A stretch of DNA of 64,000 nucleotides from Sphingobium sp. EP60837. GTDB taxonomy: Bacteria; Pseudomonadota; Alphaproteobacteria; Sphingomonadales; Sphingomonadaceae. Made by a program: the position numbers and the translations under genes. Each line of letters begins with the position of its first letter. Positions within the stretch are counted from its first letter, which is position 1. Below are positions 1-64,000 of this stretch, piece by piece. The notes under the pieces are model-generated. The model made no database searches, was not told the origin of the DNA, and saw only the letters and a list, made by a program, of their open reading frames with translations. Where the stretch lies: the NCBI RefSeq assembly GCF_001658005.1, contig NZ_CP015989.1:124001-188000 (forward strand), read 5' to 3'.

Positions 1-258
1 GCTCCCGTCACACGCCAGTCCGGCCAATGGAAAGGACGCAGCTTCATCCAGGGCGGAAGGGCCAATGTACGACGAGCCCTGTACATGCCGGCACTCGTCG
101 CAGCCCGCTACAATCCAGAACTCAAGGCCAAGTACCAAAGCCTGATCACCGCCGGGAAGCCGGCAAAAGTCGCTGTGGTCACGCTCATGCGCAAGCTCAT
201 CGTGATGGCCAACGCGCTCCTCAGGGCCGATCGCCTATGGGTCGAAAAACGAGCTTGA
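1..258 (+). CDS. IS110-family transposase, C-terminal part (5' end outside window)
   Basis: Reading frame 1 is open from the first base and encodes about 85 residues ending at TGA 256-258. The text RGRSFIQGGRANVRRALYMP followed by AARYNPELK and a basic LMRKLIVMANALLR helix is typical of the C-terminal IS116/IS110/IS902 domain, which catalyses site-specific transposition through a DEDD/Ser pair of domains. Only the C-terminal domain is visible. The element end must lie between 258 and about 270, where an mlaF-like reading frame begins, so this insertion removed the 5' part of that gene. Confidence 0.85.
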   Translation, partial: APVTRQSGQWKGRSFIQGGRANVRRALYMPALVAARYNPELKAKYQSLITAGKPAKVAVVTLMRKLIVMANALLRADRLWVEKRA

Positions 259-468
259 TCACAACGGAAACTTGGCTTCACCGTGTTCATAATCACCCAC
301 GACCTCGATACTCTGTACGCGATTTGCGACCGCGTTGCGGTTGTCGCTGACAAGAAAATCGCCGCTGTTGCAACGATCAAAGAACTTGAACGGTCAGATC
401 ACCCGTGGATCCGGAGCTATCTTCTGGGACCGCGAGGCCGTGCCGCCAAAAAAGAGAAAGAAAGCTGA
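259..468 (+). pseudogene. ABC transporter ATPase, 3' fragment (MlaF-like)
   Basis: The frame reads LGFTVFIITHDLDTLYAICD and continues to a basic tail ending AAKKEKES. ITHD is the H-loop (switch) of an ABC ATPase, so only the last 65 or so residues remain; Walker A, signature and Walker B are missing. The IS110 element abuts it on the left. Its TGA (466-468) shares one base with the ATG of the MCE-domain gene, the coupling expected for an mla operon (retrograde phospholipid transport between outer and inner membrane). A GTG at 283 could start a short peptide but it would lack ATP binding. Confidence 0.8.
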
Positions 469-1397
469 TGGAACGCCATGCCAACTATGCTCTGGTAGGC
501 GCCGCCTCCATCGCGTTGCTTATCGCCACGCTTGTTTTTGTTGTCTGGCTCGGCGGTTCGGCCAAAGGAAGTGATTCTTACCAGATCGTGTTTCATGGGC
601 CGGTCAGAGGCTTAAGCGTTGGAGGCGAAGTGCAGTTCAACGGCATCAAGGTCGGGGAAATCGGCGGAATCCGCCTCGACCAACGCGACCCCAACCGTGT
701 TATCACGGATATCGAACTGACGCGCGGGACACCGGTCCGCGAAGATTCGGTCGCATCCTCTGAAAGTCAGGGCATCTCAGGGGTCAGCATCGTTCAAATC
801 AGCGCGGGCACGCCGAGCAAGCCCCTTCTCAAGACCAATGATCACGGTAAGCGACCTGTCATCCCCAGCAAGCCCAACGCTATGTCTTCGTTGCTGCAAG
901 GCGGCGGACAGGTGGTGGCAAGCGCGACCGAGGCACTGAGCCGTGTGAACAAGGTCCTGTCTGACCGTAATATCGCCAACATCGGCGGCGCCATTCGCGA
1001 TGTCCGAATGACTACGGCGGAACTGGCGGCCAATCGGACCATGTTCGCCCATGCCGGTTCTGCGCTCGCCAAACTGGATCGGGCGGCTGACGATATTCAG
1101 GGCGCGGCCTCGTCCGTTCGGCAGATTGCCGATGGCGATGGCAAGCGCGCCTTCGCCGACATCTCCCAAGCGGCAAACGAGCTCAAATCAGCAGTTCATG
1201 AGGCTCGCGGCGTGATTGCCAAACTCGACACGCAAAGCGCCGATATCGGCACGACCACGATCCCTAATATCAATGCGACTATGCTGGCATTGCAAGAAAC
1301 AGCTGAATCGCTGGACGGGCTAATTCGCGGGATCCGACAAAGTCCCCGCGAAGCTCTGGCCAAAAGCCGGGGTACTGAACTGGAGTTGCCTAAGTGA
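468..1397 (+). CDS. mlaD: MlaD-family MCE-domain lipid-binding protein
   Basis: 309 residues from ATG 468. Residues about 7-29 form a single N-terminal transmembrane anchor, followed by an MCE domain at about 38-115 (GLSVGGEVQFNGIKVGEI and SSESQGISGVSIVQI are recognisable MCE strands) and a long helical C-terminal region. The family forms the periplasmic hexameric lipid channel of Mla/Mce ABC transporters. The ATG overlaps the stop of the truncated ATPase gene, and its own TGA overlaps the GTG of the lipoprotein gene, so the three were one operon. A longer in-frame start at 405 lies inside the ATPase gene and is not used here because the anchor begins at 468. With the ATPase gene broken the system is probably inactive from this locus. 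Confidence 0.85.
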   Translation: MERHANYALVGAASIALLIATLVFVVWLGGSAKGSDSYQIVFHGPVRGLSVGGEVQFNGIKVGEIGGIRLDQRDPNRVITDIELTRGTPVREDSVASSESQGISGVSIVQISAGTPSKPLLKTNDHGKRPVIPSKPNAMSSLLQGGGQVVASATEALSRVNKVLSDRNIANIGGAIRDVRMTTAELAANRTMFAHAGSALAKLDRAADDIQGAASSVRQIADGDGKRAFADISQAANELKSAVHEARGVIAKLDTQSADIGTTTIPNINATMLALQETAESLDGLIRGIRQSPREALAKSRGTELELPK

Positions 1398-2092
1398 CAT
1401 TATCAACCAGGAATCGGACTTTTGCACTTCTGTCGAGCGCCTTGCTGCTGGGTAGCTGTGGAAACCTGCTAGGCGGCGGCGAGCGCGCTGACCTTTTCAG
1501 GTTTGGCGTGGTTGCCCCCACGCCCGTCACCGGGATGCAGGGTGCGCTCCCGACTCGCTCTGTATCTCTGCTTCGCCCCCGGTTCTCGCAGGAGGTGGAG
1601 GGCGATCGCATGCTCACCACGCGGGGGGAGCGTGCGCTCTACCTCAAGGGCGTTCGTTGGGTGGCGCCGGTCCCCGATCTTTTCACCCAGGCGCTGATGC
1701 GTCAATATGCGGCGCGGGCACCTGACGTGCGCCTGACGGGCGTGAGAAACGCCACCGGGGCATCGCATGCGCTGCAGATTGATATCGAGCGATTCGAAGC
1801 ACGGTATGGCCTAGATGGGGATGAAAAAGCACCGCCCACTGTCATTATCGAAGGCGATGCAACCCTGTTTGATCTTTCTGATCGTCGTCCCGTCGAGGCC
1901 AAGCGCTTCTTGGTGCAGGAGCCAGCTTCCGCAAATACAACAAGTGGGATAGTCGCCGCTTTCGATCGTGCAGTAGCTCGCTCAACCACAGAATTGACGG
2001 ATTGGTCCGCGGATACAGCGCGGAAGCATTCCACAGAGCGCGCGCTAGATACATCCAAGGATCGGATGGATCGCAAGCAGGAGATAAATTGA
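1394..2092 (+). CDS. ABC-type transport auxiliary lipoprotein (PqiC/YmbA-like)
   Basis: 232 residues with a GTG start inside a 4-bp GTGA overlap with mlaD. A lipobox Leu-Gly-Ser-Cys places the lipidated cysteine at residue 22. The body (RSVSLLRPRFSQEVEGDRM, then LYLKGVRWVAPVPDLFTQAL) matches the auxiliary lipoprotein family that accompanies MCE transporters and is thought to connect them to the outer membrane. The C-terminal 30 residues are highly charged. The function comes from family and operon position; the substrate is not visible. Confidence 0.75.
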   Translation: MTLSTRNRTFALLSSALLLGSCGNLLGGGERADLFRFGVVAPTPVTGMQGALPTRSVSLLRPRFSQEVEGDRMLTTRGERALYLKGVRWVAPVPDLFTQALMRQYAARAPDVRLTGVRNATGASHALQIDIERFEARYGLDGDEKAPPTVIIEGDATLFDLSDRRPVEAKRFLVQEPASANTTSGIVAAFDRAVARSTTELTDWSADTARKHSTERALDTSKDRMDRKQEIN

Positions 2093-2492
2093 TCATGAGC
2101 CTGTCGCCGATCTCAGCAACTTTCGGGCGTAATTGCATGTACAAAATCGCCATGCGCCGGATACCTTCGTAGGTATCTCCGAGTTTTGTTTTTATTTGAA
2201 GGACCGACCCGATCGGAGCCAAATCAAGTAAGATAGTGTAATATCGGGTTCCAGGTCTTAATAAGCGACAGCATATCGACCATGTGATAAGTCAAATCTC
2301 GCAATTCGTAATATTGCTATCCGATTAGCCAATGGAATCTGCTGCCGATTCAATTGCTATTGAATTGAAAATTCAATTTATGCAATGCGAGTGATGGTGA
2401 AACGATTATCCAACAGCATCGTTACGACGTGGTCACGTTTAACGTGATGCGGCCACTTGACCGCTCGCAATCTATTCTACGGAGAAGGTACT
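2093..2492. other. Intergenic region with palindrome and candidate promoter
   Basis: No gene is supported here. The region is AT-richer than its surroundings. An interrupted palindrome TCACGTTTAACGTGA lies at 2433-2447. A sequence resembling the alphaproteobacterial EcfG general-stress promoter, GAAAC, 16 bases, CGTT, lies at 2399-2423 and points to the DUF4142 gene; the -35 differs from GGAAC at one position. DUF4142 genes are often stress-induced in this group, so the match is plausible but weak. Confidence 0.35.
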
Positions 2493-3071
2493 ATGCTGAA
2501 AGTCATTATGGCCGCGGGCGCGCTAGCGCTTTCAGGTTCAGGGGCTCTTGCCCAAGCTGTTTCGCCAACGAACACAGGTTCAATGTCGAGTATGGATACC
2601 GGCACGACACCGATAGCTGGACAGAATGAGCCAGCGTTTGTGATGGCTGCATCGGATGCGAACCTCTATCAAATAAAAGCGGCGCAGCTCGCCGTGACCA
2701 AGGCCCAGCGTGACGATGTGAAGGCTTATGCCAAACGTGTTCAGACAGAAGCGCAAATCGCCCAGAAAGCTCTCATGGCCGCGCTGCGCAACGATCAGCG
2801 GACGATAAAAGCGCCATCGTCATCGCTTTCCTCCGACAGAGCCGCACTCGTGAAGCTGCTCCAGAAGACGCCGCGCGGCAGCTTCGATAATCTTTATCTA
2901 TCCCAGTCCGCCCAGGTACTGCAGGCGGCATGGGCCATCAACAAAGGCTATGCGCAAGACGGCACCGACCCAGCCTTGAAGCAAGTCGCGGGCACCGCCG
3001 TTCCCACACTTGAGCAAGAACTCACCAACGGGAAGGCACTTCTTCCTTCAGCATTGACCGGCGGTCAATGA
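2493..3071 (+). CDS. DUF4142 domain secreted protein
   Basis: 192 residues from ATG 2493, chosen because GGAGAAGG (2481-2488) is well placed and a signal peptide follows directly (LKVIMAAGALALSGSGALAQ, cleavage near residue 20). A longer start at 2457 would bury the signal peptide. The mature part is a four-helix DUF4142 domain (LYQIKAAQLAVTKAQRDDVK, then AYAKRVQTEAQIAQKALMAAL). The family is periplasmic, ferritin-like in fold and of unknown function. Monocistronic: a strong hairpin follows directly. Confidence 0.85.
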   Translation: MLKVIMAAGALALSGSGALAQAVSPTNTGSMSSMDTGTTPIAGQNEPAFVMAASDANLYQIKAAQLAVTKAQRDDVKAYAKRVQTEAQIAQKALMAALRNDQRTIKAPSSSLSSDRAALVKLLQKTPRGSFDNLYLSQSAQVLQAAWAINKGYAQDGTDPALKQVAGTAVPTLEQELTNGKALLPSALTGGQ

Positions 3072-3075
3072 TCAT

Positions 3076-3104
3076 AGTGGCGCCCGTTCTTCACGGGCGC
3101 CACT
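3076..3104 (+). terminator. Strong hairpin after the DUF4142 gene
   Basis: Perfect 12-bp stem AGTGGCGCCCGT / ACGGGCGCCACT with a 5-nt TCTTC loop, starting 5 bp after the stop codon. No U-tract follows, so it may be a processing or bidirectional attenuation hairpin rather than a classical intrinsic terminator. Confidence 0.7.
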
Positions 3105-3217
3105 CAATGTGATCGTCATGCCCTTGTGGGCAACTGCTGTTATTTCAAGCGCGGCAACAGTGAACCCCACAGCGGTCGTGTTTATGCTTTCAACCTTGTC
3201 TTCAGGATATTGGGCGG

Positions 3218-3694
3218 ATGATGATACTTATTTTTGCCATGGCGGCTCTTGGACAAAGCCCCGAGCAACCCGCCAGAAAAGATGAGACAGTTGACCGCGG
3301 TCGGGAAATCGTCACTCAGCCGGCGAAAGATATTGGCGCGGCCAAGACTGAAATTCCAGTTATTCTGGAAAGAGCGCAAGAAAATCCATATGGCCTCTCC
3401 GGTTTGAAATCCTGTGCGCAGATCAAGGCCGCAACCACGGAGCTCGATAGCGTCCTCGGACCTGATTTTGCCGTCGGCAACAACAAAAAAGAGAACAGGG
3501 CTGGTCGGCTAGCCGAGGCTGGAGGGAAAACTATTGTTAACACAATCATACCGTTTCGGGGCTTAGTTCGGGAGATTTCGGGCGCAGCTCCGGCCGAAAG
3601 ACGCCTGGCGTCAGCAATCGACGCCGGCTTCGCGCGCCGCGGCTTTCTTCGTGGAACAGCGCTCGCACGGCGCTGTCCGGGCAGTAAAAATTAA
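3218..3694 (+). CDS. Hypothetical exported protein
   Basis: 158 residues. A short hydrophobic N-terminus (MMILIFAMAALGQS) looks like a signal peptide. The rest has no domain I recognise; it contains one Cys in GLKSCAQIKAATTEL and a basic C-terminus with a second Cys. Start choice between ATG 3218 and 3221 is open. It stands alone between two long spacers. Confidence 0.5.
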   Translation: MMILIFAMAALGQSPEQPARKDETVDRGREIVTQPAKDIGAAKTEIPVILERAQENPYGLSGLKSCAQIKAATTELDSVLGPDFAVGNNKKENRAGRLAEAGGKTIVNTIIPFRGLVREISGAAPAERRLASAIDAGFARRGFLRGTALARRCPGSKN

Positions 3695-3721
3695 CGACGA
3701 AAGCTGACGCTGCTGACGCTA

Positions 3722-3937
3722 TTGAATTCAATGCCGCTGTGTGAGGCTGCGCATTATCTCGTGAGCTTGGCATTGCAGGGCAATAACTCCGGCGAGACTA
3801 ACAAGAAAGTACTAGCGGTCGAGACCGCCCATAATATCGCTGTCGGAGAAGGTGACGGCACCCATCCAATCAAAGTGGCGCGGCAATTTTCGGATGGCGC
3901 TGCTCATATCACGATAGCCCATCATTGCGCGGATTGA
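3722..3937 (+). CDS. Small hypothetical ORF
   Basis: 71 residues, no recognisable domain and no clear ribosome binding site. It could be a remnant or a chance frame; listed because it fills an otherwise empty stretch and ends in a run (ITIAHHCAD) that is not repeat-derived. Confidence 0.2.
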   Translation: MNSMPLCEAAHYLVSLALQGNNSGETNKKVLAVETAHNIAVGEGDGTHPIKVARQFSDGAAHITIAHHCAD

Positions 3938-4270
3938 ACCTGGACATCGGATCTCGGCTCAGTTTTTATCGACCGTCCTGTAGGCACCAGTAATCTTCTC
4001 GCCGAAATGGTGGGCATCATGCGCGTTCAGCTTCTGAATTTGTGCCCCAGCTTAACAAATCGTTCCTCGGTATATTCTGATTCTGACGTGAAGTGGGGGG
4101 AGCTACAGCCTGATAGGGCGGCTGATGGTTAGTACCGGTCCAGCGGCGTCGGGCAAGAGCGAATGATAGGGGCGTAAACGCTGAGGTTCCATATAATATG
4201 CAATTGCCGAGCGCCCTTTAATGCTGCAAGAGCAGAACCGCACCGCGCATCATGGAGGATTGTAATTTAT
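3938..4270. other. Intergenic region upstream of emrA-like gene
   Basis: No gene is supported. A CATATAATATGC stretch (about 4191-4202) could contain a -10 box, and GGAGG at about 4255 serves the next gene. Nothing else stands out. Confidence 0.3.
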
Positions 4271-5419
4271 ATGGCTGACAAGTCGGCCACTGCTTCGGCG
4301 GATCCTGAGGGCCTCGGCGAGTCCGCAGCGTCCCCGCTTAACTCGCCACGCGTTCGCCTGGCGATGCTCATTGGCGCGATCTTGCTGCTCATTGGTGGCC
4401 TTGTCTGGTACTTGGATCATCAGAACCGGGGCCGATACATGCAGGTGACCGACAACGCCTATGTTGCGGCGGATTCCGTCATCACAGCGCCCAAGATCGC
4501 CGGATATGTTGAACGGGTGTTCGTTATCGAGAATCAGACGGTTCGGCAGGGGCAGTCTCTAGCTGAACTCGATCCCCGCGAATATCGGGCGCAGACTGAA
4601 CAGATTACCAGCCAGATCGAAACGGCAACGGCTGCGGGGGATACGACGCGCTCTCAGATTTCCGAACAACAGGCAACCATAGCGCAAGCGCAAGCCCAGC
4701 TCGACGCGGCGCGCGCCGAGGCTGCTTTCGCCGCACAGCAGGTTACGCGATATCAGCCGCTTGCCGCATCCGGCGCCGAGCCAGGGGAGCGTTTCGCGCA
4801 GCTTCAGACGCAGGCACGGCAAGCTCGCGAGCGAACCAATGCTGCGCAGGCCGCGTTGATCGCCGCGCAACGGCGTGTCGGTACACTGAGCGCGCAGGTA
4901 CGTCAGGCCCAGTCGCAAGCAGAGGCCGCGCGTGCCCAACTCAAGGTGGCGCGCGTCAACGTCGAATCGACAGTGCTTAAGGCTGCCATCAATGGCCGTG
5001 TGGGCGACCTGGCTGTCCGTGTCGGGCAATTCGTGCAGCCCGGTACGCGCCTGATGACACTGGTTCCTGTCGATCGATTGTTCATAGAGGCGAATTTCAA
5101 AGAGACTCAACTGGGGCTTATGCGCGTCGGCCAGCCTGTTGGCATCGAAATCGATGCGCTCCCTGGCGTCGAACTGACCGGGCGTATTGCCAGTGTCGCT
5201 CCTGGCACGGGCGCCCAGTTCTCGGTGCTCCCCCCCCAGAATGCGACCGGAAACTTCACAAAGATCGTACAGCGCGTGCCTGTACGCATTGCAATCGATG
5301 CTCCTCTCGAAGTGCGTACGCTCCTCGTGCCGGGAATGTCGGTTGGAGTAACGGTCGATACGCGTTCAGCCAGAGGAGAGATGGATCGACTCCGTCAGGC
5401 CGTAAGCCGGAAGCGTTGA
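4271..5419 (+). CDS. HlyD/EmrA-family membrane fusion protein
   Basis: 382 residues. One transmembrane helix at about 29-48, then the split biotinyl-lipoyl domain (YVAADSVITAPKIAGYVERV), a long Ala/Gln-rich coiled coil at about 90-225, and the returning barrel (AAINGRVGDLAVRVGQFVQP; FIEANFKETQLGLMRVGQ). This is the periplasmic adaptor of EmrAB-type multidrug efflux: it links the inner-membrane MFS pump to an outer-membrane channel. A GGAGG site precedes the ATG. Its TGA overlaps a possible TTG of the pump gene, so the two are translationally coupled. Confidence 0.85.
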   Translation: MADKSATASADPEGLGESAASPLNSPRVRLAMLIGAILLLIGGLVWYLDHQNRGRYMQVTDNAYVAADSVITAPKIAGYVERVFVIENQTVRQGQSLAELDPREYRAQTEQITSQIETATAAGDTTRSQISEQQATIAQAQAQLDAARAEAAFAAQQVTRYQPLAASGAEPGERFAQLQTQARQARERTNAAQAALIAAQRRVGTLSAQVRQAQSQAEAARAQLKVARVNVESTVLKAAINGRVGDLAVRVGQFVQPGTRLMTLVPVDRLFIEANFKETQLGLMRVGQPVGIEIDALPGVELTGRIASVAPGTGAQFSVLPPQNATGNFTKIVQRVPVRIAIDAPLEVRTLLVPGMSVGVTVDTRSARGEMDRLRQAVSRKR

Positions 5420-5421
5420 CA

Positions 5422-6363
5422 GTGGTCACGGTCACAGCATCTCCAGACGCAGCTCGTTCCGCGCGTGCGGACTTGACCGCTTGGATCGCTGTGGCTGCCG
5501 GCTCGCTCGGCGCACTGCTGGCGACCCTCGACATCTCGATCGTCAACTCGGCACTGCCAACGATCCAAGGCGAAATCGGAGCAACCGGCACTGAGGGAAC
5601 GTGGATCGCCACCGCCTTTCTCGTTGCCGAGATCGTCGTCATTCCGCTGAGCGCTTGGCTGGAGCGGCTTTTGGGACTGAGAACCCTCCTCCTCATTTCC
5701 GTGACCGCCTTTACCGGGTTCTCCATCCTATGCGGCATCGCCACAGATCTTACGACTATGATCATCGGACGAACCGGGCAGGGCCTTATGGGAGGGCTGC
5801 TGATACCGACCGCCATGACGATTGTCGCAAAGCGACTCCCGCCACCCCAGCAGCCTATCGGGATGGCGCTTTTCGGAATGACCGTAATCTTGGGCCCCGT
5901 TCTTGGCCCCTTGCTCGGCGGCTGGCTGACGGAAAATTTGAGCTGGCATTATGCCTTCTTCGTCAATGTGCCGGTCTGCGGGATACTCCTCTTGCTCCTG
6001 TTGCTCGGCCTGCCGCACGAACGTACGAATTGGGTCTATCTTCGCGAGGCCGACTGGTTGGGTATTATAGGCCTGATCCTTGGCCTTGGAGGACTGACGA
6101 TCGTGCTCGAGGAGGGGCACCGTGAAGACTGGTTCGAATCGACGCTTATCATCCGGCTGACGTTTATAACCGTAGCAGGGTTTGTGATGTTGGGGATCGG
6201 ACAGATCCGGGCAACAAAGCCCGTCCTTAAGTTGCGAATCGTCATGAGCAGACAGTTCGGCAGCGTCGTTATAATGGCGCTAGCGCTGGGCATGGTGATG
6301 TACGGATCGACCTTCGTCATCCCGCAATTCCTGTCGCTTATCGCCGACTATAATGCCCTCGAG
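5422..6363 (+). pseudogene. DHA2-family MFS transporter (EmrB-like), 3' truncated by IS-A
   Basis: About 314 codons remain of a roughly 500-residue 14-helix drug:H+ antiporter. The first helices carry LDISIVNSALPTIQGEIG and the motif-A-like loop region follows; reading ends within a helix (SLIADYNALEG) at the left inverted repeat of IS-A. GTG 5422 is taken as start; a TTG at 5416 overlapping the emrA stop is an alternative. The missing last third removes several helices, so no active pump is expected. It is unrelated in detail to the emrB at 35470, so they are two separate efflux loci. Confidence 0.85.
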
Positions 6364-7245
6364 GGCTCTGTTGCAAACATGGGGCACGGCCGCGCGGCGT
6401 CACCCAGTTGGGGGATTAGGCAGCATTGGCGAAATGCTTATTGAGCATAATCATGGTTTCGGTCAGGGCCGAGGGTCCAATTCCGAATGCTCTTTCAACC
6501 AGGCGCACCTCCCCCATGATACCTGGCTGCAGGCACCATGCCTGGGCCTGTCCTTTGCGTAGGGCGCGCATGACCTCGAAGCCCTTGATCGTGGCGTAGG
6601 CCGTTGGCATCGACTTGAAGCCACGTACCGGCTTGATCAGCATCTTCAGCTTGCCGTGGTCGGCCTCGAGCACGTTGTTCAGATATTTCACCTGCCGGTG
6701 CTCGGTTTCCGCCGCCAGTTTGCCTTCGCGTTTCAGCTCAGCGATTGCTGCGCCGTAGCTGGGTGCCTTGTCGGTATTGAGTTTGGCCGGCTTTTCCCAG
6801 TCCTTCAGGCCACGAAGAGCTTTGCCCAGAAAGCGCTTCGCCGCTTTGGCGCTGCGTGTCGATGACAGATAGAAATCAATCGTGTCGCCCCGTTTGTCGA
6901 CCGCCCGGTACAGGTAGGTCCATTTGCCCCGCACCTTTACGTAGGTCTCATCCAGACGCCAGCTCGGATCAAAGCCGCGCCGCCAGAACCAGCGGAGACG
7001 CTTCTCCATCTCCGGCGCGTAGCGCTGCACCCAGCGATAGATCGTCGTATGATCGACATCGATCCCACGCTCGGACAGCATTTCCTCGAGATCACGGTAG
7101 CTGATGCCGTATCGACAATACCAGCGCACCGCCCATAGGATGACCTCGCCGGTAAAATGCCGTCCTTTGAAATCGTTCATCGCAACTGACCTTGACAGTA
7201 CATGAGCCCAATCTTGGAAACCGTGTCAGAGTTTGCAACAGAGCC
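6364..7245 (-). mobile_element. IS-A copy 1 (IS6 family, 882 bp)
   Basis: Bounded by perfect 14-bp inverted repeats GGCTCTGTTGCAAA (6364-6377) and its complement (7232-7245), the same terminal repeats as IS6100. One transposase gene fills it. The flanking 8-mers CCCTCGAG and AGGTATCG differ, so there is no target duplication; this fits IS6-family cointegrate formation or later recombination. A TTGACA at 7192-7197 points outward and could act as a -35 for adjacent DNA. Confidence 0.95.
6416..7180 (-). CDS. IS6-family transposase (IS-A copy 1)
   Basis: 254 residues, full length for the family. The N-terminal helix-turn-helix region is followed by the DDE core: [19 protein letters not shown] (first Asp), [13 protein letters not shown] (second Asp) and [11 protein letters not shown] (Glu-containing motif) are all intact. 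It is close to, but clearly distinct from, the IS6100 transposase in this window (for example [20 protein letters not shown] against [20 protein letters not shown]). Replicative transposition by this family fuses replicons, which is relevant to the structure of the whole window. Confidence 0.95.
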   Translation of the reverse strand: MNDFKGRHFTGEVILWAVRWYCRYGISYRDLEEMLSERGIDVDHTTIYRWVQRYAPEMEKRLRWFWRRGFDPSWRLDETYVKVRGKWTYLYRAVDKRGDTIDFYLSSTRSAKAAKRFLGKALRGLKDWEKPAKLNTDKAPSYGAAIAELKREGKLAAETEHRQVKYLNNVLEADHGKLKMLIKPVRGFKSMPTAYATIKGFEVMRALRKGQAQAWCLQPGIMGEVRLVERAFGIGPSALTETMIMLNKHFANAA

Positions 7246-7588
7246 AGGTATCGGGTTCCGCTCGCTCACCGAGAACATCGACACCACCACTTCGGGCGGG
7301 ATGCTGGTGTTCAACATCTTCGGCTCGCTTGCCCAGTTTGAGCGCGATCTGATCCGGGAGCGCACCCATGCAGGCCTCAAGGCCGCTCGCGAGCGAGGTC
7401 GCCCCGGTGGGCGGCGGCCAGTGGTCACACCTGACAAGCTCCGCAAGGCGCGCGATCATATCGCTTCCGGCCTCACAGTTCGCGAGGCCGCCGCGCGCCT
7501 CAAGATCGGCAAAACCGCCCTCTACAAAGCCCTCGAAGCCACGGAGAAGAACACAAAGTCCCAGCGTTCCCGGTCCGTTCGCTCTTAG
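7246..7588 (+). pseudogene. tnpR: Tn3-family resolvase tnpR, 3' fragment
   Basis: About 113 codons identical (one residue apart) to the C-terminal half of the complete resolvase at 48179-48772: end of the catalytic domain ([19 protein letters not shown]) and the C-terminal helix-turn-helix ([20 protein letters not shown]). The catalytic serine region was lost where IS-A joins. Upstream codons in the same frame come from IS-A and are not native. Confidence 0.9.
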
Positions 7589-7621
7589 CGTGCAGATAAG
7601 TCACTTTCGTGCAGTCACCCC
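7584..7621. repeat. Tn3-family 38-bp terminal inverted repeat (remnant)
   Basis: Ends in CACCCC at 7621 and is the same terminus as 48146-48183, reversed. It marks the right edge of a transposon remnant that had inserted into the traG gene continuing at 7622. The other end of this copy has been removed by IS-A. Confidence 0.85.
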
Positions 7622-7837
7622 GTGTTCGAGACGATGAGCCGCGCGATCGACGCGGAGGAAACCGGCATATCGTTCGGATCGCAGCATGTAGCGCGGCCGT
7701 TGCTGACGCCGGATGAAGTCCGCACGCTGCGCGAGGATTTGCAGCTCCTGTTCCTTGCGGGGCAACGGCCGATCGTCGCCGCCAAGCTGCGCTACTACGC
7801 CGATCGCGAGTTCGCCGGGAAGTTCGACAAGGCGTGA
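7622..7837 (+). pseudogene. traG: TraG/VirD4 coupling protein, last 71 codons (backbone 1)
   Basis: MFETMSRAIDAEETGISFGS onward aligns with the C-terminus of the complete TraG at 43164-44831 (same order: HVARPLLTPDEVRTLREDL, then LFLAGQRPIVAAKL) with several substitutions, so it is a diverged homologue and not a recent duplicate. The Tn3-family terminus lies directly upstream. It shows that backbone 1 once had its own conjugation genes next to its origin, in the same position as backbone 2. Confidence 0.85.
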
Positions 7838-7840
7838 ACG

Positions 7841-7884
7841 GACACTATCGACGAAGTGAAAAAGGCCGTTTGCTGTATAGTGTC
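7841..7884. promoter_or_regulatory. Inverted repeat upstream of the 143-residue ORF
   Basis: GACACTAT at 7841-7848 and ATAGTGTC at 7877-7884 form a perfect 8-bp inverted repeat with 28 bp between, ending 31 bp before the ATG at 7916. The position suggests an operator; no regulator can be assigned. Confidence 0.4.
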
Positions 7885-7915
7885 AGAACTGCCGCCAAGG
7901 GCGGAAGGATAGAAT

Positions 7916-8347
7916 ATGGACCAACGCGTCATTGATCTTTGGGACCGGCTCATGGCCTATGGAGAGAGCGGTTCCGCACCTCTTCCGGCGATCCGCGACG
8001 AAGTGTTGGAGCTGCACGAAGCGATCACCGATGAGGAAAGCCGGCTCGGCCTCATGCGGATATTCAATCTCGTCTGCGATCTTGTGGCGGTGCATCTCCA
8101 AGAGACGAACGGCGATCTTGAAGCCTTCGCCCAGCACCGGCAGGGCCAGATATGGATGTTCCTGCGCGCGGAATGTCTTGTCGATGGCGCGTTGGACCGG
8201 AGCCGGCTGCGATATGTGACATGGCGCGAAGTCCAGGCCGGCCGCATGACCGAGGATGATCCGCTGCGCCGCTACGCATTGGGCGATGACTCCGCCTTTG
8301 ATGAGCTGATGGCCGCGCCGACGCCACCGAAGCGGACGCGCCACTAG
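7916..8347 (+). CDS. Hypothetical protein between traG and the origin
   Basis: 143 residues, acidic and helical, preceded by GGAAGGA. No family recognised. It contains a Glu-rich helix (LPAIRDEVLELHEAITDEES) and a C-terminal part RYALGDDSAFDELMAA. Its position between traG and rep suggests a plasmid maintenance or copy-control role, but this is inference. The second copy at 61314 carries four single-base indels that break the frame. Confidence 0.6.
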   Translation: MDQRVIDLWDRLMAYGESGSAPLPAIRDEVLELHEAITDEESRLGLMRIFNLVCDLVAVHLQETNGDLEAFAQHRQGQIWMFLRAECLVDGALDRSRLRYVTWREVQAGRMTEDDPLRRYALGDDSAFDELMAAPTPPKRTRH

Positions 8348-8354
8348 GCGCGAA

Positions 8355-8378
8355 TGTATAGGCGTATACAAATATACA
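8355..8378. repeat. GTATA-type repeat cluster A
   Basis: TGTATAGGCGTATA followed by CAAATATACA. The core TGTATAGGCGTATA recurs at 10784. Candidate binding site for the RHH partner of ParA. Confidence 0.5.
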
Positions 8379-8441
8379 TGTTCGCCGTCTGTTCGCCCTT
8401 GGCGTTGTTTAGCGGACTTTCCGCGCCCTGCCCTGCCGGCT

Positions 8442-8470
8442 CTTGGCGTAGGATTCCGCCCTCTCCCGCA
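8442..8470. repeat. Solitary Tn3-type terminus remnant
   Basis: CTTGGCGTAGGATTCCGCCC and the following 9 bp match 28 of 29 positions of the right-hand terminal repeat of the transposon ending at 53234; the outermost 9 bp do not match. No transposase accompanies it here. Confidence 0.6.
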
Positions 8471-8788
8471 GCAATGTTCGGGGCCAAATCCGTGAAATCG
8501 TTGCCTGGCGCACAAACCTTGAGGCTCGCCGTTTCGATCCCCGACCTCGCGAGGATCTAGCTTTCCAGAAATCGGCCGCATGGGAAGCCCGTAGAGCGCC
8601 ATTGCCGCTTGGACCCTCCCCGGCCTGCCAAACGTCCAGAATGAAGCCCAGCGGCCCGGAAATCGCCCCTGCTGCGACGTTTCCGCCTCCCCTGCCCTCT
8701 CGGCTCGATCACCGCCCTATCCGCCTGGCTTTCCTGGAAAGCCAATTGCGACGGTGCCGCTGGCGCTGTGGTGTCGATAGAAGCGGGG

Positions 8789-8798
8789 CGTTTAAACG
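8789..8798. repeat. Palindrome CGTTTAAACG, site 1
   Basis: Perfect 10-bp palindrome in the origin region, 15 bp before the multi-hairpin element. Confidence 0.7.
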
Positions 8799-8812
8799 AT
8801 CCTCAATCTAGC

Positions 8813-8934
8813 AAAAAGCGTGCCGGCGAAGCCGGCTCATCATGGGGATGCCGGGTGGGAGGATCGCAAAGCGATCCGGGGCGGCCGAAGGCCGCGAGCC
8901 GGCGGGGGCGAAGCCCCCAAGAGGCGGCGCTTTT
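8813..8934. other. Multi-hairpin element, copy 1
   Basis: An outer stem AAAAGCG (8814-8820) / CGCTTTT (8928-8934) encloses four compact hairpins: GCCGGC-GAA-GCCGGC (8822-8836), GGATCGC-AAA-GCGATCC (8861-8877), GCGGCC-GAA-GGCCGC (8881-8895) and GGGGGC-GAA-GCCCCC (8904-8918). GCCGGCTC (8831-8838) can alternatively pair with GAGCCGGC (8896-8903). Two hairpins contain GCGAAGC, a sequence known to form exceptionally stable single-stranded DNA mini-hairpins. The element lies between the traG end and the iterons. Confidence 0.65.
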
Positions 8935-9078
8935 CTTCCCTCTGACCGGTGCCGGTAGCGCGGCGCGAGTGGATCATGCTGCCTCTGTCCCGAAAATCAG
9001 GACAAGTTGTTCGATCTGGCGGGACGCTGGTGGGTGAAACCACGATGATCCGGCGTCGAGTGGGCGCTGCGGTTAAAG

Positions 9079-9087
9079 TTATCCACA
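9079..9087 (+). promoter_or_regulatory. DnaA box
   Basis: Perfect consensus TTATCCACA, followed by an AT-rich stretch suited to strand opening, about 110 bp before the first iteron. Confidence 0.75.
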
Positions 9088-9195
9088 GGTCGGCCTAGTG
9101 TTAATATATGGGTTAAAGAGTCGTGTTACGGGATTTTGGCGGTTTCATAAGCAACTGAAAATATTAGAATAATCGGGCGTTTTTTTGCCCTCGGC

Positions 9196-9402
9196 GTCAA
9201 CGGAACCCCGAATCTGGTGACTCCAGAACCCCGAATCTGCGTCAACGAAACCCCGAATCGCGATCACCCGTCAATGAAACCCCGAACTTTTCCGTTGCGT
9301 CAATGAAACCCCGAATCTACGGTGCGCGTCAATGAAACCCCGAATCGAGCCTGACCGTCAACGAAACCCCGAACTCCCGCTTGCCGTCAATGAAACCCCG
9401 AA
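9196..9402 (+). repeat. Iterons of the RepA origin
   Basis: Six perfect copies of GTCAAYGAAACCCCGAA start at 9241, 9270, 9299, 9328, 9357 and 9386, exactly 29 bp apart. Two degenerate copies precede them (9196-9212 and one ending at 9235). Because 29 is not a multiple of three, the copies inside the repA frame are read in different phases. Confidence 0.9.
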
Positions 9403-10435
9403 CGGCGCGGAGGGACGCCCTCCCCTGCTGCCTGTTCGCTACCCCGATCCCGATCTGTTCATTTGCGATGTTCTCGACGCCATCCCCAAGGATGACATGG
9501 CCTCGATGGAGCATCCGATTTTCTCGCTCGCGACCAAGCCCGATCGGCGCGTGTTCCGCTATGAGCATAACGGCAACAAGCTCGAAATCGTCCCCAGCGT
9601 CAAAGGGCTGGCGACGATCCACGACAAGGATATTCTGATCTACTGCATCTCCCAGCTCATCGGGAAGATGAACCAGGGGGAGCGACCGAGCCGCACCTTG
9701 CACCTCACTGCTCGCGATCTACTGGTGTGGACCAACCGGCAAACCGATGGCGACGGCTATGACCGGCTGCGGAGCGCGTTCGAGCGGCTGTCGGGGACGC
9801 GGATCACCACGAATATCAAGGCCGATGGCGAGGAAATCACCGAAGGTTTCGGCCTCATCAATGAATGGCGGATCGTGCGGCAAACCCGCTCCGGCCAAAT
9901 GTCGGAAATCAAGGTCACGCTATCCGACTGGCTGTTCAAGATGGTTGAGGGGCGCAGCGTCCTGACGCTCCATCGCGACTATTTCCGCCTCCGCAAGCCG
10001 CTCGAACGGCGTATCTACGAGCTGGCGCGCAAGCATTGCGGCGCGCAGGAAAAATGGTCGATCTCGGTCGAAACGCTACAGAAAAAGACCGGCGCGAGTA
10101 GCCATTTGCGCGTGTTCCGCTCGATGCTGCGCGATCTCGTCGCGCACGATCATCTGCCCGACTATGCCGTGGAAATGAACGGCGATACGGTCACGTTCCG
10201 CAATCGCGAGGCTCTGGATACGGTCGAGGCGATCGAGGCGGAACCCGAGCGGCCCTATATCGACCCCGAAGGCTTCCACGACGCCAAGAGCGTTGCGCCT
10301 GGCTATGACGTTTACGCGCTCTATGACCAATGGGTGTCATGGTGGATCGACAGCGGGCGGCCGGAACTGAAAAGCCCCCGCGCCGCCTTCATCGGCTTCT
10401 GTCGCAACAAGCACAAGACTGCCCCCTTGCGCTAG
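9332..10435 (+). CDS. repA: Plasmid replication initiator RepA (RPA family)
   Basis: 367 residues. The conserved region begins at about residue 40 (PDLFICDVLDAIPKDDMASM, then EHPIFSLATKPDRR and YEHNGNKLEIVPSVKGLATI), a pattern of the RPA-type initiators of alphaproteobacterial plasmids, which bind iterons and open the origin. The N-terminal 24 residues are encoded by iteron DNA; ATG 9332 is part of iteron 9328-9344 and is the only start codon in frame before the conserved domain (next Met is residue 55). Binding of RepA to its iterons would therefore cover its own start region, suggesting autorepression. No good Shine-Dalgarno is visible, so the true start is uncertain. Confidence 0.9.
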   Translation: MKPRIEPDRQRNPELPLAVNETPNGAEGRPPLLPVRYPDPDLFICDVLDAIPKDDMASMEHPIFSLATKPDRRVFRYEHNGNKLEIVPSVKGLATIHDKDILIYCISQLIGKMNQGERPSRTLHLTARDLLVWTNRQTDGDGYDRLRSAFERLSGTRITTNIKADGEEITEGFGLINEWRIVRQTRSGQMSEIKVTLSDWLFKMVEGRSVLTLHRDYFRLRKPLERRIYELARKHCGAQEKWSISVETLQKKTGASSHLRVFRSMLRDLVAHDHLPDYAVEMNGDTVTFRNREALDTVEAIEAEPERPYIDPEGFHDAKSVAPGYDVYALYDQWVSWWIDSGRPELKSPRAAFIGFCRNKHKTAPLR

Positions 10436-10483
10436 TATAGGTGTATAGATGTATAGGTGTATAATTGTATACATCTATACTAG
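10432..10483. repeat. GTATA-type repeat cluster B
   Basis: Lies between the convergent repA and RHH stops. It has direct repeats of GTATAGGTGTATAG type on the left and an inverted end CTATACTAG, and can fold as a hairpin. It may be a partition site and also a bidirectional terminator. Confidence 0.55.
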
Positions 10484-10764
10484 CCGGCGATGCGCCCCCT
10501 TCCCTTCTTCACAAACAGGTCGTCCAGCGCCTCGCCCAGCAGGCTTTGAACGGTCGTCCCTTCCTCGGCCGCGATAATGCGAAGCTGCGTGCTGACCTCG
10601 GGAGGGAAATGCCCGCCAATCAGCTTGGTCCCCTGTCGGCCGCTCGGCGGGGCCTTGCGGGTCACGTCTACCGGCTCGATCGCCGACGCTGGGGCCGGGG
10701 CCGCGTCTCCGTCCGCCTTGGCGCGGTTCAGCACCGCTTGCAGACTGTTTCCGCCCTTCGCCAT
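10480..10764 (-). CDS. ParA partner, ribbon-helix-helix-type protein
   Basis: 94 residues from ATG 10764, which overlaps the parA stop (TGATG). A basic, flexible N-terminus precedes a C-terminal RHH-like segment GGHFPPEVSTQLRIIAAEEG that continues TTVQSLLGEALDDLF. The arrangement (ParA-type Walker ATPase followed immediately by a small RHH protein) is that of type Ib partition systems such as ParF/ParG, in which the small protein binds the centromere and represses the operon. GTATA repeats lie on both sides of the operon. Confidence 0.75.
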   Translation of the reverse strand: MAKGGNSLQAVLNRAKADGDAAPAPASAIEPVDVTRKAPPSGRQGTKLIGGHFPPEVSTQLRIIAAEEGTTVQSLLGEALDDLFVKKGRGRIAG

Positions 10765-11399
10765 CACGCCACCTCCGCCTGATTGTATAGGCGTATATTT
10801 GTATACTCGTATAGTCGGCGGATTTCGTCGGCCGCTGGCCCATGCGGCTCGAACTCCTGCACGGCCCGGCCTGCGGCTTGGGCGCGGAAAAAGGCTTTGC
10901 GGTTGCCGATCGTCACCGGGCAAACCGTCGCGCCTAGCTCCGCCACGGCCTGAATCGCATCGCCAGTTTCCTGACCTTGCGGGGGCACGAAGGTAAGGAC
11001 CACGGCAAAGGCGCGGTCGAGCTGGCGCACCACGTCGAGGGTGTGCGTCATGCTCATCGTGTCGAACACGGCCGTCTTAGTCGGGATCAGGATGAAATCA
11101 GCGTGACGCGCTGCCTCATAGGCCACGTCGCGCGCGACCGCCGCCCCGTCGATCACGACAAGATCGGTGCCGGCGTCCTCGCAGGCTTTGAGCATAGCGG
11201 GCAGGCGCACCGGCTGAATCGACGCCACGGCGGGCGTGTCGAGCTGGCGCACGTCCTTCCAGAACGAGGCCGTCGCCTGCGGGTCCAGGTCGATGATCGC
11301 GGCGACCTTGCCCGCCTGCTCGGCCGCGACTGCCAGACAGGTCGCGAGCGTCGTTTTCCCAACGCCGCCTTTCTGTGAGAGAATGGCGAGAACCTTCAT
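10764..11399 (-). CDS. parA: ParA-family partition ATPase (backbone 1)
   Basis: 211 residues. The deviant Walker A box SQKGGVGKTT is at residues 8-17, followed by AAIIDLDPQATASFWKD (switch region) and DLVVIDGAAVARD. It powers segregation of the plasmid together with the RHH protein encoded immediately downstream. The last dozen codons (RLYEYTNIRLYNQAEVA) are made of GTATA-type repeat DNA, so a candidate centromere cluster lies inside the gene end. Another cluster lies just upstream of the start. Confidence 0.9.
   Translation of the reverse strand: MKVLAILSQKGGVGKTTLATCLAVAAEQAGKVAAIIDLDPQATASFWKDVRQLDTPAVASIQPVRLPAMLKACEDAGTDLVVIDGAAVARDVAYEAARHADFILIPTKTAVFDTMSMTHTLDVVRQLDRAFAVVLTFVPPQGQETGDAIQAVAELGATVCPVTIGNRKAFFRAQAAGRAVQEFEPHGPAADEIRRLYEYTNIRLYNQAEVA
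10784..10814. repeat. GTATA-type repeat cluster C (inside parA 3' end)
   Basis: TGTATAGGCGTATA, then TTTGTATACTCGTATAG; shares its first 14 bases with cluster A. It is translated as the ParA tail. Confidence 0.55.
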
Positions 11400-11413
11400 G
11401 CTACACTCCTACA

Positions 11414-11438
11414 CGTATAATCCTATACTTGTATACAC
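11414..11438. promoter_or_regulatory. GTATA-type repeat cluster D upstream of parA
   Basis: ACGTATAATCC then TATACTTGTATACA, ending 15 bp or more upstream of the parA ATG (11399). Candidate operator of the par operon. Confidence 0.55.
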
Positions 11439-11520
11439 AATAGACCGGGAGGGGAAGCCCTGTCGTTCCCGAAATGACGATAGGGAGGCGCTGAATCTGA
11501 AATGACGAAAGCGCGCCGCA

Positions 11521-12152
11521 TCATTCCTCCGGTTCGGCGTCGTCATCGTCCAGCGGCTCATGCTCCATCTGGCCGTGATCCTCGATCGGGCAAAGCGGCG
11601 CTCCGGCCTGCTCAAGCCATTTGCGCGCGGTCCTCACGGTATAGCCGCACGTCGCGCACTCGCATTTGAGCATCCGGGTTTTCTGCTTCTTGGGCGCGGT
11701 CGACTCCCCGTCCGTGTCGAGACGGGCATGGGGGAGGGGGCCAACGCACTCCAGGATCGGCGCGATGGCCGCAAGGAACGCCTCGCCGGGGGTGGTGGCG
11801 CGCATCGGCCCGACCAGCCCCAGCCCAAGGGCGACCCGTTAAACGTCTTCCCATGCCCTGCCGGGATGCCGACAGCGGCATGGACCAGCTCATGCGCGAG
11901 GATGGCTGCGATCTGCGCCGGCATCGCGTCGGGCGCGTGCGCCAGGTCCGGGCGGATGAAGATTTCAAAATGCCCGTCCGCGCTCAACCGATTATCCCAG
12001 CACTCGCCAATCGCCTTGGCCTTCGCGCCTCTGCTGGTGAAGCCGATCGCCACGCGCACGCGGTCGGGCAGGGGGGCGTCCAGCACCTCGAACAGCGGGG
12101 CCATGCCCGCCGCCACCGCATTGAGCCAGCTTTCGCGGGTTTCGTGGGTCAT
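11521..12152 (-). pseudogene. SprT-like zinc protein, frameshifted (backbone 1)
   Basis: The N-terminal part from ATG 12152 (MTHETRESWLNAVAAGMAPL) includes the metalloprotease motif HELVH; the C-terminal part from about 11835 down carries the zinc-ribbon CECATCGYTVRTARKWLEQA. They lie in different frames. Compared with the intact homologue at 54243-54878, one T is missing in the run at 11838-11844 (CGTTAAACG here, CGTTTAAACG there). Either the gene is broken or this is a sequencing error. Confidence 0.8.
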
Positions 12153-12567
12153 CGTCCTTACTCCCTTCAAATCGCCTGTTCGGCGATGGCCATGCCATCG
12201 GCCGGAACACGGACGCCCAAGAACGCCGGCGAGAGAGGGGGGCAGCGGGATTCGATGGGGGTGGTGCGGCCGCAGCGCAGCGAGGCACGGCCCCGTCTAA
12301 TCCCGTTGCGGGGGAGAGGCGGCCGGGACCGCCTTTCCCCCTTCAAACAGGATCGACGCCGGCGCACGCCGGCACCATGAAGCGAGACCCGCTTGCGATC
12401 TCGCCCCCGCCATGTGGGTCGTCACCTTGGGCCAAGACCGCTTGCGGGCTTGGGGAACGAAGCGAGTAGGGCCACGGTGCCGCGCCAGCGGCAGGCGCCG
12501 CCCCCTAGCCTGGATTGAAATTGTTGCTCAACTGAGCTACATTATCGGCTTGACTAAGGAGGTTCCA
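12153..12567. other. Spacer between SprT-like gene and toxin-antitoxin
   Basis: No gene is supported. Much of it (about 12171-12480) has a diverged counterpart at 54898-55200 in backbone 2, including the near-repeat GCCGGCGCACGCCGGC (about 12358-12373). The end holds the antitoxin promoter region. Confidence 0.4.
12526..12537. promoter_or_regulatory. Operator-like inverted repeat upstream of relB
   Basis: GCTCA-AC-TGAGC, about 30 bp before the antitoxin ATG; a typical place for autorepression by RelB/RelE. Confidence 0.4.
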
Positions 12568-12849
12568 ATGGCCGCTACCGCTTTCGTGCGCGCGCGCATC
12601 GACGAAACATTGAAGGATGAAGCCGCCGCCGTGCTGGCCGAGCTGGGGCTGACCGTCTCGGATGTGGTCCGCATGACCCTCACGCGGGTCGCCAAGGATC
12701 ATGCGTTGCCGTTCGAGCTGAAGGTGCCGAACGCCGAGACGCGCGCCGCGATCGAGGCGTCCCGCGCGACGATGAAGGCTCGCCGCGCCCGTTTCACCGA
12801 TGCCCAGGAAATGTTCGATGCCCTCGACCAAGAAGCCCGCCAGCAGTAA
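12568..12849 (+). CDS. RelB/DinJ-family antitoxin
   Basis: 93 residues from ATG 12568, preceded by a near-perfect TAAGGAGGT. The N-terminal RHH segment FVRARIDETLKDEAAAVLAE and GLTVSDVVRMTLTRVAKD are typical of RelB/DinJ antitoxins, which bind DNA with the N-terminus and wrap the toxin with the C-terminus. A much longer upstream frame is rejected because of this start signal. It overlaps the toxin gene by 32 bp. Confidence 0.85.
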   Translation: MAATAFVRARIDETLKDEAAAVLAELGLTVSDVVRMTLTRVAKDHALPFELKVPNAETRAAIEASRATMKARRARFTDAQEMFDALDQEARQQ

Positions 12850-13138
12850 GCGGGCGGCGTTCCCAAGAGAGGCGTCCTACGAAAAAAGGTTCGTCAAGGA
12901 TTGGGAGCGGCTGTCGCGCAGCGGGCGCTACAACATGAAACAGCTCAAGGAGGCGATGATGATGCTCATCGCCAACGACGCGCCGTTAGGCCCGGAATGG
13001 CTGGATCATCCGCTGAAAGGCGATTGGAGCGATCATCGCGAGTGCCATATCGGCGGCGATTTCCTGCTGATCTATACGATTGAGGGGAATCTGGTGAACT
13101 TCGTGCGCGCCGGCACTCATGCGGAACTGTTTGAATAG
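12818..13138 (+). CDS. RelE/YafQ-type mRNA interferase toxin
   Basis: 106 residues from ATG 12818, inside the end of the antitoxin gene. YEKRFVKDWERLSRSGRYNM, then LGPEWLDHPLKGDWSDHREC and HIGGDFLLIYTIEGNLVNFV follow the YafQ pattern (His-rich Leu-x-Gly-x-trp core, Arg/His catalytic set). Family members cleave mRNA at the ribosome. Together with the antitoxin it forms an addiction module for backbone 1. Confidence 0.85.
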   Translation: MPSTKKPASSKRAAFPREASYEKRFVKDWERLSRSGRYNMKQLKEAMMMLIANDAPLGPEWLDHPLKGDWSDHRECHIGGDFLLIYTIEGNLVNFVRAGTHAELFE

Positions 13139-13140
13139 CC

Positions 13141-13761
13141 ATGCGCGTAATCTTCATTCGCCACGGCGAATCTACCGGCAACGCCGGCGTGCCCTGCCAC
13201 GATCTCGGCGCGATCGAGCTGACGGAGCTGGGCCAGGAACAGGCACGCGAAGTCGCGGCGAGCTGGATAGAAGCGCCCGCGCTCATCGTCACGTCGCCCT
13301 ATACCCGCACGCAGCAGACGGCTGCGCCAACGATCGCGCGCTTTCCCGGCGTGCCGGTGGAAGTGTGGCCGATAGAGGAGTTCACCTATCTGCAACCGGC
13401 GCGCTGGAACGGCACGCGCAGCGCGGAGCGGATGCCGCACCTCGAACGCTATTGGAGCGCGGCCGATCCTGATTATTGCGACGGGGAAGGGGCGGAGAGC
13501 TTCGCCACCCTGCTCCGGCGCTGCGAGGCCGCGCTGGCGCGGCTCGCCGCCATGCCGCCCGCCTCGCTGGTCTATGTGTTCGGGCATGGGCAGTTCATCC
13601 AGGCCGCGCGCGCGATCGTGGCCGACGCTCATCTTGACGATCAGGCAAAGATGCGCGCCTTCTGGCGCAAGGGCGAGCCGCCAGCGATCAGCAACGCGCA
13701 GCGGGTAGGATTCCGCTGGCATGGCAGGCGCTGGGAATGTGCGCCGGCGATCGCCGCCTAA
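13141..13761 (+). CDS. Histidine phosphatase (phosphoglycerate mutase-like), backbone 1
   Basis: 206 residues. The catalytic RHGEST motif is at residues 7-12, a second region has SPYTRTQQTAAPTIARFPG, and the second catalytic His is in YVFGHGQFIQ. Substrate unknown. It starts 2 bp after the toxin stop, so it is co-transcribed with the toxin-antitoxin pair. A homologue sits in the same place behind an unrelated toxin-antitoxin pair at 56088, which suggests a real functional link to plasmid stability. Confidence 0.85.
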   Translation: MRVIFIRHGESTGNAGVPCHDLGAIELTELGQEQAREVAASWIEAPALIVTSPYTRTQQTAAPTIARFPGVPVEVWPIEEFTYLQPARWNGTRSAERMPHLERYWSAADPDYCDGEGAESFATLLRRCEAALARLAAMPPASLVYVFGHGQFIQAARAIVADAHLDDQAKMRAFWRKGEPPAISNAQRVGFRWHGRRWECAPAIAA

Positions 13762-13794
13762 ATCAACGCCAGAGAGGGCGGGGGGCGTCGCTCA

Positions 13795-14340
13795 TCACCC
13801 CTGTAGCCGCGAAATCGTCGCTTGGCTGACGTTGAACAGCGCCGCGACCGATCGCTGGGTGTCGCCTGCGTCGAGCTTGCGCCGCGCCTCGGCCTGCTGG
13901 TGCGGGGTGAGGGCGCTCTTGCGGCCGAACTTGACCCCGCGCGCCTTGGCCTGGGCGCGGCCAGCGCTGGTGCGCTCGGCGATCCGCTGGCGCTCGTAGC
14001 TGGCCGCGACGCCTAGAACGGCAATCACAACTTCGGCGAGCTGCGAGGTCGTGTCCACCATCGGTTCGGCGATCGAGCGGAAGCCGGCCCCGGCCTCCTT
14101 TACCGCATGGAGGATGTTCAAGAGGTCGCGCGTGTTGCGGGCGAGGCGATCGGTCGCCGTCACCATCAGCACGTCGCCGGGATCGAGCGCGCCGATCGCG
14201 CGCTTGAGCTGGGGCCGCTCGGCCGACGCGCCGCTGATCTTCTCGCGGTAGATCTTCGCGCAGCCCGCCGCCTCAAGCTGGGCGAGCTGCTGGGCCAAAT
14301 CTTGGCCGTTGGTGGAGACGCGCGCATAGCCGTAAATCAT
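13795..14340 (-). CDS. Serine recombinase (resolvase/invertase family)
   Basis: 181 residues from ATG 14340 (MIYGYARVST, catalytic Ser 9); an ATG five codons upstream (14355) is possible. The catalytic domain shows LMVTATDRLARNTRDLLNIL and the C-terminal helix-turn-helix is RSVAALFNVSQATISRLQG. Likely a multimer resolution system of backbone 1 or a transposon resolvase. It points toward the histidine phosphatase gene. Confidence 0.85.
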   Translation of the reverse strand: MIYGYARVSTNGQDLAQQLAQLEAAGCAKIYREKISGASAERPQLKRAIGALDPGDVLMVTATDRLARNTRDLLNILHAVKEAGAGFRSIAEPMVDTTSQLAEVVIAVLGVAASYERQRIAERTSAGRAQAKARGVKFGRKSALTPHQQAEARRKLDAGDTQRSVAALFNVSQATISRLQG

Positions 14341-14490
14341 GGCGCGATTCTGCATCAGATTTTTGCATCAGGGAAGGGCACGGAAAAGCGCGGCTTTTGG
14401 TTTGATGCGAAACTTTTGACTTCGCACCAGAGCTTTTCCTGTGTGCCCTTTGGCGGGATAACCGAACACACCAGCATTGCTGTCGCTCGC
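14341..14490. other. Spacer with direct repeat TTTTGCATCAGGG
   Basis: TTTTGCATCAGGG at 14361-14373 is repeated at 14977-14989, in both cases followed by a similar AAGGG run. The pair brackets the secreted-protein gene and begins 20 bp from the recombinase start. No gene is visible. Confidence 0.4.
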
Positions 14491-14901
14491 TTAGTTCACG
14501 CAGACAGGCACCCTAATCGTATTCATTGGGCCTCCACCTGCGCTCGCTATATGACGAGTTTGCCAGACGGTACGGGTACACTTGCCCTTTTTACGGTTTT
14601 TGCTCGTCGGTTGTTCTCGAGGCGGGGGCGCTGAATTGGCTTGGCTATTCGCCGGTTCGCGTGGGGGACAGATACCTTGCCTTTCCATGATTTCGCGATG
14701 GCGCCTTCCCTGCTCACCGGCCCAGGCATCGGCCTTGGTTTTCCCTTCAGCCAGAAACCGCCGCTTGTATTCCGCCGTGAGGCGCGCCTTGTCTGCTGCG
14801 GGAATAGACGAGGAGGAGCAGCGAGGGATTTCTTCAGCGGATACAGGCAGCGACCAAAGCAAGACTGCCATAGTAGTGGCAGCAATAAAAATACGTAACA
14901 T
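14491..14901 (-). CDS. Hypothetical secreted protein
   Basis: 136 residues. Signal peptide MLRIFIAATTMAVLLWSLPV followed by SAEE. The mature part has four cysteines (IPRCSSSS, GICPP, KCTRTVWQ, PVCVN), consistent with disulphides, and a Pro/Asn-rich middle. Not recognised. It sits between two copies of TTTTGCATCAGGG. Confidence 0.6.
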   Translation of the reverse strand: MLRIFIAATTMAVLLWSLPVSAEEIPRCSSSSIPAADKARLTAEYKRRFLAEGKTKADAWAGEQGRRHREIMERQGICPPREPANSQANSAPPPREQPTSKNRKKGKCTRTVWQTRHIASAGGGPMNTIRVPVCVN

Positions 14902-15047
14902 GGCAATCTCCCGATCATCTCATGAATTCTCAAACAGACTCTTACGCCGTTGGCCTTCCGATGATGCATAAATCACTTTTGCATCAGGGTAAGGGGACGT
15001 CCAACGCCGGGCCCGCTACCTTACGATAGATTCTGCCCGGTTCCGGA

Positions 15048-15600
15048 TTAGCGGACGATAGCGACCCCAAGCCGCAGTCGTGTCGCCTTGCGGTCATAAT
15101 CGAGCAGATTTTCGCCATAGCCAGCAAAGGCTTGGCCGAAGACATAGACGTTGAGGTTGGTGTCAACGATCTTGTCCAGCGGATAGGAAAGCTCAGCGTC
15201 TATTGCGCCCTTGCCCGACGAGAAATTAATGCGGCTGTTGGTAGTCAGTCGCAGCCCGTCGTCACGGCCAAACTCCGCGAACAAGGACGTGTGGCCGCGA
15301 TAGCGTTTCACATCCGGATTGTCTTCAAGGTCACCGACATAGAAGGAGTAGCGCGGGCCCAGCGACAGCTTGTAGTCTCCGATCGGTATCGTCGCCACAG
15401 GCTGGACATAGAGGGTGTTGAGGCTGCGCGACGCCAACCCATCGCGGCCGTTGGACTCATGGCGCAGCCCCGCCTGTCCGCCGAACGCCAATGTGCCCTT
15501 CGATACGGCCGGTAGCAGGTAGAAAAGTTCGGGCATGAAATCGATGTTACGGAAGGGCGAAGAATCCCCGCCCAGATCCCAGAACAGGCGCTGGGTATAG
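15048..15600 (-). pseudogene. pldA: Outer membrane phospholipase A, C-terminal fragment
   Basis: About 184 codons ending at 15048. GLRHESNGRDGLASRSLN matches the His-x-Ser catalytic signature of OMPLA, and alternating beta-strands follow (YKLSLGPRYSFYVGDL; DTNLNVYVFGQAFAGYGENL). The 5' half was lost where the tnpR-containing unit joins at 15600/15601. OMPLA needs the complete barrel and dimerisation, so the fragment is not functional. Confidence 0.75.
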
Positions 15601-15663
15601 GGCCCAGTCGGCCCGAAGCTGCGATTTTGGCCATGTTGAAGAACAAAGATTGAACATGGCGAT

Positions 15664-16530
15664 CTACCAGGCTCGCTCTTGTCCTCCAATCTCGTAAACA
15701 TCGGTCTCGATCGAGCACCTGTAGCTCTCTGCGATGTTGAACATCTCTGTCTGGAGAGATGCGATCTCATCATCGAGGCTGACGCCATCGGCACCCTGAT
15801 CATAGGCGACGGTCAGCGTGTAATCGCAGTTCCCGGTCTTTTGCATCTGGTAATCCCGCTCCAGCATCGCCTCAATGCGCTCGCGAGCGGGCTTTCTGCC
15901 ACGACCATGCTTGTTGAAGTTCTCGATGGTCAGATGCAGGGCGATGGTGACAGAAGGCGGCTTTTCCGGCAGCCCGATCCTTGAAGGAATGACGTCAAGC
16001 GCCCGATAGACGGTCATTCTTGAGATCTTGAGGTCGCGCGCGACGCTGGCCTTGCTCGCGCCGGCGGTGATCCGGCGTCGGATTTCATCGTCATCGATGT
16101 TTTTCTTCCGGCCTTTGTAGACGCCTTCGGCGCGCGCCGCCTCGATCCCGGCGCGCTGCCGGTCCTTGATGAACGTCAGTTCCATGTCCGCGACCATGCC
16201 CAGAATGGTGATCACCATCCGCCCCATGCTTCCGGCCGTCGTCACCTCCGGCTCAAGCACCCGCAATGAGGCTCCCTTCTGGTCGAGTTCATGAACCAGA
16301 TTGAGAACATCGCGTGTGGAGCGACCGAGCCGATCGAGACGCAGGACGACGAGTTCGTCATCGGCGCGCAGGAACTGCATGATCGTCTCAAGCTCCGTGC
16401 GTCCAGTGCGCGATGCGCCCGAGCCTGTTTCGGAGCGGAGGATTTCACAGCCCGCTGCCTTCAACCGGGCAACCTGGATGTCGAGATCCTGGTCGATGGT
16501 GCTGACGCGGGCGTAGCCGACGCGGGTCAT
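15664..16530 (-). CDS. tnpR: Tn3-family resolvase with C-terminal extension
   Basis: 288 residues from ATG 16530. MTRVGYARVSTIDQ holds the catalytic serine (residue 10); LVVLRLDRLGRSTRDVLNLV and the helix-turn-helix KASVARDLKISRMTVYRAL complete the resolvase. About 100 extra residues follow the DNA-binding domain (GRGRKPARERIEAMLERDYQ onward), an extension seen in some Tn3-family resolvases. It lies downstream of tnpA in the same orientation. A longer upstream frame to 16692 crosses the probable res site and is not used. Confidence 0.9.
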   Translation of the reverse strand: MTRVGYARVSTIDQDLDIQVARLKAAGCEILRSETGSGASRTGRTELETIMQFLRADDELVVLRLDRLGRSTRDVLNLVHELDQKGASLRVLEPEVTTAGSMGRMVITILGMVADMELTFIKDRQRAGIEAARAEGVYKGRKKNIDDDEIRRRITAGASKASVARDLKISRMTVYRALDVIPSRIGLPEKPPSVTIALHLTIENFNKHGRGRKPARERIEAMLERDYQMQKTGNCDYTLTVAYDQGADGVSLDDEIASLQTEMFNIAESYRCSIETDVYEIGGQERAW

Positions 16531-16672
16531 GGGCAAATCCGTCACATTAGGGTGGCTTTGCCCTCGTACAGTAACATTGGTGACGGAACCACCCTTTTGT
16601 GACATGTCGTATATGTCACTTCCGATCGTCACGTTCGGGTGCACCCAAATGGTGCGAGCGGAAAGGCCCCGG
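16531..16672. other. Probable res site between tnpA and tnpR
   Basis: 142 bp without a gene. Contains the inverted pair TGACAT / ATGTCA (about 16599-16617) and scattered half-sites GTCAC/GTGAC. Position between tnpA and tnpR fits a resolution site. Confidence 0.5.
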
Positions 16673-18702
16673 TCAGGCAGCAAGCCGCCCAAAATCGATC
16701 CGGCTATTCAGATCGAGGTCGAAGCGGCCATAAGGATTGACGTGGCTGTAAATCAGCGGTGTGAGGCCGCGATAATCATCCGGCGTCATCCGGCCCGTCC
16801 ATTTCGGTTCCACCAGCACGCTCTGAAGCATTCGGGTGTTCACATAGACAAGCGACGCTTGCAGCAAATGTAGCGCCAGGACCGAGAGCTGCTGCTCATC
16901 GATGCGGTTAGTGGCGATCTCGCCGCCCTTGCCGAAGAAAACGAACCCATTGGCACTGTTCCAGTTTTCAACGACATTCAGGCCTTCATGAATTTCGCGG
17001 CGGAAGGACTCCTCGCGCAGATACCGGCACAGGAAGATCGTCTTGACCGCGCGGCCCAGCTCACTCAACGCCTTGTAGGTCGGGTGCATCACCTCGGAGC
17101 GGCTAAACCGGCGCAGGATCGCCTCCGGGTCGGCGGTTTTTGTCTGCATCGCGGCTGCATATTTGACCATCTCGTCATATTGCTGCTCGATCTCATCCCA
17201 GTTGATCGGACTGGAGAGGATCGGCTGCAAGTGGGGAAGCCGCGTTCGCATGCCGACATCGGGAAGAGCCAGCTTCTGGCGAGCGATCGCTTTCAGGCGG
17301 GGTGCAAGCTCAAATCCGAGAAGCCGGCAAAATGCAAAGCCAACCGCGCTTTGGCCATGACTATCAACATATTGTCGCTGGATTTCCATGTCGGTGCAAT
17401 GGCGCAGCACGCCCTCGATCATGGAGGCGACCTCGGAGGAAGAGCAGCGCTTGAGCTGGGAATAGACGCATGTCGCGCGTCGTTCGACATGCCAGTAGAT
17501 CATGACGCCCCGTCCACCATAACGCGCATGCCATTCCGTCATCAGGTTGCGATCCCAGGCTCCGAACTTTGTGGAATCTGACGCACAGGCCGTGCCGGCG
17601 TCCCCCCAGACTGCAGCATTGCGGATTGCCAGGGTCGCATTCGCAACCCTGGCACACGCCTCCTTGAGCGCCGCGGCATGAACGAAGCGGCGATGGACAT
17701 GCAGCAGCTCTTCATAGCTGACATCGGGGGTGGCGCCGGCGATCCGCTTGAGCCCGGCATTCGTTCCCAGGCCGTAGAGGCATAGCAGGAGACGTTGATC
17801 CAGCGCGGTTTTCGGCAGTGCAACACGCGAGGCCGATGTTTCGAACGCTTCGAGAAGTCCCGTATCAAGGGCAGCCTCCTTCAGTACGTCGAGCAGCCCG
17901 GTCATCGGCCAGCGTTGGCCGATCTCGGTCTTGATCGAGGCGAGACCCCTGGGTTCGGGCAAGGGTTTGAACGGGGTGAGAGATATACGGTTCTCGCCGC
18001 GCCACAGCAGCCGAACCTTGTCGTTCCGGGGAATATTGGCATTGAGGAGCAACAGTTCCTGAGCAAGCTCTTCCCGGATGGCGCTTGAAAATGCACGCGC
18101 ATCCGCCGTCAGGTTCAATCCTGTGTAATATGCTTCTCGCCGCGCATCGAAGTCCTTGGGAAGATCGTCATCGGGATTGCGGTATCGGTCCGCCCCGACA
18201 ACCCAGATTTCCTTAGAACGGATGCGATCGCGCAGTTGCGCGAGGACACAAAGCTCATAACTGATCCGGTTTACGCGCCCCTCTTCATCAATGACGGAAC
18301 TGCGCCATCTCGCCGGAATGACCTCGTCGACCGGCACTGCGTGCGGCGGCACGTAGCGGCATCCATCATCCACTTTGCTTCTGATCCAGTCCAGGGCCGC
18401 CAGCACCGGACGCCACACGGCGTTGTTCGACCGGAACTCCAGTGCCGAAAGCAGGCTTGGCAGCATACGGCGATAATGATTGGCCCATGACCTCCGCATC
18501 ACCTTGTAGATCCGCCGATCCAAGGCGCCCTTTGCCTGGCTTTCCTTGATGATCGCCGCCAGTTTGTCCTTGCCGGCGATTGGGAAAATGACATCGCAGA
18601 TGCGCCCGGATGGATCGTCGATCGAAGCGCTGGCAATCTCGACCAGGAGTCGCTCCTTGCCATAGACCCGCTCGATGTCTTTCGCGATATCGCCCACCAC
18701 CT
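16673..18702 (-). pseudogene. tnpA: Tn3-family transposase tnpA, 5' truncated by IS6100
   Basis: About 676 codons of an expected 980-1000. It includes the DDE Tn3 catalytic region ([20 protein letters not shown] with the Asp; [20 protein letters not shown]; and the C-terminal [20 protein letters not shown]). The first codons upstream of 18702 come from IS6100. It is a different lineage from the complete TnpA at 48912 and from the fragments at 33917 and 46769. Confidence 0.9.
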
Positions 18703-19582
18703 GGCTCTGTTGCAAAGATTGGCGGCAGTCAGAGGTAGGCTGTCGCTCTGCGCCGATCAGGCGGCTGCTGCGAAATGGTGGTTGAGCATGCCCATGGCCT
18801 CCGTCAGCGCCGAGGGCCCAATGCCAAAAGCTCTCTCCACAAGGCGCACCTCGCCCCTGATGCCGGGCTGCAGGCACCAGGGGCGAGCCTGTCCTTTGCG
18901 CAGGGCTCGCATGACTTCGAATCCCTTGATCGTGGCATAGGCCGTGGGGATCGATTTGAAACCGCGCACCGGCTTGATCAGTATCTTGAGCTTTCCGTGA
19001 TCGGCCTCGATCACGTTATTGAGATACTTCACCTGCCGGTGGGCCGTCTCCCGGTCCAGCTTTCCTTCGCGCTTCAATTCGGTGATCGCTGCACCATAGC
19101 TCGGCGCTTTGTCGGTATTGAGCGTGGCAGGCTTTTCCCAGTGCTTCAGGCCTCGCAGGGCCTTGCCCAGGAACCGCTTCGCTGCCTTGGCGCTGCGGGT
19201 CGGCGACAGGTAGAAATCGATCGTGTCGCCCCGCTTGTCGACTGCCCGGTACAGGTAGGTCCACTTGCCCCGCACCTTGACGTAGGTTTCATCCAGGCGC
19301 CAGCTCGGATCAAAGCCACGCCGCCAGAACCAGCGCAGCCGCTTCTCCATCTCCGGGGCGTAGCACTGGACCCAGCGATAGATCGTCGTATGGTCGACCG
19401 AAATGCCGCGTTCCGCCAGCATTTCCTCAAGGTCGCGATAGCTGATCGGATAGCGACAATACCAGCGCACCGCCCACAGGATCACATCACCCTGGAAATG
19501 GCGCCACTTGAAATCCGTCATCGTTCCGTCCGTCCAATCTCCGCCAAGCATGCTCAAGCTTCACGATTTTTGCAACAGAGCC
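18703..19582 (-). mobile_element. IS6100 copy 1
   Basis: 880 bp with perfect terminal GGCTCTGTTGCAAA repeats. Inverted relative to copy 2 at 24473; the two bracket the TonB-receptor island. Flanking 8-mers CACCACCT and TTCGTAAC do not match each other. Confidence 0.95.
18757..19521 (-). CDS. tnpA: IS6100 transposase
   Basis: 254 residues from ATG 19521 ([20 protein letters not shown]); an ATG 12 codons upstream (19557) is annotated as start by some. DDE residues intact ([24 protein letters not shown]). Recognised as IS6100 by its full sequence and the 880-bp element length. Confidence 0.95.
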
Positions 19583-19594
19583 TTCGTAACGCAT
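19583..19594 (-). pseudogene. Start of an operon gene destroyed by IS6100
   Basis: After the LVIVD gene on the minus strand there is GGGAG (19602-19606), then ATG at 19594, followed by only three more native codons before the IS6100 end at 19582. It was probably the next gene of the receptor operon; its identity is lost. Confidence 0.4.
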
Positions 19595-19819
19595 GTTCTT
19601 CTCCCTTGGAGCGACCCTTGGCTCATTGCCTGATCGGTCGCTCAAGTTGCTCGGTCCAGCAATGTGCGGCGGGAGGCGGAGAACGCGCCCAGCCATGATC
19701 GCGGCGAGCGCGAACAAGCCTCCCGCACTGTTTTGCGCCTCGCCGCGACGAAAGGGGCTCCGTCATCTACCCCCCGCCGACAGCCCTCAAGCCGAGCCGC
19801 CAGCGGCCGACACAGGTTA
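19595..19819. other. Spacer after the LVIVD gene
   Basis: No gene is supported. A Pro-rich minus-strand frame is probably chance. Confidence 0.3.
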
Positions 19820-21541
19820 TCACTTCACGGTCGGGAAGCCGAGGCGAGCGCGAAGGTCCGGATTCAGTTCGACAACGTGGAAACCGGTCGTGACGCAGGC
19901 GAACCAGATGTGCCCGGACTCGGGAACATAGCGTACATGCGACGCACACCCGTCGCTTACCTGGTCGTTCAACCCTGTCCTCCAGTTTAGCCAGCTTAGC
20001 CCGTTGCCACTTAGCGGGGTATCGGGATTCGCACCCGGCTTATAGTAGCCGACTTCAACCGGCTTTGTAGGATCGCGCAAATCAACGATCCTCACTCCGC
20101 CAGCGAAGAAGGGGAACAGACCAAGCCTCGTGTTCCTTGCATCGTCGACATCGTTGTAATGCGAGGCAACCGCGCCGAGGCGCTCGGTGATGTCTGGGAT
20201 GAGGAAGCTCGCATAGGGATCCTCCTTCCGAGGAGTAAATCGTATCGCGTCGCAGTTCTCCTTGATATTCATTTGCAGCTTGAACTCGCCGACGACCTTT
20301 GGATTCTTCTCGTCCGCGATATTGATGATCCGCGGCCATGTTCCAGGACAGGCGCCCAGTTCGGCCGCACCCACCAGGTGTGGAACTCCGTTGATCGACG
20401 CGGGCACGACAGAATGCAAACCGCCTTGCTTGGCTTCGCCGACGAGCCTCATCTTCGGTTGAGAGCGCCCATCGACGATGTCGCTGTTATCGAGAATGTA
20501 GACGCTGCCGTTCTCCACAGGCACGTCCCCGGTTTCGGAGGCGAAGACAGCCGCGTAGATCCGCCGCTCATCACGGCTGATCGACACTTCATGTGGCGTG
20601 AACCCAGCCGTCAATCCATTGGGTCGCGTGACGCCGAAGCGGCCGAGATAGCGGGGGCGCTTCATGTTGCTGATGTCGAGCACATGCACGCCACCCTTCC
20701 CCGAACCGAGTCCGGGCACGAGTTCTGTACCGTAGACGCGACGACCGTTGGGAGAGATTGTCACCATGTGGATGTTGGCGGGCCACTTGAACTCGCTCTG
20801 CAATTTGGGATTCAGGCAGTTCGAGGCATCGTAGATGCTGAGCCAAGCTGCGTCCTCCTCGCCCCGGCCAGCAATTCCTCCCGAGTAGGCGCCGGCGACG
20901 AGAACTTTGCGACCTGGTGCCGCAATCGCGTGCATCGTCTCTACCGCATCGATCGAGCCCCGGTCCCGCAGCAAGCGCACGGGCTTTGGAGCCCGGGGGT
21001 CCCTTACGTCGATAACCGCGACGCCCGCTGGCTCGCGGAGGAACAAGGCAGATCGGCTGTTGGCGGTTGCCGGGCCTGTCTGCTTGACGGTGGATACATA
21101 GGCACATTGATCGACCCATGAGAGCTGTATATTGCCGCCGCGGTTCCAGATGTCCGTGCGACCGACGAGGCGAACGCCAGCATGATAAGGAAGTTTGGAC
21201 CGGCCGCTCACCACGTCTTCGATCGTGGTTTGGCCCTGAAGCCCGGTTTCGGGGCGATCGCCGGGACCAATGACGACCTGGGAAGACGCCGGCCATCCGC
21301 TACACAGACAGGCTAGGCCGAGCGGGGCAACGACCGCGAGCCTCCGAATCTTGGTGGCTGTCACCGCAGTCAGGCGCGAAAGAGCCTCTGTGGTGCGGAT
21401 CGTCGGTGAACGCCGCGATGCTCTATCGTGCGTCGCCGCCCCGATCTCGACCATGCCCGGCTTCATGACGCCGACCGGTTTGGCGGGCAAATCATCGGCA
21501 AGAACAACATTCCCATGCGCTTCGCTTAACATCCGCAACAT
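19820..21541 (-). CDS. LVIVD-repeat beta-propeller protein, exported
   Basis: 573 residues from ATG 21541, preceded by GGAGAG. A long N-terminal region leads into a hydrophobic segment LAVVAPLGLACLCSG (about residues 68-82 of this start), a possible signal or lipobox. The body has repeated blades such as PAGVAVIDVRDPRAPKPVRL, GGVHVLDISNMKRPRYLGRF and GGVRIVDLRDPTKPVEVGYY, the LVIVD pattern of seven-bladed propellers. Function unknown; such proteins occur beside TonB receptors in sphingomonads. In frame upstream lies a SnoaL-like remnant, so a fused 671-residue product from 21835 is possible. Confidence 0.75.
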   Translation of the reverse strand: MLRMLSEAHGNVVLADDLPAKPVGVMKPGMVEIGAATHDRASRRSPTIRTTEALSRLTAVTATKIRRLAVVAPLGLACLCSGWPASSQVVIGPGDRPETGLQGQTTIEDVVSGRSKLPYHAGVRLVGRTDIWNRGGNIQLSWVDQCAYVSTVKQTGPATANSRSALFLREPAGVAVIDVRDPRAPKPVRLLRDRGSIDAVETMHAIAAPGRKVLVAGAYSGGIAGRGEEDAAWLSIYDASNCLNPKLQSEFKWPANIHMVTISPNGRRVYGTELVPGLGSGKGGVHVLDISNMKRPRYLGRFGVTRPNGLTAGFTPHEVSISRDERRIYAAVFASETGDVPVENGSVYILDNSDIVDGRSQPKMRLVGEAKQGGLHSVVPASINGVPHLVGAAELGACPGTWPRIINIADEKNPKVVGEFKLQMNIKENCDAIRFTPRKEDPYASFLIPDITERLGAVASHYNDVDDARNTRLGLFPFFAGGVRIVDLRDPTKPVEVGYYKPGANPDTPLSGNGLSWLNWRTGLNDQVSDGCASHVRYVPESGHIWFACVTTGFHVVELNPDLRARLGFPTVK

Positions 21542-21544
21542 CTT

Positions 21545-21835
21545 TCTCTCCTTTGCTTGGCGCGTCCTCAACTCACCCCCCTCCCGGATCGTCATGTTCC
21601 AGACTGAGCAGACATGATGCTCGTCGGCGACCAGCACCTCATGGGTGAAGAAGGGAAGCCTTGTCCGCTGCGCCGCGACGCGCGCGATCTGCTGATCGTG
21701 CGTGAGGCTCGTAACCTCATTAGCGTCGTGCCGGACGATAGGACTCGCACAGATTTCGCGGATCAGTTCCAGGTTCCCGTTGTTCCAGACTTCTTCCCAG
21801 TACAGGTTGATGAGTTCGATGCCCGAGCGATGCAT
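21545..21835 (-). pseudogene. SnoaL-like (NTF2 fold) remnant fused in frame to the LVIVD gene
   Basis: About 97 codons from ATG 21835 (AAGGA upstream). INLYWEEVWNNGNLELIREI, then SPIVRHDANEVTSLTHDQQI and VADEHHVCSVWNMTIREGG follow the SnoaL-like/NTF2 pattern, but the domain normally has a further strand or two. No stop separates it from the LVIVD frame. Most likely a deletion joined the genes; a genuine fusion cannot be excluded. Confidence 0.5.
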
Positions 21836-21964
21836 ATGAGGATCCTTGATGCTAAACTGAATATACTGGGACAGATACGGGTTGCGCGCGCCGCTTCACC
21901 GCGAAAAGGGGCGTCCGAGGTAATCTTCCAGGTCGCGCGCGTACCTGCGGGCGACGATGCAACC

Positions 21965-22011
21965 CTCGCCTTGAACGCCAGACGGCGATTCCGGCGGGGT
22001 CGCTTACTCAT
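21965..22011 (-). pseudogene. IS3-family orfA remnant
   Basis: From ATG 22011, with GGAGG just upstream, the frame reads MSKRPRRNRRLAFKARVA, the start of an IS3-type OrfA (helix-turn-helix). Homology stops after about 17 codons. It shows an IS3 insertion and deletion between the receptor gene and the SnoaL-like gene. Confidence 0.55.
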
Positions 22012-22197
22012 CTGGCCTCCTGTGCCGCCACCACCATGGCTGTCGTCAGGCCGGCGACCCACTCATCCCGCTGGTCAAATTTCCCGACCCACCTCTGTGG
22101 GTGTTTTACCATCAAACCCCGCGATCAAACATCTAACTGATTTGAGCTTGCAGGATCGCTCATCCGAACGACCCTGCCCGCATGGCGCTCGCTCGGA
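22012..22197. other. Spacer after the TonB-receptor gene
   Basis: No gene; probably contains the left end of the IS3 relic. No terminal repeat could be identified. Confidence 0.3.
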
Positions 22198-24417
22198 TCA
22201 GAAGGAGCGGCTGAGGCGCGCGCCCCACGTCCTGGGGGCACCCCAGTGACCGATATATCCAAACCCGAAATTAGCCGTAATAGTCTTGTATGCCTTGTTG
22301 CCCAAATTGTTGACGAACAGCGACAGCGTGGTTTTCCTGTCCACATCGGAGATCGTCGCGTTTAGGTCAACCACGGTGTAAGGCCGTTGTCGGTCAAGGG
22401 CGTCGAGGTTGAAGTAGGAGAAGACGACGGTCGAATTGTGCCGCGCACTTGCGGTGAGTTCTAGCTCGTTCAACAGTTCTCCGCCAAGATCGAAACGCTT
22501 GGATGCACTCGCGTTAACGGTCCACTTCGGCGCGAAATTCAACGTCTTTCCAGCGAGATCGTAGGGGACGAGCGTCAGCGGCTCCGTCGAGGTGAACTCC
22601 GTGAACTCCGTGTGCACGTATGTGGGCGCAAGGGTGAAGGTGAGGTCGGGGACTGGGCTGTATCGGATCTCAAGTTCGGCGCCATACGCCTTCGCTTGCG
22701 CATTGTCCGTGAGGACGTCGTTCGGGGGAACCAGCTTTTCGACCTGCAGGCCCGAATAGTCATAGTAGAAGGCCGCGAAGTTAGCAGTCAGTTTGCCGTT
22801 GAGCAGGCGGGACTTCACGCCAAGCTCGTAGGAATCGAGCGTCTCCGGTCCAAAAGCCGGCGCGGAGCCATCGCTTGCCGGCACGTTGCCGCCGCCGCCC
22901 TTGTAGCCGCGGCTCCACTGGATGTAGCTCTGGATTTCTGGCGTGAAATCATATTGAAGGGCAACCTTTGGGAGCAACTTGGTTTTTTTGATGGTGCCGC
23001 CCGCGACTGCTACCGTAGGGATGAGGGGTTCAAGGCCCGAAATCGACTCATACTCATTCTTGTCGTAATTGAGGCGCATACCCACATTCAGCCTCAAGGC
23101 GTCCGTGAACGAATAGGTCGCGTCGAAGTATGCCGCAAAATTGTCCACTTTGGCTTGCTGGCCAAGATTTTGCGTCAGGACCGCCGCCGGATCCGGATTC
23201 TCGATGATGTAATCTATAACACTCTTATATTCCTCGTGGTAATAGAAGGCCCCGAGGATGAAATTAAATTTATCGAAATTTCCGAACAGGTTGAACTCCT
23301 GGCTTATCGATTCGGATCGACGCGGGTAAATCGCCGTATAGAGGTAGGGAAATGCGGTGCCATCGTCGTCGTTGGCGGCCCGCGTCTTCCCAAGGATATA
23401 GTTCGTCAGAGACTTGACGGTGATCGCATCGGACGCCTCCCACGTCACGCCTGCCTGGCCGATGAGCAGCTTGTTTACCGCACTGTGCGGGCGATTCGAG
23501 ATCGTCTTCCAAGGCTCATTCGTCCAATCCACCCCTTCGACCCCGAGGCTGATCGGCCCAACCGGGCTCTGGTCGGTCTTGGCCGCATTGTCCTCATCAT
23601 AGCGGAGCGACAGGTCCACCGTCAGGCTAGACGTAGGTGTCAGGCGCAGCGCGACACGGCCATATTTGGCGTCCGTTCCGCCGCCAATACGCTCCACCAC
23701 GTTAAGGGGCCTGAGGATGTTTTCGACCGGGCCATCCTGCTTCTCACGTCCGCCGCTGAGCCTGATCTGCACGCCATCGGAGAGTGGCCCTGAGACAAAC
23801 CCGCTTATACCGACCTGATTGCGGCCTCCTACAATAGCGTCGATGCGCCCCGTCCACGTCTTGGTTGGGCTAGCGGAGATGAAGTTGACCGCACCGCCCG
23901 TAGCATTGCGGCCATAGAGAGTCCCTTGCGGCCCGCGCAGGACTTCGACGCGATCGAGGTCGACCGCGCGCAGGGTTCCCATGAAAGGCCGGGGCAAATA
24001 GGCGCCATCCGAATAGATCGCGACCGTCGGTTCGGACGAACCAGCCACACTGGTCGAGCCGACGCCGCGGATAGTCACAATGGTGTTGCCGAAGTTGGGG
24101 ACGAACACCAATCCAGGAATCACATTGGCCAGGGCTATGGTATCAGTGACGCCCCGGCTGAGAAGGGTGTCGCCACTCACGGCGGTGATCGAAGCGGGAA
24201 TATCCTGAACGCTGACGCTGCGCCTCAGCGCGGTCACGACGATGTCGGAGCCGTCATTGCCGCCACTCGACGGCGGGGCCTGAGGCTCTGACGCGGCCGA
24301 CCCGGGCTCGGTTGCGCCGGCACCCGCAGCCACGGGAGTCTGAGCCCCTGCACCAGACGCTGCCAGCGCACATGAGAAAAGTATAAACGCGCCGCTCGAC
24401 ACACCCCAAAAATTCAT
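22198..24417 (-). CDS. TonB-dependent receptor
   Basis: 739 residues. Signal peptide at 1-26 (ends ASGAGAQ), TonB-box-like DIVVTALRR at about 60, plug domain to about 190 (SITAVSGDTLLSRGVTDTIA; RVEVLRGPQGTLYGRNATGG) and a beta-barrel ending in GARLSRSF with the terminal aromatic residue needed for outer-membrane insertion. This type in sphingomonads imports hydrophobic or polymer-derived organic substrates rather than only iron. Its operon partners (SnoaL-like, LVIVD) support a catabolic uptake role, but the substrate is not evident. The 55 bp to IS6100 copy 2 probably truncate its natural promoter; IS6100 may drive it. Confidence 0.9.
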   Translation of the reverse strand: MNFWGVSSGAFILFSCALAASGAGAQTPVAAGAGATEPGSAASEPQAPPSSGGNDGSDIVVTALRRSVSVQDIPASITAVSGDTLLSRGVTDTIALANVIPGLVFVPNFGNTIVTIRGVGSTSVAGSSEPTVAIYSDGAYLPRPFMGTLRAVDLDRVEVLRGPQGTLYGRNATGGAVNFISASPTKTWTGRIDAIVGGRNQVGISGFVSGPLSDGVQIRLSGGREKQDGPVENILRPLNVVERIGGGTDAKYGRVALRLTPTSSLTVDLSLRYDEDNAAKTDQSPVGPISLGVEGVDWTNEPWKTISNRPHSAVNKLLIGQAGVTWEASDAITVKSLTNYILGKTRAANDDDGTAFPYLYTAIYPRRSESISQEFNLFGNFDKFNFILGAFYYHEEYKSVIDYIIENPDPAAVLTQNLGQQAKVDNFAAYFDATYSFTDALRLNVGMRLNYDKNEYESISGLEPLIPTVAVAGGTIKKTKLLPKVALQYDFTPEIQSYIQWSRGYKGGGGNVPASDGSAPAFGPETLDSYELGVKSRLLNGKLTANFAAFYYDYSGLQVEKLVPPNDVLTDNAQAKAYGAELEIRYSPVPDLTFTLAPTYVHTEFTEFTSTEPLTLVPYDLAGKTLNFAPKWTVNASASKRFDLGGELLNELELTASARHNSTVVFSYFNLDALDRQRPYTVVDLNATISDVDRKTTLSLFVNNLGNKAYKTITANFGFGYIGHWGAPRTWGARLSRSF

Positions 24418-24472
24418 ATCATCCTCCCAGTGTTTCCATACACACTAGCCGCACTGAGGATATAGTCAATCG

Positions 24473-25352
24473 GGCTCTGTTGCAAAAATCGTGAAGCTTG
24501 AGCATGCTTGGCGGAGATTGGACGGACGGAACGATGACGGATTTCAAGTGGCGCCATTTCCAGGGTGATGTGATCCTGTGGGCGGTGCGCTGGTATTGTC
24601 GCTATCCGATCAGCTATCGCGACCTTGAGGAAATGCTGGCGGAACGCGGCATTTCGGTCGACCATACGACGATCTATCGCTGGGTCCAGTGCTACGCCCC
24701 GGAGATGGAGAAGCGGCTGCGCTGGTTCTGGCGGCGTGGCTTTGATCCGAGCTGGCGCCTGGATGAAACCTACGTCAAGGTGCGGGGCAAGTGGACCTAC
24801 CTGTACCGGGCAGTCGACAAGCGGGGCGACACGATCGATTTCTACCTGTCGCCGACCCGCAGCGCCAAGGCAGCGAAGCGGTTCCTGGGCAAGGCCCTGC
24901 GAGGCCTGAAGCACTGGGAAAAGCCTGCCACGCTCAATACCGACAAAGCGCCGAGCTATGGTGCAGCGATCACCGAATTGAAGCGCGAAGGAAAGCTGGA
25001 CCGGGAGACGGCCCACCGGCAGGTGAAGTATCTCAATAACGTGATCGAGGCCGATCACGGAAAGCTCAAGATACTGATCAAGCCGGTGCGCGGTTTCAAA
25101 TCGATCCCCACGGCCTATGCCACGATCAAGGGATTCGAAGTCATGCGAGCCCTGCGCAAAGGACAGGCTCGCCCCTGGTGCCTGCAGCCCGGCATCAGGG
25201 GCGAGGTGCGCCTTGTGGAGAGAGCTTTTGGCATTGGGCCCTCGGCGCTGACGGAGGCCATGGGCATGCTCAACCACCATTTCGCAGCAGCCGCCTGATC
25301 GGCGCAGAGCGACAGCCTACCTCTGACTGCCGCCAATCTTTGCAACAGAGCC
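24473..25352 (+). mobile_element. IS6100 copy 2
   Basis: 880 bp, identical ends to copy 1 and in opposite orientation. Flanking 8-mers GTCAATCG and GAGAAAAC differ. Confidence 0.95.
24534..25298 (+). CDS. tnpA: IS6100 transposase
   Basis: 254 residues, identical to the copy at 18757-19521; ATG 24534 chosen, with 24498 as an alternative. Confidence 0.95.
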   Translation: MTDFKWRHFQGDVILWAVRWYCRYPISYRDLEEMLAERGISVDHTTIYRWVQCYAPEMEKRLRWFWRRGFDPSWRLDETYVKVRGKWTYLYRAVDKRGDTIDFYLSPTRSAKAAKRFLGKALRGLKHWEKPATLNTDKAPSYGAAITELKREGKLDRETAHRQVKYLNNVIEADHGKLKILIKPVRGFKSIPTAYATIKGFEVMRALRKGQARPWCLQPGIRGEVRLVERAFGIGPSALTEAMGMLNHHFAAAA

Positions 25353-25747
25353 GAGAAAACCATGCTCACGGCGGCAACGGTCGAACTGTCACGCCAGTAG
25401 GCAGGATCGCCCCAATCACGCGCGAGAGCGGCGCGATCGTCCTTCTCAGAGAGAATATCGCCGTCGCGCGTCTCAAGCGGAACGTCGCCTTTGCGACCGA
25501 TATAATCGAAATGGGCCGCCGCATGGCTTTTGCCCTTGGGCCGCCCTGTCACTTTGACCATGACCTCCGGAGCGCGCCCGACGACGCGGGCAAGACGTGC
25601 CCGCGTACTAATAGCACGTTGCGCCTTGCCCGATGACAGGCCGCGCAACAGCTGGTTAGCCCCACGTCCGTTCGGGTCAGCGGTGATCTTGGGCTTGAAA
25701 AGCGCCGCGACCTGACCCGCTTCAAAGCTGCTGTCAAAGTCGCTCAC
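25353..25747 (-). pseudogene. MOBP-type relaxase, N-terminal fragment
   Basis: About 131 codons from GTG 25747, cut by IS6100. Residues include FKPKITADPNGRGANQLLRG, then EVMVKVTGRPKGKSHAAAHF and DYIGRKGDVPLETRDGD, typical of the N-terminus of mobilisation relaxases upstream of their catalytic histidines. It overlaps the end of the mobC frame by 14 bp. Without the rest it cannot nick DNA; the neighbouring oriT would need a relaxase supplied in trans. Confidence 0.75.
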
Positions 25748-26285
25748 CGGCAACCTCCCAATAGGTAAGATCAGCCTTTGTCGCAGCGCCGATGCCTTCA
25801 ACCGCTGCGCCGATGGCCTCTCGCAGCTCGTTGACCTTTTTGAGTTCACCCGCGATCTCGGCCGCATTATCCGCGAGCGCCATCTTGTTCGCGGCTTTAG
25901 CAATCTGGTTCACATTGCGACCGATACGCTGCAACGCCTGTCGGCAGTTCAATAGCTCTTCACGCAACTCGCGATCGACGGGCGCTGCAATGCCAAGGTG
26001 CCGCCGCACAAGCGACAAGGCCCAGGTCGCCGGGGTCATCCGCTGCTCTTGCGCGCGATGCCGAATGACGGCCATCTCCGTTTGGGTCGGCCGAAGATAA
26101 ACGCGGTGTGCACCGGCTGTCTCCCGGTCGACCATTTCTTCCGCCGCGTCGCTGGCACCCGACTGCCTGAGCACGGCATCAACCAGCTGGCGCATGAAAG
26201 GTCCGCGCCCTCCCCTCGGCTGAGCGAGGGCATCGACTTTGGCGAGTTTGGCCGCCTCGATCTTGAAGCCCAGCGTCTTATCCAT
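25734..26285 (-). CDS. mobC: MobC-like relaxosome accessory protein
   Basis: 183 residues. A central segment YLRPTQTEMAVIRHRAQEQR, then MTPATWALSLVRRHLG, is a MobC/RHH-type DNA-binding region, and RIGRNVNQIAKAANKMA is the conserved MobC C-terminal motif. It helps the relaxase open oriT. The ATG abuts a 13-bp inverted repeat that flanks the oriT, suggesting autoregulation. Confidence 0.85.
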   Translation of the reverse strand: MDKTLGFKIEAAKLAKVDALAQPRGGRGPFMRQLVDAVLRQSGASDAAEEMVDRETAGAHRVYLRPTQTEMAVIRHRAQEQRMTPATWALSLVRRHLGIAAPVDRELREELLNCRQALQRIGRNVNQIAKAANKMALADNAAEIAGELKKVNELREAIGAAVEGIGAATKADLTYWEVAGERL

Positions 26286-26397
26286 GGGGGGTAGGTATCT
26301 CCAACCGTTAAGCGCGATCCGAATGGATTGAGCCTAACGGTTAACATTCGCCGCCGCAAGGCTTATCCTGCCATACATGAATACCTACCCCCCAAAA
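26286..26397. other. oriT with IncP-type nic site
   Basis: GGGGGGTAGGTAT (26286-26298) and ATACCTACCCCCC (26381-26393) form an outer 13-bp perfect inverted repeat. Inside lies an inner imperfect repeat with AACCGTTA (26303-26310) / TAACGGTT (26335-26342) and then TATCCTG at 26364-26370, the core of the RP4-type nic region (cleavage expected after G 26370). The adjacent mobC and relaxase genes support this. Confidence 0.75.
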
Positions 26398-26401
26398 AAG
26401 A

Positions 26402-26425
26402 AAGCGGTGGCAATTGCCACCGCTT
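26402..26425. repeat. Palindrome, candidate parS site 1
   Basis: 24-bp perfect palindrome with core GGTGGCAATTGCCACC, 51 bp after the ParB stop. The core recurs at 26713 (centre AGCT) and 30401. Confidence 0.6.
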
Positions 26426-26475
26426 CAAATTTCCAAGATGCCGGAAAACGGACAACCGTTGACAGGTAAATGTTA

Positions 26476-27498
26476 TCAAAAGTCGAAGGCTTGGGGCGCA
26501 CTCTCACCGTCGAACTGAACCGTGACCTGGCCGCTTAGGACAATACCGCGACGGCCCTGAATGATGATGGCCGGTGCGTCATTCGCCTCCTTTGGCTGAC
26601 GGGTCGCGCGATGCCTCCGCATGGCATCTTGGTTCGATGCCTGCCCCTGCCCTTCCCGATCGCCATCATGCTCGTTCGGATCGCCCTGCTCCATTTGCCC
26701 GATGCGCGCGCTGGTGGCAGCTGCCACCGGCACCCGTTGCTCATCCTCTGCCTGCGGGTCGGGCATGGAGGTGACGGGCGCGATCTGCGGCTCCCCTGCC
26801 CTTTCCGTTCCACCTTGAAGCCCGGCAAGAAACTTCTCGCACTCGGCGGCAGTAGGACTTTCGTTCGCAGCCAGAAATCCGCGCGCCGCCTCTTCGTCCA
26901 GTGACATGGCGTGCTTGATGGCAACAGCTGATCGGGGCGAGCACCCTGCAAGCGCTGAAAGAATGTCGTCGGGCAACGTGCGAAGCGAATATAGCCGCTT
27001 CACTTCCGAATGCGGCTTTGCAATTCGCGCAGCTAGATCCTTTGTTGAAAGCTCTTCACTTACTCGCGCCGCAATGAAGTGGACGCGATCGGCCAGGCTA
27101 AGCTCTTGCCGTTGCTCATTCTCAAGATACTGATCCAACCCAATGTCGCGCTCATCATCGGCTTGGTCGAGAACGGTGTCGATTTGATCGAAACCGAGCT
27201 GGCGACAAGCGCGATACCGGCGCTCGCCATATCGAATGATGTAGCGTCCATTTGGGGTCGGTGCGACCACGATTGGCTGCAACAGCCCACGCTCCTTGAT
27301 CGTCGTCGCCAACGCATCAATCTCGGACTGGTCGAAGTCGCGACGAACCTGCGAAGGGTCTGGATCAATGTCAGCGATAGGCAAGCGCTGGAACCGTCCT
27401 GCCGCCTTGAACTCAGTGTTTGCAGGGACGGCGGAGAAATCCATATCGTCCATGTTGAAATCGGCGAAGCTGTCAACGGCGGAGCAAAAGTCGGCCAT
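26476..27498 (-). CDS. parB: ParB/Spo0J-family protein (orphan)
   Basis: 340 residues. The ParB N-terminal domain is at about 36-130 (RLPIADIDPDPSQVRRDFDQ; LLQPIVVAPTPNGRYIIRYG; GERRYRACRQLGFD with the CTP-binding GERRYRA motif), followed by helix-turn-helix region (LADRVHFIAARVSEELSTKD; AARIAKPHSEVKRLYSL). The C-terminal 130 residues are Pro/Gln-rich and end in a strand-rich segment resembling dimerisation domains. No parA adjoins it; an IS21 element starts just upstream. It may act in partition or as a KorB-like repressor using the nearby palindromes. Confidence 0.85.
   Translation of the reverse strand: MADFCSAVDSFADFNMDDMDFSAVPANTEFKAAGRFQRLPIADIDPDPSQVRRDFDQSEIDALATTIKERGLLQPIVVAPTPNGRYIIRYGERRYRACRQLGFDQIDTVLDQADDERDIGLDQYLENEQRQELSLADRVHFIAARVSEELSTKDLAARIAKPHSEVKRLYSLRTLPDDILSALAGCSPRSAVAIKHAMSLDEEAARGFLAANESPTAAECEKFLAGLQGGTERAGEPQIAPVTSMPDPQAEDEQRVPVAAATSARIGQMEQGDPNEHDGDREGQGQASNQDAMRRHRATRQPKEANDAPAIIIQGRRGIVLSGQVTVQFDGESAPQAFDF
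26713..26728. repeat. Palindrome, candidate parS site 2
   Basis: GGTGGCAGCTGCCACC inside parB, encoding Val-Ala-Ala-Ala-Thr. Confidence 0.55.
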
Positions 27499-27529
27499 TC
27501 GGCGGCGTAAAACCAGGCCATCGTGTTAC

Positions 27530-27582
27530 ATGCCGGGGGGAGTGGCGTGAGGGCGTAGCCCGAGGGCCACTCCCCCCGGCAT
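27530..27582. repeat. 17-bp inverted repeat near the IS21 end
   Basis: ATGCCGGGGGGAGTGGC and its complement with a 19-nt spacer, between the parB start and istB stop. It could be a terminator for the IS21 genes or part of the element's terminus. Confidence 0.6.
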
Positions 27583-27593
27583 TGGTGTAATTT

Positions 27594-28361
27594 TCAGGGT
27601 CTGGTTTTGGCCTTGCGGGCCCGGCTGTGCGCGAGGCGATAGCTTTCGCCGTTCATCTCGAGGATGCTGACGTGATGGGTCAGGCGATCGAGGAGCGCGC
27701 CTGTGAGACGCTCAGATCCGAAGGTTTCGGTCCATTCGTCGAAGGGCAGGTTGCTGGTGATGAAGGTGGAGCCGCGTTCGTAACGCTGGGAGATCAGCTC
27801 GAACAACAGTTCGGCGCCGGTCTTGGAGAGCGGCACAAAGCCCAGTTCGTCGATGATGAGCAGCTTGTATCCGGCCATCTGCTTCTGGAAGCGCAGAAGA
27901 CGGCGCTCGTCGCGGGCCTCCATCATTTCGCTGACCAGCGCTGCCGCGGTGGTGAAGCCCACCGACAGTCCTTTCTGGCATGCTGCCAGTCCGAGCCCCA
28001 ACGCTACGTGCGTCTTTCCGGTGCCTGATGGCCCCAGAGCGATGGCGTTCTCACGCCGCTCGATCCACTCGCAGCGCGCCATCTCGAGCACCTGCATCTT
28101 GTTGAGCCTGGGGATGGCGGCGAAGTCGAAGCTGTCGAGGCTTTTGACGGCGGGGAAGCGCGCGGCCTTGATGCGCCGCTCGACCATGCGACGCTCCCTG
28201 TCGATCATTTCCATCTCGACGAGGCGGGCGAGGAAGCGGATATGATCGACGCCTTCAGCGGCACATTGCCGCGCGAGCTTGTGATGCTCACGCAGGCACG
28301 TAGGCAGCTTGAGCGCCTTGAGATGGTGAGCGAGAAGGATCTCCGGGGCCTGATCGCTCAT
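27594..28361 (-). CDS. istB: IS21-family helper ATPase IstB
   Basis: 255 residues from ATG 28361, overlapping the istA stop by 4 bp (ATGA). Walker A GPSGTGKTHVALGLG and Walker B LLIIDELGF are intact, with LPFDEWTETFGSERLTGALL near the end. This AAA+ protein selects target DNA for IstA. Longer upstream frames belong to istA DNA. Confidence 0.95.
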   Translation of the reverse strand: MSDQAPEILLAHHLKALKLPTCLREHHKLARQCAAEGVDHIRFLARLVEMEMIDRERRMVERRIKAARFPAVKSLDSFDFAAIPRLNKMQVLEMARCEWIERRENAIALGPSGTGKTHVALGLGLAACQKGLSVGFTTAAALVSEMMEARDERRLLRFQKQMAGYKLLIIDELGFVPLSKTGAELLFELISQRYERGSTFITSNLPFDEWTETFGSERLTGALLDRLTHHVSILEMNGESYRLAHSRARKAKTRP

Positions 28362-29866
28362 GCGGCCTCCTGCCGGTCGGAGAGCAGGCTCAGATAGGCT
28401 CTGGCAAAGGTCTTCTCGACCGTGGTGCGTGGCAGGAAGGGATAGACGTCCAGGTCCAGCCTGGGCGGTACGCGTTCGATCCGGCACAGGACGAGGTGCT
28501 TGACGGCATCGAAGCCGATGGCGCCAAGATCGATGGCCTGTTCGACCGCCGCCTGGAGATCGGCGAGGGTGAACGTTTCCAGCAGGCGCAGTACCTGCAC
28601 ATATTCGCGCCTGCCATGTTTGTGCATGCGCCCTTCCATCAACCGCTGCAGTGTCGTGAACGCTTCGGGCAGGTCCCAGCCCTGCAAAGGCGCAGCCTGG
28701 TCGAATGCGTTGATCTTCTGCTCGATCAGCGGGAGATAATGGAGCGGGTCGAAGACAACCTCCTCGCGGGCATAGCAACGAGGATGACGGGCGATGACTT
28801 CGCTGCGGCAGCCGATCACCACCTCATCGACATAGGCCCTGATCCAGACCTCCTGATGGCCCCAGGCCACCGGAACCGAATAATCGTTGGTCCTGTAGCG
28901 CACCAGGGATTGCGAGGAGACCCTCCCGCCTTTCTGATCGCAGGCCTCGAAGGGTGTAGCGGGCAGAGGCTGCATGGCCGCGAGATCGCGCTGCAGCCGC
29001 TCACCGATCGTCTCGCTCTGCCCGCGCACCTTGTCCTGCTGGCGCTTGCGGCATTGCTCCTCCAGCCACAGGTTGAACGCCTCCCAGGTCGGGAACTTCG
29101 GGATCGGCACCATGAAGTTGCGCCGGCAATAGCCTACCAGCCCCTCCACATTGCCTTTCTCGTTCCCCTTGCCCGGGCGAGCATAGCGGTCGCGGATCAC
29201 GTAATGTGACAGGAAAGCGCTGAACAGCGTGGCACGCTGCCGCGTGCCGTCGGGCAGGATCTTCGTCACAAGGCAGCGATCGTTGTCATAGACGATCGAG
29301 CGCGGTACCGCGCCGAAAAACGCGAAGGCATGCACGTGTCCGTCCACCCAGGCCTCCGCCACCGCCGCCGGATAGGCCCGCACATAGCAGGCATCACTGT
29401 GCGGCAGATCGAGCGCGAAGAAGTAGGCCTTCTGCTCCACCCCGCCGATCTCCACCAGCGCTTCCCCGAAATCGGCCTGCGCATCTCCCGCAGGGTGCGC
29501 CAGCGGCACGAACATCTCCCGGCTGCGCTGTTCGCGCTCCCGGATGTAATCCTTGATGATCGTATAGCCGCCGGTGAAACCATGCTCGGTGCGCAAACGG
29601 TCGAATACCCGCTTCGCCGTATGGCGTTGCTTGCGCGGGACACTGCGGTCACCCTCAAGCCATCCATCAATGATCGCCACAAACCCGTCCAGCTTCGGGC
29701 GCTGCGGTACGGACTGGCGCCGGTAACCCGGCGGCGATGAAAACGACAGCATCTTGCGTACCGTTTCGCGCGACACATTGAAACGCTTCGCCGCCGCCCG
29801 TTGGCTCATGCCATCCGCGCAAGCCAGACGGACCTGAAGATAAAGTTCCACGCTGTAGATCCCCAC
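28358..29866 (-). CDS. istA: IS21-family transposase IstA
   Basis: 502 residues. N-terminal helix-turn-helix (SQRAAAKRFNVSRETVRKML), DDE integrase core (HPAGDAQADFGEALVEIGGV; RSIVYDNDRCLVTKIL; KGNEKGNVEGLVGYCRRNF) and the C-terminal domain typical of IstA. Full length. Confidence 0.95.
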   Translation of the reverse strand: MGIYSVELYLQVRLACADGMSQRAAAKRFNVSRETVRKMLSFSSPPGYRRQSVPQRPKLDGFVAIIDGWLEGDRSVPRKQRHTAKRVFDRLRTEHGFTGGYTIIKDYIREREQRSREMFVPLAHPAGDAQADFGEALVEIGGVEQKAYFFALDLPHSDACYVRAYPAAVAEAWVDGHVHAFAFFGAVPRSIVYDNDRCLVTKILPDGTRQRATLFSAFLSHYVIRDRYARPGKGNEKGNVEGLVGYCRRNFMVPIPKFPTWEAFNLWLEEQCRKRQQDKVRGQSETIGERLQRDLAAMQPLPATPFEACDQKGGRVSSQSLVRYRTNDYSVPVAWGHQEVWIRAYVDEVVIGCRSEVIARHPRCYAREEVVFDPLHYLPLIEQKINAFDQAAPLQGWDLPEAFTTLQRLMEGRMHKHGRREYVQVLRLLETFTLADLQAAVEQAIDLGAIGFDAVKHLVLCRIERVPPRLDLDVYPFLPRTTVEKTFARAYLSLLSDRQEAA

Positions 29867-29896
29867 ACCTCCCTGACTCGGCAGAAAGGCTTCAAG

Positions 29897-30400
29897 GTGG
29901 ACGACTTTTACGCCGCCCGCAGCAGGACTATCCCGCCGCTACCGTGGTCGAATATTGCTCCGCCGTTCTCACCGGTGCCATCGAGAGGCGTGTCCGATCT
30001 CGATCGTCACATTGAAACCTTGCTTCGCGTGATTCATTCCAGAAACCTCGCTTGGTCTGATCTAAGCGAAGTGGGTAAACAGGTGGAACGCCCTCTGACG
30101 GACGTTGAGCAATTGCTTACAAATGTGGGCGACGACGCCCATGAAATCACCCTTGCTACCGAGACGATCATAACAGCTCTCAAGCTGCAACGTGATGCGC
30201 TCGCGATCCAAAGCTCTCGCCGTAGAACACGCTTCGGCTCGATGCTTCTGCTCTTGATCCCCGTGTTCTTCGTAGGTTTGATGATTGGCACATCATACGG
30301 GATAGATGAAGGTCGGGCGCGGGAGCGTGAAGCCTTAAAGTATCCGGTCCTACCCCAGCTGTCCGTAGATCGTGACAGGCTCAAAACTGACGGAAGGTAG
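29897..30400 (+). CDS. Hypothetical membrane-anchored protein
   Basis: 167 residues from GTG 29897 (GAAAGG upstream). The middle is helical (SDLDRHIETLLRVIHSRNLA, TDVEQLLTNVGDDAHEITLA), and FGSMLLLLIPVFFVGLMIG near residue 125 is one transmembrane segment. Not recognised. It faces away from parB; before the IS21 insertion the two were divergent neighbours. The N-terminus could have been altered by the insertion. Confidence 0.55.
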   Translation: MDDFYAARSRTIPPLPWSNIAPPFSPVPSRGVSDLDRHIETLLRVIHSRNLAWSDLSEVGKQVERPLTDVEQLLTNVGDDAHEITLATETIITALKLQRDALAIQSSRRRTRFGSMLLLLIPVFFVGLMIGTSYGIDEGRAREREALKYPVLPQLSVDRDRLKTDGR

Positions 30401-30422
30401 AGCGGTGGCAGCTGCCACCGCT
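30401..30422. repeat. Palindrome, candidate parS site 3
   Basis: 22-bp palindrome, core GGTGGCAGCTGCCACC, directly after the stop codon of the preceding gene. Confidence 0.55.
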
Positions 30423-30459
30423 TGCGATCTCTTGATGGGCTATGGCTTCATGAGGCACG

Positions 30460-30690
30460 ATGAAGAAATCTGACAGGGCAAAGAAACATACCGCCAAGGT
30501 AATCGAGGCGGCTGCACGCGCCCATGAAGCTCTCGACTATTTCAGCGGCAACGTCACAAATCCGTTCGATGAGCTAACATGGCCCAGCATTGCCGAAGGT
30601 TATCTTCTAGTCGCGCAGAAGGCGGTATCAGACGCCTTGGTCGCTTTGGAACGTGCAAACAGCGTTGGTTGGACCAAGCACGGCAAGTAG
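30460..30690 (+). CDS. Small hypothetical protein
   Basis: 76 residues, preceded by GAGG. Lysine-rich start (MKKSDRAKKHTAKVIEAAAR) and helical throughout. No family recognised. Confidence 0.5.
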   Translation: MKKSDRAKKHTAKVIEAAARAHEALDYFSGNVTNPFDELTWPSIAEGYLLVAQKAVSDALVALERANSVGWTKHGK

Positions 30691-30773
30691 GCGTCACCTC
30701 AAGGTTTGTTCGCCAGACAACGATTTCTCGGACATAAGCGGAACATGGGCTACGCTACACGCTTCAACCGCGC

Positions 30774-31655
30774 GGCTCTGTTGCAAACATGGGGCACGGC
30801 CGCGCGGCGTCACCCAGTTGGGGGATTAGGCAGCATTGGCGAAATGCTTATTGAGCATAATCATGGTTTCGGTCAGGGCCGAGGGTCCAATTCCGAATGC
30901 TCTTTCAACCAGGCGCACCTCCCCCATGATACCTGGCTGCAGGCACCATGCCTGGGCCTGTCCTTTGCGTAGGGCGCGCATGACCTCGAAGCCCTTGATC
31001 GTGGCGTAGGCCGTTGGCATCGACTTGAAGCCACGTACCGGCTTGATCAGCATCTTCAGCTTGCCGTGGTCGGCCTCGAGCACGTTGTTCAGATATTTCA
31101 CCTGCCGGTGCTCGGTTTCCGCCGCCAGTTTGCCTTCGCGTTTCAGCTCAGCGATTGCTGCGCCGTAGCTGGGTGCCTTGTCGGTATTGAGTTTGGCCGG
31201 CTTTTCCCAGTCCTTCAGGCCACGAAGAGCTTTGCCCAGAAAGCGCTTCGCCGCTTTGGCGCTGCGTGTCGATGACAGATAGAAATCAATCGTGTCGCCC
31301 CGTTTGTCGACCGCCCGGTACAGGTAGGTCCATTTGCCCCGCACCTTTACGTAGGTCTCATCCAGACGCCAGCTCGGATCAAAGCCGCGCCGCCAGAACC
31401 AGCGGAGACGCTTCTCCATCTCCGGCGCGTAGCGCTGCACCCAGCGATAGATCGTCGTATGATCGACATCGATCCCACGCTCGGACAGCATTTCCTCGAG
31501 ATCACGGTAGCTGATGCCGTATCGACAATACCAGCGCACCGCCCATAGGATGACCTCGCCGGTAAAATGCCGTCCTTTGAAATCGTTCATCGCAACTGAC
31601 CTTGACAGTACATGAGCCCAATCTTGGAAACCGTGTCAGAGTTTGCAACAGAGCC
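30774..31655 (-). mobile_element. IS-A copy 2
   Basis: Identical to copy 1 over 882 bp as far as I can read. Flanks AACCGCGC and CCGGGGGA. Confidence 0.95.
30826..31590 (-). CDS. IS6-family transposase (IS-A copy 2)
   Basis: 254 residues, same protein as 6416-7180. Confidence 0.95.
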   Translation of the reverse strand: MNDFKGRHFTGEVILWAVRWYCRYGISYRDLEEMLSERGIDVDHTTIYRWVQRYAPEMEKRLRWFWRRGFDPSWRLDETYVKVRGKWTYLYRAVDKRGDTIDFYLSSTRSAKAAKRFLGKALRGLKDWEKPAKLNTDKAPSYGAAIAELKREGKLAAETEHRQVKYLNNVLEADHGKLKMLIKPVRGFKSMPTAYATIKGFEVMRALRKGQAQAWCLQPGIMGEVRLVERAFGIGPSALTETMIMLNKHFANAA

Positions 31656-31970
31656 CCGGGGGACCGGGGCCATGCCGATCATTGGCATCTGGCTTTCTAT
31701 ACCGGCGATCAGACTCGGCCGCTCGATCGCGCTCAAATTGTCGTCGCCAGAGCGGAACGCGGGGTAGGGGGCCTAACCTCGGCGGCCGTGCAGCCGATGG
31801 CCAGCTATGAGGCTGCGCCAGCTCCACAAGCCCGCGTCATGGCGGCTCGGCCGAACGCCGCGCCTATTTCCGTTGCGGTGAATTTCCGGCGCGACATGCT
31901 GCATCCTTCGCCTACCGATCCCACGGCGGACCCGCGATTTATTCCGCGCACAATCACCGCCAGCAATTGA
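31656..31970 (+). pseudogene. 3' fragment of an unidentified gene
   Basis: 104 codons in frame from the IS-A end: GHADHWHLAFYTGDQTRPLD, then an Ala/Pro-rich tail. The His-rich start may come from an enzyme or cell-wall hydrolase C-terminus but I cannot assign it. Confidence 0.4.
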
Positions 31971-31990
31971 AGCGACGGCGCGCTAGGCGC

Positions 31991-32290
31991 TCAATTCGGC
32001 AAGCCGGTGTGGGCGCTGATCCCCATCCCGGCCAGCTCCTCAATGAGCCAGTCTCGAAAGTCCGAAATGGATTTCGCGCCTTCGGCCCTCAAGGCGGCAA
32101 CGTCTTCCTCTTTGAAACTCCAATCGTCCTTGCCGATGTGGCGCAAGGCGCGCCAAACGCAATGCTTCTGATAGCTGTAGATCGCGCAACGGAGATACCC
32201 GCGAACGATCTTTTCCATAGCCGCATCGTCATTGCGGTGGCGATCTAGCAATGCGTCAAGGTCGGCTACGGACGGATTGGGATCAAGCAT
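31991..32290 (-). CDS. Hypothetical protein, fourth gene of the higBA operon
   Basis: 99 residues from ATG 32290, overlapping the gene before it by 8 bp. Helical; WSFKEEDVAALRAEGAKSIS and FRDWLIEELAGMGI. Contains two Cys. Not recognised. Confidence 0.6.
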   Translation of the reverse strand: MLDPNPSVADLDALLDRHRNDDAAMEKIVRGYLRCAIYSYQKHCVWRALRHIGKDDWSFKEEDVAALRAEGAKSISDFRDWLIEELAGMGISAHTGLPN

Positions 32291-32525
32291 GGTCGGCCTC
32301 GATCTGTAGGGCGAGCTGGGCGAGGCGATCGGGAGCAAGCAAGTCGTCGGCCGCAAGGTCGATAGCGAAGGGTTCGCCGGGTTCGGGCGGCCGTCGATCG
32401 GCGGCGAAAGCGGCAAGATAGGGTTGCGCCGCGTCGGTTTCGATCCAGCGCCAGAAGGCAGGCCCTTGGCCGAATAGCCCGGCCTCGAACATATCGAGCC
32501 GGGCTTGCGCGAAATCATCGCACAT
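32283..32525 (-). CDS. Hypothetical protein, third gene of the higBA operon
   Basis: 80 acidic residues (LFGQGPAFWRWIETDAAQPY). Its ATG shares a base with the antitoxin stop. Not recognised; tight overlap with both neighbours argues for a real gene. Confidence 0.6.
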   Translation of the reverse strand: MCDDFAQARLDMFEAGLFGQGPAFWRWIETDAAQPYLAAFAADRRPPEPGEPFAIDLAADDLLAPDRLAQLALQIEADHA

Positions 32526-32851
32526 TAGGCGAAGTGGATCACGGCCGATTCAGTGGTCCGCCCCTGCGGGCGCACGACAATATCGACCTTGCAGCCAAGC
32601 CGGGTGAGCATGGCTAGAAGCCGCTCAACCGAGACGCTGCGGAACTGGCCTCGCAGGATGCGCGACAATTCCGGTTGGGTAGATCCCGTAACCTTGGCGG
32701 CGGCGATCTGCGTCAACTTCCGCTCCTGCATGGCCTCGGCCACACGGGTAACGAGCTGGGCTTTCAAAAGGTGGGTGTCGGGGTCGGCAAAGCCTAGATC
32801 GGCAAAGACATTGCCGCTGCCTTCCTCAATGATTTCGTCCTGTGCGCTCAT
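32525..32851 (-). CDS. HigA-like antitoxin (XRE family)
   Basis: 108 residues. The helix-turn-helix LTQIAAAKVTGSTQPELSRI followed by LRGQFRSVSVERLLAMLTRL is the XRE pattern of HigA2-type antitoxins. Overlaps the toxin gene by 4 bp; the toxin comes first, as in higBA. Confidence 0.85.
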   Translation of the reverse strand: MSAQDEIIEEGSGNVFADLGFADPDTHLLKAQLVTRVAEAMQERKLTQIAAAKVTGSTQPELSRILRGQFRSVSVERLLAMLTRLGCKVDIVVRPQGRTTESAVIHFA

Positions 32852-33222
32852 GCTGTGCCTCGCGGGGTCTGGTGTTGCCGGTGATGCTCCTCGGCGGATT
32901 TCAGCCGCGTTCGGATCAAATCCATATCGGCCTGCGGCGTGGCCTTGCCCTGCTTGGATTTCTTCTGGAAGGCGTGCAGGACATAGACCGCCTCCGCGAA
33001 TTTGACCGTATAGACCGTGCGGAACGTATCGCCTTGGTGGTCGTCTATGATCTCGACCACGCCAGCGCCGCCAAAGCCCTTCAACGGCTTAGTGCTGGCG
33101 TGCTGCCCGCCTTGCTGCGCAAGGTGCAGGGCATAGCCCATTACGTCCTGCACATCGTCCGGGAACTCCCGAAAATCGCGCTTTGACGATGCCACCCATC
33201 GAACCGGCCGTTCCGTATCCAT
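32848..33222 (-). CDS. HigB/Gp49-like RelE-superfamily toxin
   Basis: 124 residues from ATG 33222. RPVRWVASSKRDFREFPDDV, GGAGVVEIIDDHQGDTFRTV and AVYVLHAFQKKSKQGKATPQ match the phage-derived Gp49-like/HigB family; the Lys-rich FQKKSKQGK motif is characteristic. Ribosome-dependent mRNA cleavage is the family role. A start six codons upstream (33240) is less likely. Confidence 0.9.
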   Translation of the reverse strand: MDTERPVRWVASSKRDFREFPDDVQDVMGYALHLAQQGGQHASTKPLKGFGGAGVVEIIDDHQGDTFRTVYTVKFAEAVYVLHAFQKKSKQGKATPQADMDLIRTRLKSAEEHHRQHQTPRGTA

Positions 33223-33231
33223 CGCGGCTAT

Positions 33232-33283
33232 TATGCACAAATATACATAGCCCGCAAGCGGAAATTATGCGCGTATGTGCATA
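33232..33283. promoter_or_regulatory. Operator-like inverted repeat of the higBA operon
   Basis: TATGCACA (33232-33239) and TGTGCATA (33276-33283), with AAATATACAT between; immediately upstream of the toxin start. Confidence 0.45.
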
Positions 33284-33643
33284 TTGCCAGCTCGCTATGC
33301 CGATTGAGGCGACCGCGATCGGGGCGGCTCAATCGAGCGCCCTGCGCGACGAATGTATCAACGCCGGGGATGCAGGGCCGTAATTTTATGCTAGAGGCCC
33401 GGCGCGGCCCACGCCCCCCAATTTGTGCGGCCGTCCACTTCCGACGATGGCCCGCAAGGACTAGCCATCGTCGGAAGACCAACAAACAATCTAGCCGATG
33501 CCACGCGCCGCCCCTGTCCGGGCAGGCGAGGGCTGCTTGCCGTTGTAATAAAATTACTGCTCAATCTGGCCCTAGTTGCGCGTGCAATTTCCCTATTGTT
33601 GAGTCATCGTCCTCCCTACAGCGACCGAAAGGAGGACTAGGCT
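33284..33643. other. Intergenic region
   Basis: 360 bp without a supported gene. Several short frames exist on the plus strand but none has a ribosome binding site or known motif. Confidence 0.3.
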
Positions 33644-33898
33644 ATGGTTGATTCTTCCAATATCTATCGAGAGCAACAGAAAGCGGTTGCCCTAGAGTTC
33701 ATGGAAAAAGCTCTTGCGATACTCGTTGAGGTCGATGATTCAGCCGCAGATTGTTATCTGCAACAATCAATAGATACGTGCATGGCGTCACCGCGCATGA
33801 CATTTCCCGAAGATGAATTTTGGGATTGTGTTGATGAATTGCCACATTTGACCGATCGCGTCTTGTTCCTGCATCGGCAGAACGGGGTCGGTACATAG
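33644..33898 (+). CDS. Small hypothetical protein, 3' end altered by a Tn3-type terminus
   Basis: 84 residues, with AAAGGAGG upstream (about 33627). Acidic and helical (QKAVALEFMEKALAILVEVD; FPEDEFWDCVDELPHLTDRV). The last five residues are encoded by the transposon terminus at 33884, so the original C-terminus is lost. Confidence 0.6.
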   Translation: MVDSSNIYREQQKAVALEFMEKALAILVEVDDSAADCYLQQSIDTCMASPRMTFPEDEFWDCVDELPHLTDRVLFLHRQNGVGT

Positions 33899-33921
33899 AA
33901 CGGACCCAGATATACGCTAAG
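33884..33921. repeat. Tn3-family 38-bp terminus
   Basis: Begins GGGGTCGG and ends ATACGCTAAG, the Tn3/Tn21-type layout; the stop of a tnpA fragment lies inside it, as is usual for these elements. Confidence 0.7.
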
Positions 33922-34060
33922 GTTTCGCCGGACCTTCGACGGCGTGCATCTGGCGAAGCGGCCTGAGGGCGGACGATGGCGCATCGGGGTCGGTCCAAAG
34001 ATAATCCCCGGTGAGGTTGATGTGCTGCCATCCGAGCGGCGAAAGGTGTTGCAACAGGTC
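33917..34060 (-). pseudogene. Tn3-family tnpA, last 47 or so codons
   Basis: [20 protein letters not shown], then [15 protein letters not shown], the conserved C-terminus of Tn3 transposases. It joins an acuI-like fragment near 34060. The lineage differs from the other tnpA genes here. Confidence 0.75.
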
Positions 34061-34208
34061 CCGCCAGACCGTCCTTGTAGTTGACCGTGGTGTGCGTCAC
34101 CCGAAGCTCGACATCGCCTTCCATCAGATCGGCTTCGCTGAAATCCGTCAGCGCGACGGTTTGGCCTGTGTGGTTCTTTTCGATCACGACTGCTCGGAAT
34201 GTGCTCAT
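34061..34208 (-). pseudogene. AcuI/YhdH-like quinone oxidoreductase, N-terminal fragment
   Basis: From ATG 34208 (AAGGAG upstream): FRAVVIEKNHTGQTVALTDF, then [20 protein letters not shown], the N-terminus of acrylyl-CoA reductase-type medium-chain dehydrogenases. Only about 48 codons remain before the tnpA fragment. Confidence 0.75.
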
Positions 34209-34243
34209 GATAATGCTCCTTTCTCAAAATTAGACCGATCGGC

Positions 34244-35125
34244 GGCTCTGTTGCAAACATGGGGCACGGCCGCGCGGCGTCACCCAGTTGGGGGATTAGG
34301 CAGCATTGGCGAAATGCTTATTGAGCATAATCATGGTTTCGGTCAGGGCCGAGGGTCCAATTCCGAATGCTCTTTCAACCAGGCGCACCTCCCCCATGAT
34401 ACCTGGCTGCAGGCACCATGCCTGGGCCTGTCCTTTGCGTAGGGCGCGCATGACCTCGAAGCCCTTGATCGTGGCGTAGGCCGTTGGCATCGACTTGAAG
34501 CCACGTACCGGCTTGATCAGCATCTTCAGCTTGCCGTGGTCGGCCTCGAGCACGTTGTTCAGATATTTCACCTGCCGGTGCTCGGTTTCCGCCGCCAGTT
34601 TGCCTTCGCGTTTCAGCTCAGCGATTGCTGCGCCGTAGCTGGGTGCCTTGTCGGTATTGAGTTTGGCCGGCTTTTCCCAGTCCTTCAGGCCACGAAGAGC
34701 TTTGCCCAGAAAGCGCTTCGCCGCTTTGGCGCTGCGTGTCGATGACAGATAGAAATCAATCGTGTCGCCCCGTTTGTCGACCGCCCGGTACAGGTAGGTC
34801 CATTTGCCCCGCACCTTTACGTAGGTCTCATCCAGACGCCAGCTCGGATCAAAGCCGCGCCGCCAGAACCAGCGGAGACGCTTCTCCATCTCCGGCGCGT
34901 AGCGCTGCACCCAGCGATAGATCGTCGTATGATCGACATCGATCCCACGCTCGGACAGCATTTCCTCGAGATCACGGTAGCTGATGCCGTATCGACAATA
35001 CCAGCGCACCGCCCATAGGATGACCTCGCCGGTAAAATGCCGTCCTTTGAAATCGTTCATCGCAACTGACCTTGACAGTACATGAGCCCAATCTTGGAAA
35101 CCGTGTCAGAGTTTGCAACAGAGCC
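34244..35125 (-). mobile_element. IS-A copy 3
   Basis: 882 bp, same sequence as copy 1. Flanks CGATCGGC and GCCAGGCG. Copies 2 and 3, in direct orientation, bracket the higBA segment. Confidence 0.95.
34296..35060 (-). CDS. IS6-family transposase (IS-A copy 3)
   Basis: 254 residues, same protein as 6416-7180. Confidence 0.95.
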   Translation of the reverse strand: MNDFKGRHFTGEVILWAVRWYCRYGISYRDLEEMLSERGIDVDHTTIYRWVQRYAPEMEKRLRWFWRRGFDPSWRLDETYVKVRGKWTYLYRAVDKRGDTIDFYLSSTRSAKAAKRFLGKALRGLKDWEKPAKLNTDKAPSYGAAIAELKREGKLAAETEHRQVKYLNNVLEADHGKLKMLIKPVRGFKSMPTAYATIKGFEVMRALRKGQAQAWCLQPGIMGEVRLVERAFGIGPSALTETMIMLNKHFANAA

Positions 35126-35468
35126 GCCAGGCGTGCCGGTGATGGTCGTTGTTCCCGTGCAGGATATGTATGTCGATGCCAACTTCAAGGAAGGCCAGCT
35201 TCGCGGCGTCAAGCCCGGTCAGCCGGTGCATCTCACCTCGGACCTCTACGGCTCGGACGTGGTGTATCATGGCCGCGTGGAAGGGTTCGCAGGCGGTTCC
35301 GGCTCGGCCTTTGCCGCGATCCCCGCGCAGAACGCGACCGGCAACTGGATCAAGGTCGTCCAGCGCCTTCCCGTTCGCATCCGGCTCGATCCGAAGGAAC
35401 TGAAAGAGCATCCGCTGCGCGTCGGCTTGTCGATGCACGCAACGGTCGATCTTTCCGGGGCACGCTGA
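35126..35468 (+). pseudogene. EmrA-like membrane fusion protein, 3' fragment
   Basis: 113 codons after IS-A: VVPVQDMYVDANFKEGQLRG, then AFAAIPAQNATGNWIKVVQR and LPVRIRLDPKELKEHPLRVG, the C-terminal barrel of EmrA. The membrane anchor and hairpin are missing. The next gene begins 1 bp after its stop. Confidence 0.85.
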
Positions 35469-35469
35469 A

Positions 35470-36993
35470 ATGTCCGCACATAGTGCTGAGGGTTATCCGC
35501 CGCTGACAGGCGCGAAACTCGCCATGGCGGCGGCCGCGCTGTCGTTCGGCAATTTCGTGGTGGTGCTCGATACGACGATCGCCAATGTGGCGATGCCGAC
35601 GATTTCGGGCGATCTTGGTGTCTCAACGACAGAGGGGACGTGGATCATCACGGCCTATGCGGTCGCCGAAGCCATCACCGTTCCCCTGACGGGCTGGCTC
35701 TCGCGCCGGTTCGGGGAAGTGCGGCTGTTCACGGCCTGCGTCATCGCCTTCGTGATTTGCTCGATCCTTTGCGGGCTGTCCGGCTCGCTCGGCTTCCTGG
35801 TGCTGTTCCGCATCCTGCAAGGTTTCGCGGGTGGCCCGATCATCCCGCTATCGGCCACCCTGCTGATTTCGGTCTTTCCCAAGGACAAGAGCAACATCGC
35901 TTTGGCGATATGGGGCATGACGACCGTGGTGGCCCCGATCTTCGGCCCTATCCTCGGAGGCTACATCTCCGACAATTATCATTGGGGCTGGATTTTCTAC
36001 ATCAACATCTTCTTCGGGCTTGCCGTTAGCGGCGTCGCCTGGTGGCTGCTGCACAACCGCGAAACGCCGATCTCGCGCAGCCGGATCGACATAGTGGGCC
36101 TCCTTCTCCTCGTCGTGTTCGTGAGCGCGTTCCAGACCATGATCGACAAGGGGCGCGAACTGGACTGGTTCTCATCCTCCTTCATCGTCTGGATGGCGAT
36201 CGTCGCGGCGATCGCGCTCGGCGCGCTGATCCTGTGGGAGCTGACCGACGATGATCCGGTGATCGACCTTTCGGTGTTCAAAAACCGGACCTGGCTCATC
36301 TCCACGCTATCGCTGGGGCTAATGTTCGGGCTGTTCTTCGGAAATATCGTGCTGACCCCGCTCTGGCTGCAACAGATGATGGGCTACACCGCGACCTGGG
36401 CGGGCTTTGCGACCGCGCCCATGGGGATTTTGGCGGTCGTGACGGCCCCGATCGTCGGGCGGCTCATGGGCAAGATCGACCCGCGCCTGATCGTCACCTA
36501 TGGTATGGTGGTTCTCGCCATCTCCTTCTTCATGCGCGCGCTGCTGAACGCGCAGGCTGATTTCATGTCGGTCGCGATCCCCATGTTCGTGCTTGGCGCT
36601 GGTGTGCCGGCCTGTCTGGTCACGCTCACGTCGCTGGGCGTGTCGGAGCTTCCCCCCGAAAAGATCGTCAACGGTTCGGGGTTGCAAAACTTCATCCGCA
36701 TCATGGCGACGGCGGTGGGCGCGTCGCTGACTTCGACCTATTGGGAGAATGCGACGAAAGGAAATCGCGCCGAGCTGGTCGCGATCATTGACCCGACAAT
36801 GGCTCCTGCGTCTCTGCCCGGATTGCAGCCCGGTTCCGGCCTCGCCGCCTTCTCCCGAATGGTGGACATGCAGGCCGTGATGCTCGCCACCAACGATTTC
36901 TATGCGATGGCGACGATCCTTATTCTGGTGTTCGCAGGGGTAATCTGGCTCGCGAAACGACCCAAAGGACCGCTCCAACAAGTCAGCCATTGA
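35470..36993 (+). CDS. emrB: EmrB-type DHA2 multidrug MFS transporter
   Basis: 507 residues, full length, 14 predicted helices. Signature regions: VVLDTTIANVAMPTISGDLG in helix 1, motif A-like GWLSRRFGEVRLF, motif C-like GPILGGYISDNYHWGWIFYI. It would export hydrophobic drugs or uncouplers through EmrA and an outer-membrane channel. Its EmrA partner is truncated and transcription from the native promoter is lost, so activity depends on readthrough from IS-A. Confidence 0.9.
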   Translation: MSAHSAEGYPPLTGAKLAMAAAALSFGNFVVVLDTTIANVAMPTISGDLGVSTTEGTWIITAYAVAEAITVPLTGWLSRRFGEVRLFTACVIAFVICSILCGLSGSLGFLVLFRILQGFAGGPIIPLSATLLISVFPKDKSNIALAIWGMTTVVAPIFGPILGGYISDNYHWGWIFYINIFFGLAVSGVAWWLLHNRETPISRSRIDIVGLLLLVVFVSAFQTMIDKGRELDWFSSSFIVWMAIVAAIALGALILWELTDDDPVIDLSVFKNRTWLISTLSLGLMFGLFFGNIVLTPLWLQQMMGYTATWAGFATAPMGILAVVTAPIVGRLMGKIDPRLIVTYGMVVLAISFFMRALLNAQADFMSVAIPMFVLGAGVPACLVTLTSLGVSELPPEKIVNGSGLQNFIRIMATAVGASLTSTYWENATKGNRAELVAIIDPTMAPASLPGLQPGSGLAAFSRMVDMQAVMLATNDFYAMATILILVFAGVIWLAKRPKGPLQQVSH

Positions 36994-37002
36994 GGCGGTT
37001 CC

Positions 37003-37662
37003 GTGCCGCGCAATCTTGATGGCGAGGCACCCCGGCGCGGGATCAAACGCGAAGAGCGCCGCTGCGCGATCGTGACGATCGCGCAGCGGCACTTTGCTGA
37101 ACATGGGTTCGGCGGTGCTTCCATGTCCGCCATCGCGGCCGAGATTGGCGGGTCCAAAGCCACGCTTTGGGCCTATTTCCAATCAAAGGAGGATTTGTTC
37201 GCGGCCGCCCTCTCCGCCTGGCTGGACGAAATCGAGCCGCGCAGCGTCGCCCCTTCGCAGGGCGACGCGCGGCAACGGCTGATCGACTATTGCACGGCGT
37301 TCATGTCGGCCATGCTGACGCCGGTGGCCGAGACGATTTTCCGCCTCATCGTCGCGGAGGGCCAACGCTTTCCAGAGTTGGGCCGCGCTTATTATCGGCG
37401 GGTGCTACTGGCGCATCATCTGATGCTGTCCGAGCTTCTGGAAGGACAGCTCCGCGCAGGCCGACTCTTGCCCCGCTCGCGCGCGCCGTCCAGTTTGCGG
37501 GCGGCGGAACAGCTTCTGGAGATATGCATGTGCCGGTTGCTGGTGCGGCGGGTGTGCGGGCTGGAACTGGACAGCTCGGCCGACGCGATCGCCAGAGAAG
37601 CGGCCGAGGCCGTGGACATGTTCTTGCATGGCTATGGCTCCCGCCCCCGGAGAGCAAGGTGA
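37003..37662 (+). CDS. TetR/AcrR-family repressor
   Basis: 219 residues from GTG 37003, 9 bp after emrB. N-terminal helix-turn-helix IVTIAQRHFAEHGFGGASMS, then AIAAEIGGSKATLWAYFQSK. The C-terminal ligand domain is of the AcrR-C type (AYYRRVLLAHHLMLSELLEG). It probably represses the emrAB operon; the operator was lost with the 5' end. Confidence 0.85.
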   Translation: MPRNLDGEAPRRGIKREERRCAIVTIAQRHFAEHGFGGASMSAIAAEIGGSKATLWAYFQSKEDLFAAALSAWLDEIEPRSVAPSQGDARQRLIDYCTAFMSAMLTPVAETIFRLIVAEGQRFPELGRAYYRRVLLAHHLMLSELLEGQLRAGRLLPRSRAPSSLRAAEQLLEICMCRLLVRRVCGLELDSSADAIAREAAEAVDMFLHGYGSRPRRAR

Positions 37663-37734
37663 GCCATTGCGGAACGGGGCGTGAATCCCGCATGACGGGG
37701 GCAGGTGCGGCGGCGACAGGCTTGAAAACTCCAC

Positions 37735-38436
37735 CTATTGCGCGGTCGCGGGCCTCACTTCGATCGTGCAGCGCACCGGCTTCTTCGCCTTCTCGGCCTG
37801 CTCGCGGCACGCCTGCACCGCTTCGCGGTTGCCATCGGCGAGCGGGGCGGCCGCGACGATCAAGCCCCAGCTCTCCGGCGCGGCCGTCTGCATCAACCGT
37901 TGCCCCGCATCCCATGCCGACTTTTCGCCAAGCGCCCGCGTCGCCATGCTCTCGGGCCAAAGCCAGCTCGCCGGCATCATCCGGGCGATCGGGCCGGCGA
38001 GCAGCGCATAGAGCAACAGCCCCAGCACCAGGCCACCGCCCCCGGCGATAGCGAGCCAGCGATTTTGCACATCGCCGCGCCGCGCAGACGCGACCATTTT
38101 TTGCAAGTCGAAGGTCGCGGACGACAAGGCCGATTTCGTGGATTGGACCTGATGCTGCAATTCGCGGGTCGCCTCGGCAACGGAAGCGTTTAAACGGCCC
38201 CCCATATTCTCCGGGGTGAGCGTCATGGCGGGGCTTTTCCGCACGCCGTCGATCTGCTGCACCAGGATACCCAGCACCTTTTCGGTGCGCTCTAGCGTCG
38301 GCTCGTAATCGGGAATGTCGATGGACTCGCGCGCCGTGGTCAGCGCCTCGACCGCATGGCGCAACAACGACACCTCGCCGCGCAACCGCTCGAACGCCAG
38401 CGCCGGGTCGTCGCGCTCCTGGCTATCCTCATCCAT
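37735..38436 (-). CDS. DUF6118-like membrane protein downstream of traA
   Basis: 233 residues. Acidic N-terminal coiled region (ALAFERLRGEVSLLRHAVEA), a transmembrane helix WLAIAGGGGLVLGLLLYALL at about 125-145 and a periplasmic tail with two Cys. Such genes commonly follow traA on sphingomonad plasmids; role unknown. The palindrome CGTTTAAACG (38187-38196) lies within it, using a rare TTA leucine codon. Confidence 0.65.
   Translation of the reverse strand: MDEDSQERDDPALAFERLRGEVSLLRHAVEALTTARESIDIPDYEPTLERTEKVLGILVQQIDGVRKSPAMTLTPENMGGRLNASVAEATRELQHQVQSTKSALSSATFDLQKMVASARRGDVQNRWLAIAGGGGLVLGLLLYALLAGPIARMMPASWLWPESMATRALGEKSAWDAGQRLMQTAAPESWGLIVAAAPLADGNREAVQACREQAEKAKKPVRCTIEVRPATAQ
38187..38196. 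repeat. Palindrome CGTTTAAACG, site 2
   Basis: Inside the DUF6118-like gene, read as Arg-Leu-Asn. Confidence 0.7.
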
Positions 38437-38449
38437 CGTTCTTTTCTCC

Positions 38450-41400
38450 TTACCGGCTCAATCCACGATCACGGCCTATCCCCAAATCCTGCGTCAACTG
38501 GCGGCCCAAATCGCCCCGCCCCATGTCGCGGCTGCGGTTCATGCCGATCTCAAGCCCCAGCTCGCGGACACGGCCGCGCAGGATCGATTCCACCTGGGGA
38601 TCGCGCTCAAGGCTTTTCGCCATGCCCGCCATTTCCTTGCCCGCCTTCTCGCGCCCCGTCATGTCGCCGGCGCGATAAAGCCGGTCGCGGTCCTGGCGAA
38701 GCGCCTGCCAGCGTTCCACGAAGCGATCGGCGCGCAGGGCAGGATCGGCGCGCACGCGGGCCTCATGCCGCATCGCCTCGACCATCGGGCCGCTGCGCCC
38801 CGCCGCCGCCTCGCGCAGCAAGGCGGGGTCGCGCTGGAACGCCGACGCCATATCGCGCGAGGCTCCGGGCCTGATCTGGTCCAGCGCCTCCGTCGCGCGT
38901 TCGAGCGCGACTTTCTGATGTTCCAGCACCGGCCCGCCTGATGCGCGCGCCTGCAACACCGCCTCGGCCGAACGCGAGGCGCGCTCGACCGCGCGCGTGA
39001 AAGCGCGGTCCTCGCCGCGATCGGCACGCGCCGGGGCAGGCTTCGCCGGCTCGGCCGACAGCTTCAAGCCGTCGAACATGCCGCGCCGCGGCGTCTGTTC
39101 GGCCGCGGGCGTGCGCTCGATCGGGCGCGGCGTGAAACCCGCGAACATGCCCCGTTCGGGCGCTGCGGAAGATCCTCGCTCTGTTGGCGAGATCTCCGCG
39201 CGCGGATCTCGCCCTGCCTCGCGGGGCGCATCCGGCAAGCGGATCTCGCCCGAGAGGCCCCGCCGATCGGCGAAGGCCCGCGCTTCGGCGTCGCGATCAC
39301 GACTATCAGGGGCACGGCCATAATCCGACGCCATATCCTTCGCCCGCTCGCGCGACAGCGTGCGGACAAGCCGGCGATAATCGGCGAAGTCGTCGCGGCC
39401 ATAATGGAGCTGCACCCCGTCGCGGTGCCGCGACAGCGCCACATAGGCGGAATGACGGTCCATGCCGGGGGTCGCCAGCACATGCGCCCGATCGACCGTC
39501 ACGCCCTGCGATTTATGGATGGTGGCGGCATAGCCGTGATCGACATGGGCATAATCTTTCAGGTCGAACGCGACGCTGCGGCCGTCATCAAGGCGAACGG
39601 CCATGCGCTCGGGGCTGACCTGCTCGACCTTCCCCAGCGTGCCGTTCTTCACCCCTAGCCCGCGCTCGTTTTTCAGGAACATGATGCGGTCGCCGTTCGC
39701 GAACGCCCGCGCGCCCCGCTCGGCCGACACGCGCACGTCCGGCCCCAGCTCGCCACCGTCGCGCAGCCGATCGCGCGCGGCTAGGTTCAAATCGCGCACC
39801 TCGGCATTGGTATGGGTGAGGATGATCCGCGACTGATCCGGCGCGGCGATGCGCTCGGCATCCCAGCGGTCCACAAGGTCGGCGCGGGCTTGGCTGCGCG
39901 TCTCGGCCGCCTGCACCATTCCATGCGCCTCATAGGCATGGATCGCCTCGCCCGCCCTGCCCGTCGCCAGCGCCCTGGTCGCGTCGCGCTGCCAGTCCTC
40001 GCGCTGCCGGCGTATCTCGGTGATCTCGGCCCAACCGTGGCGCTCGGTCACGGCCCGGAACGCCGCGCCGGCCTCGATCGCCTGCAACTGCTCGGGGTCG
40101 CCGACAAGAACGACCTTCGCCCCGGCCTGCTCGGCATGGGACAGCACGCGCTCCATCTGGCGCGTGCCGATCATGCCGGCCTCGTCGATCACCAGCACGT
40201 CGCGGGGGCCTAGCAGCTCGCGGCCCTGCTCCCATTGATATTCAAGGCTGGCGATCGTCCGCGACGCGATGGCGGACCCGCCTTCCAGATTCTCGGCCGC
40301 GATGCCCGACAGCGCCGCGCCCCGCACCGTGTAGCCCTGTGCCTCCCACGCCTCGCGCGCCACCCCCAGCATCGCCGACTTGCCGCTGCCGGCATAGCCG
40401 ACGACCGACGCCAGGCCCTTGTCGCCGGTGATATGCGCCAACGCCCCGCGCTGCTCGGCCGACAGGTCCAGCCCCCTGCCCTCGGCCGACGCCAGCGCGC
40501 GGGTCACATGGGCATCGGCGACGCCATGCCCCCGGTCGATCGCCAGCCCTTCGGCGGCGCGTTCCAACCGCTGCTCGGCCGCGATCATGTCGCGCGACGT
40601 GAACCGATCCTCGCCCTTCCCGTCCGGCCCCAGCGCCACCAGCTCGGGCGAGGATCGCACCGCGCTCATCACCTGGTCGAACTGATCCTTGCCGTCGCTG
40701 TGCCGGAACGCGAACTGCGCCAGGTCGCGGCGCGTGAACGTCGCCTGCTGCCGGGTGATGGCGTCGAGCGCGATTTCGGGACTGGCGATGATCTTCTCGC
40801 CATTCTCGCGCGCGATCCGGGCATGGTCCTCGACCCGTTCGGCCTCAAGCCCCTGTTCGGGCATACGCGACGCCGCCGGCCCGATCTTGTGCTGCGGCTC
40901 AAGGTCGATGCCCTGCGCCGCCAGGGTCCGGTGATCTATGCGAGCATCAATATCCAGCTCGGCTAGGCGCTCGTTCACATGGTCCGCCCACGCCTCGCGC
41001 CACTCCTGCAAAAGCTGCGTCGAGTTCCACTCGCGCACCTTCTGGCCGAAGCCCTCGGGGCCAACCTCGCGCATCGACAACATGACATGCGCGTGCGGTT
41101 TGGGCTGGCCGTCCTTCCCCCTGTCCCAATGCACGTTCATGTCTGCGACCATGCCGCGTTCGACGAACTGCTTTTCGACAAACTCGCAGGCGAGCGCGAC
41201 ACCCTGCGCCTGGTTCAACTCGCGCGGAATCGAAAACTCGATCTCGCGGGCAAGCTGGGCGTCCTTGCGTTTCTCTCCCGCCTCGACCTCGTTCCACAAG
41301 GTCGCGCGATCGTTTAAACGCTCCGGCGCACCTTCGGGCAGCATGATTTCCGAATGGACGACTCCGGCCTTGTTCGAGAAATCATGGTCGCGCCCGAGTC

Positions 41401-41503
41401 GGTCATCGTGCAGCCGTTCCGCCGCGCGATAGGCCGCGCTGGCAACGGCGCTCGATCCGTTGGCGCGACTGATGACCTTGGCCGAGAAATGGTAGATCGC
41501 CAT
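38450..41503 (-). CDS. traA: Ti-type conjugative relaxase/helicase TraA (MOBQ)
   Basis: 1017 residues from ATG 41503 (MAIYHFSAKVISRANGSSAV). The N-terminal MobA/MobL relaxase domain has the histidine motif KPHAHVMLSMREV; the central SF1 helicase has Walker A GYAGSGKSAMLGVA, Walker B VLVIDEAGMIGTRQM and the late motif YAATIHKSQGVTVDRAHVL with LSRHRDGVQLHY. The C-terminus is charged and coiled. It nicks oriT and unwinds the strand to be transferred. Divergent from traC, with the candidate oriT between. An upstream in-frame start at 41560 would run into that site. Confidence 0.95.
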   Translation of the reverse strand: MAIYHFSAKVISRANGSSAVASAAYRAAERLHDDRLGRDHDFSNKAGVVHSEIMLPEGAPERLNDRATLWNEVEAGEKRKDAQLAREIEFSIPRELNQAQGVALACEFVEKQFVERGMVADMNVHWDRGKDGQPKPHAHVMLSMREVGPEGFGQKVREWNSTQLLQEWREAWADHVNERLAELDIDARIDHRTLAAQGIDLEPQHKIGPAASRMPEQGLEAERVEDHARIARENGEKIIASPEIALDAITRQQATFTRRDLAQFAFRHSDGKDQFDQVMSAVRSSPELVALGPDGKGEDRFTSRDMIAAEQRLERAAEGLAIDRGHGVADAHVTRALASAEGRGLDLSAEQRGALAHITGDKGLASVVGYAGSGKSAMLGVAREAWEAQGYTVRGAALSGIAAENLEGGSAIASRTIASLEYQWEQGRELLGPRDVLVIDEAGMIGTRQMERVLSHAEQAGAKVVLVGDPEQLQAIEAGAAFRAVTERHGWAEITEIRRQREDWQRDATRALATGRAGEAIHAYEAHGMVQAAETRSQARADLVDRWDAERIAAPDQSRIILTHTNAEVRDLNLAARDRLRDGGELGPDVRVSAERGARAFANGDRIMFLKNERGLGVKNGTLGKVEQVSPERMAVRLDDGRSVAFDLKDYAHVDHGYAATIHKSQGVTVDRAHVLATPGMDRHSAYVALSRHRDGVQLHYGRDDFADYRRLVRTLSRERAKDMASDYGRAPDSRDRDAEARAFADRRGLSGEIRLPDAPREAGRDPRAEISPTERGSSAAPERGMFAGFTPRPIERTPAAEQTPRRGMFDGLKLSAEPAKPAPARADRGEDRAFTRAVERASRSAEAVLQARASGGPVLEHQKVALERATEALDQIRPGASRDMASAFQRDPALLREAAAGRSGPMVEAMRHEARVRADPALRADRFVERWQALRQDRDRLYRAGDMTGREKAGKEMAGMAKSLERDPQVESILRGRVRELGLEIGMNRSRDMGRGDLGRQLTQDLGIGRDRGLSR
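41311..41320. repeat. Palindrome CGTTTAAACG, site 3
   Basis: Inside traA, read as Arg-Leu-Asn (rare TTA codon). Confidence 0.7.
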
Positions 41504-41532
41504 GACGGCCGCTATATTGCCTTTCTTAGCGC

Positions 41533-41562
41533 ACGTCGGCAACGACGTATAAGCGCGCACTC
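41533..41562. other. Candidate MOBQ oriT
   Basis: ACGTCG-GCAA-CGACGT (41533-41548) is a 6-bp hairpin followed directly by ATAAGCGCGCACTC. This is the RSF1010/Ti layout, in which an inverted repeat precedes TAAGTGCGC at the nic site. It lies between the divergent traA and traC genes, as in Ti plasmids. Confidence 0.55.
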
Positions 41563-41676
41563 ACACTCTCTGACGTTCGCGTGATTGACTTCGCCGCATT
41601 TTTTCTGCCGGGGGCGTTCCTCGCGCGCGCGATCGTGCTACGCTGCGTCCCTGATCCTGGGCGCGAGGGAGAGGAT

Positions 41677-41982
41677 ATGCGGAAGGTGCGCGACTATGAC
41701 GCGGAGCTGCGGGCGCTGAACGACAAGGCGCGCGCGCTCAAGGCGAAGAAGGTTCAGCAGCTCGGCGAGCTAGTCACGTCCACCGGGGCCGACGCACTCG
41801 ACCCCGACACGCTGGCGGGCGCGCTACTCGCTGCTACCGAAAGCGCCAACGCGGACGAAAGGGAGGCGTGGCGCGTGAAGGGCGCGGCCTTCTTTCAGGG
41901 ACGCGGGCGCAAGGCTTCCCGACGCGCTGGCGGCAACACTCAAGGCGGACACGAGACTGGCGCAGGCGAGACGCCGCGTTGA
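41677..41982 (+). CDS. traC: Conjugal transfer protein TraC
   Basis: 101 residues from ATG 41677, with GAGGGAGAGG upstream. MRKVRDYDAELRALNDKARA, then KVQQLGELVTSTGADALDPD matches Ti-type TraC relaxosome accessory proteins. An earlier in-frame start (41581) would cover the oriT-side spacer. A second frame continuing from about 41900 into traD also looks coding (LPDALAATLKADTRLAQARR), so the C-terminus may really be in that frame. Confidence 0.75.
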   Translation: MRKVRDYDAELRALNDKARALKAKKVQQLGELVTSTGADALDPDTLAGALLAATESANADEREAWRVKGAAFFQGRGRKASRRAGGNTQGGHETGAGETPR

Positions 41983-42019
41983 AGCCGCGCAGCGCCGCAC
42001 CGATACGAGGGGATGGGTC

Positions 42020-42247
42020 GTGGCCCGCCGCGAACGCACCCGCCATCTCATAGAGCTGGGCGGCCTCGTCCAGAAAGCCGGCCTTGTCGATCTGACCGAC
42101 GACGACCGCGCCACCCTTTACGGTGCGATGCTCGACCTCGCCGCGCGTGTCCAGGGTGACGACGCCAGCAATATGCTGGCGCTCTGGAAGCGGCGCGGCA
42201 AGCGAGCGTTTGACGCGGAGGCGAACGCCGGGGCGGGTCCGACATGA
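42020..42247 (+). CDS. traD: Conjugal transfer protein TraD (Ti type)
   Basis: 75 residues from GTG 42020. RRERTRHLIELGGLVQKAGL followed by a small helical domain is the TraD signature. Coding character extends upstream in the same frame to about 41900, so an earlier start or a frameshift joining it to traC is possible. Stop overlaps the next ATG. Confidence 0.8.
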   Translation: MARRERTRHLIELGGLVQKAGLVDLTDDDRATLYGAMLDLAARVQGDDASNMLALWKRRGKRAFDAEANAGAGPT

Positions 42248-43162
42248 TGCGCGACGGCCTCGATCATCTTCCCGCCGTCAAGCGCCGCGAGCTGGAACGG
42301 GTCGCCCGCGTCCTGTTCGATGAATTTGAGGATGCTGTCAAAACCAAGCTCTCCGACAAGCGCAAGGGCGGCCGCATCCTCAAGCTGATCCTGTTCGGCT
42401 CCTATGCGCGCGGCGATTGGGTCGAGGATCGCGCCAGCGGCTATATTTCCGACTATGACCTGCTCATCGTCGTCAACTCCGACACCTTCACCGATCTGCA
42501 AACATGGTGGGCGGCCGCTGACGATCATCTGGTGCGCGAGCTGACCGTCACCAGGCACCTCGCCACCCCCGTCAATTTCATCGTTCATTCGCTGATGGAC
42601 GTGAACGACCAGCTCGCGCGCGGCCGTCCCTTCTTCGCCGACATAGCCCGCGACGGCATCGCCCTCTACGAAGCGCCGGGACAGCGCCTCGCTGCGCCCC
42701 GCCAGCTCTACGCGGAGGAACGCCACGCCGAAGCCATGGCGCACTATGACAAGTGGCTCCCCGATGCCGCTTACTGCCTGACGCTCGCCGAATATGCGAT
42801 CCGCGACGGCAAGACCAACCATGCCGCCTTCATGCTCCACCCAGGCCGTCGAGCGCGCCTATCATGGCCTCCTGCTCGTCCTGACGCTCTACAGCCCCAA
42901 GTCGCACCGCCTGACCGTCCTGCGCTCGCTCGCCGAAAACCTAGACCCCCGGCTGATCGAAGCCTGGCCGCGCGACACCCGCGCCGCTCGCCGCGCCTTC
43001 GCGCAGCTCCAGCGCGCCTATGTCGAGGCACGCTATTCCCCGGCCTATGAAATCACCCCCGACGAACTGGCGTGGATCATCTACCGCGTGAAGCATCTCC
43101 ACGCGATCGCAGCCGCGATCTGCGCGGAACACCTCGCCGGCAACGGAAAAGGAACGGCCTGA
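42244..43162 (+). pseudogene. MNT-HEPN nucleotidyltransferase gene in the tra operon, frameshifted
   Basis: The first part (ATG 42244) encodes an MNT-fold nucleotidyltransferase: LFGSYARGDW and ISDYDLLIVV carry the Gly-Ser and Asp-x-Asp catalytic residues. The HEPN part (QAVERAYHGLLLVLTLYSPK; ELAWIIYRVKHLHAIAAAIC) lies in another frame. One extra C at about 42840-42842 (CACCCAGG where CACCAGG would restore FMLHQAVERAYHG) explains the break. The repaired product has about 305 residues. It overlaps traD and ends 1 bp before traG, so it is embedded in the transfer operon. MNT-HEPN proteins often act as toxin-antitoxin or defence modules. Confidence 0.8.
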
Positions 43163-43163
43163 C

Positions 43164-44831
43164 ATGGAATGGTTCCGCCAGCTCGGCCGCGCGCTCCGCA
43201 ACGTCGCCCGCCTGTCGCGCCGCAATCCAATATGGGCGATCACGGCGCTGACCCTTAGCCCGATCGCCCTCATTCGCCATCTGCTGCGCGTCGCGGCCCT
43301 GTTCCTGATCGTCGCCCTGGTGCTGGGGCTGGGGATGCCGCTCATCGCGGAAAAGCTGCTCGGCCTGCCCCGCGATTCCCTGATCTACCAGGCATTGATG
43401 ATGCTGACGGGCCTAGTCGTCATCCTCATCGTCCTGCGCGCCCTCTTTCAACCGCTAATCCTGCGCTATGGTGGCCTTGACGGCGACGACACGCACGGCT
43501 CGGCCCGCTTCGCCACGGCGAACGAGACGCGCGCCCTCGCCCGCGCCGATACCGGCCTGCTGATCGGCCGCGACATGAAAACCCGCAAGCTGCTGCGCTA
43601 TCCCGGCCCCGCCCATCTGCTGACGATCGCGCCGACGCGCACCGGCAAGGGGGTGGGCACGATCATTCCCAACCTGATCGACTATCCCGGCCCGGTCGTG
43701 TGCATCGACCCCAAGGGCGAGAACGCCATCGTCACCGCGCGCGAGCGCGCCAGGTTCGGTCCGGTCCATATCCTCGATCCGTTCGGCATCACCGGCCTGC
43801 CCTCGGCCGCCTTCAATCCGCTGGATCGGATCGACCCCGCCGGTCTCGATCTCGCCGACGACGCCATGACGCTCGCCGACGCGCTGGTCTATGACGCTCC
43901 CGGCGAAGCGGGCGAGGCGCATTGGAACGACGAAGCCAAGGCGCTGATCGCCGGCCTGATCCTCCATATCGTCGCCAGCGAGCCGCCCGCGACCCGCACC
44001 CTCGCCACGCTGCGCGATCATCTGACGCTCGCCCCGCAAGCCTTCGCCGCCCTGCTCTCCGACATGCAAGGCTGCGGCGGCCTGGTCGCGCGCGCCGCCA
44101 ATCGCCATCTCGGCAAGTCCGACAAGGAAGCCTCCGGCGTGCTGTCGGCCGCGCAGCGCCATACCCATTTCCTCGATTCCCCACGCATGGGCCGGGTTCT
44201 CGGCCGCTCGGATTTCGCGTTCGCCGACATGAAGGCGTCGCCGGCGACAATCTTCCTCGTCCTGCCGCCCGATCGCATCGCCGCCTATGCCCGCTGGCTG
44301 CGCCTGATGATCGCGCAAGCCCTCACCGATCTGTCGCGCGGCGCGGTCCCTGCCCGCCCCGTCCTGTTCCTGCTCGATGAATTTGCCGCGCTCGGCCGCC
44401 TCGATCCGGTCGAACGCGCTATGGGCCTGATGGCCGGCTACGGCGTCCAGCTCTGGCCGATTTGCCAAGATATTCACCAGCTCCGCACGCTCTACCGCGA
44501 GCGCGCCGGCACCTTCTTCTCCAATGCCGGGGCGTTACAGATATTCGGCGTCAACGACCATGACAGCGCCAAGCTCGTCTCCGATCTGCTCGGCCAGGAA
44601 ACGGTGATGTTCGAGACGATGAGCCGCGCTCTCGATGCCGACGAAACCGGAATCTCGTTCGGCGTGCAACATGTCGGCCGCCCGCTGCTGACCCCCGATG
44701 AAGTCCGCACCCTGCGGCCCGATTTGCAGCTCCTGTTCCTCGCCGGCCAGCGCCCGATCGTCGCCACCAAGCTCGCCTATTATGTCGATCGCGAGTTCGC
44801 GGGACGGTTCGATCCGGTGCAGCCCGTTTAA
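43164..44831 (+). CDS. traG: Coupling protein TraG (VirD4 family)
   Basis: 555 residues. Two or three N-terminal transmembrane helices (RHLLRVAALFLIVALVLGLG; ALMMLTGLVVILIVLRALF), Walker A IAPTRTGKGVGTIIPNLI, Walker B VLFLLDEFAALGRLDPVERA and the family's C-terminal region. It hands the relaxase-bound strand to the type IV secretion channel, whose genes are not in this window. The stop codon TAA is part of CGTTTAAACG. Confidence 0.95.
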   Translation: MEWFRQLGRALRNVARLSRRNPIWAITALTLSPIALIRHLLRVAALFLIVALVLGLGMPLIAEKLLGLPRDSLIYQALMMLTGLVVILIVLRALFQPLILRYGGLDGDDTHGSARFATANETRALARADTGLLIGRDMKTRKLLRYPGPAHLLTIAPTRTGKGVGTIIPNLIDYPGPVVCIDPKGENAIVTARERARFGPVHILDPFGITGLPSAAFNPLDRIDPAGLDLADDAMTLADALVYDAPGEAGEAHWNDEAKALIAGLILHIVASEPPATRTLATLRDHLTLAPQAFAALLSDMQGCGGLVARAANRHLGKSDKEASGVLSAAQRHTHFLDSPRMGRVLGRSDFAFADMKASPATIFLVLPPDRIAAYARWLRLMIAQALTDLSRGAVPARPVLFLLDEFAALGRLDPVERAMGLMAGYGVQLWPICQDIHQLRTLYRERAGTFFSNAGALQIFGVNDHDSAKLVSDLLGQETVMFETMSRALDADETGISFGVQHVGRPLLTPDEVRTLRPDLQLLFLAGQRPIVATKLAYYVDREFAGRFDPVQPV

Positions 44832-44834
44832 ACG
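44825..44834. repeat. Palindrome CGTTTAAACG, site 4
   Basis: Overlaps the traG stop codon at the entrance of the second origin region. Confidence 0.7.
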
Positions 44835-44951
44835 GCTTCAAGCGCAAGCATCATAATATCATTTGTATATCTAACCGATGGCGTTCCGCCATATATCGGC
44901 ATCCGTGAAATCGTCCGAAAGCGTTGAAAATCTACCGCTGCCGCGCGAAAG

Positions 44952-44965
44952 GTGAGTTTTGGGGT
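44952..44965 (+). repeat. Outlying iteron
   Basis: GTGAGTTTTGGGGT, the same as the array unit at 45668, about 600 bp upstream; an inverted half GCTCACTTTTCG follows. Confidence 0.7.
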
Positions 44966-45268
44966 ATCGGCTCACTTTTCGCGGGTCGGCGCGGCGAGGC
45001 GACAAGGATCTACTTTCAGAAAAATCCTGCCCTGGGACGCCCATAGAGCGGCTTAGCACGTTCGACTCTCCCCGACCTATCGAACGCCCGAAATGCCGTC
45101 CAGCGGCCCGGAAATCGCACCAGTAGCGACGTTTCCGCCTGCCCTGCCCTCTCGAATAGATCGCTGCCCTATCCGCCTGGCTTTTCTGGAAAGCCAATTG
45201 CGACAGTGGAGCTGGGCGCGGTGCTGGAAGGTTGGGCGCTACGGTGCGACTAATCTCCCTTTATAATT

Positions 45269-45391
45269 AAAAGCGTGCCGGCGAAGCCGGCTCATCATGG
45301 GGGATGCCGGGTGGGAGGATGGCTTTAGCCATCCGGGGCGGCCGAAGGCCGCGAGCCGGCGGGGGCGAAGCCCCCAAGAGGCGGCGCTTTT
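45269..45391. other. Multi-hairpin element, copy 2
   Basis: Same plan as 8813-8934: outer AAAAGCG / CGCTTTT, then the same GAA-loop hairpins. The second hairpin is GGATGGC-TTTA-GCCATCC here against GGATCGC-AAA-GCGATCC in copy 1: one stem pair changes from C:G to G:C with both partners altered, and the loop sequence differs. Pairing is thus kept while sequence changes. Confidence 0.65.
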
Positions 45392-45428
45392 CTTCTTCTT
45401 CAGCAGCGGCGCGGGATAGCGTGGCGAG

Positions 45429-45437
45429 TTATCCACA
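45429..45437 (+). promoter_or_regulatory. DnaA box
   Basis: TTATCCACA, perfect consensus, about 110 bp before the iteron array. Confidence 0.75.
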
Positions 45438-45446
45438 GACGAACCT

Positions 45447-45460
45447 ACCCCAAAGCTCAC
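45447..45460 (-). repeat. Inverted iteron
   Basis: ACCCCAAAGCTCAC, complement of the array unit at 45594, 10 bp from the DnaA box. Confidence 0.65.
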
Positions 45461-45549
45461 CGTTCGCGTTCTGATTCAAAGATTCTTCTTAGATTCAAGA
45501 TTCAGGGTGCCTCAAACCCGCAGAAAACCTAGAGAAATGGCCTCGAAAA

Positions 45550-45681
45550 GTGAGTGTTGGGGTCGAGTCGCGTGAGTTTTCGGGTAGCCTTCGGTGAGCT
45601 TTGGGGTCGGTAAAGGTGAGTGTTGGGGTCGAGTCCGGTGAGTGTTGGGGTATGGGCATTTTCATCGGTGAGTTTTGGGGT
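45550..45681 (+). repeat. Iterons of the Rep_3 origin
   Basis: Units of GTGAGTGTTGGGGT type start at 45550, 45572, 45594, 45616 and 45638 (22 bp apart, about two helical turns), plus one at 45668. The second unit differs at one position (TTCGGGT). Confidence 0.9.
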
Positions 45682-45751
45682 ATCCCCTCCCTATGGTCGA
45701 ACGGCGAGCTTTAAGAATTGCCTAGCTCACTTTAATTGCTAAGGTGAGCGC

Positions 45752-46664
45752 ATGAATCATGCAACCTCACCTGTAAATGGCGGAAAGGCAAAGGTTGCCC
45801 TGGACGGCGACACCGCTCTGACCCTCGCGCAAAAGGGACGCGGCAATCCCTTTGATCCCGCCAATTATGGAGAAATTGTCAAACCCGGCGAGCTGGTCGA
45901 TATTGTCGAGCTGTCCCCCCCTCACCCTCGCCGATCGGCGAATCTATAACCTGCTGATCGCCAACGCCTGGGAGCGGATCGGCGAGCCGGTCATCCACCG
46001 CATCCCGAAAAGCGCGCTCAAAGGCACGCACCAGGGCAATGAGCGCATAGAAAGCTCGCTGCTGCGCCTGATGGGCACCATCGCGATCGTCACGATCCGC
46101 AAGGGCGGCAAGAGCTTTAAGCGCCGCGTCCAGCTTCTCGGCCCCAGCGATGAAAGCCTCGAAAAAGACGGGTTCCTGCATTACCGCATCCCCGAAGAAC
46201 TGATTGAGATTTTGCGTAACAGCGAGGTCTATGCCCGCCTCAAGACGCAAGTGATGTATTGTTTCGAGTCGAAATACGCGCTCTGCCTCTATGAAATGAT
46301 CGAGCGCCGTATCGGCCTCGAATACAAGCAAAGCGAGGAGTTCACTATCGCGGAGCTGCGCGGCCTGCTCAACGTGCCGGAAGGCAAGTTGGAACGCTTC
46401 GCCGATTTCAACAAATACTGCCTCAAGGTCGCTCAAGAGGAAATCAACAAGCTCTGCCCCTTCTGGGTCGAGTTCACCCCGATCAAGAAGGGCCGCAAGG
46501 TCGAGCGGGTTTCGATGATGTGGCTTCCCAAGACCATGAGCGGCCGTCGCGACGCGCAAAACCTGATCGACCAGCATAGCATTGTGCGGCGGGCGAAGCT
46601 GCGCGGAGACATACCCGAAATGCCGGTGCTGGTGGATTTCAGCGCGCCAGCGGCCCAAAGGTGA
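45752..46664 (+). pseudogene. repB: Rep_3-family replication initiator, frameshifted by one C
   Basis: The N-terminus (ATG 45752) runs to ELVDIVELSP; the main Rep_3 domain continues in another frame from LTLADRRIYNLLIANAWERI to KAKLRGDIPEMPVL-like tail, with two winged-helix regions (LHYRIPEELIEILRNSEVYA; YALCLYEMIERRIGLEYKQS). A run of seven C at 45915-45921 would restore one 303-residue frame if it had six. Initiators of this family bind iterons as monomers. Either the gene is dead, which would leave RepA to replicate the cointegrate, or the run is a sequencing error. Confidence 0.85.
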
Positions 46665-46670
46665 GGCCCT

Positions 46671-46684
46671 ACCCCAAAACTCAC
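46671..46684 (-). repeat. Inverted iteron after rep
   Basis: ACCCCAAAACTCAC, exact complement of the unit at 45668, 7 bp downstream of the rep stop. Confidence 0.7.
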
Positions 46685-46768
46685 TTTTCGCGCGCTGCGC
46701 CTGCCTAGCCTGCGACGCCCATCTCCTCGCCGGCCCTATCGGGGGCGTTTGCGGGAGGGGGCGGAATC

Positions 46769-47053
46769 CTACGCTAAGGATTTGGGCCAGCGATATTCCC
46801 CGGTTAGATTGATGTGTTCCCATCCCAACGGCGAGACGTGGGCGAGTAGATCAGGCTCGATATGGGTACCGCTGGCGGCCCGGGTATTGACGACCTCGCC
46901 GAGCTTCATGGTGTTCCAGAATATGATGATGGCGGCGAGCAGGTTCATTCCGGCGATGCGATAGTGCTGGCCTTCGCCGGATCGATCCCGGATTTCACCT
47001 CGGCGGTGGAAGCTGATGGCGCGCTTTAGGGCGTGGTGGGCCTCACCCTTGTT
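46769..47053 (-). pseudogene. tnpA: tnpA C-terminal fragment of the 6.5-kb transposon
   Basis: 95 codons: NKGEAHHALKRAISFHRRGE, then IAGMNLLAAIIIFWNT and LLAHVSPLGWEHINLTGEYR. The stop lies inside the terminal repeat. Upstream of 47053 the sequence switches to the tnpR-containing unit also seen at 15601. Confidence 0.9.
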
Positions 47054-47635
47054 GGCCCAGTCGGCCCGAAGCTGCGATTTTGGCCATGTTGAAGAACAAA
47101 GATTGAACATGGCGATCTACCAGGCTCGCTCTTGTCCTCCAATCTCGTAAACATCGGTCTCGATCGAGCACCTGTAGCTCTCTGCGATGTTGAACATCTC
47201 TGTCTGGAGAGATGCGATCTCATCATCGAGGCTGACGCCATCGGCACCCTGATCATAGGCGACGGTCAGCGTGTAATCGCAGTTCCCGGTCTTTTGCATC
47301 TGGTAATCCCGCTCCAGCATCGCCTCAATGCGCTCGCGAGCGGGCTTTCTGCCACGACCATGCTTGTTGAAGTTCTCGATGGTCAGATGCAGGGCGATGG
47401 TGACAGAAGGCGGCTTTTCCGGCAGCCCGATCCTTGAAGGAATGACGTCAAGCGCCCGATAGACGGTCATTCTTGAGATCTTGAGGTCGCGCGCGACGCT
47501 GGCCTTGCTCGCGCCGGCGGTGATCCGGCGTCGGATTTCATCGTCATCGATGTTTTTCTTCCGGCCTTTGTAGACGCCTTCGGCGCGCGCCGCCTCGATC
47601 CCGGCGCGCTGCCGGTCCTTGATGAACGTCAGTTC
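47054..47635 (-). pseudogene. tnpR: Second copy of the resolvase unit end (tnpR 3' part 47117-47635)
   Basis: 582 bp identical to 15601-16182, offset 31,453. It encodes the last part of the extended resolvase from ELTFIKDRQRAGIEAARAEG on; the rest is cut off by IS6100. Confidence 0.9.
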
Positions 47636-47696
47636 GGCTCTGTTGCAAAAATCGTGAAGCTTGAGCATGCTTGGCGGAGATTGGACGGACGGAACG

Positions 47697-48145
47697 ATGA
47701 CGGATTTCAAGTGGCGCCATTTCCAGGGTGATGTGATCCTGTGGGCGGTGCGCTGGTATTGTCGCTATCCGATCAGCTATCGCGACCTTGAGGAAATGCT
47801 GGCGGAACGCGGCATTTCGGTCGACCATACGACGATCTATCGCTGGGTCCAGTGCTACGCCCCGGAGATGGAGAAGCGGCTGCGCTGGTTCTGGCGGCGT
47901 GGCTTTGATCCGAGCTGGCGCCTGGATGAAACCTACGTCAAGGTGCGGGGCAAGTGGACCTACCTGTACCGGGCAGTCGACAAGCGGGGCGACACGATCG
48001 ATTTCTACCTGTCGCCGACCCGCAGCGCCAAGGCAGCGAAGCGGTTCCTGGGCAAGGCCCTGCGAGGCCTGAAGCACTGGGAAAAGCCTGCCACGCTCAA
48101 TACCGACAAAGCGCCGAGCTATGGTGCAGCGATCACCGAATTGAA
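47697..48145 (+). pseudogene. tnpA: IS6100 transposase, 5' part
   Basis: 149 codons from ATG 47697 up to ITEL; the reading frame then enters the inserted transposon. The second and third catalytic residues are split from each other. Confidence 0.9.
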
Positions 48146-48178
48146 GGGGTGACTGCACGAAAGTGACTTATCTGCACG

Positions 48179-48772
48179 CTAAGAGCGAACGGACCGGGAA
48201 CGCTGGGACTTTGTGTTCTTCTCCGTGGCTTCGAGGGCTTTGTAGAGGGCGGTTTTGCCGATCTTGAGGCGCGCGGCGGCCTCGCGAACTGTGAGGCCGG
48301 AAGCGATATGTTCGCGCGCCTTGCGGAGCTTGTCAGGTGTGACCACTGGCCGCCGCCCACCGGGGCGACCTCGCTCGCGAGCGGCCTTGAGGCCTGCATG
48401 GGTGCGCTCCCGGATCAGATCGCGCTCAAACTGGGCAAGCGAGCCGAAGATGTTGAACACCAGCATCCCGCCCGAAGTGGTGGTGTCGATGTTCTCGGTG
48501 AGCGAGCGGAACCCGATACCTCGCGTCGCTAGCTCGCCGACCTTCTCAATCAGATGGCTCATCGAGCGCCCAAGACGGTCGAGTTTCCAAACCACCAGCG
48601 TGTCGCCGCTGCGCAGATAGGCGAGCGCCTCGGCCAGGCCGGGCCGATCGGCTTTTGCACCAGATGCGTGATCGTCGAATATCCGGTCGCACCCGGCCGC
48701 GTTCAGCGCGTCGAGCTGGAGTGAGAGCTTCTGGTCTGCCGTCGAGACGCGCGCATAGCCGATCAACGCCAC
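48179..48772 (-). CDS. tnpR: Tn3-family resolvase TnpR (complete)
   Basis: 197 residues from GTG 48772 ([20 protein letters not shown], catalytic Ser near residue 9). A longer frame from 48853 would cross the resolution site and is not used. Helix-turn-helix [20 protein letters not shown] at the C-terminus. Divergent from tnpA, as in Tn3 itself. The stop lies inside the terminal repeat. Confidence 0.9.
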
Positions 48773-48911
48773 ATGCAGCCCAATCCTGTCCGTTTTCCCA
48801 TCATTATCTGATCTTGTCCGAATCGCCGTTATAGGTCCAGAGTTAACGGACATATTCCTGCTGGCCGCCAGAGGACCGTCTGACGGACACGCAAAGCGAA
48901 GGAGATGATGC
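48773..48911. other. Res site / divergent promoter of the 3.8-kb transposon
   Basis: 139 bp between tnpR and tnpA. Contains several TGTCCG / CGGACA half-sites (for example near 48786, 48818 and 48847) spaced like resolvase subsites. Confidence 0.55.
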
Positions 48912-51869
48912 TTGGCGAGACGGCGACTGGTGAGCCTGGAAATCTGGGCGAGGCATTATGGCGCGCCGCTCGATGAGCGCGAGATCGCGCGTCATTATAC
49001 GCTGACCAGCGACGACCTGGAAATTGTCGGCCGCCGTCGCGGCGATGCCACCCGGCTCGGCTATGCGATGCTCATGCTATATATGAGATGGCCTGGCCGT
49101 GCGCTGGAAGCGGGCGAAGTCCCGCCCGCTCCTGTGCTCGCCTATGTGGCGCAGCAACTCGGCGTCGCGCCGGCAGCCTTCGCGGATTATGCCCATCGGG
49201 ACCAGACCCGTCGCGAGCATCTCGTCGAAATCCGACGATCGCACGGGTTCAGGATTTTTGACCGCAACGCTTTCCGTGAAGTTGTCGCCTTCTCGGTCCC
49301 AATCGCGCAGACCATCATACACCCCGGCCAGATGGCAGACGTCATCGTCGATGAACTCCGGCGCCTGCAGATCCTCCTGCCTTCTCCGTCGATTCTCGAA
49401 GCGGTGCTGCGGCGGGCGCGCCAGCAAGCCGAACAGCTTACCTATGAAGTGCTCACGAATGGCCTGCTGCCTGACACCCTTCAGGGCCTGGACGATTTGC
49501 TGGCCCGACGACCGGGGCAGGTCGCGACATGGCTATCCTGGATGCGCAATGCGCCACAATCGCCGGCAGCGCGCAACATCCTGCGCCTGATCGAACGGCT
49601 CGCCTATATCCGCGCGCTGGGCCTCGATCGCGCCCGTGCCGACATGATCCCGGCTTTGACTTTTGACAGGCTGGCGGACGAAGGCAGCCGCATCACACCC
49701 CAGCACCTTGGCGAACTCAATGCCCTGCGCCGCCATGCGACGCTGGCGGCAACCGGCATCCGGCTTGAGGAAAGCCTGACCGACGCCACCCTGACGATGT
49801 TCGACAAGCTGTTGGGCAGCATGGCGCGCCGCGCCGAGAACCGGACCCGCGACAAAGCCCTCAAGACGGTGCGCGAGTTGCAAGGCCACCTCCGGACGCT
49901 CACGGGGTCTTGCCGCCTCCTCATCGACGCGCGCAGCAAGGGCGTGGATTCTCTGGCGCAGATCGAGGCGCTGGACTGGCAGCACTTCGCCGTGGCCGTC
50001 GAGCAGGCCGAAGTGCTCGGGCGACCGGAAACCGTCGATCGCACCGCCGAATTGATCGAGCGGCATCGGACGGTGAAGCTCTTTGTCGGCGCTTTTCTCA
50101 ACGCCTTCGAGTTTCGCGGCGCCGGCGCGGTTCAGGGGCTCCTGTCAGCGCTGGCCATCATCGCGGAGCTATATCGGACCGGCAAACGGCGCTTGCCTGA
50201 TCGCGTGCCGCTACGCTTTGTGCCGCCCGCATGGCGCCCGTTCGTCCTGCGGGATGGCATCGTTGATCGTGCCGCTTATGAACTATGCGCCTTGTCGCAA
50301 CTACGCGAGCGGTTGCGAGCCGGGGATATATGGGTCGCGGGAAGCCGGCAGTTTCGCGATTTCGACAGCTATCTCATACCGCCGGCGACCTTTGCGGCGC
50401 TGCGCGAGAAGGGGCCGTTGCCGCTCGCCATCGAAACGGATTTCGAGCGCCATATCGAGGAACGGCGCACCAGGCTCGACACGGCGATCGAGCAGGTAAC
50501 GGTCCTTGCACGGCAAGGGGAGCTGCCCCAGGTTAAGCTTGACGAAAACGGTCTCATCATCTCGCCGCTGAAGGCGGCAACACCGCCCGCCACCGAGATT
50601 GCCCGTCGCGCCGCCTATGATCGACTGCCGCGCGTGAAGATCACCGATCTTCTGCTGGAGGTCGATGCCTGGACCGGGTTCAGCGAATGCTTCATCCATC
50701 GTCGTTCGGGCCGGGAAGCCGACGATCGCAATGCGCTGCTCACGGTCATCCTCGCCGATGGCATCAATCTCGGCCTCACACGCATGGCGGAAACCTGCCG
50801 GGGCGCAAGTCTGCGTCAGCTCGCCCATCTTCACGACTGGCACATCAGCGAAGCCGCCTATGGCGAAGCGTTGGGAAGGCTGATCGACGCCCATCGCGCC
50901 ATGCCGCTCGCCGCGCTGTGGGGAGACGGCACCACTTCGTCGAGCGACGGACAGCAATTTCATGCCGGGGGCCGTGGGGCCGCGATCGGCGACATCAACG
51001 CGCGCAGCGGCAACGAACCAGGCGTTGCCTTCTACACCCATGTCTCGGATCGATATGACCCCTTCGCAAGTCGGGTGATCGCGGCGACCGCTGGCGAAGC
51101 GCCCTATGTGCTGGATGGCTTGCTGTATCACCAGACCGGCCTGACGATCGAGGAGCACTACACCGATACGGGCGGGGCATCGGACCATGTGTTCGGCCTC
51201 ATGCCCTTCTTCGGCTACCGCTTCGCGCCGCGCCTGCGCGACATCAAGGAGCGTCGTTTACACCTCCTTCCCGGCCAAGAATCCGGCCCCTTGCTTCCCG
51301 GCATGACGGCCGAACCGATCGCATTGGGTCATGTCGCGGCGCATTGGGACGAACTGCTGCGGTTCGCCACGTCGATCCGCACCGGCACCGTCACTGCTTC
51401 GGCAATGCTGCGCCGCTTGTCCGCCTATCCGCGACAGAACGGACTGGCCCTCGCACTACGCGAGCTGGGCCGCCTCGAACGCTCCATTTTCATGCTCGAC
51501 TGGCTGCGCGACATCGACCTGCGCCGGCGCACCCAGGCGGGCCTCAACAAAGGCGAAGCCCGCAACGCGCTCGCCCGCGCGCTCTTCTTCAACCAGCTCG
51601 GCGAACTGCGCGATCGTCGGTTCGAGAACCAGACCTATCGCGCCTCCGGCCTCAACCTGCTCGTCGCCGCCATCATCTTGTGGAACACTCGCTATCTCGA
51701 AATGGCGCTGGCGGACATCGGCACAGCCGACGAAATCGCACGCCACATCGCGCCATTGGGCTGGGAGCATATCTCGCTGACCGGTGACTATAGCTGGAAT
51801 GTTGAAGATCAACCCGATCCGGACGCCTTGCGACCGCTGCGCGCCGTCAACTCCCTACTTGCCGCGTGA
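48912..51869 (+). CDS. tnpA: Tn3-family transposase TnpA (complete)
   Basis: 985 residues from TTG 48912, with AAGGAG about 7 bp upstream. Full length for the family. N-terminal DNA-binding region ([20 protein letters not shown]), catalytic region ([20 protein letters not shown] with Asp; [18 protein letters not shown]), and C-terminal [20 protein letters not shown] and [13 protein letters not shown]. It should be active. Confidence 0.95.
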
Positions 51870-51926
51870 CGTTCGCTATCCGTTCGCCCTTTCCGTGCAG
51901 ATACGTCACTTTCGTGTAGTCACCCC

Positions 51927-52247
51927 TTGAAGCGCGAAGGAAAGCTGGACCGGGAGACGGCCCACCGGCAGGTGAAGTATCTCAATAACGTGATCGAGGC
52001 CGATCACGGAAAGCTCAAGATACTGATCAAGCCGGTGCGCGGTTTCAAATCGATCCCCACGGCCTATGCCACGATCAAGGGATTCGAAGTCATGCGAGCC
52101 CTGCGCAAAGGACAGGCTCGCCCCTGGTGCCTGCAGCCCGGCATCAGGGGCGAGGTGCGCCTTGTGGAGAGAGCTTTTGGCATTGGGCCCTCGGCGCTGA
52201 CGGAGGCCATGGGCATGCTCAACCACCATTTCGCAGCAGCCGCCTGA
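51927..52247 (+). pseudogene. tnpA: IS6100 transposase, 3' part
   Basis: Continues the gene broken at 48145, from [20 protein letters not shown] to the normal stop. Confidence 0.9.
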
Positions 52248-52301
52248 TCGGCGCAGAGCGACAGCCTACCTCTGACTGCCGCCAATCTTTGCAACAGAGC
52301 C

Positions 52302-52643
52302 CTCACCGGCAAGGGCGCGCAGATCGACACCACGACGCCATCGGGCCGGATGGTGTTCGGCATTTTTGCCACACTGGCGGAGTTTGAGCGGGATATGATC
52401 CGCGAGCGCACCATGGCTGGCCTGGCCGCTGCCCGCGCGCGGGGACGCAAGGGTGGCCGCAAGTTCGCCCTCTCCAAGGCCCAGGTGCGGCTCGCTCAGG
52501 CTGCTATGGCCCAACGCGACACGTCCGTTTCCGACCTCTGCAAGGAACTCGGGATCGAGCGCGTCACTCTCTACCGCTATGTCGGTCCCAACGGGGAACT
52601 CCGGGATTACGGTCAGCGCGTGCTTGCTGCCAAAACGCGATGA
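52302..52643 (+). pseudogene. tnpR: Resolvase C-terminal fragment of the 6.5-kb transposon
   Basis: 114 codons from the IS6100 end: LTGKGAQIDTTTPSGRMVFG, then FATLAEFERDMIRERTMAGL and the helix-turn-helix SVSDLCKELGIERVTLYRYV. The catalytic serine part was lost with IS6100 insertion. Distinct from the other two resolvases here. Confidence 0.9.
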
Positions 52644-53170
52644 TGATGACGGGAGCCCCGATCAAACTTACCCAAGCGGACGCCGCAGACGTTGCAGACC
52701 TGTACAACCGTTGCAGCGACTATTTCCTGTTGCAGGACGGGGCCGCGCCCACGCTGGACGATGCTCGCGAGCTTTTCTCCGATGTGCCGCCCGAAAAGAG
52801 CGCCCACAATCAAGCTGTCCTGGGATGGAAGGGGCCTGGCGGCCTATATGCAATCGCGGCCATCCTCCGCGATTATCCGCGTGATGGCACATGGTATCTC
52901 GGCTTCATGATCGTAGATGCCGCACAGCGTGGTCGTGGCGTCGGACGCTCAATTTACTCGACGGTCGAAAGCTGGGCCGCTGCGAGAGGTGCCACAGAGA
53001 TTCGGTTGGCCGTGCTGGAAGCGAATGAAGCGGCAGAGCGATTTTGGCGTTCTCTCGGCTTCATTGAGTATCGGCGCGTTGGGCCAGACACCTTCAAAAT
53101 GCGTAGCCATCGCCGGATAGAACTGAGCCGTCGCCTTTCTGGCGCGACCGTAGAAGGCAGCAACAAGTAA
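52640..53170 (+). CDS. GNAT-family N-acetyltransferase (transposon passenger)
   Basis: 176 residues. ATG 52640 overlaps the tnpR stop; ATG 52643 and 52646 are alternatives. The acetyl-CoA loop is visible in GFMIVDAAQRGRGVGRSIYS (R-x-x-G-x-G/A pattern) followed by EIRLAVLEANEAAERFWRSL GFIEYRR, motif B of GNAT. Substrate unknown; as the only cargo gene of the transposon it may be a resistance determinant, but it does not match a named aminoglycoside enzyme that I recognise. Confidence 0.8.
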   Translation: MMMTGAPIKLTQADAADVADLYNRCSDYFLLQDGAAPTLDDARELFSDVPPEKSAHNQAVLGWKGPGGLYAIAAILRDYPRDGTWYLGFMIVDAAQRGRGVGRSIYSTVESWAAARGATEIRLAVLEANEAAERFWRSLGFIEYRRVGPDTFKMRSHRRIELSRRLSGATVEGSNK

Positions 53171-53234
53171 GATCTCGCGCCGGCTATCTGGGCGAGCTTG
53201 GCGTAGGATTCCGCCCCCTCCCGCAAACGCCCCC

Positions 53235-53507
53235 CTATCCCTCGCCAGCATCGAGCGCGCGGCTCACCGTGAACTGAATCCATGCGCTGCGGCTGATCCC
53301 GCGCCGCTTCGCCGCCGCATCGACCTTCGCCAGCAAAGCGCGATCGAACCGCAACATGACCGGCGACTTGCGCGGCCCGTCCTCGGCCGCCTCCGTGATC
53401 GCCGGCGCTGTCGGTTTCGCGGCACCGGCTATGAAGGCGTCGGCCGCGTCGTCGGTAACGGGCGGCTTGGGCTTGCTATTCGGTTTACGAGCGATAGCCA
53501 TTTTCAT
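53235..53507 (-). CDS. ParA partner, RHH protein (backbone 2)
   Basis: 90 residues. The C-terminal SPVMLRFDRALLAKVDAAAK and RRGISRSAWIQFTVSRALD is a ribbon-helix-helix domain; the N-terminal half is flexible and basic. It lies 19 bp downstream of parA. The transposon target duplication covers its stop codon without changing the product. Start at 53507 or 53501. Confidence 0.8.
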   Translation of the reverse strand: MKMAIARKPNSKPKPPVTDDAADAFIAGAAKPTAPAITEAAEDGPRKSPVMLRFDRALLAKVDAAAKRRGISRSAWIQFTVSRALDAGEG

Positions 53508-53526
53508 TCACTCCGCTATCATTATG

Positions 53527-54162
53527 CTATACAAATACCGCACTGACCAATGCGGCCAGCTCGTCTATCGCCTTGGCGTCGCGCGGGGATTGCTCGACCA
53601 CCGCCCTGCCCTCGGCCGCCGCGTTCGGGAACGCTTTGCGGCGCACGATCGACGTGGGCAGCACCTCGATCCCCTCAATATCGCCGATCATCTGCAAGGC
53701 CGCCTCATTGTCGCCGCCCTGCGGGTCCGCGCCGTTGAGGACCGCGACGGCGCGCAGCCCCTCGTTGATCTCGCGCGCCTCGGCCACCAGCGCCGCCACC
53801 TGGTCGAGCGCCCACACGTCAAAGCTGCGCGGCTGCACCGGCACCAGCAGCGTGTCGGCCACGGTGAGCGCGGCGCGCAGCGAGCCGGTATCGCGTCCGC
53901 CTACGTCGATGATGATGTCATCATATTTGGGGGCGAGCTGGCGGACCTGGCTGCGAAGAGCCGCGCCAGTGAGCGCGACGGCGGTATAGCCAGCCTCGCC
54001 AAGCCGCTCGGCGCGCAGCTCCGTGAAGGTAAGGGCGGTTCCCTGCTCGTCGCCGTCCACTAGCAGAAGGTCGCGGCCCGCAAGCGCGCGCGCGACCGCG
54101 AGGTTCACGGCGAGCGTGGTCTTGCCGACGCCGCCCTTGGTGTTTCCGACCGCCAATATCAT
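53527..54162 (-). CDS. parA: ParA-family partition ATPase (backbone 2)
   Basis: 211 residues. Walker A NTKGGVGKTTLAVNLAVARA at residues 7-26, LLLVDGDEQGTALTFTELRA and YDDIIIDVGGRDTGSLRAAL. Same length as the backbone 1 ParA but clearly diverged, so the two systems may be compatible. Upstream (54180-54230) is AT-rich with a CTATATAG core. Confidence 0.9.
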   Translation of the reverse strand: MILAVGNTKGGVGKTTLAVNLAVARALAGRDLLLVDGDEQGTALTFTELRAERLGEAGYTAVALTGAALRSQVRQLAPKYDDIIIDVGGRDTGSLRAALTVADTLLVPVQPRSFDVWALDQVAALVAEAREINEGLRAVAVLNGADPQGGDNEAALQMIGDIEGIEVLPTSIVRRKAFPNAAAEGRAVVEQSPRDAKAIDELAALVSAVFV

Positions 54163-54242
54163 TCCGCTCTCGCTCCGCTGGCAATGTGCGCGCTATATAG
54201 CAGCGTTTGTAATGCTAGGCGATATACATTTGATGGCGGCGA

Positions 54243-54878
54243 TTATTCGCCGCCCTCCCCCTCGTCCTCGTCGTCCAGCGGTTCGTGCTCCATCTGGCCA
54301 TGATCCTCGATCGGGCAAAGCGGCGCTCCGGCCAGCTCAAGCCACTTGCGCGCGGTCCTCACCGTATAGCCGCACGTCGCGCACTCACATTTGAGCATCC
54401 GGGTTTTCTGCTTCTTGGGAGCGGTGGATTCGCCGTCCGTATCGAGACGGGCATGGGGGAGGGGGCCAACGGCTTTTAGGATCGGCGCGATAGCGACAAG
54501 AAACGCCTCGCCCGGTGTCGTCGCCCGCATCGGCCCGACCAGGCCAAGGCCAAGGGCGACCCGTTTAAACGCCTTCCCATGCCCTGCCGGGATGCCCACG
54601 GCCGCGTGGACCAGTTCATGCGCGAGGATCGCCGCGATCTGCGCCGGCATGGCGTCGGCCGCGTGGGCGAGGTCGGGACGGATAAAGATTTCAAAATGCC
54701 CATCTGCACTAAGCCGGTTGTCCCAGCACTCGCCGATCGCCTTGCCCTTGCGGCCCGTGCTGGTGAAGCCGATCGCCACGCGGATATGCGCGGGCAGGGG
54801 GGCGTCCAGCGCCTCGAACAGCGGGGCCATGCCCGCCGCCACCGCATTGAGCCAGCTTTCCCGGTTGTCCTGCGTCAT
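54243..54878 (-). CDS. SprT-like zinc metalloprotein (backbone 2)
   Basis: 211 residues from ATG 54878 (GGGAG upstream). The HExxH motif AILAHELVHAAVGIPAGHGK is at about residue 95, and the C-terminus has a zinc ribbon (CECATCGYTVRTARKWLELA). SprT-like proteins resemble DNA-protein crosslink proteases; a plasmid role is unknown. The much longer upstream frame to 55160 lacks a start signal. The gene contains CGTTTAAACG (54562-54571). Confidence 0.85.
   Translation of the reverse strand: MTQDNRESWLNAVAAGMAPLFEALDAPLPAHIRVAIGFTSTGRKGKAIGECWDNRLSADGHFEIFIRPDLAHAADAMPAQIAAILAHELVHAAVGIPAGHGKAFKRVALGLGLVGPMRATTPGEAFLVAIAPILKAVGPLPHARLDTDGESTAPKKQKTRMLKCECATCGYTVRTARKWLELAGAPLCPIEDHGQMEHEPLDDEDEGEGGE
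54562..54571. repeat. Palindrome CGTTTAAACG, site 5
   Basis: Inside the SprT-like gene, read Ala-Phe-Lys-Arg. The homologous position in backbone 1 (11837-11845) has CGTTAAACG, one T short. Confidence 0.7.
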
Positions 54879-55380
54879 CGTTTTTACTCCCTTCAAATCG
54901 CCTGTCCGGCGATGGCCGTGCCATCGGCCGGAACACGGACGCCCAAGAACGACGACAGGAGAGGGGGGCAGCGGGAATCTGCGGGAGTGGTGCGGGCGGG
55001 CGCTTCGCGCCAACCCGGTCCCGCTGATTCCCGTTGCTGGGGAGAGGGGGACGGAACGCCCTCTCCCCACGCAAATAAACGACACGCCGGCGCACGCCGG
55101 CACGACAGGGCAGGGGCAAGGCCCCTGCCTCACGCGAGGATCGTCACGCTTATGCGCCAAGACCGCTTGCGGGCTTGGTCGGAGCGGTCACGCGGAGATA
55201 GAGCCGTGCCCGAAGGGTCGCGCCCGATATTGCCTTTTAATGTCCATATGACAGCGTAACGATAGCGTTATGATATACAGATGATTGATTTCTACTCGCC
55301 TTGTCGCCGGCTCATCGCTTCGCCAGTGGCGGACTAGAGCCATCTAGAAAAACATCCCATAGGATGTTATATTAAGCGCG
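54879..55380. other. Spacer between SprT-like gene and PIN toxin
   Basis: About 500 bp with no supported gene. The left part resembles 12171-12480 in backbone 1. Near the right end lie TAACG/CGTTA (55257-55270) and the operator-like repeat at 55351. Confidence 0.35.
55351..55368. promoter_or_regulatory. Operator-like inverted repeat of the PIN toxin-antitoxin operon
   Basis: AACATCC-CATA-GGATGTT, a perfect 7-bp inverted repeat ending 12 bp before the toxin ATG. Confidence 0.5.
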
Positions 55381-55800
55381 ATGCAAAGAGTCGTATTAGA
55401 TACCTCGGTTATCGCCACGGCGCTGCGGAGCCAAACGGGAGCGAGCTTCGCCCTACTGCGCGCCGTCGAGTATGGCCGCTTGAAGATACTCGCCACGCCG
55501 TCGCTGTTCCTCGAATATGAGGACGTGCTGAAACGACCGGAGCAGCGGCAAGTGTCGGGGCTGACGTTGGAGGCCGTGGACGAACTGCTTGGCGAGCTGG
55601 CGGCGCTGATCGAGCCGGTGGAGGTGCATTTGCTGTGGCGGCCGCAACTACGCGACCCCGACGACGAAATGGTGTTGGAAGCGGCGATTAACGGGCGGGC
55701 CGATGCGCTTGTGACTTATAATATCCGCGATTTCCGGGGCGCAGCCCCGCGCTTCGGAATCCGGTTGATGCAGCCCGCCGATCTGTTGAAGGAGTTATGA
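55381..55800 (+). CDS. PIN-domain toxin
   Basis: 139 residues. MQRVVLDTSVIATALRSQTG has the first catalytic Asp (residue 7), LFLEYEDVLKRPE the acidic Glu, and LRDPDDEMVLEAAINGRADA the Asp cluster; VTYNIRDFRG closes the domain. It belongs to the COG1569-type putative PIN toxins, presumed RNases. The antitoxin follows with a 4-bp ATGA overlap. Confidence 0.85.
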   Translation: MQRVVLDTSVIATALRSQTGASFALLRAVEYGRLKILATPSLFLEYEDVLKRPEQRQVSGLTLEAVDELLGELAALIEPVEVHLLWRPQLRDPDDEMVLEAAINGRADALVTYNIRDFRGAAPRFGIRLMQPADLLKEL

Positions 55801-56081
55801 CAATGAGCAAGGCGACCTACCCGCTCAAGCTGCCAACCTCGATCAAGGCGGCAGCGGCGCGACTGGCAAAGGAAGATGGCGTTAGCCTCAATCAATGGAT
55901 CGCAACGGCGGTCGCGCAGAAAATTGGCGCGGTCGAGACGGCGGCCGAGTTCTTCACGCGCCGCGCGAAGGGCCACACCGGCAGCGGCCTGGGCCGTATT
56001 CTCGACAAGGTGCCTAATCGGCCGCCCGAAGCCGGCGACGAATTGCCGGAAGGCTGGACGCTCGATCGCCTGCGCCAGTAA
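55797..56081 (+). CDS. Antitoxin partner of the PIN toxin (HicB-like/RHH)
   Basis: 94 residues. YPLKLPTSIKAAAARLAKED, then GVSLNQWIATAVAQKIGAV, is an RHH domain; the acidic C-terminus would bind the toxin. Start at 55797 overlaps the toxin stop; ATG 55803 is an alternative. Confidence 0.8.
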   Translation: MTMSKATYPLKLPTSIKAAAARLAKEDGVSLNQWIATAVAQKIGAVETAAEFFTRRAKGHTGSGLGRILDKVPNRPPEAGDELPEGWTLDRLRQ

Positions 56082-56087
56082 TCCGGC

Positions 56088-56708
56088 ATGAGGGCCATCT
56101 TCATCCGGCACGGCGAAAGCACCGGCAACGCCGGCGTGCCGTGTCACGATCTGGCGACGATCGAGCTGACGGAGCGCGGCCAGGAACAGGCCCGCGCGGT
56201 CGCGGCGAGCTGGACGGAAGCGCCCGCGCTTATCGTCACGTCGCCTTATACCCGCACCCGGCAGACGGCCGCGCCGACGATCGCGCGCTTTCCCGGCGTG
56301 CCGGTGGAGACGTGGCCGATCGAAGAATTTACCTATCTCCAACCCTCCCGATGGAACGGCACGCGCAGCGCCGAAAGGATGCCGCACCTCGAACGCTATT
56401 GGAGCGCGGCCGATCCTGATTATTGCGACGGGGAAGGGGCGGAGAGCTTCGGCACGCTGCTACGGCGCTGCGAGGCCGCGCTGGCGCGTCTCGCCGCCAT
56501 GCCTGCTGACTCGCTGGCCTATGTGTTCGGGCATGGGCAATTCATCCAGGCCGCACGCGCAATCGTCGCCGACGCTCATATGGATGACCGGGCCAAGATG
56601 CGCGCGTTCTGGCGCAAGGGGGAGCCGCCCGCGATCGGCAACGCGCAGCGGGTGGGGTTTCATTGGCAGGGCGACCGCTGGGCCTGTGGGCCAGCGGTCG
56701 CCGCCTAG
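56088..56708 (+). CDS. Histidine phosphatase (phosphoglycerate mutase-like), backbone 2
   Basis: 206 residues, the same length as and about nine-tenths alike to the one at 13141 (RHGESTGNAGVPCHDL; YVFGHGQFIQAARAIVADAH). It starts 6 bp after the antitoxin stop. Conservation of this gene behind two different toxin-antitoxin pairs is notable. Confidence 0.85.
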   Translation: MRAIFIRHGESTGNAGVPCHDLATIELTERGQEQARAVAASWTEAPALIVTSPYTRTRQTAAPTIARFPGVPVETWPIEEFTYLQPSRWNGTRSAERMPHLERYWSAADPDYCDGEGAESFGTLLRRCEAALARLAAMPADSLAYVFGHGQFIQAARAIVADAHMDDRAKMRAFWRKGEPPAIGNAQRVGFHWQGDRWACGPAVAA

Positions 56709-57054
56709 ATCAACACCCGCTCCACCTCGTCCAGCGTCACGTCATCAGGCCGTCGATCGTAGAGCTGGGTGGTGCGCGTCGAGCTGTGGTTCGCCATCGT
56801 CGCGGCCGTCTCCAACGTGCCGCCATTCTTCAAATAGGTGGTGATCCCGGTCGCGCGGAAACTGTGATTGCCGATCGCCGTGCCGATCTCGGCCGCCGCC
56901 GCGCGCCGCCGCACCATCGCGAAGGCATTGGCTTGGGGCAGGGGGGTATCGCTTAGTCGCTTAGTGCCGCGCGCGATGGTGCGGAACAGCGGCCCTTTGC
57001 GGTCCTCGCGCAAACCGCACCCGTCGATATATTCGACCAGGTAATGCTCAAGAT
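56705..57054 (-). pseudogene. Tyrosine recombinase, C-terminal catalytic part
   Basis: About 116 codons. NHSFRATGITTYLKNGG has the H-x-x-R box, followed by ANHSSTRTTQLYDRR with the catalytic His and the nucleophilic Tyr. The first catalytic Arg and the core-binding domain are lost at IS-A. It overlaps the histidine phosphatase stop by 4 bp, convergent. In backbone 1 the same position holds a serine recombinase. Confidence 0.85.
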
Positions 57055-57936
57055 GGCTCTGTTGCAAACATGGGGCACGGCCGCGCGGCGTCACCCAGTT
57101 GGGGGATTAGGCAGCATTGGCGAAATGCTTATTGAGCATAATCATGGTTTCGGTCAGGGCCGAGGGTCCAATTCCGAATGCTCTTTCAACCAGGCGCACC
57201 TCCCCCATGATACCTGGCTGCAGGCACCATGCCTGGGCCTGTCCTTTGCGTAGGGCGCGCATGACCTCGAAGCCCTTGATCGTGGCGTAGGCCGTTGGCA
57301 TCGACTTGAAGCCACGTACCGGCTTGATCAGCATCTTCAGCTTGCCGTGGTCGGCCTCGAGCACGTTGTTCAGATATTTCACCTGCCGGTGCTCGGTTTC
57401 CGCCGCCAGTTTGCCTTCGCGTTTCAGCTCAGCGATTGCTGCGCCGTAGCTGGGTGCCTTGTCGGTATTGAGTTTGGCCGGCTTTTCCCAGTCCTTCAGG
57501 CCACGAAGAGCTTTGCCCAGAAAGCGCTTCGCCGCTTTGGCGCTGCGTGTCGATGACAGATAGAAATCAATCGTGTCGCCCCGTTTGTCGACCGCCCGGT
57601 ACAGGTAGGTCCATTTGCCCCGCACCTTTACGTAGGTCTCATCCAGACGCCAGCTCGGATCAAAGCCGCGCCGCCAGAACCAGCGGAGACGCTTCTCCAT
57701 CTCCGGCGCGTAGCGCTGCACCCAGCGATAGATCGTCGTATGATCGACATCGATCCCACGCTCGGACAGCATTTCCTCGAGATCACGGTAGCTGATGCCG
57801 TATCGACAATACCAGCGCACCGCCCATAGGATGACCTCGCCGGTAAAATGCCGTCCTTTGAAATCGTTCATCGCAACTGACCTTGACAGTACATGAGCCC
57901 AATCTTGGAAACCGTGTCAGAGTTTGCAACAGAGCC
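57055..57936 (-). mobile_element. IS-A copy 4
   Basis: 882 bp as copy 1. Flanks CTCAAGAT and CGGCAGGG. Together with copy 5 it brackets the acyl-CoA ligase gene in direct orientation, a potential translocatable unit. Confidence 0.95.
57107..57871 (-). CDS. IS6-family transposase (IS-A copy 4)
   Basis: 254 residues, same protein as 6416-7180. Confidence 0.95.
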   Translation of the reverse strand: MNDFKGRHFTGEVILWAVRWYCRYGISYRDLEEMLSERGIDVDHTTIYRWVQRYAPEMEKRLRWFWRRGFDPSWRLDETYVKVRGKWTYLYRAVDKRGDTIDFYLSSTRSAKAAKRFLGKALRGLKDWEKPAKLNTDKAPSYGAAIAELKREGKLAAETEHRQVKYLNNVLEADHGKLKMLIKPVRGFKSMPTAYATIKGFEVMRALRKGQAQAWCLQPGIMGEVRLVERAFGIGPSALTETMIMLNKHFANAA

Positions 57937-58030
57937 CGGCAGGGCACCAGCCATCATCAAACAGCGTGAAAGGATCAAACGACAGACCATCGAATATCGG
58001 CGCTTGCAACACCGCAAGCTCGCCGCTTAA
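57937..58030 (+). pseudogene. 3' end of an unidentified gene
   Basis: About 29 codons (APAIIKQRERIKRQTIEYRR) ending at TAA 58028-58030. It could belong to the gene that preceded the acyl-CoA ligase. Confidence 0.35.
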
Positions 58031-58116
58031 CATCCATCCCCTGACGAGGCCCGCACTCCGCTAATTTACGCCGCGAGTCGTGCCAAATGTTCTGACGACG
58101 GACAGGAGAGTAACAA

Positions 58117-59733
58117 TTGCTTCAGGGTTTGATGCAGGATGCGCCGCTCAACATTCATGACATTCTGCGCTTTGCATCGGTTGCGCATGGTTCCCGGGAG
58201 CTTGTTTCGCGCAATGTCGACGAGCCGGTCTGGCGCTATGATTATGCGCGGGCCTGGAGGCGTGCGGCACAGGCCGCGCATGCTTTAGCCACACTCGGCG
58301 TCGAGCCGGGCGACCGGGTGAGTTCGCTGGCGTGGAACACGCATCGCCACTTCGAACTGTTCTTCGCGGTGCCGGGCATGGGCGCGGTGCTGCATACCGC
58401 CAATCCGCGCCTGCCCGAAGATCATCTGGTCTTCACGATCAACCACGCGGGTAGCAAGGTCCTGCTGCTCGACCGCAACATGGCCGAGATCGTCGACCGG
58501 ATCAAAGGCCAGCTGGAGACGGTGCAGCATTATGTCGTTCTGAGCGACGCCGAGCGCATGGTAGACGGCTTCGAATGCTACGAGAGTCTTATCGCCGCAG
58601 AGGCGGAGGACTATCCCTGGCCGAAGCTGGACGAGAATGCAGGCGCATTCCTGTGCTACACCTCCGGCACGACAGGCGACCCCAAGGGCGTACTCTATTC
58701 GCATCGTTCGGTCGTGCTGCACGCGCTGGCCGCCGGACTACCCGGAGCGCTCAACTTCTCCGCCTTCGATGTGGTGATGCCCTGCCAGTCGCTCTATCAC
58801 GCGACCGCCTGGGGGCTTCCCTTCGCAGGCGCGATCAACGGAGTGAAGTTCGTCTTCCCTTGCGACAGGTTCGACGGCGCGAGCCTCCAGCAGATGATCG
58901 CCGATGAAGGCGTCACTTTCTCTGGCGGCGTCCCGACGATCTGGACGATGTATCTCGACCATCTGGCGAAGACCGGGGAGGCGCCGGGCAAGCTTCAGCG
59001 CGTGATCATCGGCGGTTCGGCTGTGCCGCGCGACATGGCGGTGGCCTTCGACCGGCTCGGCGTCGCCGTCCAGCAGATCTGGGGCATGACCGAGACCAGT
59101 CCGCTGGGCGTCGTCTCCACCCCCACCCCCGCGCTGGCAGCGCTGGGCAAGGATGATGAGAACGAGGTCATCTGGACGCGCCAGGGCCGGATGATGTTCG
59201 GTATCGAGATGAAGATCGTCGATGATGACGACAATGCCCTGCCGCATGACGGCGAGCAGTCCGGCGCGCTGATGGTGCGCGGTCCCTGGGTGCTGGAACG
59301 CTATTACCGCGCCGATGCCTCCGCGATCGACGCCGAGGGCTGGTTCGATACCGGCGATATCTCGACCATCGACCGGTTCGGGTTCATGCGGATCACCGAT
59401 CGCAAGAAGGACGTCATCAAGTCGGGCGGGGAATGGATCAGCTCGATCGACCTGGAAAACATCGCGGCAGGATGCCCTGGCGTGAAGGTGGCGGCGGTGG
59501 CCGGCGTCTATCATTCCAAATGGGAGGAACGCCCGATCATGCTGGTCGAGCCTCTCGAGGTAGGATCGGTGACCGAGGATGCCATGCGCGAGTGGCTCGA
59601 ACCGCGGATCATCAAATGGTGGATGCCCGACCGCATCATCCTGGGCGCCGTCCCTCTCACCGCCACCGGCAAGATCGACAAGAAGGCCATCCGCGACAAA
59701 TATGGCCAGGTACTGGCCGAACCGGCGACCTGA
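58117..59733 (+). CDS. Fatty-acid/acyl-CoA ligase (AMP-binding superfamily)
   Basis: 538 residues. TTG 58117 is preferred because AGGAGAG ends 8 bp before it; ATG 58132 is the next choice. Motifs: P-loop [58 protein letters not shown] (hinge) and catalytic Lys in [16 protein letters not shown]. It activates medium- or long-chain acids as AMP then CoA esters. Full length and probably functional; its promoter may lie in the 180 bp after IS-A. Confidence 0.9.
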
Positions 59734-59761
59734 GGCCGGCCGCAGCGATCCTATATTCTCA

Positions 59762-60643
59762 GGCTCTGTTGCAAACATGGGGCACGGCCGCGCGGCGTCA
59801 CCCAGTTGGGGGATTAGGCAGCATTGGCGAAATGCTTATTGAGCATAATCATGGTTTCGGTCAGGGCCGAGGGTCCAATTCCGAATGCTCTTTCAACCAG
59901 GCGCACCTCCCCCATGATACCTGGCTGCAGGCACCATGCCTGGGCCTGTCCTTTGCGTAGGGCGCGCATGACCTCGAAGCCCTTGATCGTGGCGTAGGCC
60001 GTTGGCATCGACTTGAAGCCACGTACCGGCTTGATCAGCATCTTCAGCTTGCCGTGGTCGGCCTCGAGCACGTTGTTCAGATATTTCACCTGCCGGTGCT
60101 CGGTTTCCGCCGCCAGTTTGCCTTCGCGTTTCAGCTCAGCGATTGCTGCGCCGTAGCTGGGTGCCTTGTCGGTATTGAGTTTGGCCGGCTTTTCCCAGTC
60201 CTTCAGGCCACGAAGAGCTTTGCCCAGAAAGCGCTTCGCCGCTTTGGCGCTGCGTGTCGATGACAGATAGAAATCAATCGTGTCGCCCCGTTTGTCGACC
60301 GCCCGGTACAGGTAGGTCCATTTGCCCCGCACCTTTACGTAGGTCTCATCCAGACGCCAGCTCGGATCAAAGCCGCGCCGCCAGAACCAGCGGAGACGCT
60401 TCTCCATCTCCGGCGCGTAGCGCTGCACCCAGCGATAGATCGTCGTATGATCGACATCGATCCCACGCTCGGACAGCATTTCCTCGAGATCACGGTAGCT
60501 GATGCCGTATCGACAATACCAGCGCACCGCCCATAGGATGACCTCGCCGGTAAAATGCCGTCCTTTGAAATCGTTCATCGCAACTGACCTTGACAGTACA
60601 TGAGCCCAATCTTGGAAACCGTGTCAGAGTTTGCAACAGAGCC
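59762..60643 (-). mobile_element. IS-A copy 5
   Basis: 882 bp; left flank TATTCTCA is new, right flank AGGTATCG equals that of copy 1. Confidence 0.95.
59814..60578 (-). CDS. IS6-family transposase (IS-A copy 5)
   Basis: 254 residues, same protein as 6416-7180. Confidence 0.95.
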   Translation of the reverse strand: MNDFKGRHFTGEVILWAVRWYCRYGISYRDLEEMLSERGIDVDHTTIYRWVQRYAPEMEKRLRWFWRRGFDPSWRLDETYVKVRGKWTYLYRAVDKRGDTIDFYLSSTRSAKAAKRFLGKALRGLKDWEKPAKLNTDKAPSYGAAIAELKREGKLAAETEHRQVKYLNNVLEADHGKLKMLIKPVRGFKSMPTAYATIKGFEVMRALRKGQAQAWCLQPGIMGEVRLVERAFGIGPSALTETMIMLNKHFANAA

Positions 60644-60986
60644 AGGTATCGGGTTCCGCTCGCTCACCGAGAACATCGACACCACCACTTCGGGCGGGAT
60701 GCTGGTGTTCAACATCTTCGGCTCGCTTGCCCAGTTTGAGCGCGATCTGATCCGGGAGCGCACCCATGCAGGCCTCAAGGCCGCTCGCGAGCGAGGTCGC
60801 CCCGGTGGGCGGCGGCCAGTGGTCACACCTGACAAGCTCCGCAAGGCGCGCGATCATATCGCTTCCGGCCTCACAGTTCGCGAGGCCGCCGCGCGCCTCA
60901 AGATCGGCAAAACCGCCCTCTACAAAGCCCTCGAAGCCACGGAGAAGAACACAAAGTCCCAGCGTTCCCGGTCCGTTCGCTCTTAG
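60644..60986 (+). pseudogene. tnpR: Resolvase tnpR 3' fragment (second copy)
   Basis: Copy of 7246-7588. Confidence 0.9.
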
Positions 60987-61019
60987 CGTGCAGATAAGTC
61001 ACTTTCGTGCAGTCACCCC
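60982..61019. repeat. Tn3-family terminus (second copy)
   Basis: Copy of 7584-7621. Confidence 0.85.
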
Positions 61020-61235
61020 GTGTTCGAGACGATGAGCCGCGCGATCGACGCGGAGGAAACCGGCATATCGTTCGGATCGCAGCATGTAGCGCGGCCGTTG
61101 CTGACGCCGGATGAAGTCCGCACGCTGCGCGAGGATTTGCAGCTCCTGTTCCTTGCGGGGCAACGGCCGATCGTCGCCGCCAAGCTGCGCTACTACGCCG
61201 ATCGCGAGTTCGCCGGGAAGTTCGACAAGGCGTGA
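61020..61235 (+). pseudogene. traG: traG last 71 codons (second copy)
   Basis: Copy of 7622-7837. Confidence 0.85.
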
Positions 61236-61313
61236 ACGGACACTATCGACGAAGTGAAAAAGGCCGTTTGCTGTATAGTGTCAGAACTGCCGCCAAGGGC
61301 GGAAGGATAGAAT

Positions 61314-61745
61314 ATGGACCAACGCGTCATTGATCTTTGGGACCGGCTCATGGCCTATGGAGAGAGCGGTTCCGCACCTCTTCCGGCGATCCGCGACGAA
61401 GTGTTGGAGCTGCACGAAGCGATCACCGATGAGGAAAGCCGGCTCGGCCTCATGCGGATATTCAATCTCGTCTGCGATCTTGTGGCGGTGCATCTCCAAG
61501 AGACGAACGGCGATCTTGAAGCCTTCGCCCAGCACCGGCAGGGCAGATATGGATGTTCCTGCGCGCGGAATGTCTTGTCGATGGGCGCGTTGGACCGGAG
61601 CCGGCTGCGATATGTGACATGGCGCGAAGTCCAGGCCGGCCGCCATGACCGAGGATGATCCGCTGCGCCGCTACGCATTGGGCGATGACTCCGCCTTTGA
61701 TGAGCTGATGGCCGCGCGACGCCACCGAAGCGGACGCGCCACTAG
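61314..61745 (+). pseudogene. Hypothetical protein gene, frame broken by indels (second copy)
   Basis: Copy of 7916-8347 with one base missing near 61544 (GGGCAG for GGGCCAG), one extra near 61583 (GATGGGCGC), one extra near 61643 (CGCCATGACC) and one missing near 61717 (GCGCGACG for GCGCCGACG). The first 75 or so codons are intact; the frame then changes repeatedly. Confidence 0.85.
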
Positions 61746-62186
61746 GCGCGAATGTATAGGCGTATACAAATATACATGTTCGCCGTCTGTTCGCCCTTGG
61801 CGTTGTTTAGCGGACTTTCCGCGCCCTGCCCTGCCGGCTCTTGGCGTAGGATTCCGCCCTCTCCCGCAGCAATGTTCGGGGCCAAATCCGTGAAATCGTT
61901 GCCTGGCGCACAAACCTTGAGGCTCGCCGTTTCGATCCCCGACCTCGCGAGGATCTAGCTTTCCAGAAATCGGCCGCATGGGAAGCCCGTAGAGCGCCAT
62001 TGCCGCTTGGACCCTCCCCGGCCTGCCAAACGTCCAGAATGAAGCCCAGCGGCCCGGAAATCGCCCCTGCTGCGACGTTTCCGCCTCCCCTGCCCTCTCG
62101 GCTCGATCACCGCCCTATCCGCCTGGCTTTCCTGGAAAGCCAATTGCGACGGTGCCGCTGGCGCTGTGGTGTCGATAGAAGCGGGG

Positions 62187-62196
62187 CGTTTAAACG
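62187..62196. repeat. Palindrome CGTTTAAACG, site 6
   Basis: Duplicate of site 1. Confidence 0.7.
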
Positions 62197-62210
62197 ATCC
62201 TCAATCTAGC

Positions 62211-62332
62211 AAAAAGCGTGCCGGCGAAGCCGGCTCATCATGGGGATGCCGGGTGGGAGGATCGCAAAGCGATCCGGGGCGGCCGAAGGCCGCGAGCCGG
62301 CGGGGGCGAAGCCCCCAAGAGGCGGCGCTTTT
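62211..62332. other. Multi-hairpin element, copy 3
   Basis: Identical to 8813-8934. Confidence 0.65.
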
Positions 62333-62593
62333 CTTCCCTCTGACCGGTGCCGGTAGCGCGGCGCGAGTGGATCATGCTGCCTCTGTCCCGAAAATCAGGA
62401 CAAGTTGTTCGATCTGGCGGGACGCTGGTGGGTGAAACCACGATGATCCGGCGTCGAGTGGGCGCTGCGGTTAAAGTTATCCACAGGTCGGCCTAGTGTT
62501 AATATATGGGTTAAAGAGTCGTGTTACGGGATTTTGGCGGTTTCATAAGCAACTGAAAATATTAGAATAATCGGGCGTTTTTTTGCCCTCGGC

Positions 62594-62800
62594 GTCAACG
62601 GAACCCCGAATCTGGTGACTCCAGAACCCCGAATCTGCGTCAACGAAACCCCGAATCGCGATCACCCGTCAATGAAACCCCGAACTTTTCCGTTGCGTCA
62701 ATGAAACCCCGAATCTACGGTGCGCGTCAATGAAACCCCGAATCGAGCCTGACCGTCAACGAAACCCCGAACTCCCGCTTGCCGTCAATGAAACCCCGAA
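62594..62800 (+). repeat. Iterons of the RepA origin (second copy)
   Basis: Perfect units start at 62639, 62668, 62697, 62726, 62755 and 62784. Confidence 0.9.
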
Positions 62801-63833
62801 CGGCGCGGAGGGACGCCCTCCCCTGCTGCCTGTTCGCTACCCCGATCCCGATCTGTTCATTTGCGATGTTCTCGACGCCATCCCCAAGGATGACATGGCC
62901 TCGATGGAGCATCCGATTTTCTCGCTCGCGACCAAGCCCGATCGGCGCGTGTTCCGCTATGAGCATAACGGCAACAAGCTCGAAATCGTCCCCAGCGTCA
63001 AAGGGCTGGCGACGATCCACGACAAGGATATTCTGATCTACTGCATCTCCCAGCTCATCGGGAAGATGAACCAGGGGGAGCGACCGAGCCGCACCTTGCA
63101 CCTCACTGCTCGCGATCTACTGGTGTGGACCAACCGGCAAACCGATGGCGACGGCTATGACCGGCTGCGGAGCGCGTTCGAGCGGCTGTCGGGGACGCGG
63201 ATCACCACGAATATCAAGGCCGATGGCGAGGAAATCACCGAAGGTTTCGGCCTCATCAATGAATGGCGGATCGTGCGGCAAACCCGCTCCGGCCAAATGT
63301 CGGAAATCAAGGTCACGCTATCCGACTGGCTGTTCAAGATGGTTGAGGGGCGCAGCGTCCTGACGCTCCATCGCGACTATTTCCGCCTCCGCAAGCCGCT
63401 CGAACGGCGTATCTACGAGCTGGCGCGCAAGCATTGCGGCGCGCAGGAAAAATGGTCGATCTCGGTCGAAACGCTACAGAAAAAGACCGGCGCGAGTAGC
63501 CATTTGCGCGTGTTCCGCTCGATGCTGCGCGATCTCGTCGCGCACGATCATCTGCCCGACTATGCCGTGGAAATGAACGGCGATACGGTCACGTTCCGCA
63601 ATCGCGAGGCTCTGGATACGGTCGAGGCGATCGAGGCGGAACCCGAGCGGCCCTATATCGACCCCGAAGGCTTCCACGACGCCAAGAGCGTTGCGCCTGG
63701 CTATGACGTTTACGCGCTCTATGACCAATGGGTGTCATGGTGGATCGACAGCGGGCGGCCGGAACTGAAAAGCCCCCGCGCCGCCTTCATCGGCTTCTGT
63801 CGCAACAAGCACAAGACTGCCCCCTTGCGCTAG
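62730..63833 (+). CDS. repA: RepA (second copy)
   Basis: 367 residues, identical to 9332-10435. Confidence 0.9.
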   Translation: MKPRIEPDRQRNPELPLAVNETPNGAEGRPPLLPVRYPDPDLFICDVLDAIPKDDMASMEHPIFSLATKPDRRVFRYEHNGNKLEIVPSVKGLATIHDKDILIYCISQLIGKMNQGERPSRTLHLTARDLLVWTNRQTDGDGYDRLRSAFERLSGTRITTNIKADGEEITEGFGLINEWRIVRQTRSGQMSEIKVTLSDWLFKMVEGRSVLTLHRDYFRLRKPLERRIYELARKHCGAQEKWSISVETLQKKTGASSHLRVFRSMLRDLVAHDHLPDYAVEMNGDTVTFRNREALDTVEAIEAEPERPYIDPEGFHDAKSVAPGYDVYALYDQWVSWWIDSGRPELKSPRAAFIGFCRNKHKTAPLR

Positions 63834-63881
63834 TATAGGTGTATAGATGTATAGGTGTATAATTGTATACATCTATACTAG
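63830..63881. repeat. GTATA-type repeat cluster B (second copy)
   Basis: Copy of 10432-10483. Confidence 0.55.
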
Positions 63882-64000
63882 CCGGCGATGCGCCCCCTTC
63901 CCTTCTTCACAAACAGGTCGTCCAGCGCCTCGCCCAGCAGGCTTTGAACGGTCGTCCCTTCCTCGGCCGCGATAATGCGAAGCTGCGTGCTGACCTCGGG
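63878..64000 (-). CDS. RHH partner of ParA, C-terminal part (second copy, runs off the window)
   Basis: Last 40 codons of the gene equal to 10480-10764; the start lies beyond the window. Confidence 0.75.
   Translation of the reverse strand, partial: PEVSTQLRIIAAEEGTTVQSLLGEALDDLFVKKGRGRIAG

What the first reader, a model, noticed from the sequence alone, without database searches (positions are those of the whole stretch)
8813..8934. Covariation-supported multi-hairpin element shared by two different origins
A 122-bp element is closed by AAAAGCG/CGCTTTT and contains four short hairpins with GAA or AAA loops. It occurs at the same place (traG end, element, DnaA box, iterons) in the RPA-type origin (8813-8934, 62211-62332) and the Rep_3 origin (45269-45391), although the initiators and iterons are unrelated. 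The second hairpin differs by a compensatory C:G to G:C change with a different loop (AAA against TTTA), so pairing rather than sequence is kept. GCGAAGC mini-hairpins are unusually stable in single-stranded DNA. The element may be a single-strand initiation or termination site, or a structured RNA made from the traG side. I know of no described element of this form.
Basis: partly seen in the sequence, partly recalled or inferred. Interest (0 to 1): 0.72.

Follow-up and report, generated by a model that had tools for sequence, protein, structure and literature searches.

The report
Single-strand hairpin module of plasmid origins
A short stretch of DNA that folds into several tight hairpins when single-stranded is shared, facing the same way, by the replication origins of many otherwise different bacterial plasmids, and it probably tells the host where to start copying one particular DNA strand.

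Summary
The hairpin element is real and belongs to a wide family. Relatives sit at plasmid origins in alpha-, beta- and gammaproteobacteria and Acidithiobacillus, beside five initiator types. It is not a chromosomal repeat (matches in 2 of 385 class genomes). Polarity follows the origin, not the rep gene: iterons lie right of the element in 80 of 83 loci, a DnaA box in 71 (left: 3 and 0), while rep is read away in 58 and towards it in 31. Stems covary. Selection points to + strand folding: 9 of 9 H2 mismatches are G.T or G.A; GN(N)A loops outnumber their complement 211:4 in core plus left 200 nt, 64:53 elsewhere. Energies alone do not separate the strands. GNA/GNNA loops mark very stable DNA minihairpins. 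In RK2-type origins this is probably the TrfA-bound strand; in 19 of 20 plasmids it is antisense to the relaxase gene, hence the likely transferred strand. Best reading: a single-strand initiation (ssi) site, probably homologous with the G+C-rich end of IncP-1 oriV. No function was tested. The outer AAAAGCG/CGCTTTT stem is not conserved.

The parts
8844..8927 (+). Copy A, conserved core (GGGGATGCCGGGTGGGA ... AAGAGGCGG) of the RPA-type origin
   Evidence: covariance model R1, 107.1 bits (copy A is among the 8 sequences R1 was built from)
8822..8836 (+). Copy A, 5' hairpin H1 GCCGGC(GAA)GCCGGC (variable in the family); read on the - strand it is a terminator-like site with a T-rich tail
   Evidence: GN(N)A hairpins are enriched in the 200 nt left of the core
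8850..8854 (+). Copy A, 5' strand of putative long-range helix PL (GCCGG; partner 8899-8903 CCGGC)
   Evidence: 0 broken cells but only G-C to G-U changes, no compensatory pair: pairing not proven
8861..8877 (+). Copy A, hairpin H2 GGATCGC(AAA)GCGATCC
   Evidence: all 8 family pairs show two-sided changes
8881..8895 (+). Copy A, hairpin H3 GCGGCC(GAA)GGCCGC
8904..8918 (+). Copy A, hairpin H4 GGGGGC(GAA)GCCCCC; nearly invariant stem, loop GNA with all four N in the family
   Evidence: stem and GNA loop were fixed by the pattern for its 73 loci
8919..8927 (+). Copy A, nearly invariant tail AAGAGGCGG (AAGAG invariant in 19 sequences of A1), predicted mostly unpaired
9079..9087 (+). DnaA box TTATCCACA right of copy A
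9193..9404 (+). Iterons (CGTCAAYGAAACCCCGAA) of the RPA-type origin; limits approximate
9332..10435 (+). RPA-family replication initiator ORF (start codon uncertain; the ORF overlaps the iterons)
   Evidence: PF10134 E 4e-98
45300..45384 (+). Copy B, conserved core of the Rep_3-type origin
   Evidence: 105.8 bits (also among the 8 sequences of R1)
45317..45334 (+). Copy B, hairpin H2 GGATGGC(TTTA)GCCATCC, compensatory to copy A
45338..45352 (+). Copy B, hairpin H3
45361..45375 (+). Copy B, hairpin H4
45429..45437 (+). DnaA box right of copy B
45852..46664 (+). Rep_3 initiator ORF (start codon uncertain)
   Evidence: PF21205 E 1.6e-14 and PF01051 E 5e-7
62242..62325 (+). Third copy of the core, identical to copy A; part of a repeat that reaches the contig end, not an independent copy

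Best explanation
The element is a single-strand DNA initiation (ssi/sso-like) module built into plasmid oriVs. It lies beyond the DnaA box and AT-rich opening region, on the side away from the iterons, and its + strand is the one shaped to fold. When the + strand becomes single-stranded, stable C(GNA)G and C(GNNA)G minihairpins, plus conserved stretches (GGGTGGGA, AAGAGGCGG), form a landmark that host primase or primosome proteins can read. The primer made there starts synthesis leftward, away from the iterons. The + strand would be single-stranded on two occasions: when the initiator opens the origin, where + would be the leading-strand template for a leftward fork, and when the plasmid enters a recipient by conjugation, because + is the predicted transferred strand. 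Shown here: the family, its fixed polarity, covariation, strand-specific signs of selection for a fold, and the strand relation to relaxase genes. Inferred: that + is the TrfA-bound strand in RK2 (from the printed 13-mer consensus), recruitment of primase or primosome, priming, the direction of the fork, and the dual use.
For: Polarity is fixed to the origin and independent of rep orientation; the same holds in 53 non-redundant loci (iterons right 50, left 3; DnaA box right 42, left 0). Hairpins covary: 98.1% of cells paired against 85.0% in shuffles, 160 two-sided cells against 41.9 (alignment fitted to the model). Signs of fold selection are on the + strand: 51 distinct H2 hairpins hold 334 Watson-Crick pairs and 9 others, all G.T (5) or G.A (4), none A.C or C.T; GN(N)A against TN(N)C loops are 130:1 in the core and 81:3 in the left 200 nt, but 64:53 among 773 hairpins elsewhere within 2 kb. 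GNA and GNNA loops on G-C stems define extraordinarily stable DNA minihairpins (PMC4686876, passage). The two classical complementary-strand origins looked at hold such sequences: GCGAAGC in the phiX174 F-G gap and GCGAAAGC inside the annotated G4 primer region (chance not computed). The RK2 13-mer consensus as printed in PMC4081077 (taken as the top strand, as I recall the convention) matches the - strand when the element is +, so + would be the 'bottom' strand that TrfA binds and where the replisome assembles (PMC4980987 and PMC4081077, passages). The relaxase gene is on the opposite strand in 19 of 20 plasmids, and the element lies in the first half of the predicted transfer path in 19 of 20.
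Against: No function was tested. Predicted folding energies do not single out the + strand: z-scores for - are similar or stronger (copy A -3.9 against -3.8, L122 -2.1 against -2.6, L025 -3.8 against -5.2), and the L007 core (z -0.1) and L028 (z -0.9) do not beat shuffles. PL pairing has no compensatory change. Minimal relatives lack H2 and H3 (L028, L122). L028 lies on a 996-kb contig beside an ArdA gene, with no iterons and no DnaA box within 700 nt, so oriV is not its only setting. In the phiX174 stretch GCGAAGC has too short a stem to be listed as a hairpin of 4 or more pairs. The 20 relaxase cases are not phylogenetically independent, and one (pGDIA01) goes the other way. The transferred-strand claim assumes a relaxase gene read away from oriT. 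24 of 122 records are typed non-mobilizable. The phiX-type AAGCGG motif (recalled) is not in the core. GC skew gives only weak support for leftward unidirectional replication (-0.037 left, -0.061 right after averaging gene strands).
Confidence: 0.5

Rival explanations
1. A vegetative-replication element only: the folded leading-strand template positions the initiator, helicase or clamp, or sets the first primer at oriV. The relation to the transferred strand is a by-product of replication and transfer running in the same direction.
For: Strict coupling to DnaA box and iterons (71 and 80 of 83). Presence on 24 of 122 plasmids typed non-mobilizable. RK2 replisome assembly probably on the same strand.
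Against: The orientation relation to relaxase genes (19 of 20) is tighter than that to the rep gene (58 against 31). One relative (L028) sits beside an anti-restriction gene without iterons.
Confidence: 0.22
2. A polar fork barrier, a transcription terminator at the origin's edge, a G+C clamp that bounds origin opening, or a pSC101-par-like stability site.
For: Very G+C-rich, next to the DUE, on one side only. In copy A, H1 read on the - strand is a terminator-like hairpin with a T-rich tail; 4 terminator-like sites were found in window 8500-9500 against 1.4 expected. The pSC101 par layout is recalled, not tested.
Against: A clamp needs neither compensatory changes, nor one-strand mismatch types, nor GNA loops. 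The A/T arms that make H1 terminator-like are part of the outer stem that is not conserved.
Confidence: 0.1
3. An Frpo-like single-stranded promoter used on the entering transferred strand to express neighbouring genes early.
For: In RP4 the most strongly zygotically induced gene is klcA, encoded on the transfer strand, and no single-stranded promoter has been identified for the induced genes (PMC7314908, passages). In R751 an antirestriction gene (klcA by position; named klcA in L018) lies left of the element and is read leftward. L028 lies between ArdA and a methylase gene.
Against: Known Frpo structures present -10 and -35 boxes in duplex (PMC11541004 and PMC7690428, passages). The stems here are G+C-rich, and no sigma-70-like site overlaps the element in the window. 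RP4 induction can also come from missing repressors (PMC7314908).
Confidence: 0.08
4. A structured non-coding RNA transcribed rightward through the element.
For: Compensatory pairs, G.T pairs and + strand preference are equally expected for RNA.
Against: Loops are mostly GNA triloops and GNNA, with one GNRA tetraloop (GTGA) among 71 distinct H2/H3 hairpins (H2 could not be parsed in 8 and H3 in 18 of 79 unique cores). In six relatives H3 shrinks to GCGNAGC, a fold known for DNA. No Rfam match at the gathering score in the window. No sigma-70-like promoter upstream in window 8500-8813 (other promoter types not covered).
Confidence: 0.06
5. A recombination or selfish repeat that hitch-hikes between plasmids.
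For: The window's two origins share traG-end sequence (81%) and the element (95%), then differ, which looks like module swapping.
Against: One match per locus in 65 of 65 at E <= 1e-4, fixed polarity, rarity in whole genomes.
Confidence: 0.04

Closest known systems
G+C-rich end of the IncP-1 (RK2, R751) oriV
   Same: Same place beyond the AT-rich 13-mers, same order of hairpins on the same strand. The bridge L018 (trfA plasmid) has an R751-like 5' half and a sphingomonad-like 3' half.
   Different: RK2-type L025, R751 and L026 lack the PL strands and AAGAGGCGG and score only 17.5-23.1 bits. The word 'GC-rich' does not occur in the main texts held of PMC4980987 and PMC4081077.
G4-type and phiX174-type single-strand initiation signals; RSF1010 ssi sites in oriV
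   Same: Stem-loops on the template strand (recalled). GNA or GNNA minihairpin sequences are present in the phiX174 and G4 regions. RSF1010 has ssi signals in its oriV region (title of Honda 1988, in the reference list seen).
   Different: No BLASTN match to phage records; priming activity untested; the RSF1010 record was not held.
Frpo/ssi single-stranded promoters of F-like plasmids
   Same: Would fold on the transferred strand.
   Different: No -10/-35 duplex seen; tied to oriV rather than to the leading region beside oriT.
sso of rolling-circle plasmids and of ICEBs1 (PMC4595007, search listing only)
   Same: Would serve conversion of transferred single strands.
   Different: Host group; sequences not compared by any tool.

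Membership tests
IncP-1 oriV G+C-rich region | Lies next to the AT-rich DUE, on the far side from the iterons | tested here: met
IncP-1 oriV G+C-rich region | Sequence homology with RK2/R751 | tested here: inconclusive
   R751 23.1 bits (E 0.0057), RK2-type 18.2, L026 17.5, each at the expected place; but other weak matches score alike (L011:2874-2966 22.8, L006:1101-1188 17.6), so the case rests on place, hairpin order and the bridge L018
Single-strand initiation signal (ssi) | Starts complementary-strand synthesis on single-stranded DNA | not testable with these tools
   needs an ssi-selection or in vitro priming assay
Single-strand initiation signal (ssi) | Structure favoured on one strand | tested here: met
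   mismatch types and loops: yes; folding energies: no difference
phiX174-type primosome assembly site | AAGCGG motif (recalled) | tested here: not met
   the core reads AAGAGGCGG; phiX174 has AAGCGG
Frpo single-stranded promoter | -10 and -35 boxes in hairpin duplex | tested here: not met
   no sigma-70-like site overlaps 8813-8934; stems G+C-rich
REP-type chromosomal repeat | Many scattered chromosomal copies | tested here: not met
   3 places in the own genome, all on contig C4; 2 of 385 class genomes with a match
Rfam RNA family | Score above a family's gathering cut-off | tested here: not met
   0 matches in the window; in 4 relatives one sub-threshold match, left of the core of L007
oriT | Adjacent to the relaxase gene | tested here: not met
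   1.9 to 28 kb from the relaxase 5' end in 20 plasmids

The most novel reading that the evidence does not exclude
A portable single-strand start signal written in a DNA-specific fold code (C-closed GNA and GNNA minihairpins with PL and AAGAGGYGG), read by host enzymes, combined by plasmids with several kinds of initiator, and used twice: for the leading strand at oriV and for converting the entering transferred strand to double strand. It would be the missing ssi of IncP-1 plasmids and of MOBQ plasmids of alphaproteobacteria, and would explain why its orientation follows the relaxase rather than the rep gene.
Probability: 0.3. Interest if true: 0.86.

Novelty: new variant of a known kind. Interest (0 to 1): 0.7.

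Why it matters
How iteron plasmids lay down the first primer, why most theta plasmids replicate in one direction (PMC6312765, passage), and how broad-host-range plasmids turn the transferred single strand into a duplex in distant hosts are open questions. A conserved, strand-specific, initiator-independent element at the right place gives each a concrete site to test. It also gives a covariance model that can locate and orient origins on unannotated plasmids. In the papers searched (listings, and passages of 11 papers; open-licence PMC only) I saw no description of this family. The pPDL2 paper (PMC3516476, passages) shows iterons, AT-rich region, DnaA box and inverted repeats; its mini-replicon interval 18,815-20,914 would hold the element (19279-19402 in NC_019376, if the numbering is the same).

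Tried and rejected
Outer closing stem as a family feature: rejected. REP-like chromosomal repeat: rejected. Known RNA family: no match. Phage origin: no match at E <= 1e-5 in 50,697 phage records. Element tied to traG or to the rep gene's strand: rejected. oriT: rejected. SGI1/IncN oriV as a described relative: passages read, no such element described in them. GC skew as proof of replication direction: too weak. Folding energy as a strand test: does not discriminate. First regex was too strict and the script failed; repaired, which still missed L019, L024, L025, L026, L028 and L116 (all but L116 were then looked at; L124 and L116 gave no core there). The structural alignment A4 leaves out L013 (large insert), and its counts lean towards the model it was fitted to. 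Of the 106 loci, 23 had a flank shorter than 700 nt and were left out of the polarity count; the 83 kept hold near-duplicates, so the count was repeated on 53 non-redundant loci. The 73 loci were picked by an exact pattern that fixes the H4 stem and its GNA loop (40 of the 66 loci), so H4 loops are not evidence there; H2, H3 and the left flank were free.

Full report
What is there. The copy at 62211-62332 belongs to an exact 6379-nt repeat, distance 53,398, that ends at the contig end, so the window holds two independent copies. The own genome has three places at E <= 0.001, all on contig C4.

How far it spreads. BLASTN finds 122 plasmid records at E <= 1e-5 and 135 at 1e-2, mostly Sphingobium, Acetobacter, Komagataeibacter, Xanthomonas and Sphingomonas, and also Caulobacter, Methylorubrum, Acidiphilium, Aquincola, Diaphorobacter, Paracidovorax, Fluviibacter and Acidithiobacillus. 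No phage record matches at E <= 1e-5. A pattern scan of genome contigs gives 73 stretches, on contigs of at most 169 kb. With covariance models (R1 from 8 sequences; R2 from 65) it is rare in whole genomes: 2 of 385 in the class, one being the own genome; 9 of 298 in the family, own genome included; 1 of 38 around G136, which is G136 itself; and 4 of 369 in the class of a Variovorax genome already known to have it, that genome included and one of the others marginal (E 9.6e-4). The three large searches used stricter filters, which lose some weak matches. This is not a chromosomal repeat.

It belongs to the origin, with fixed polarity. In 106 loci with a recognisable core, 83 had 700 nt on both sides: iterons (a 9-mer at least three times) lie right of the element in 80 and left in 3, never more on the left than on the right; a DnaA box (TTWTNCACA) lies right in 71 and left in none. 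On 53 non-redundant loci the figures are 50, 3, 42 and 0. With 11 initiators as queries an initiator gene was found within 4 kb in 91 of 106, on the right in 89, on the left in 2 (both loci are pGDIA01, where the record start cuts the right side). It is read away from the element in 58 and towards it in 31. The query initiators fall in RPA, Rep_3, TrfA and RepA_C, and one has no Pfam match (9 of the 11 queries were scanned there). So the element keeps its orientation to the opening region and iterons while the gene flips, which rules out an mRNA leader of rep as a general role. Relatives found later by the model (L122, L123, L125) show the same polarity.

Anatomy. Consensus: GGGGAT-GCCGG-GTGGGA-[H2]-GGGG-[H3]-GAG-CCGGC-[H4 GGGGGC GNA GCCCCC]-AAGAGGCGG, with further hairpins to the left. 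GCCGG and CCGGC (PL) never break in 64 distinct sequences, but change only to G-U, so pairing there is plausible, not proven. H2 covaries at all eight pairs. Over 65 loci 98.1% of cells pair (shuffles 85.0%), 160 cells have two-sided changes (shuffles 41.9), and sliding the partners by 1-3 columns destroys it (covariation 0.269 against at most 0.023). The alignment was fitted to the model; the hairpin-by-hairpin count needs no alignment. Minimal members keep only PL, H4 and AAGAGGYGG: L122 in an origin, L028 on a 996-kb contig. H2 and H3 therefore look like optional insertions.

Which strand, and DNA or RNA. In 51 distinct H2 hairpins the 9 non-Watson-Crick pairs are G.T (5) or G.A (4) on the + strand; on the - strand they would be A.C and C.T. 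Among 66 non-redundant loci, loops of the form GN(N)A against TN(N)C number 130:1 in the core and 81:3 in the 200 nt to its left, but 64:53 in the 19 other 200-nt bins within 2 kb. H4 loops were fixed by the pattern in 40 of these 66 loci; the left flank, H2 and H3 were not. Against this, predicted folding energies do not single out a strand: z-scores of the - strand are similar or stronger, and the L007 core and L028 do not beat shuffles at all. GNA or GNNA loops on G-C stems are the definition of the extraordinarily stable DNA minihairpins (PMC4686876, passage), whose stability general energy tables may not carry (inference). RNA would rather favour GNRA tetraloops, of which one occurs among 71 distinct H2/H3 hairpins. 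In six relatives (L016, L031, L034, L040, L047, L054) H3 is reduced to CGAGCGNAGCGAG, a two-pair GCGNAGC minihairpin next to what would be tandem G.A pairs (sequences; the stability of tandem G.A is recalled). The + strand as single-stranded DNA is the best-supported folding molecule.

Link to IncP-1. L018, a trfA plasmid of Xanthomonas hydrangeae, carries the full core next to RK2-like 13-mers and iterons. R751, an RK2-type origin remnant (L025) and L026 match at the expected place with 23.1, 18.2 and 17.5 bits; other weak matches in the same search score alike, so scores alone do not prove it. The same succession of hairpins at the same place and L018, which joins both forms, do most of the work. 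I read the G+C-rich end of IncP-1 oriV as a diverged member. The 13-mer consensus printed for RK2 (PMC4081077), which I take to be the top strand by recalled convention, matches the - strand when the element is +. The hairpin strand would then be the 'bottom' strand that TrfA binds and on which the replisome assembles for unidirectional replication (PMC4081077, PMC4980987, PMC6312765; passages). That makes + the leading-strand template for a fork leaving towards the element (inference). GC skew agrees weakly.

Link to transfer. In 22 plasmid records a MOBQ or MOBP relaxase domain was found in 20; it lies on the strand opposite to the element in 19 (12 of 13 MOBQ, 7 of 7 MOBP). Relaxases typically lie in the last-transferred region (PMC11541004, passage). 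If the gene is read away from oriT (an assumption, not tested), the element's + strand is the transferred strand, and the element sits in the first half of the path in 19 of 20 (mean 25%; the wrong-way plasmid is counted). For RP4, klcA is described as encoded on the transfer strand (PMC7314908, passage); in R751 the antirestriction gene at the klcA place and the relaxase are both opposite to the element. These plasmids share backbones, so the sign-test value (4e-5) overstates the case.

Mechanism. The simplest account that uses all of this is a single-strand initiation site: unwinding at oriV, or entry of the transferred strand, exposes the + strand; the minihairpins form; primase or a primosome loads and primes leftward. 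phiX174 and G4, whose complementary-strand origins are such signals (the phiX site is recalled; the G4 site is annotated), carry GCGAAGC and GCGAAAGC there. RSF1010 is a precedent for ssi in oriV (title seen). Every step after 'hairpins form' is inference, and the hairpins themselves are inferred from sequence. Rivals, in order: a purely vegetative structural site, a barrier, terminator or clamp, a single-stranded promoter, an RNA, a hitch-hiking repeat.

Novelty. The kind (structured single-strand signals at plasmid origins) is known and one distant member (IncP-1 G+C-rich end) is a known segment. The family across initiator types, its DNA-specific loop code and its strand rule were not seen in ten full-text searches of open-licence papers (listings) or in the passages read of 11 papers; subscription papers, including the older RK2 origin dissection literature, were out of reach.

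Noticed in passing
window 8319-14697 and 61717 to the contig end (68095 in window numbering): Exact 6379-nt repeat at distance 53,398 that stops only at the contig end; a 1-nt indel lies just before it. It could be an unresolved circular 53.4-kb plasmid or an end overlap, so the 192-kb contig may not be one true molecule.
   Followed up: partly
window 6416-7180, 18757-19557, 30826-31590, 34296-35060, 57107-57871, 59814-60578: Six copies of a transposase region, five identical over 300 nt and one 81% alike; the first matches PF13610 (DDE_Tnp_IS240), so an IS6-type element, likely a driver of cointegrate formation.
   Followed up: partly
L028; L117:9270-9330 (G136 contig 1): A minimal element in a 41% G+C stretch on a 996-kb contig, between an ArdA gene and DNA methylase and Vsr genes, with no iterons or DnaA box within 700 nt; possibly an integrated mobile element. 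The only PF03432 relaxase match in that genome is on another contig.
   Followed up: partly
L025 (AB576781.2): An RK2-type oriV lies beside tet(A) in this Salmonella plasmid. Many Escherichia and Salmonella records match the L018 origin over 97% at 68% identity and may hold the same remnant; they were not examined.
   Followed up: no
L023/L092 (pGDIA01): The only one of 20 plasmids with the relaxase on the same strand as the element; it has a Rep_3-like gene left of the element and what reads like the start of another on the right.
   Followed up: no
L016, L031, L034, L040, L047, L054 cores; long H3 forms in L008, L009, L018, L020, L021: H3 is either a two-pair GCGNAGC minihairpin or a long stem flanked by GNA/GNA-like internal loops, suggesting that GNA is a recurrent module in the element.
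   Followed up: partly
window 8822-8836, - strand: H1 with its T-rich tail is a terminator-like site for leftward transcription.
   Followed up: no
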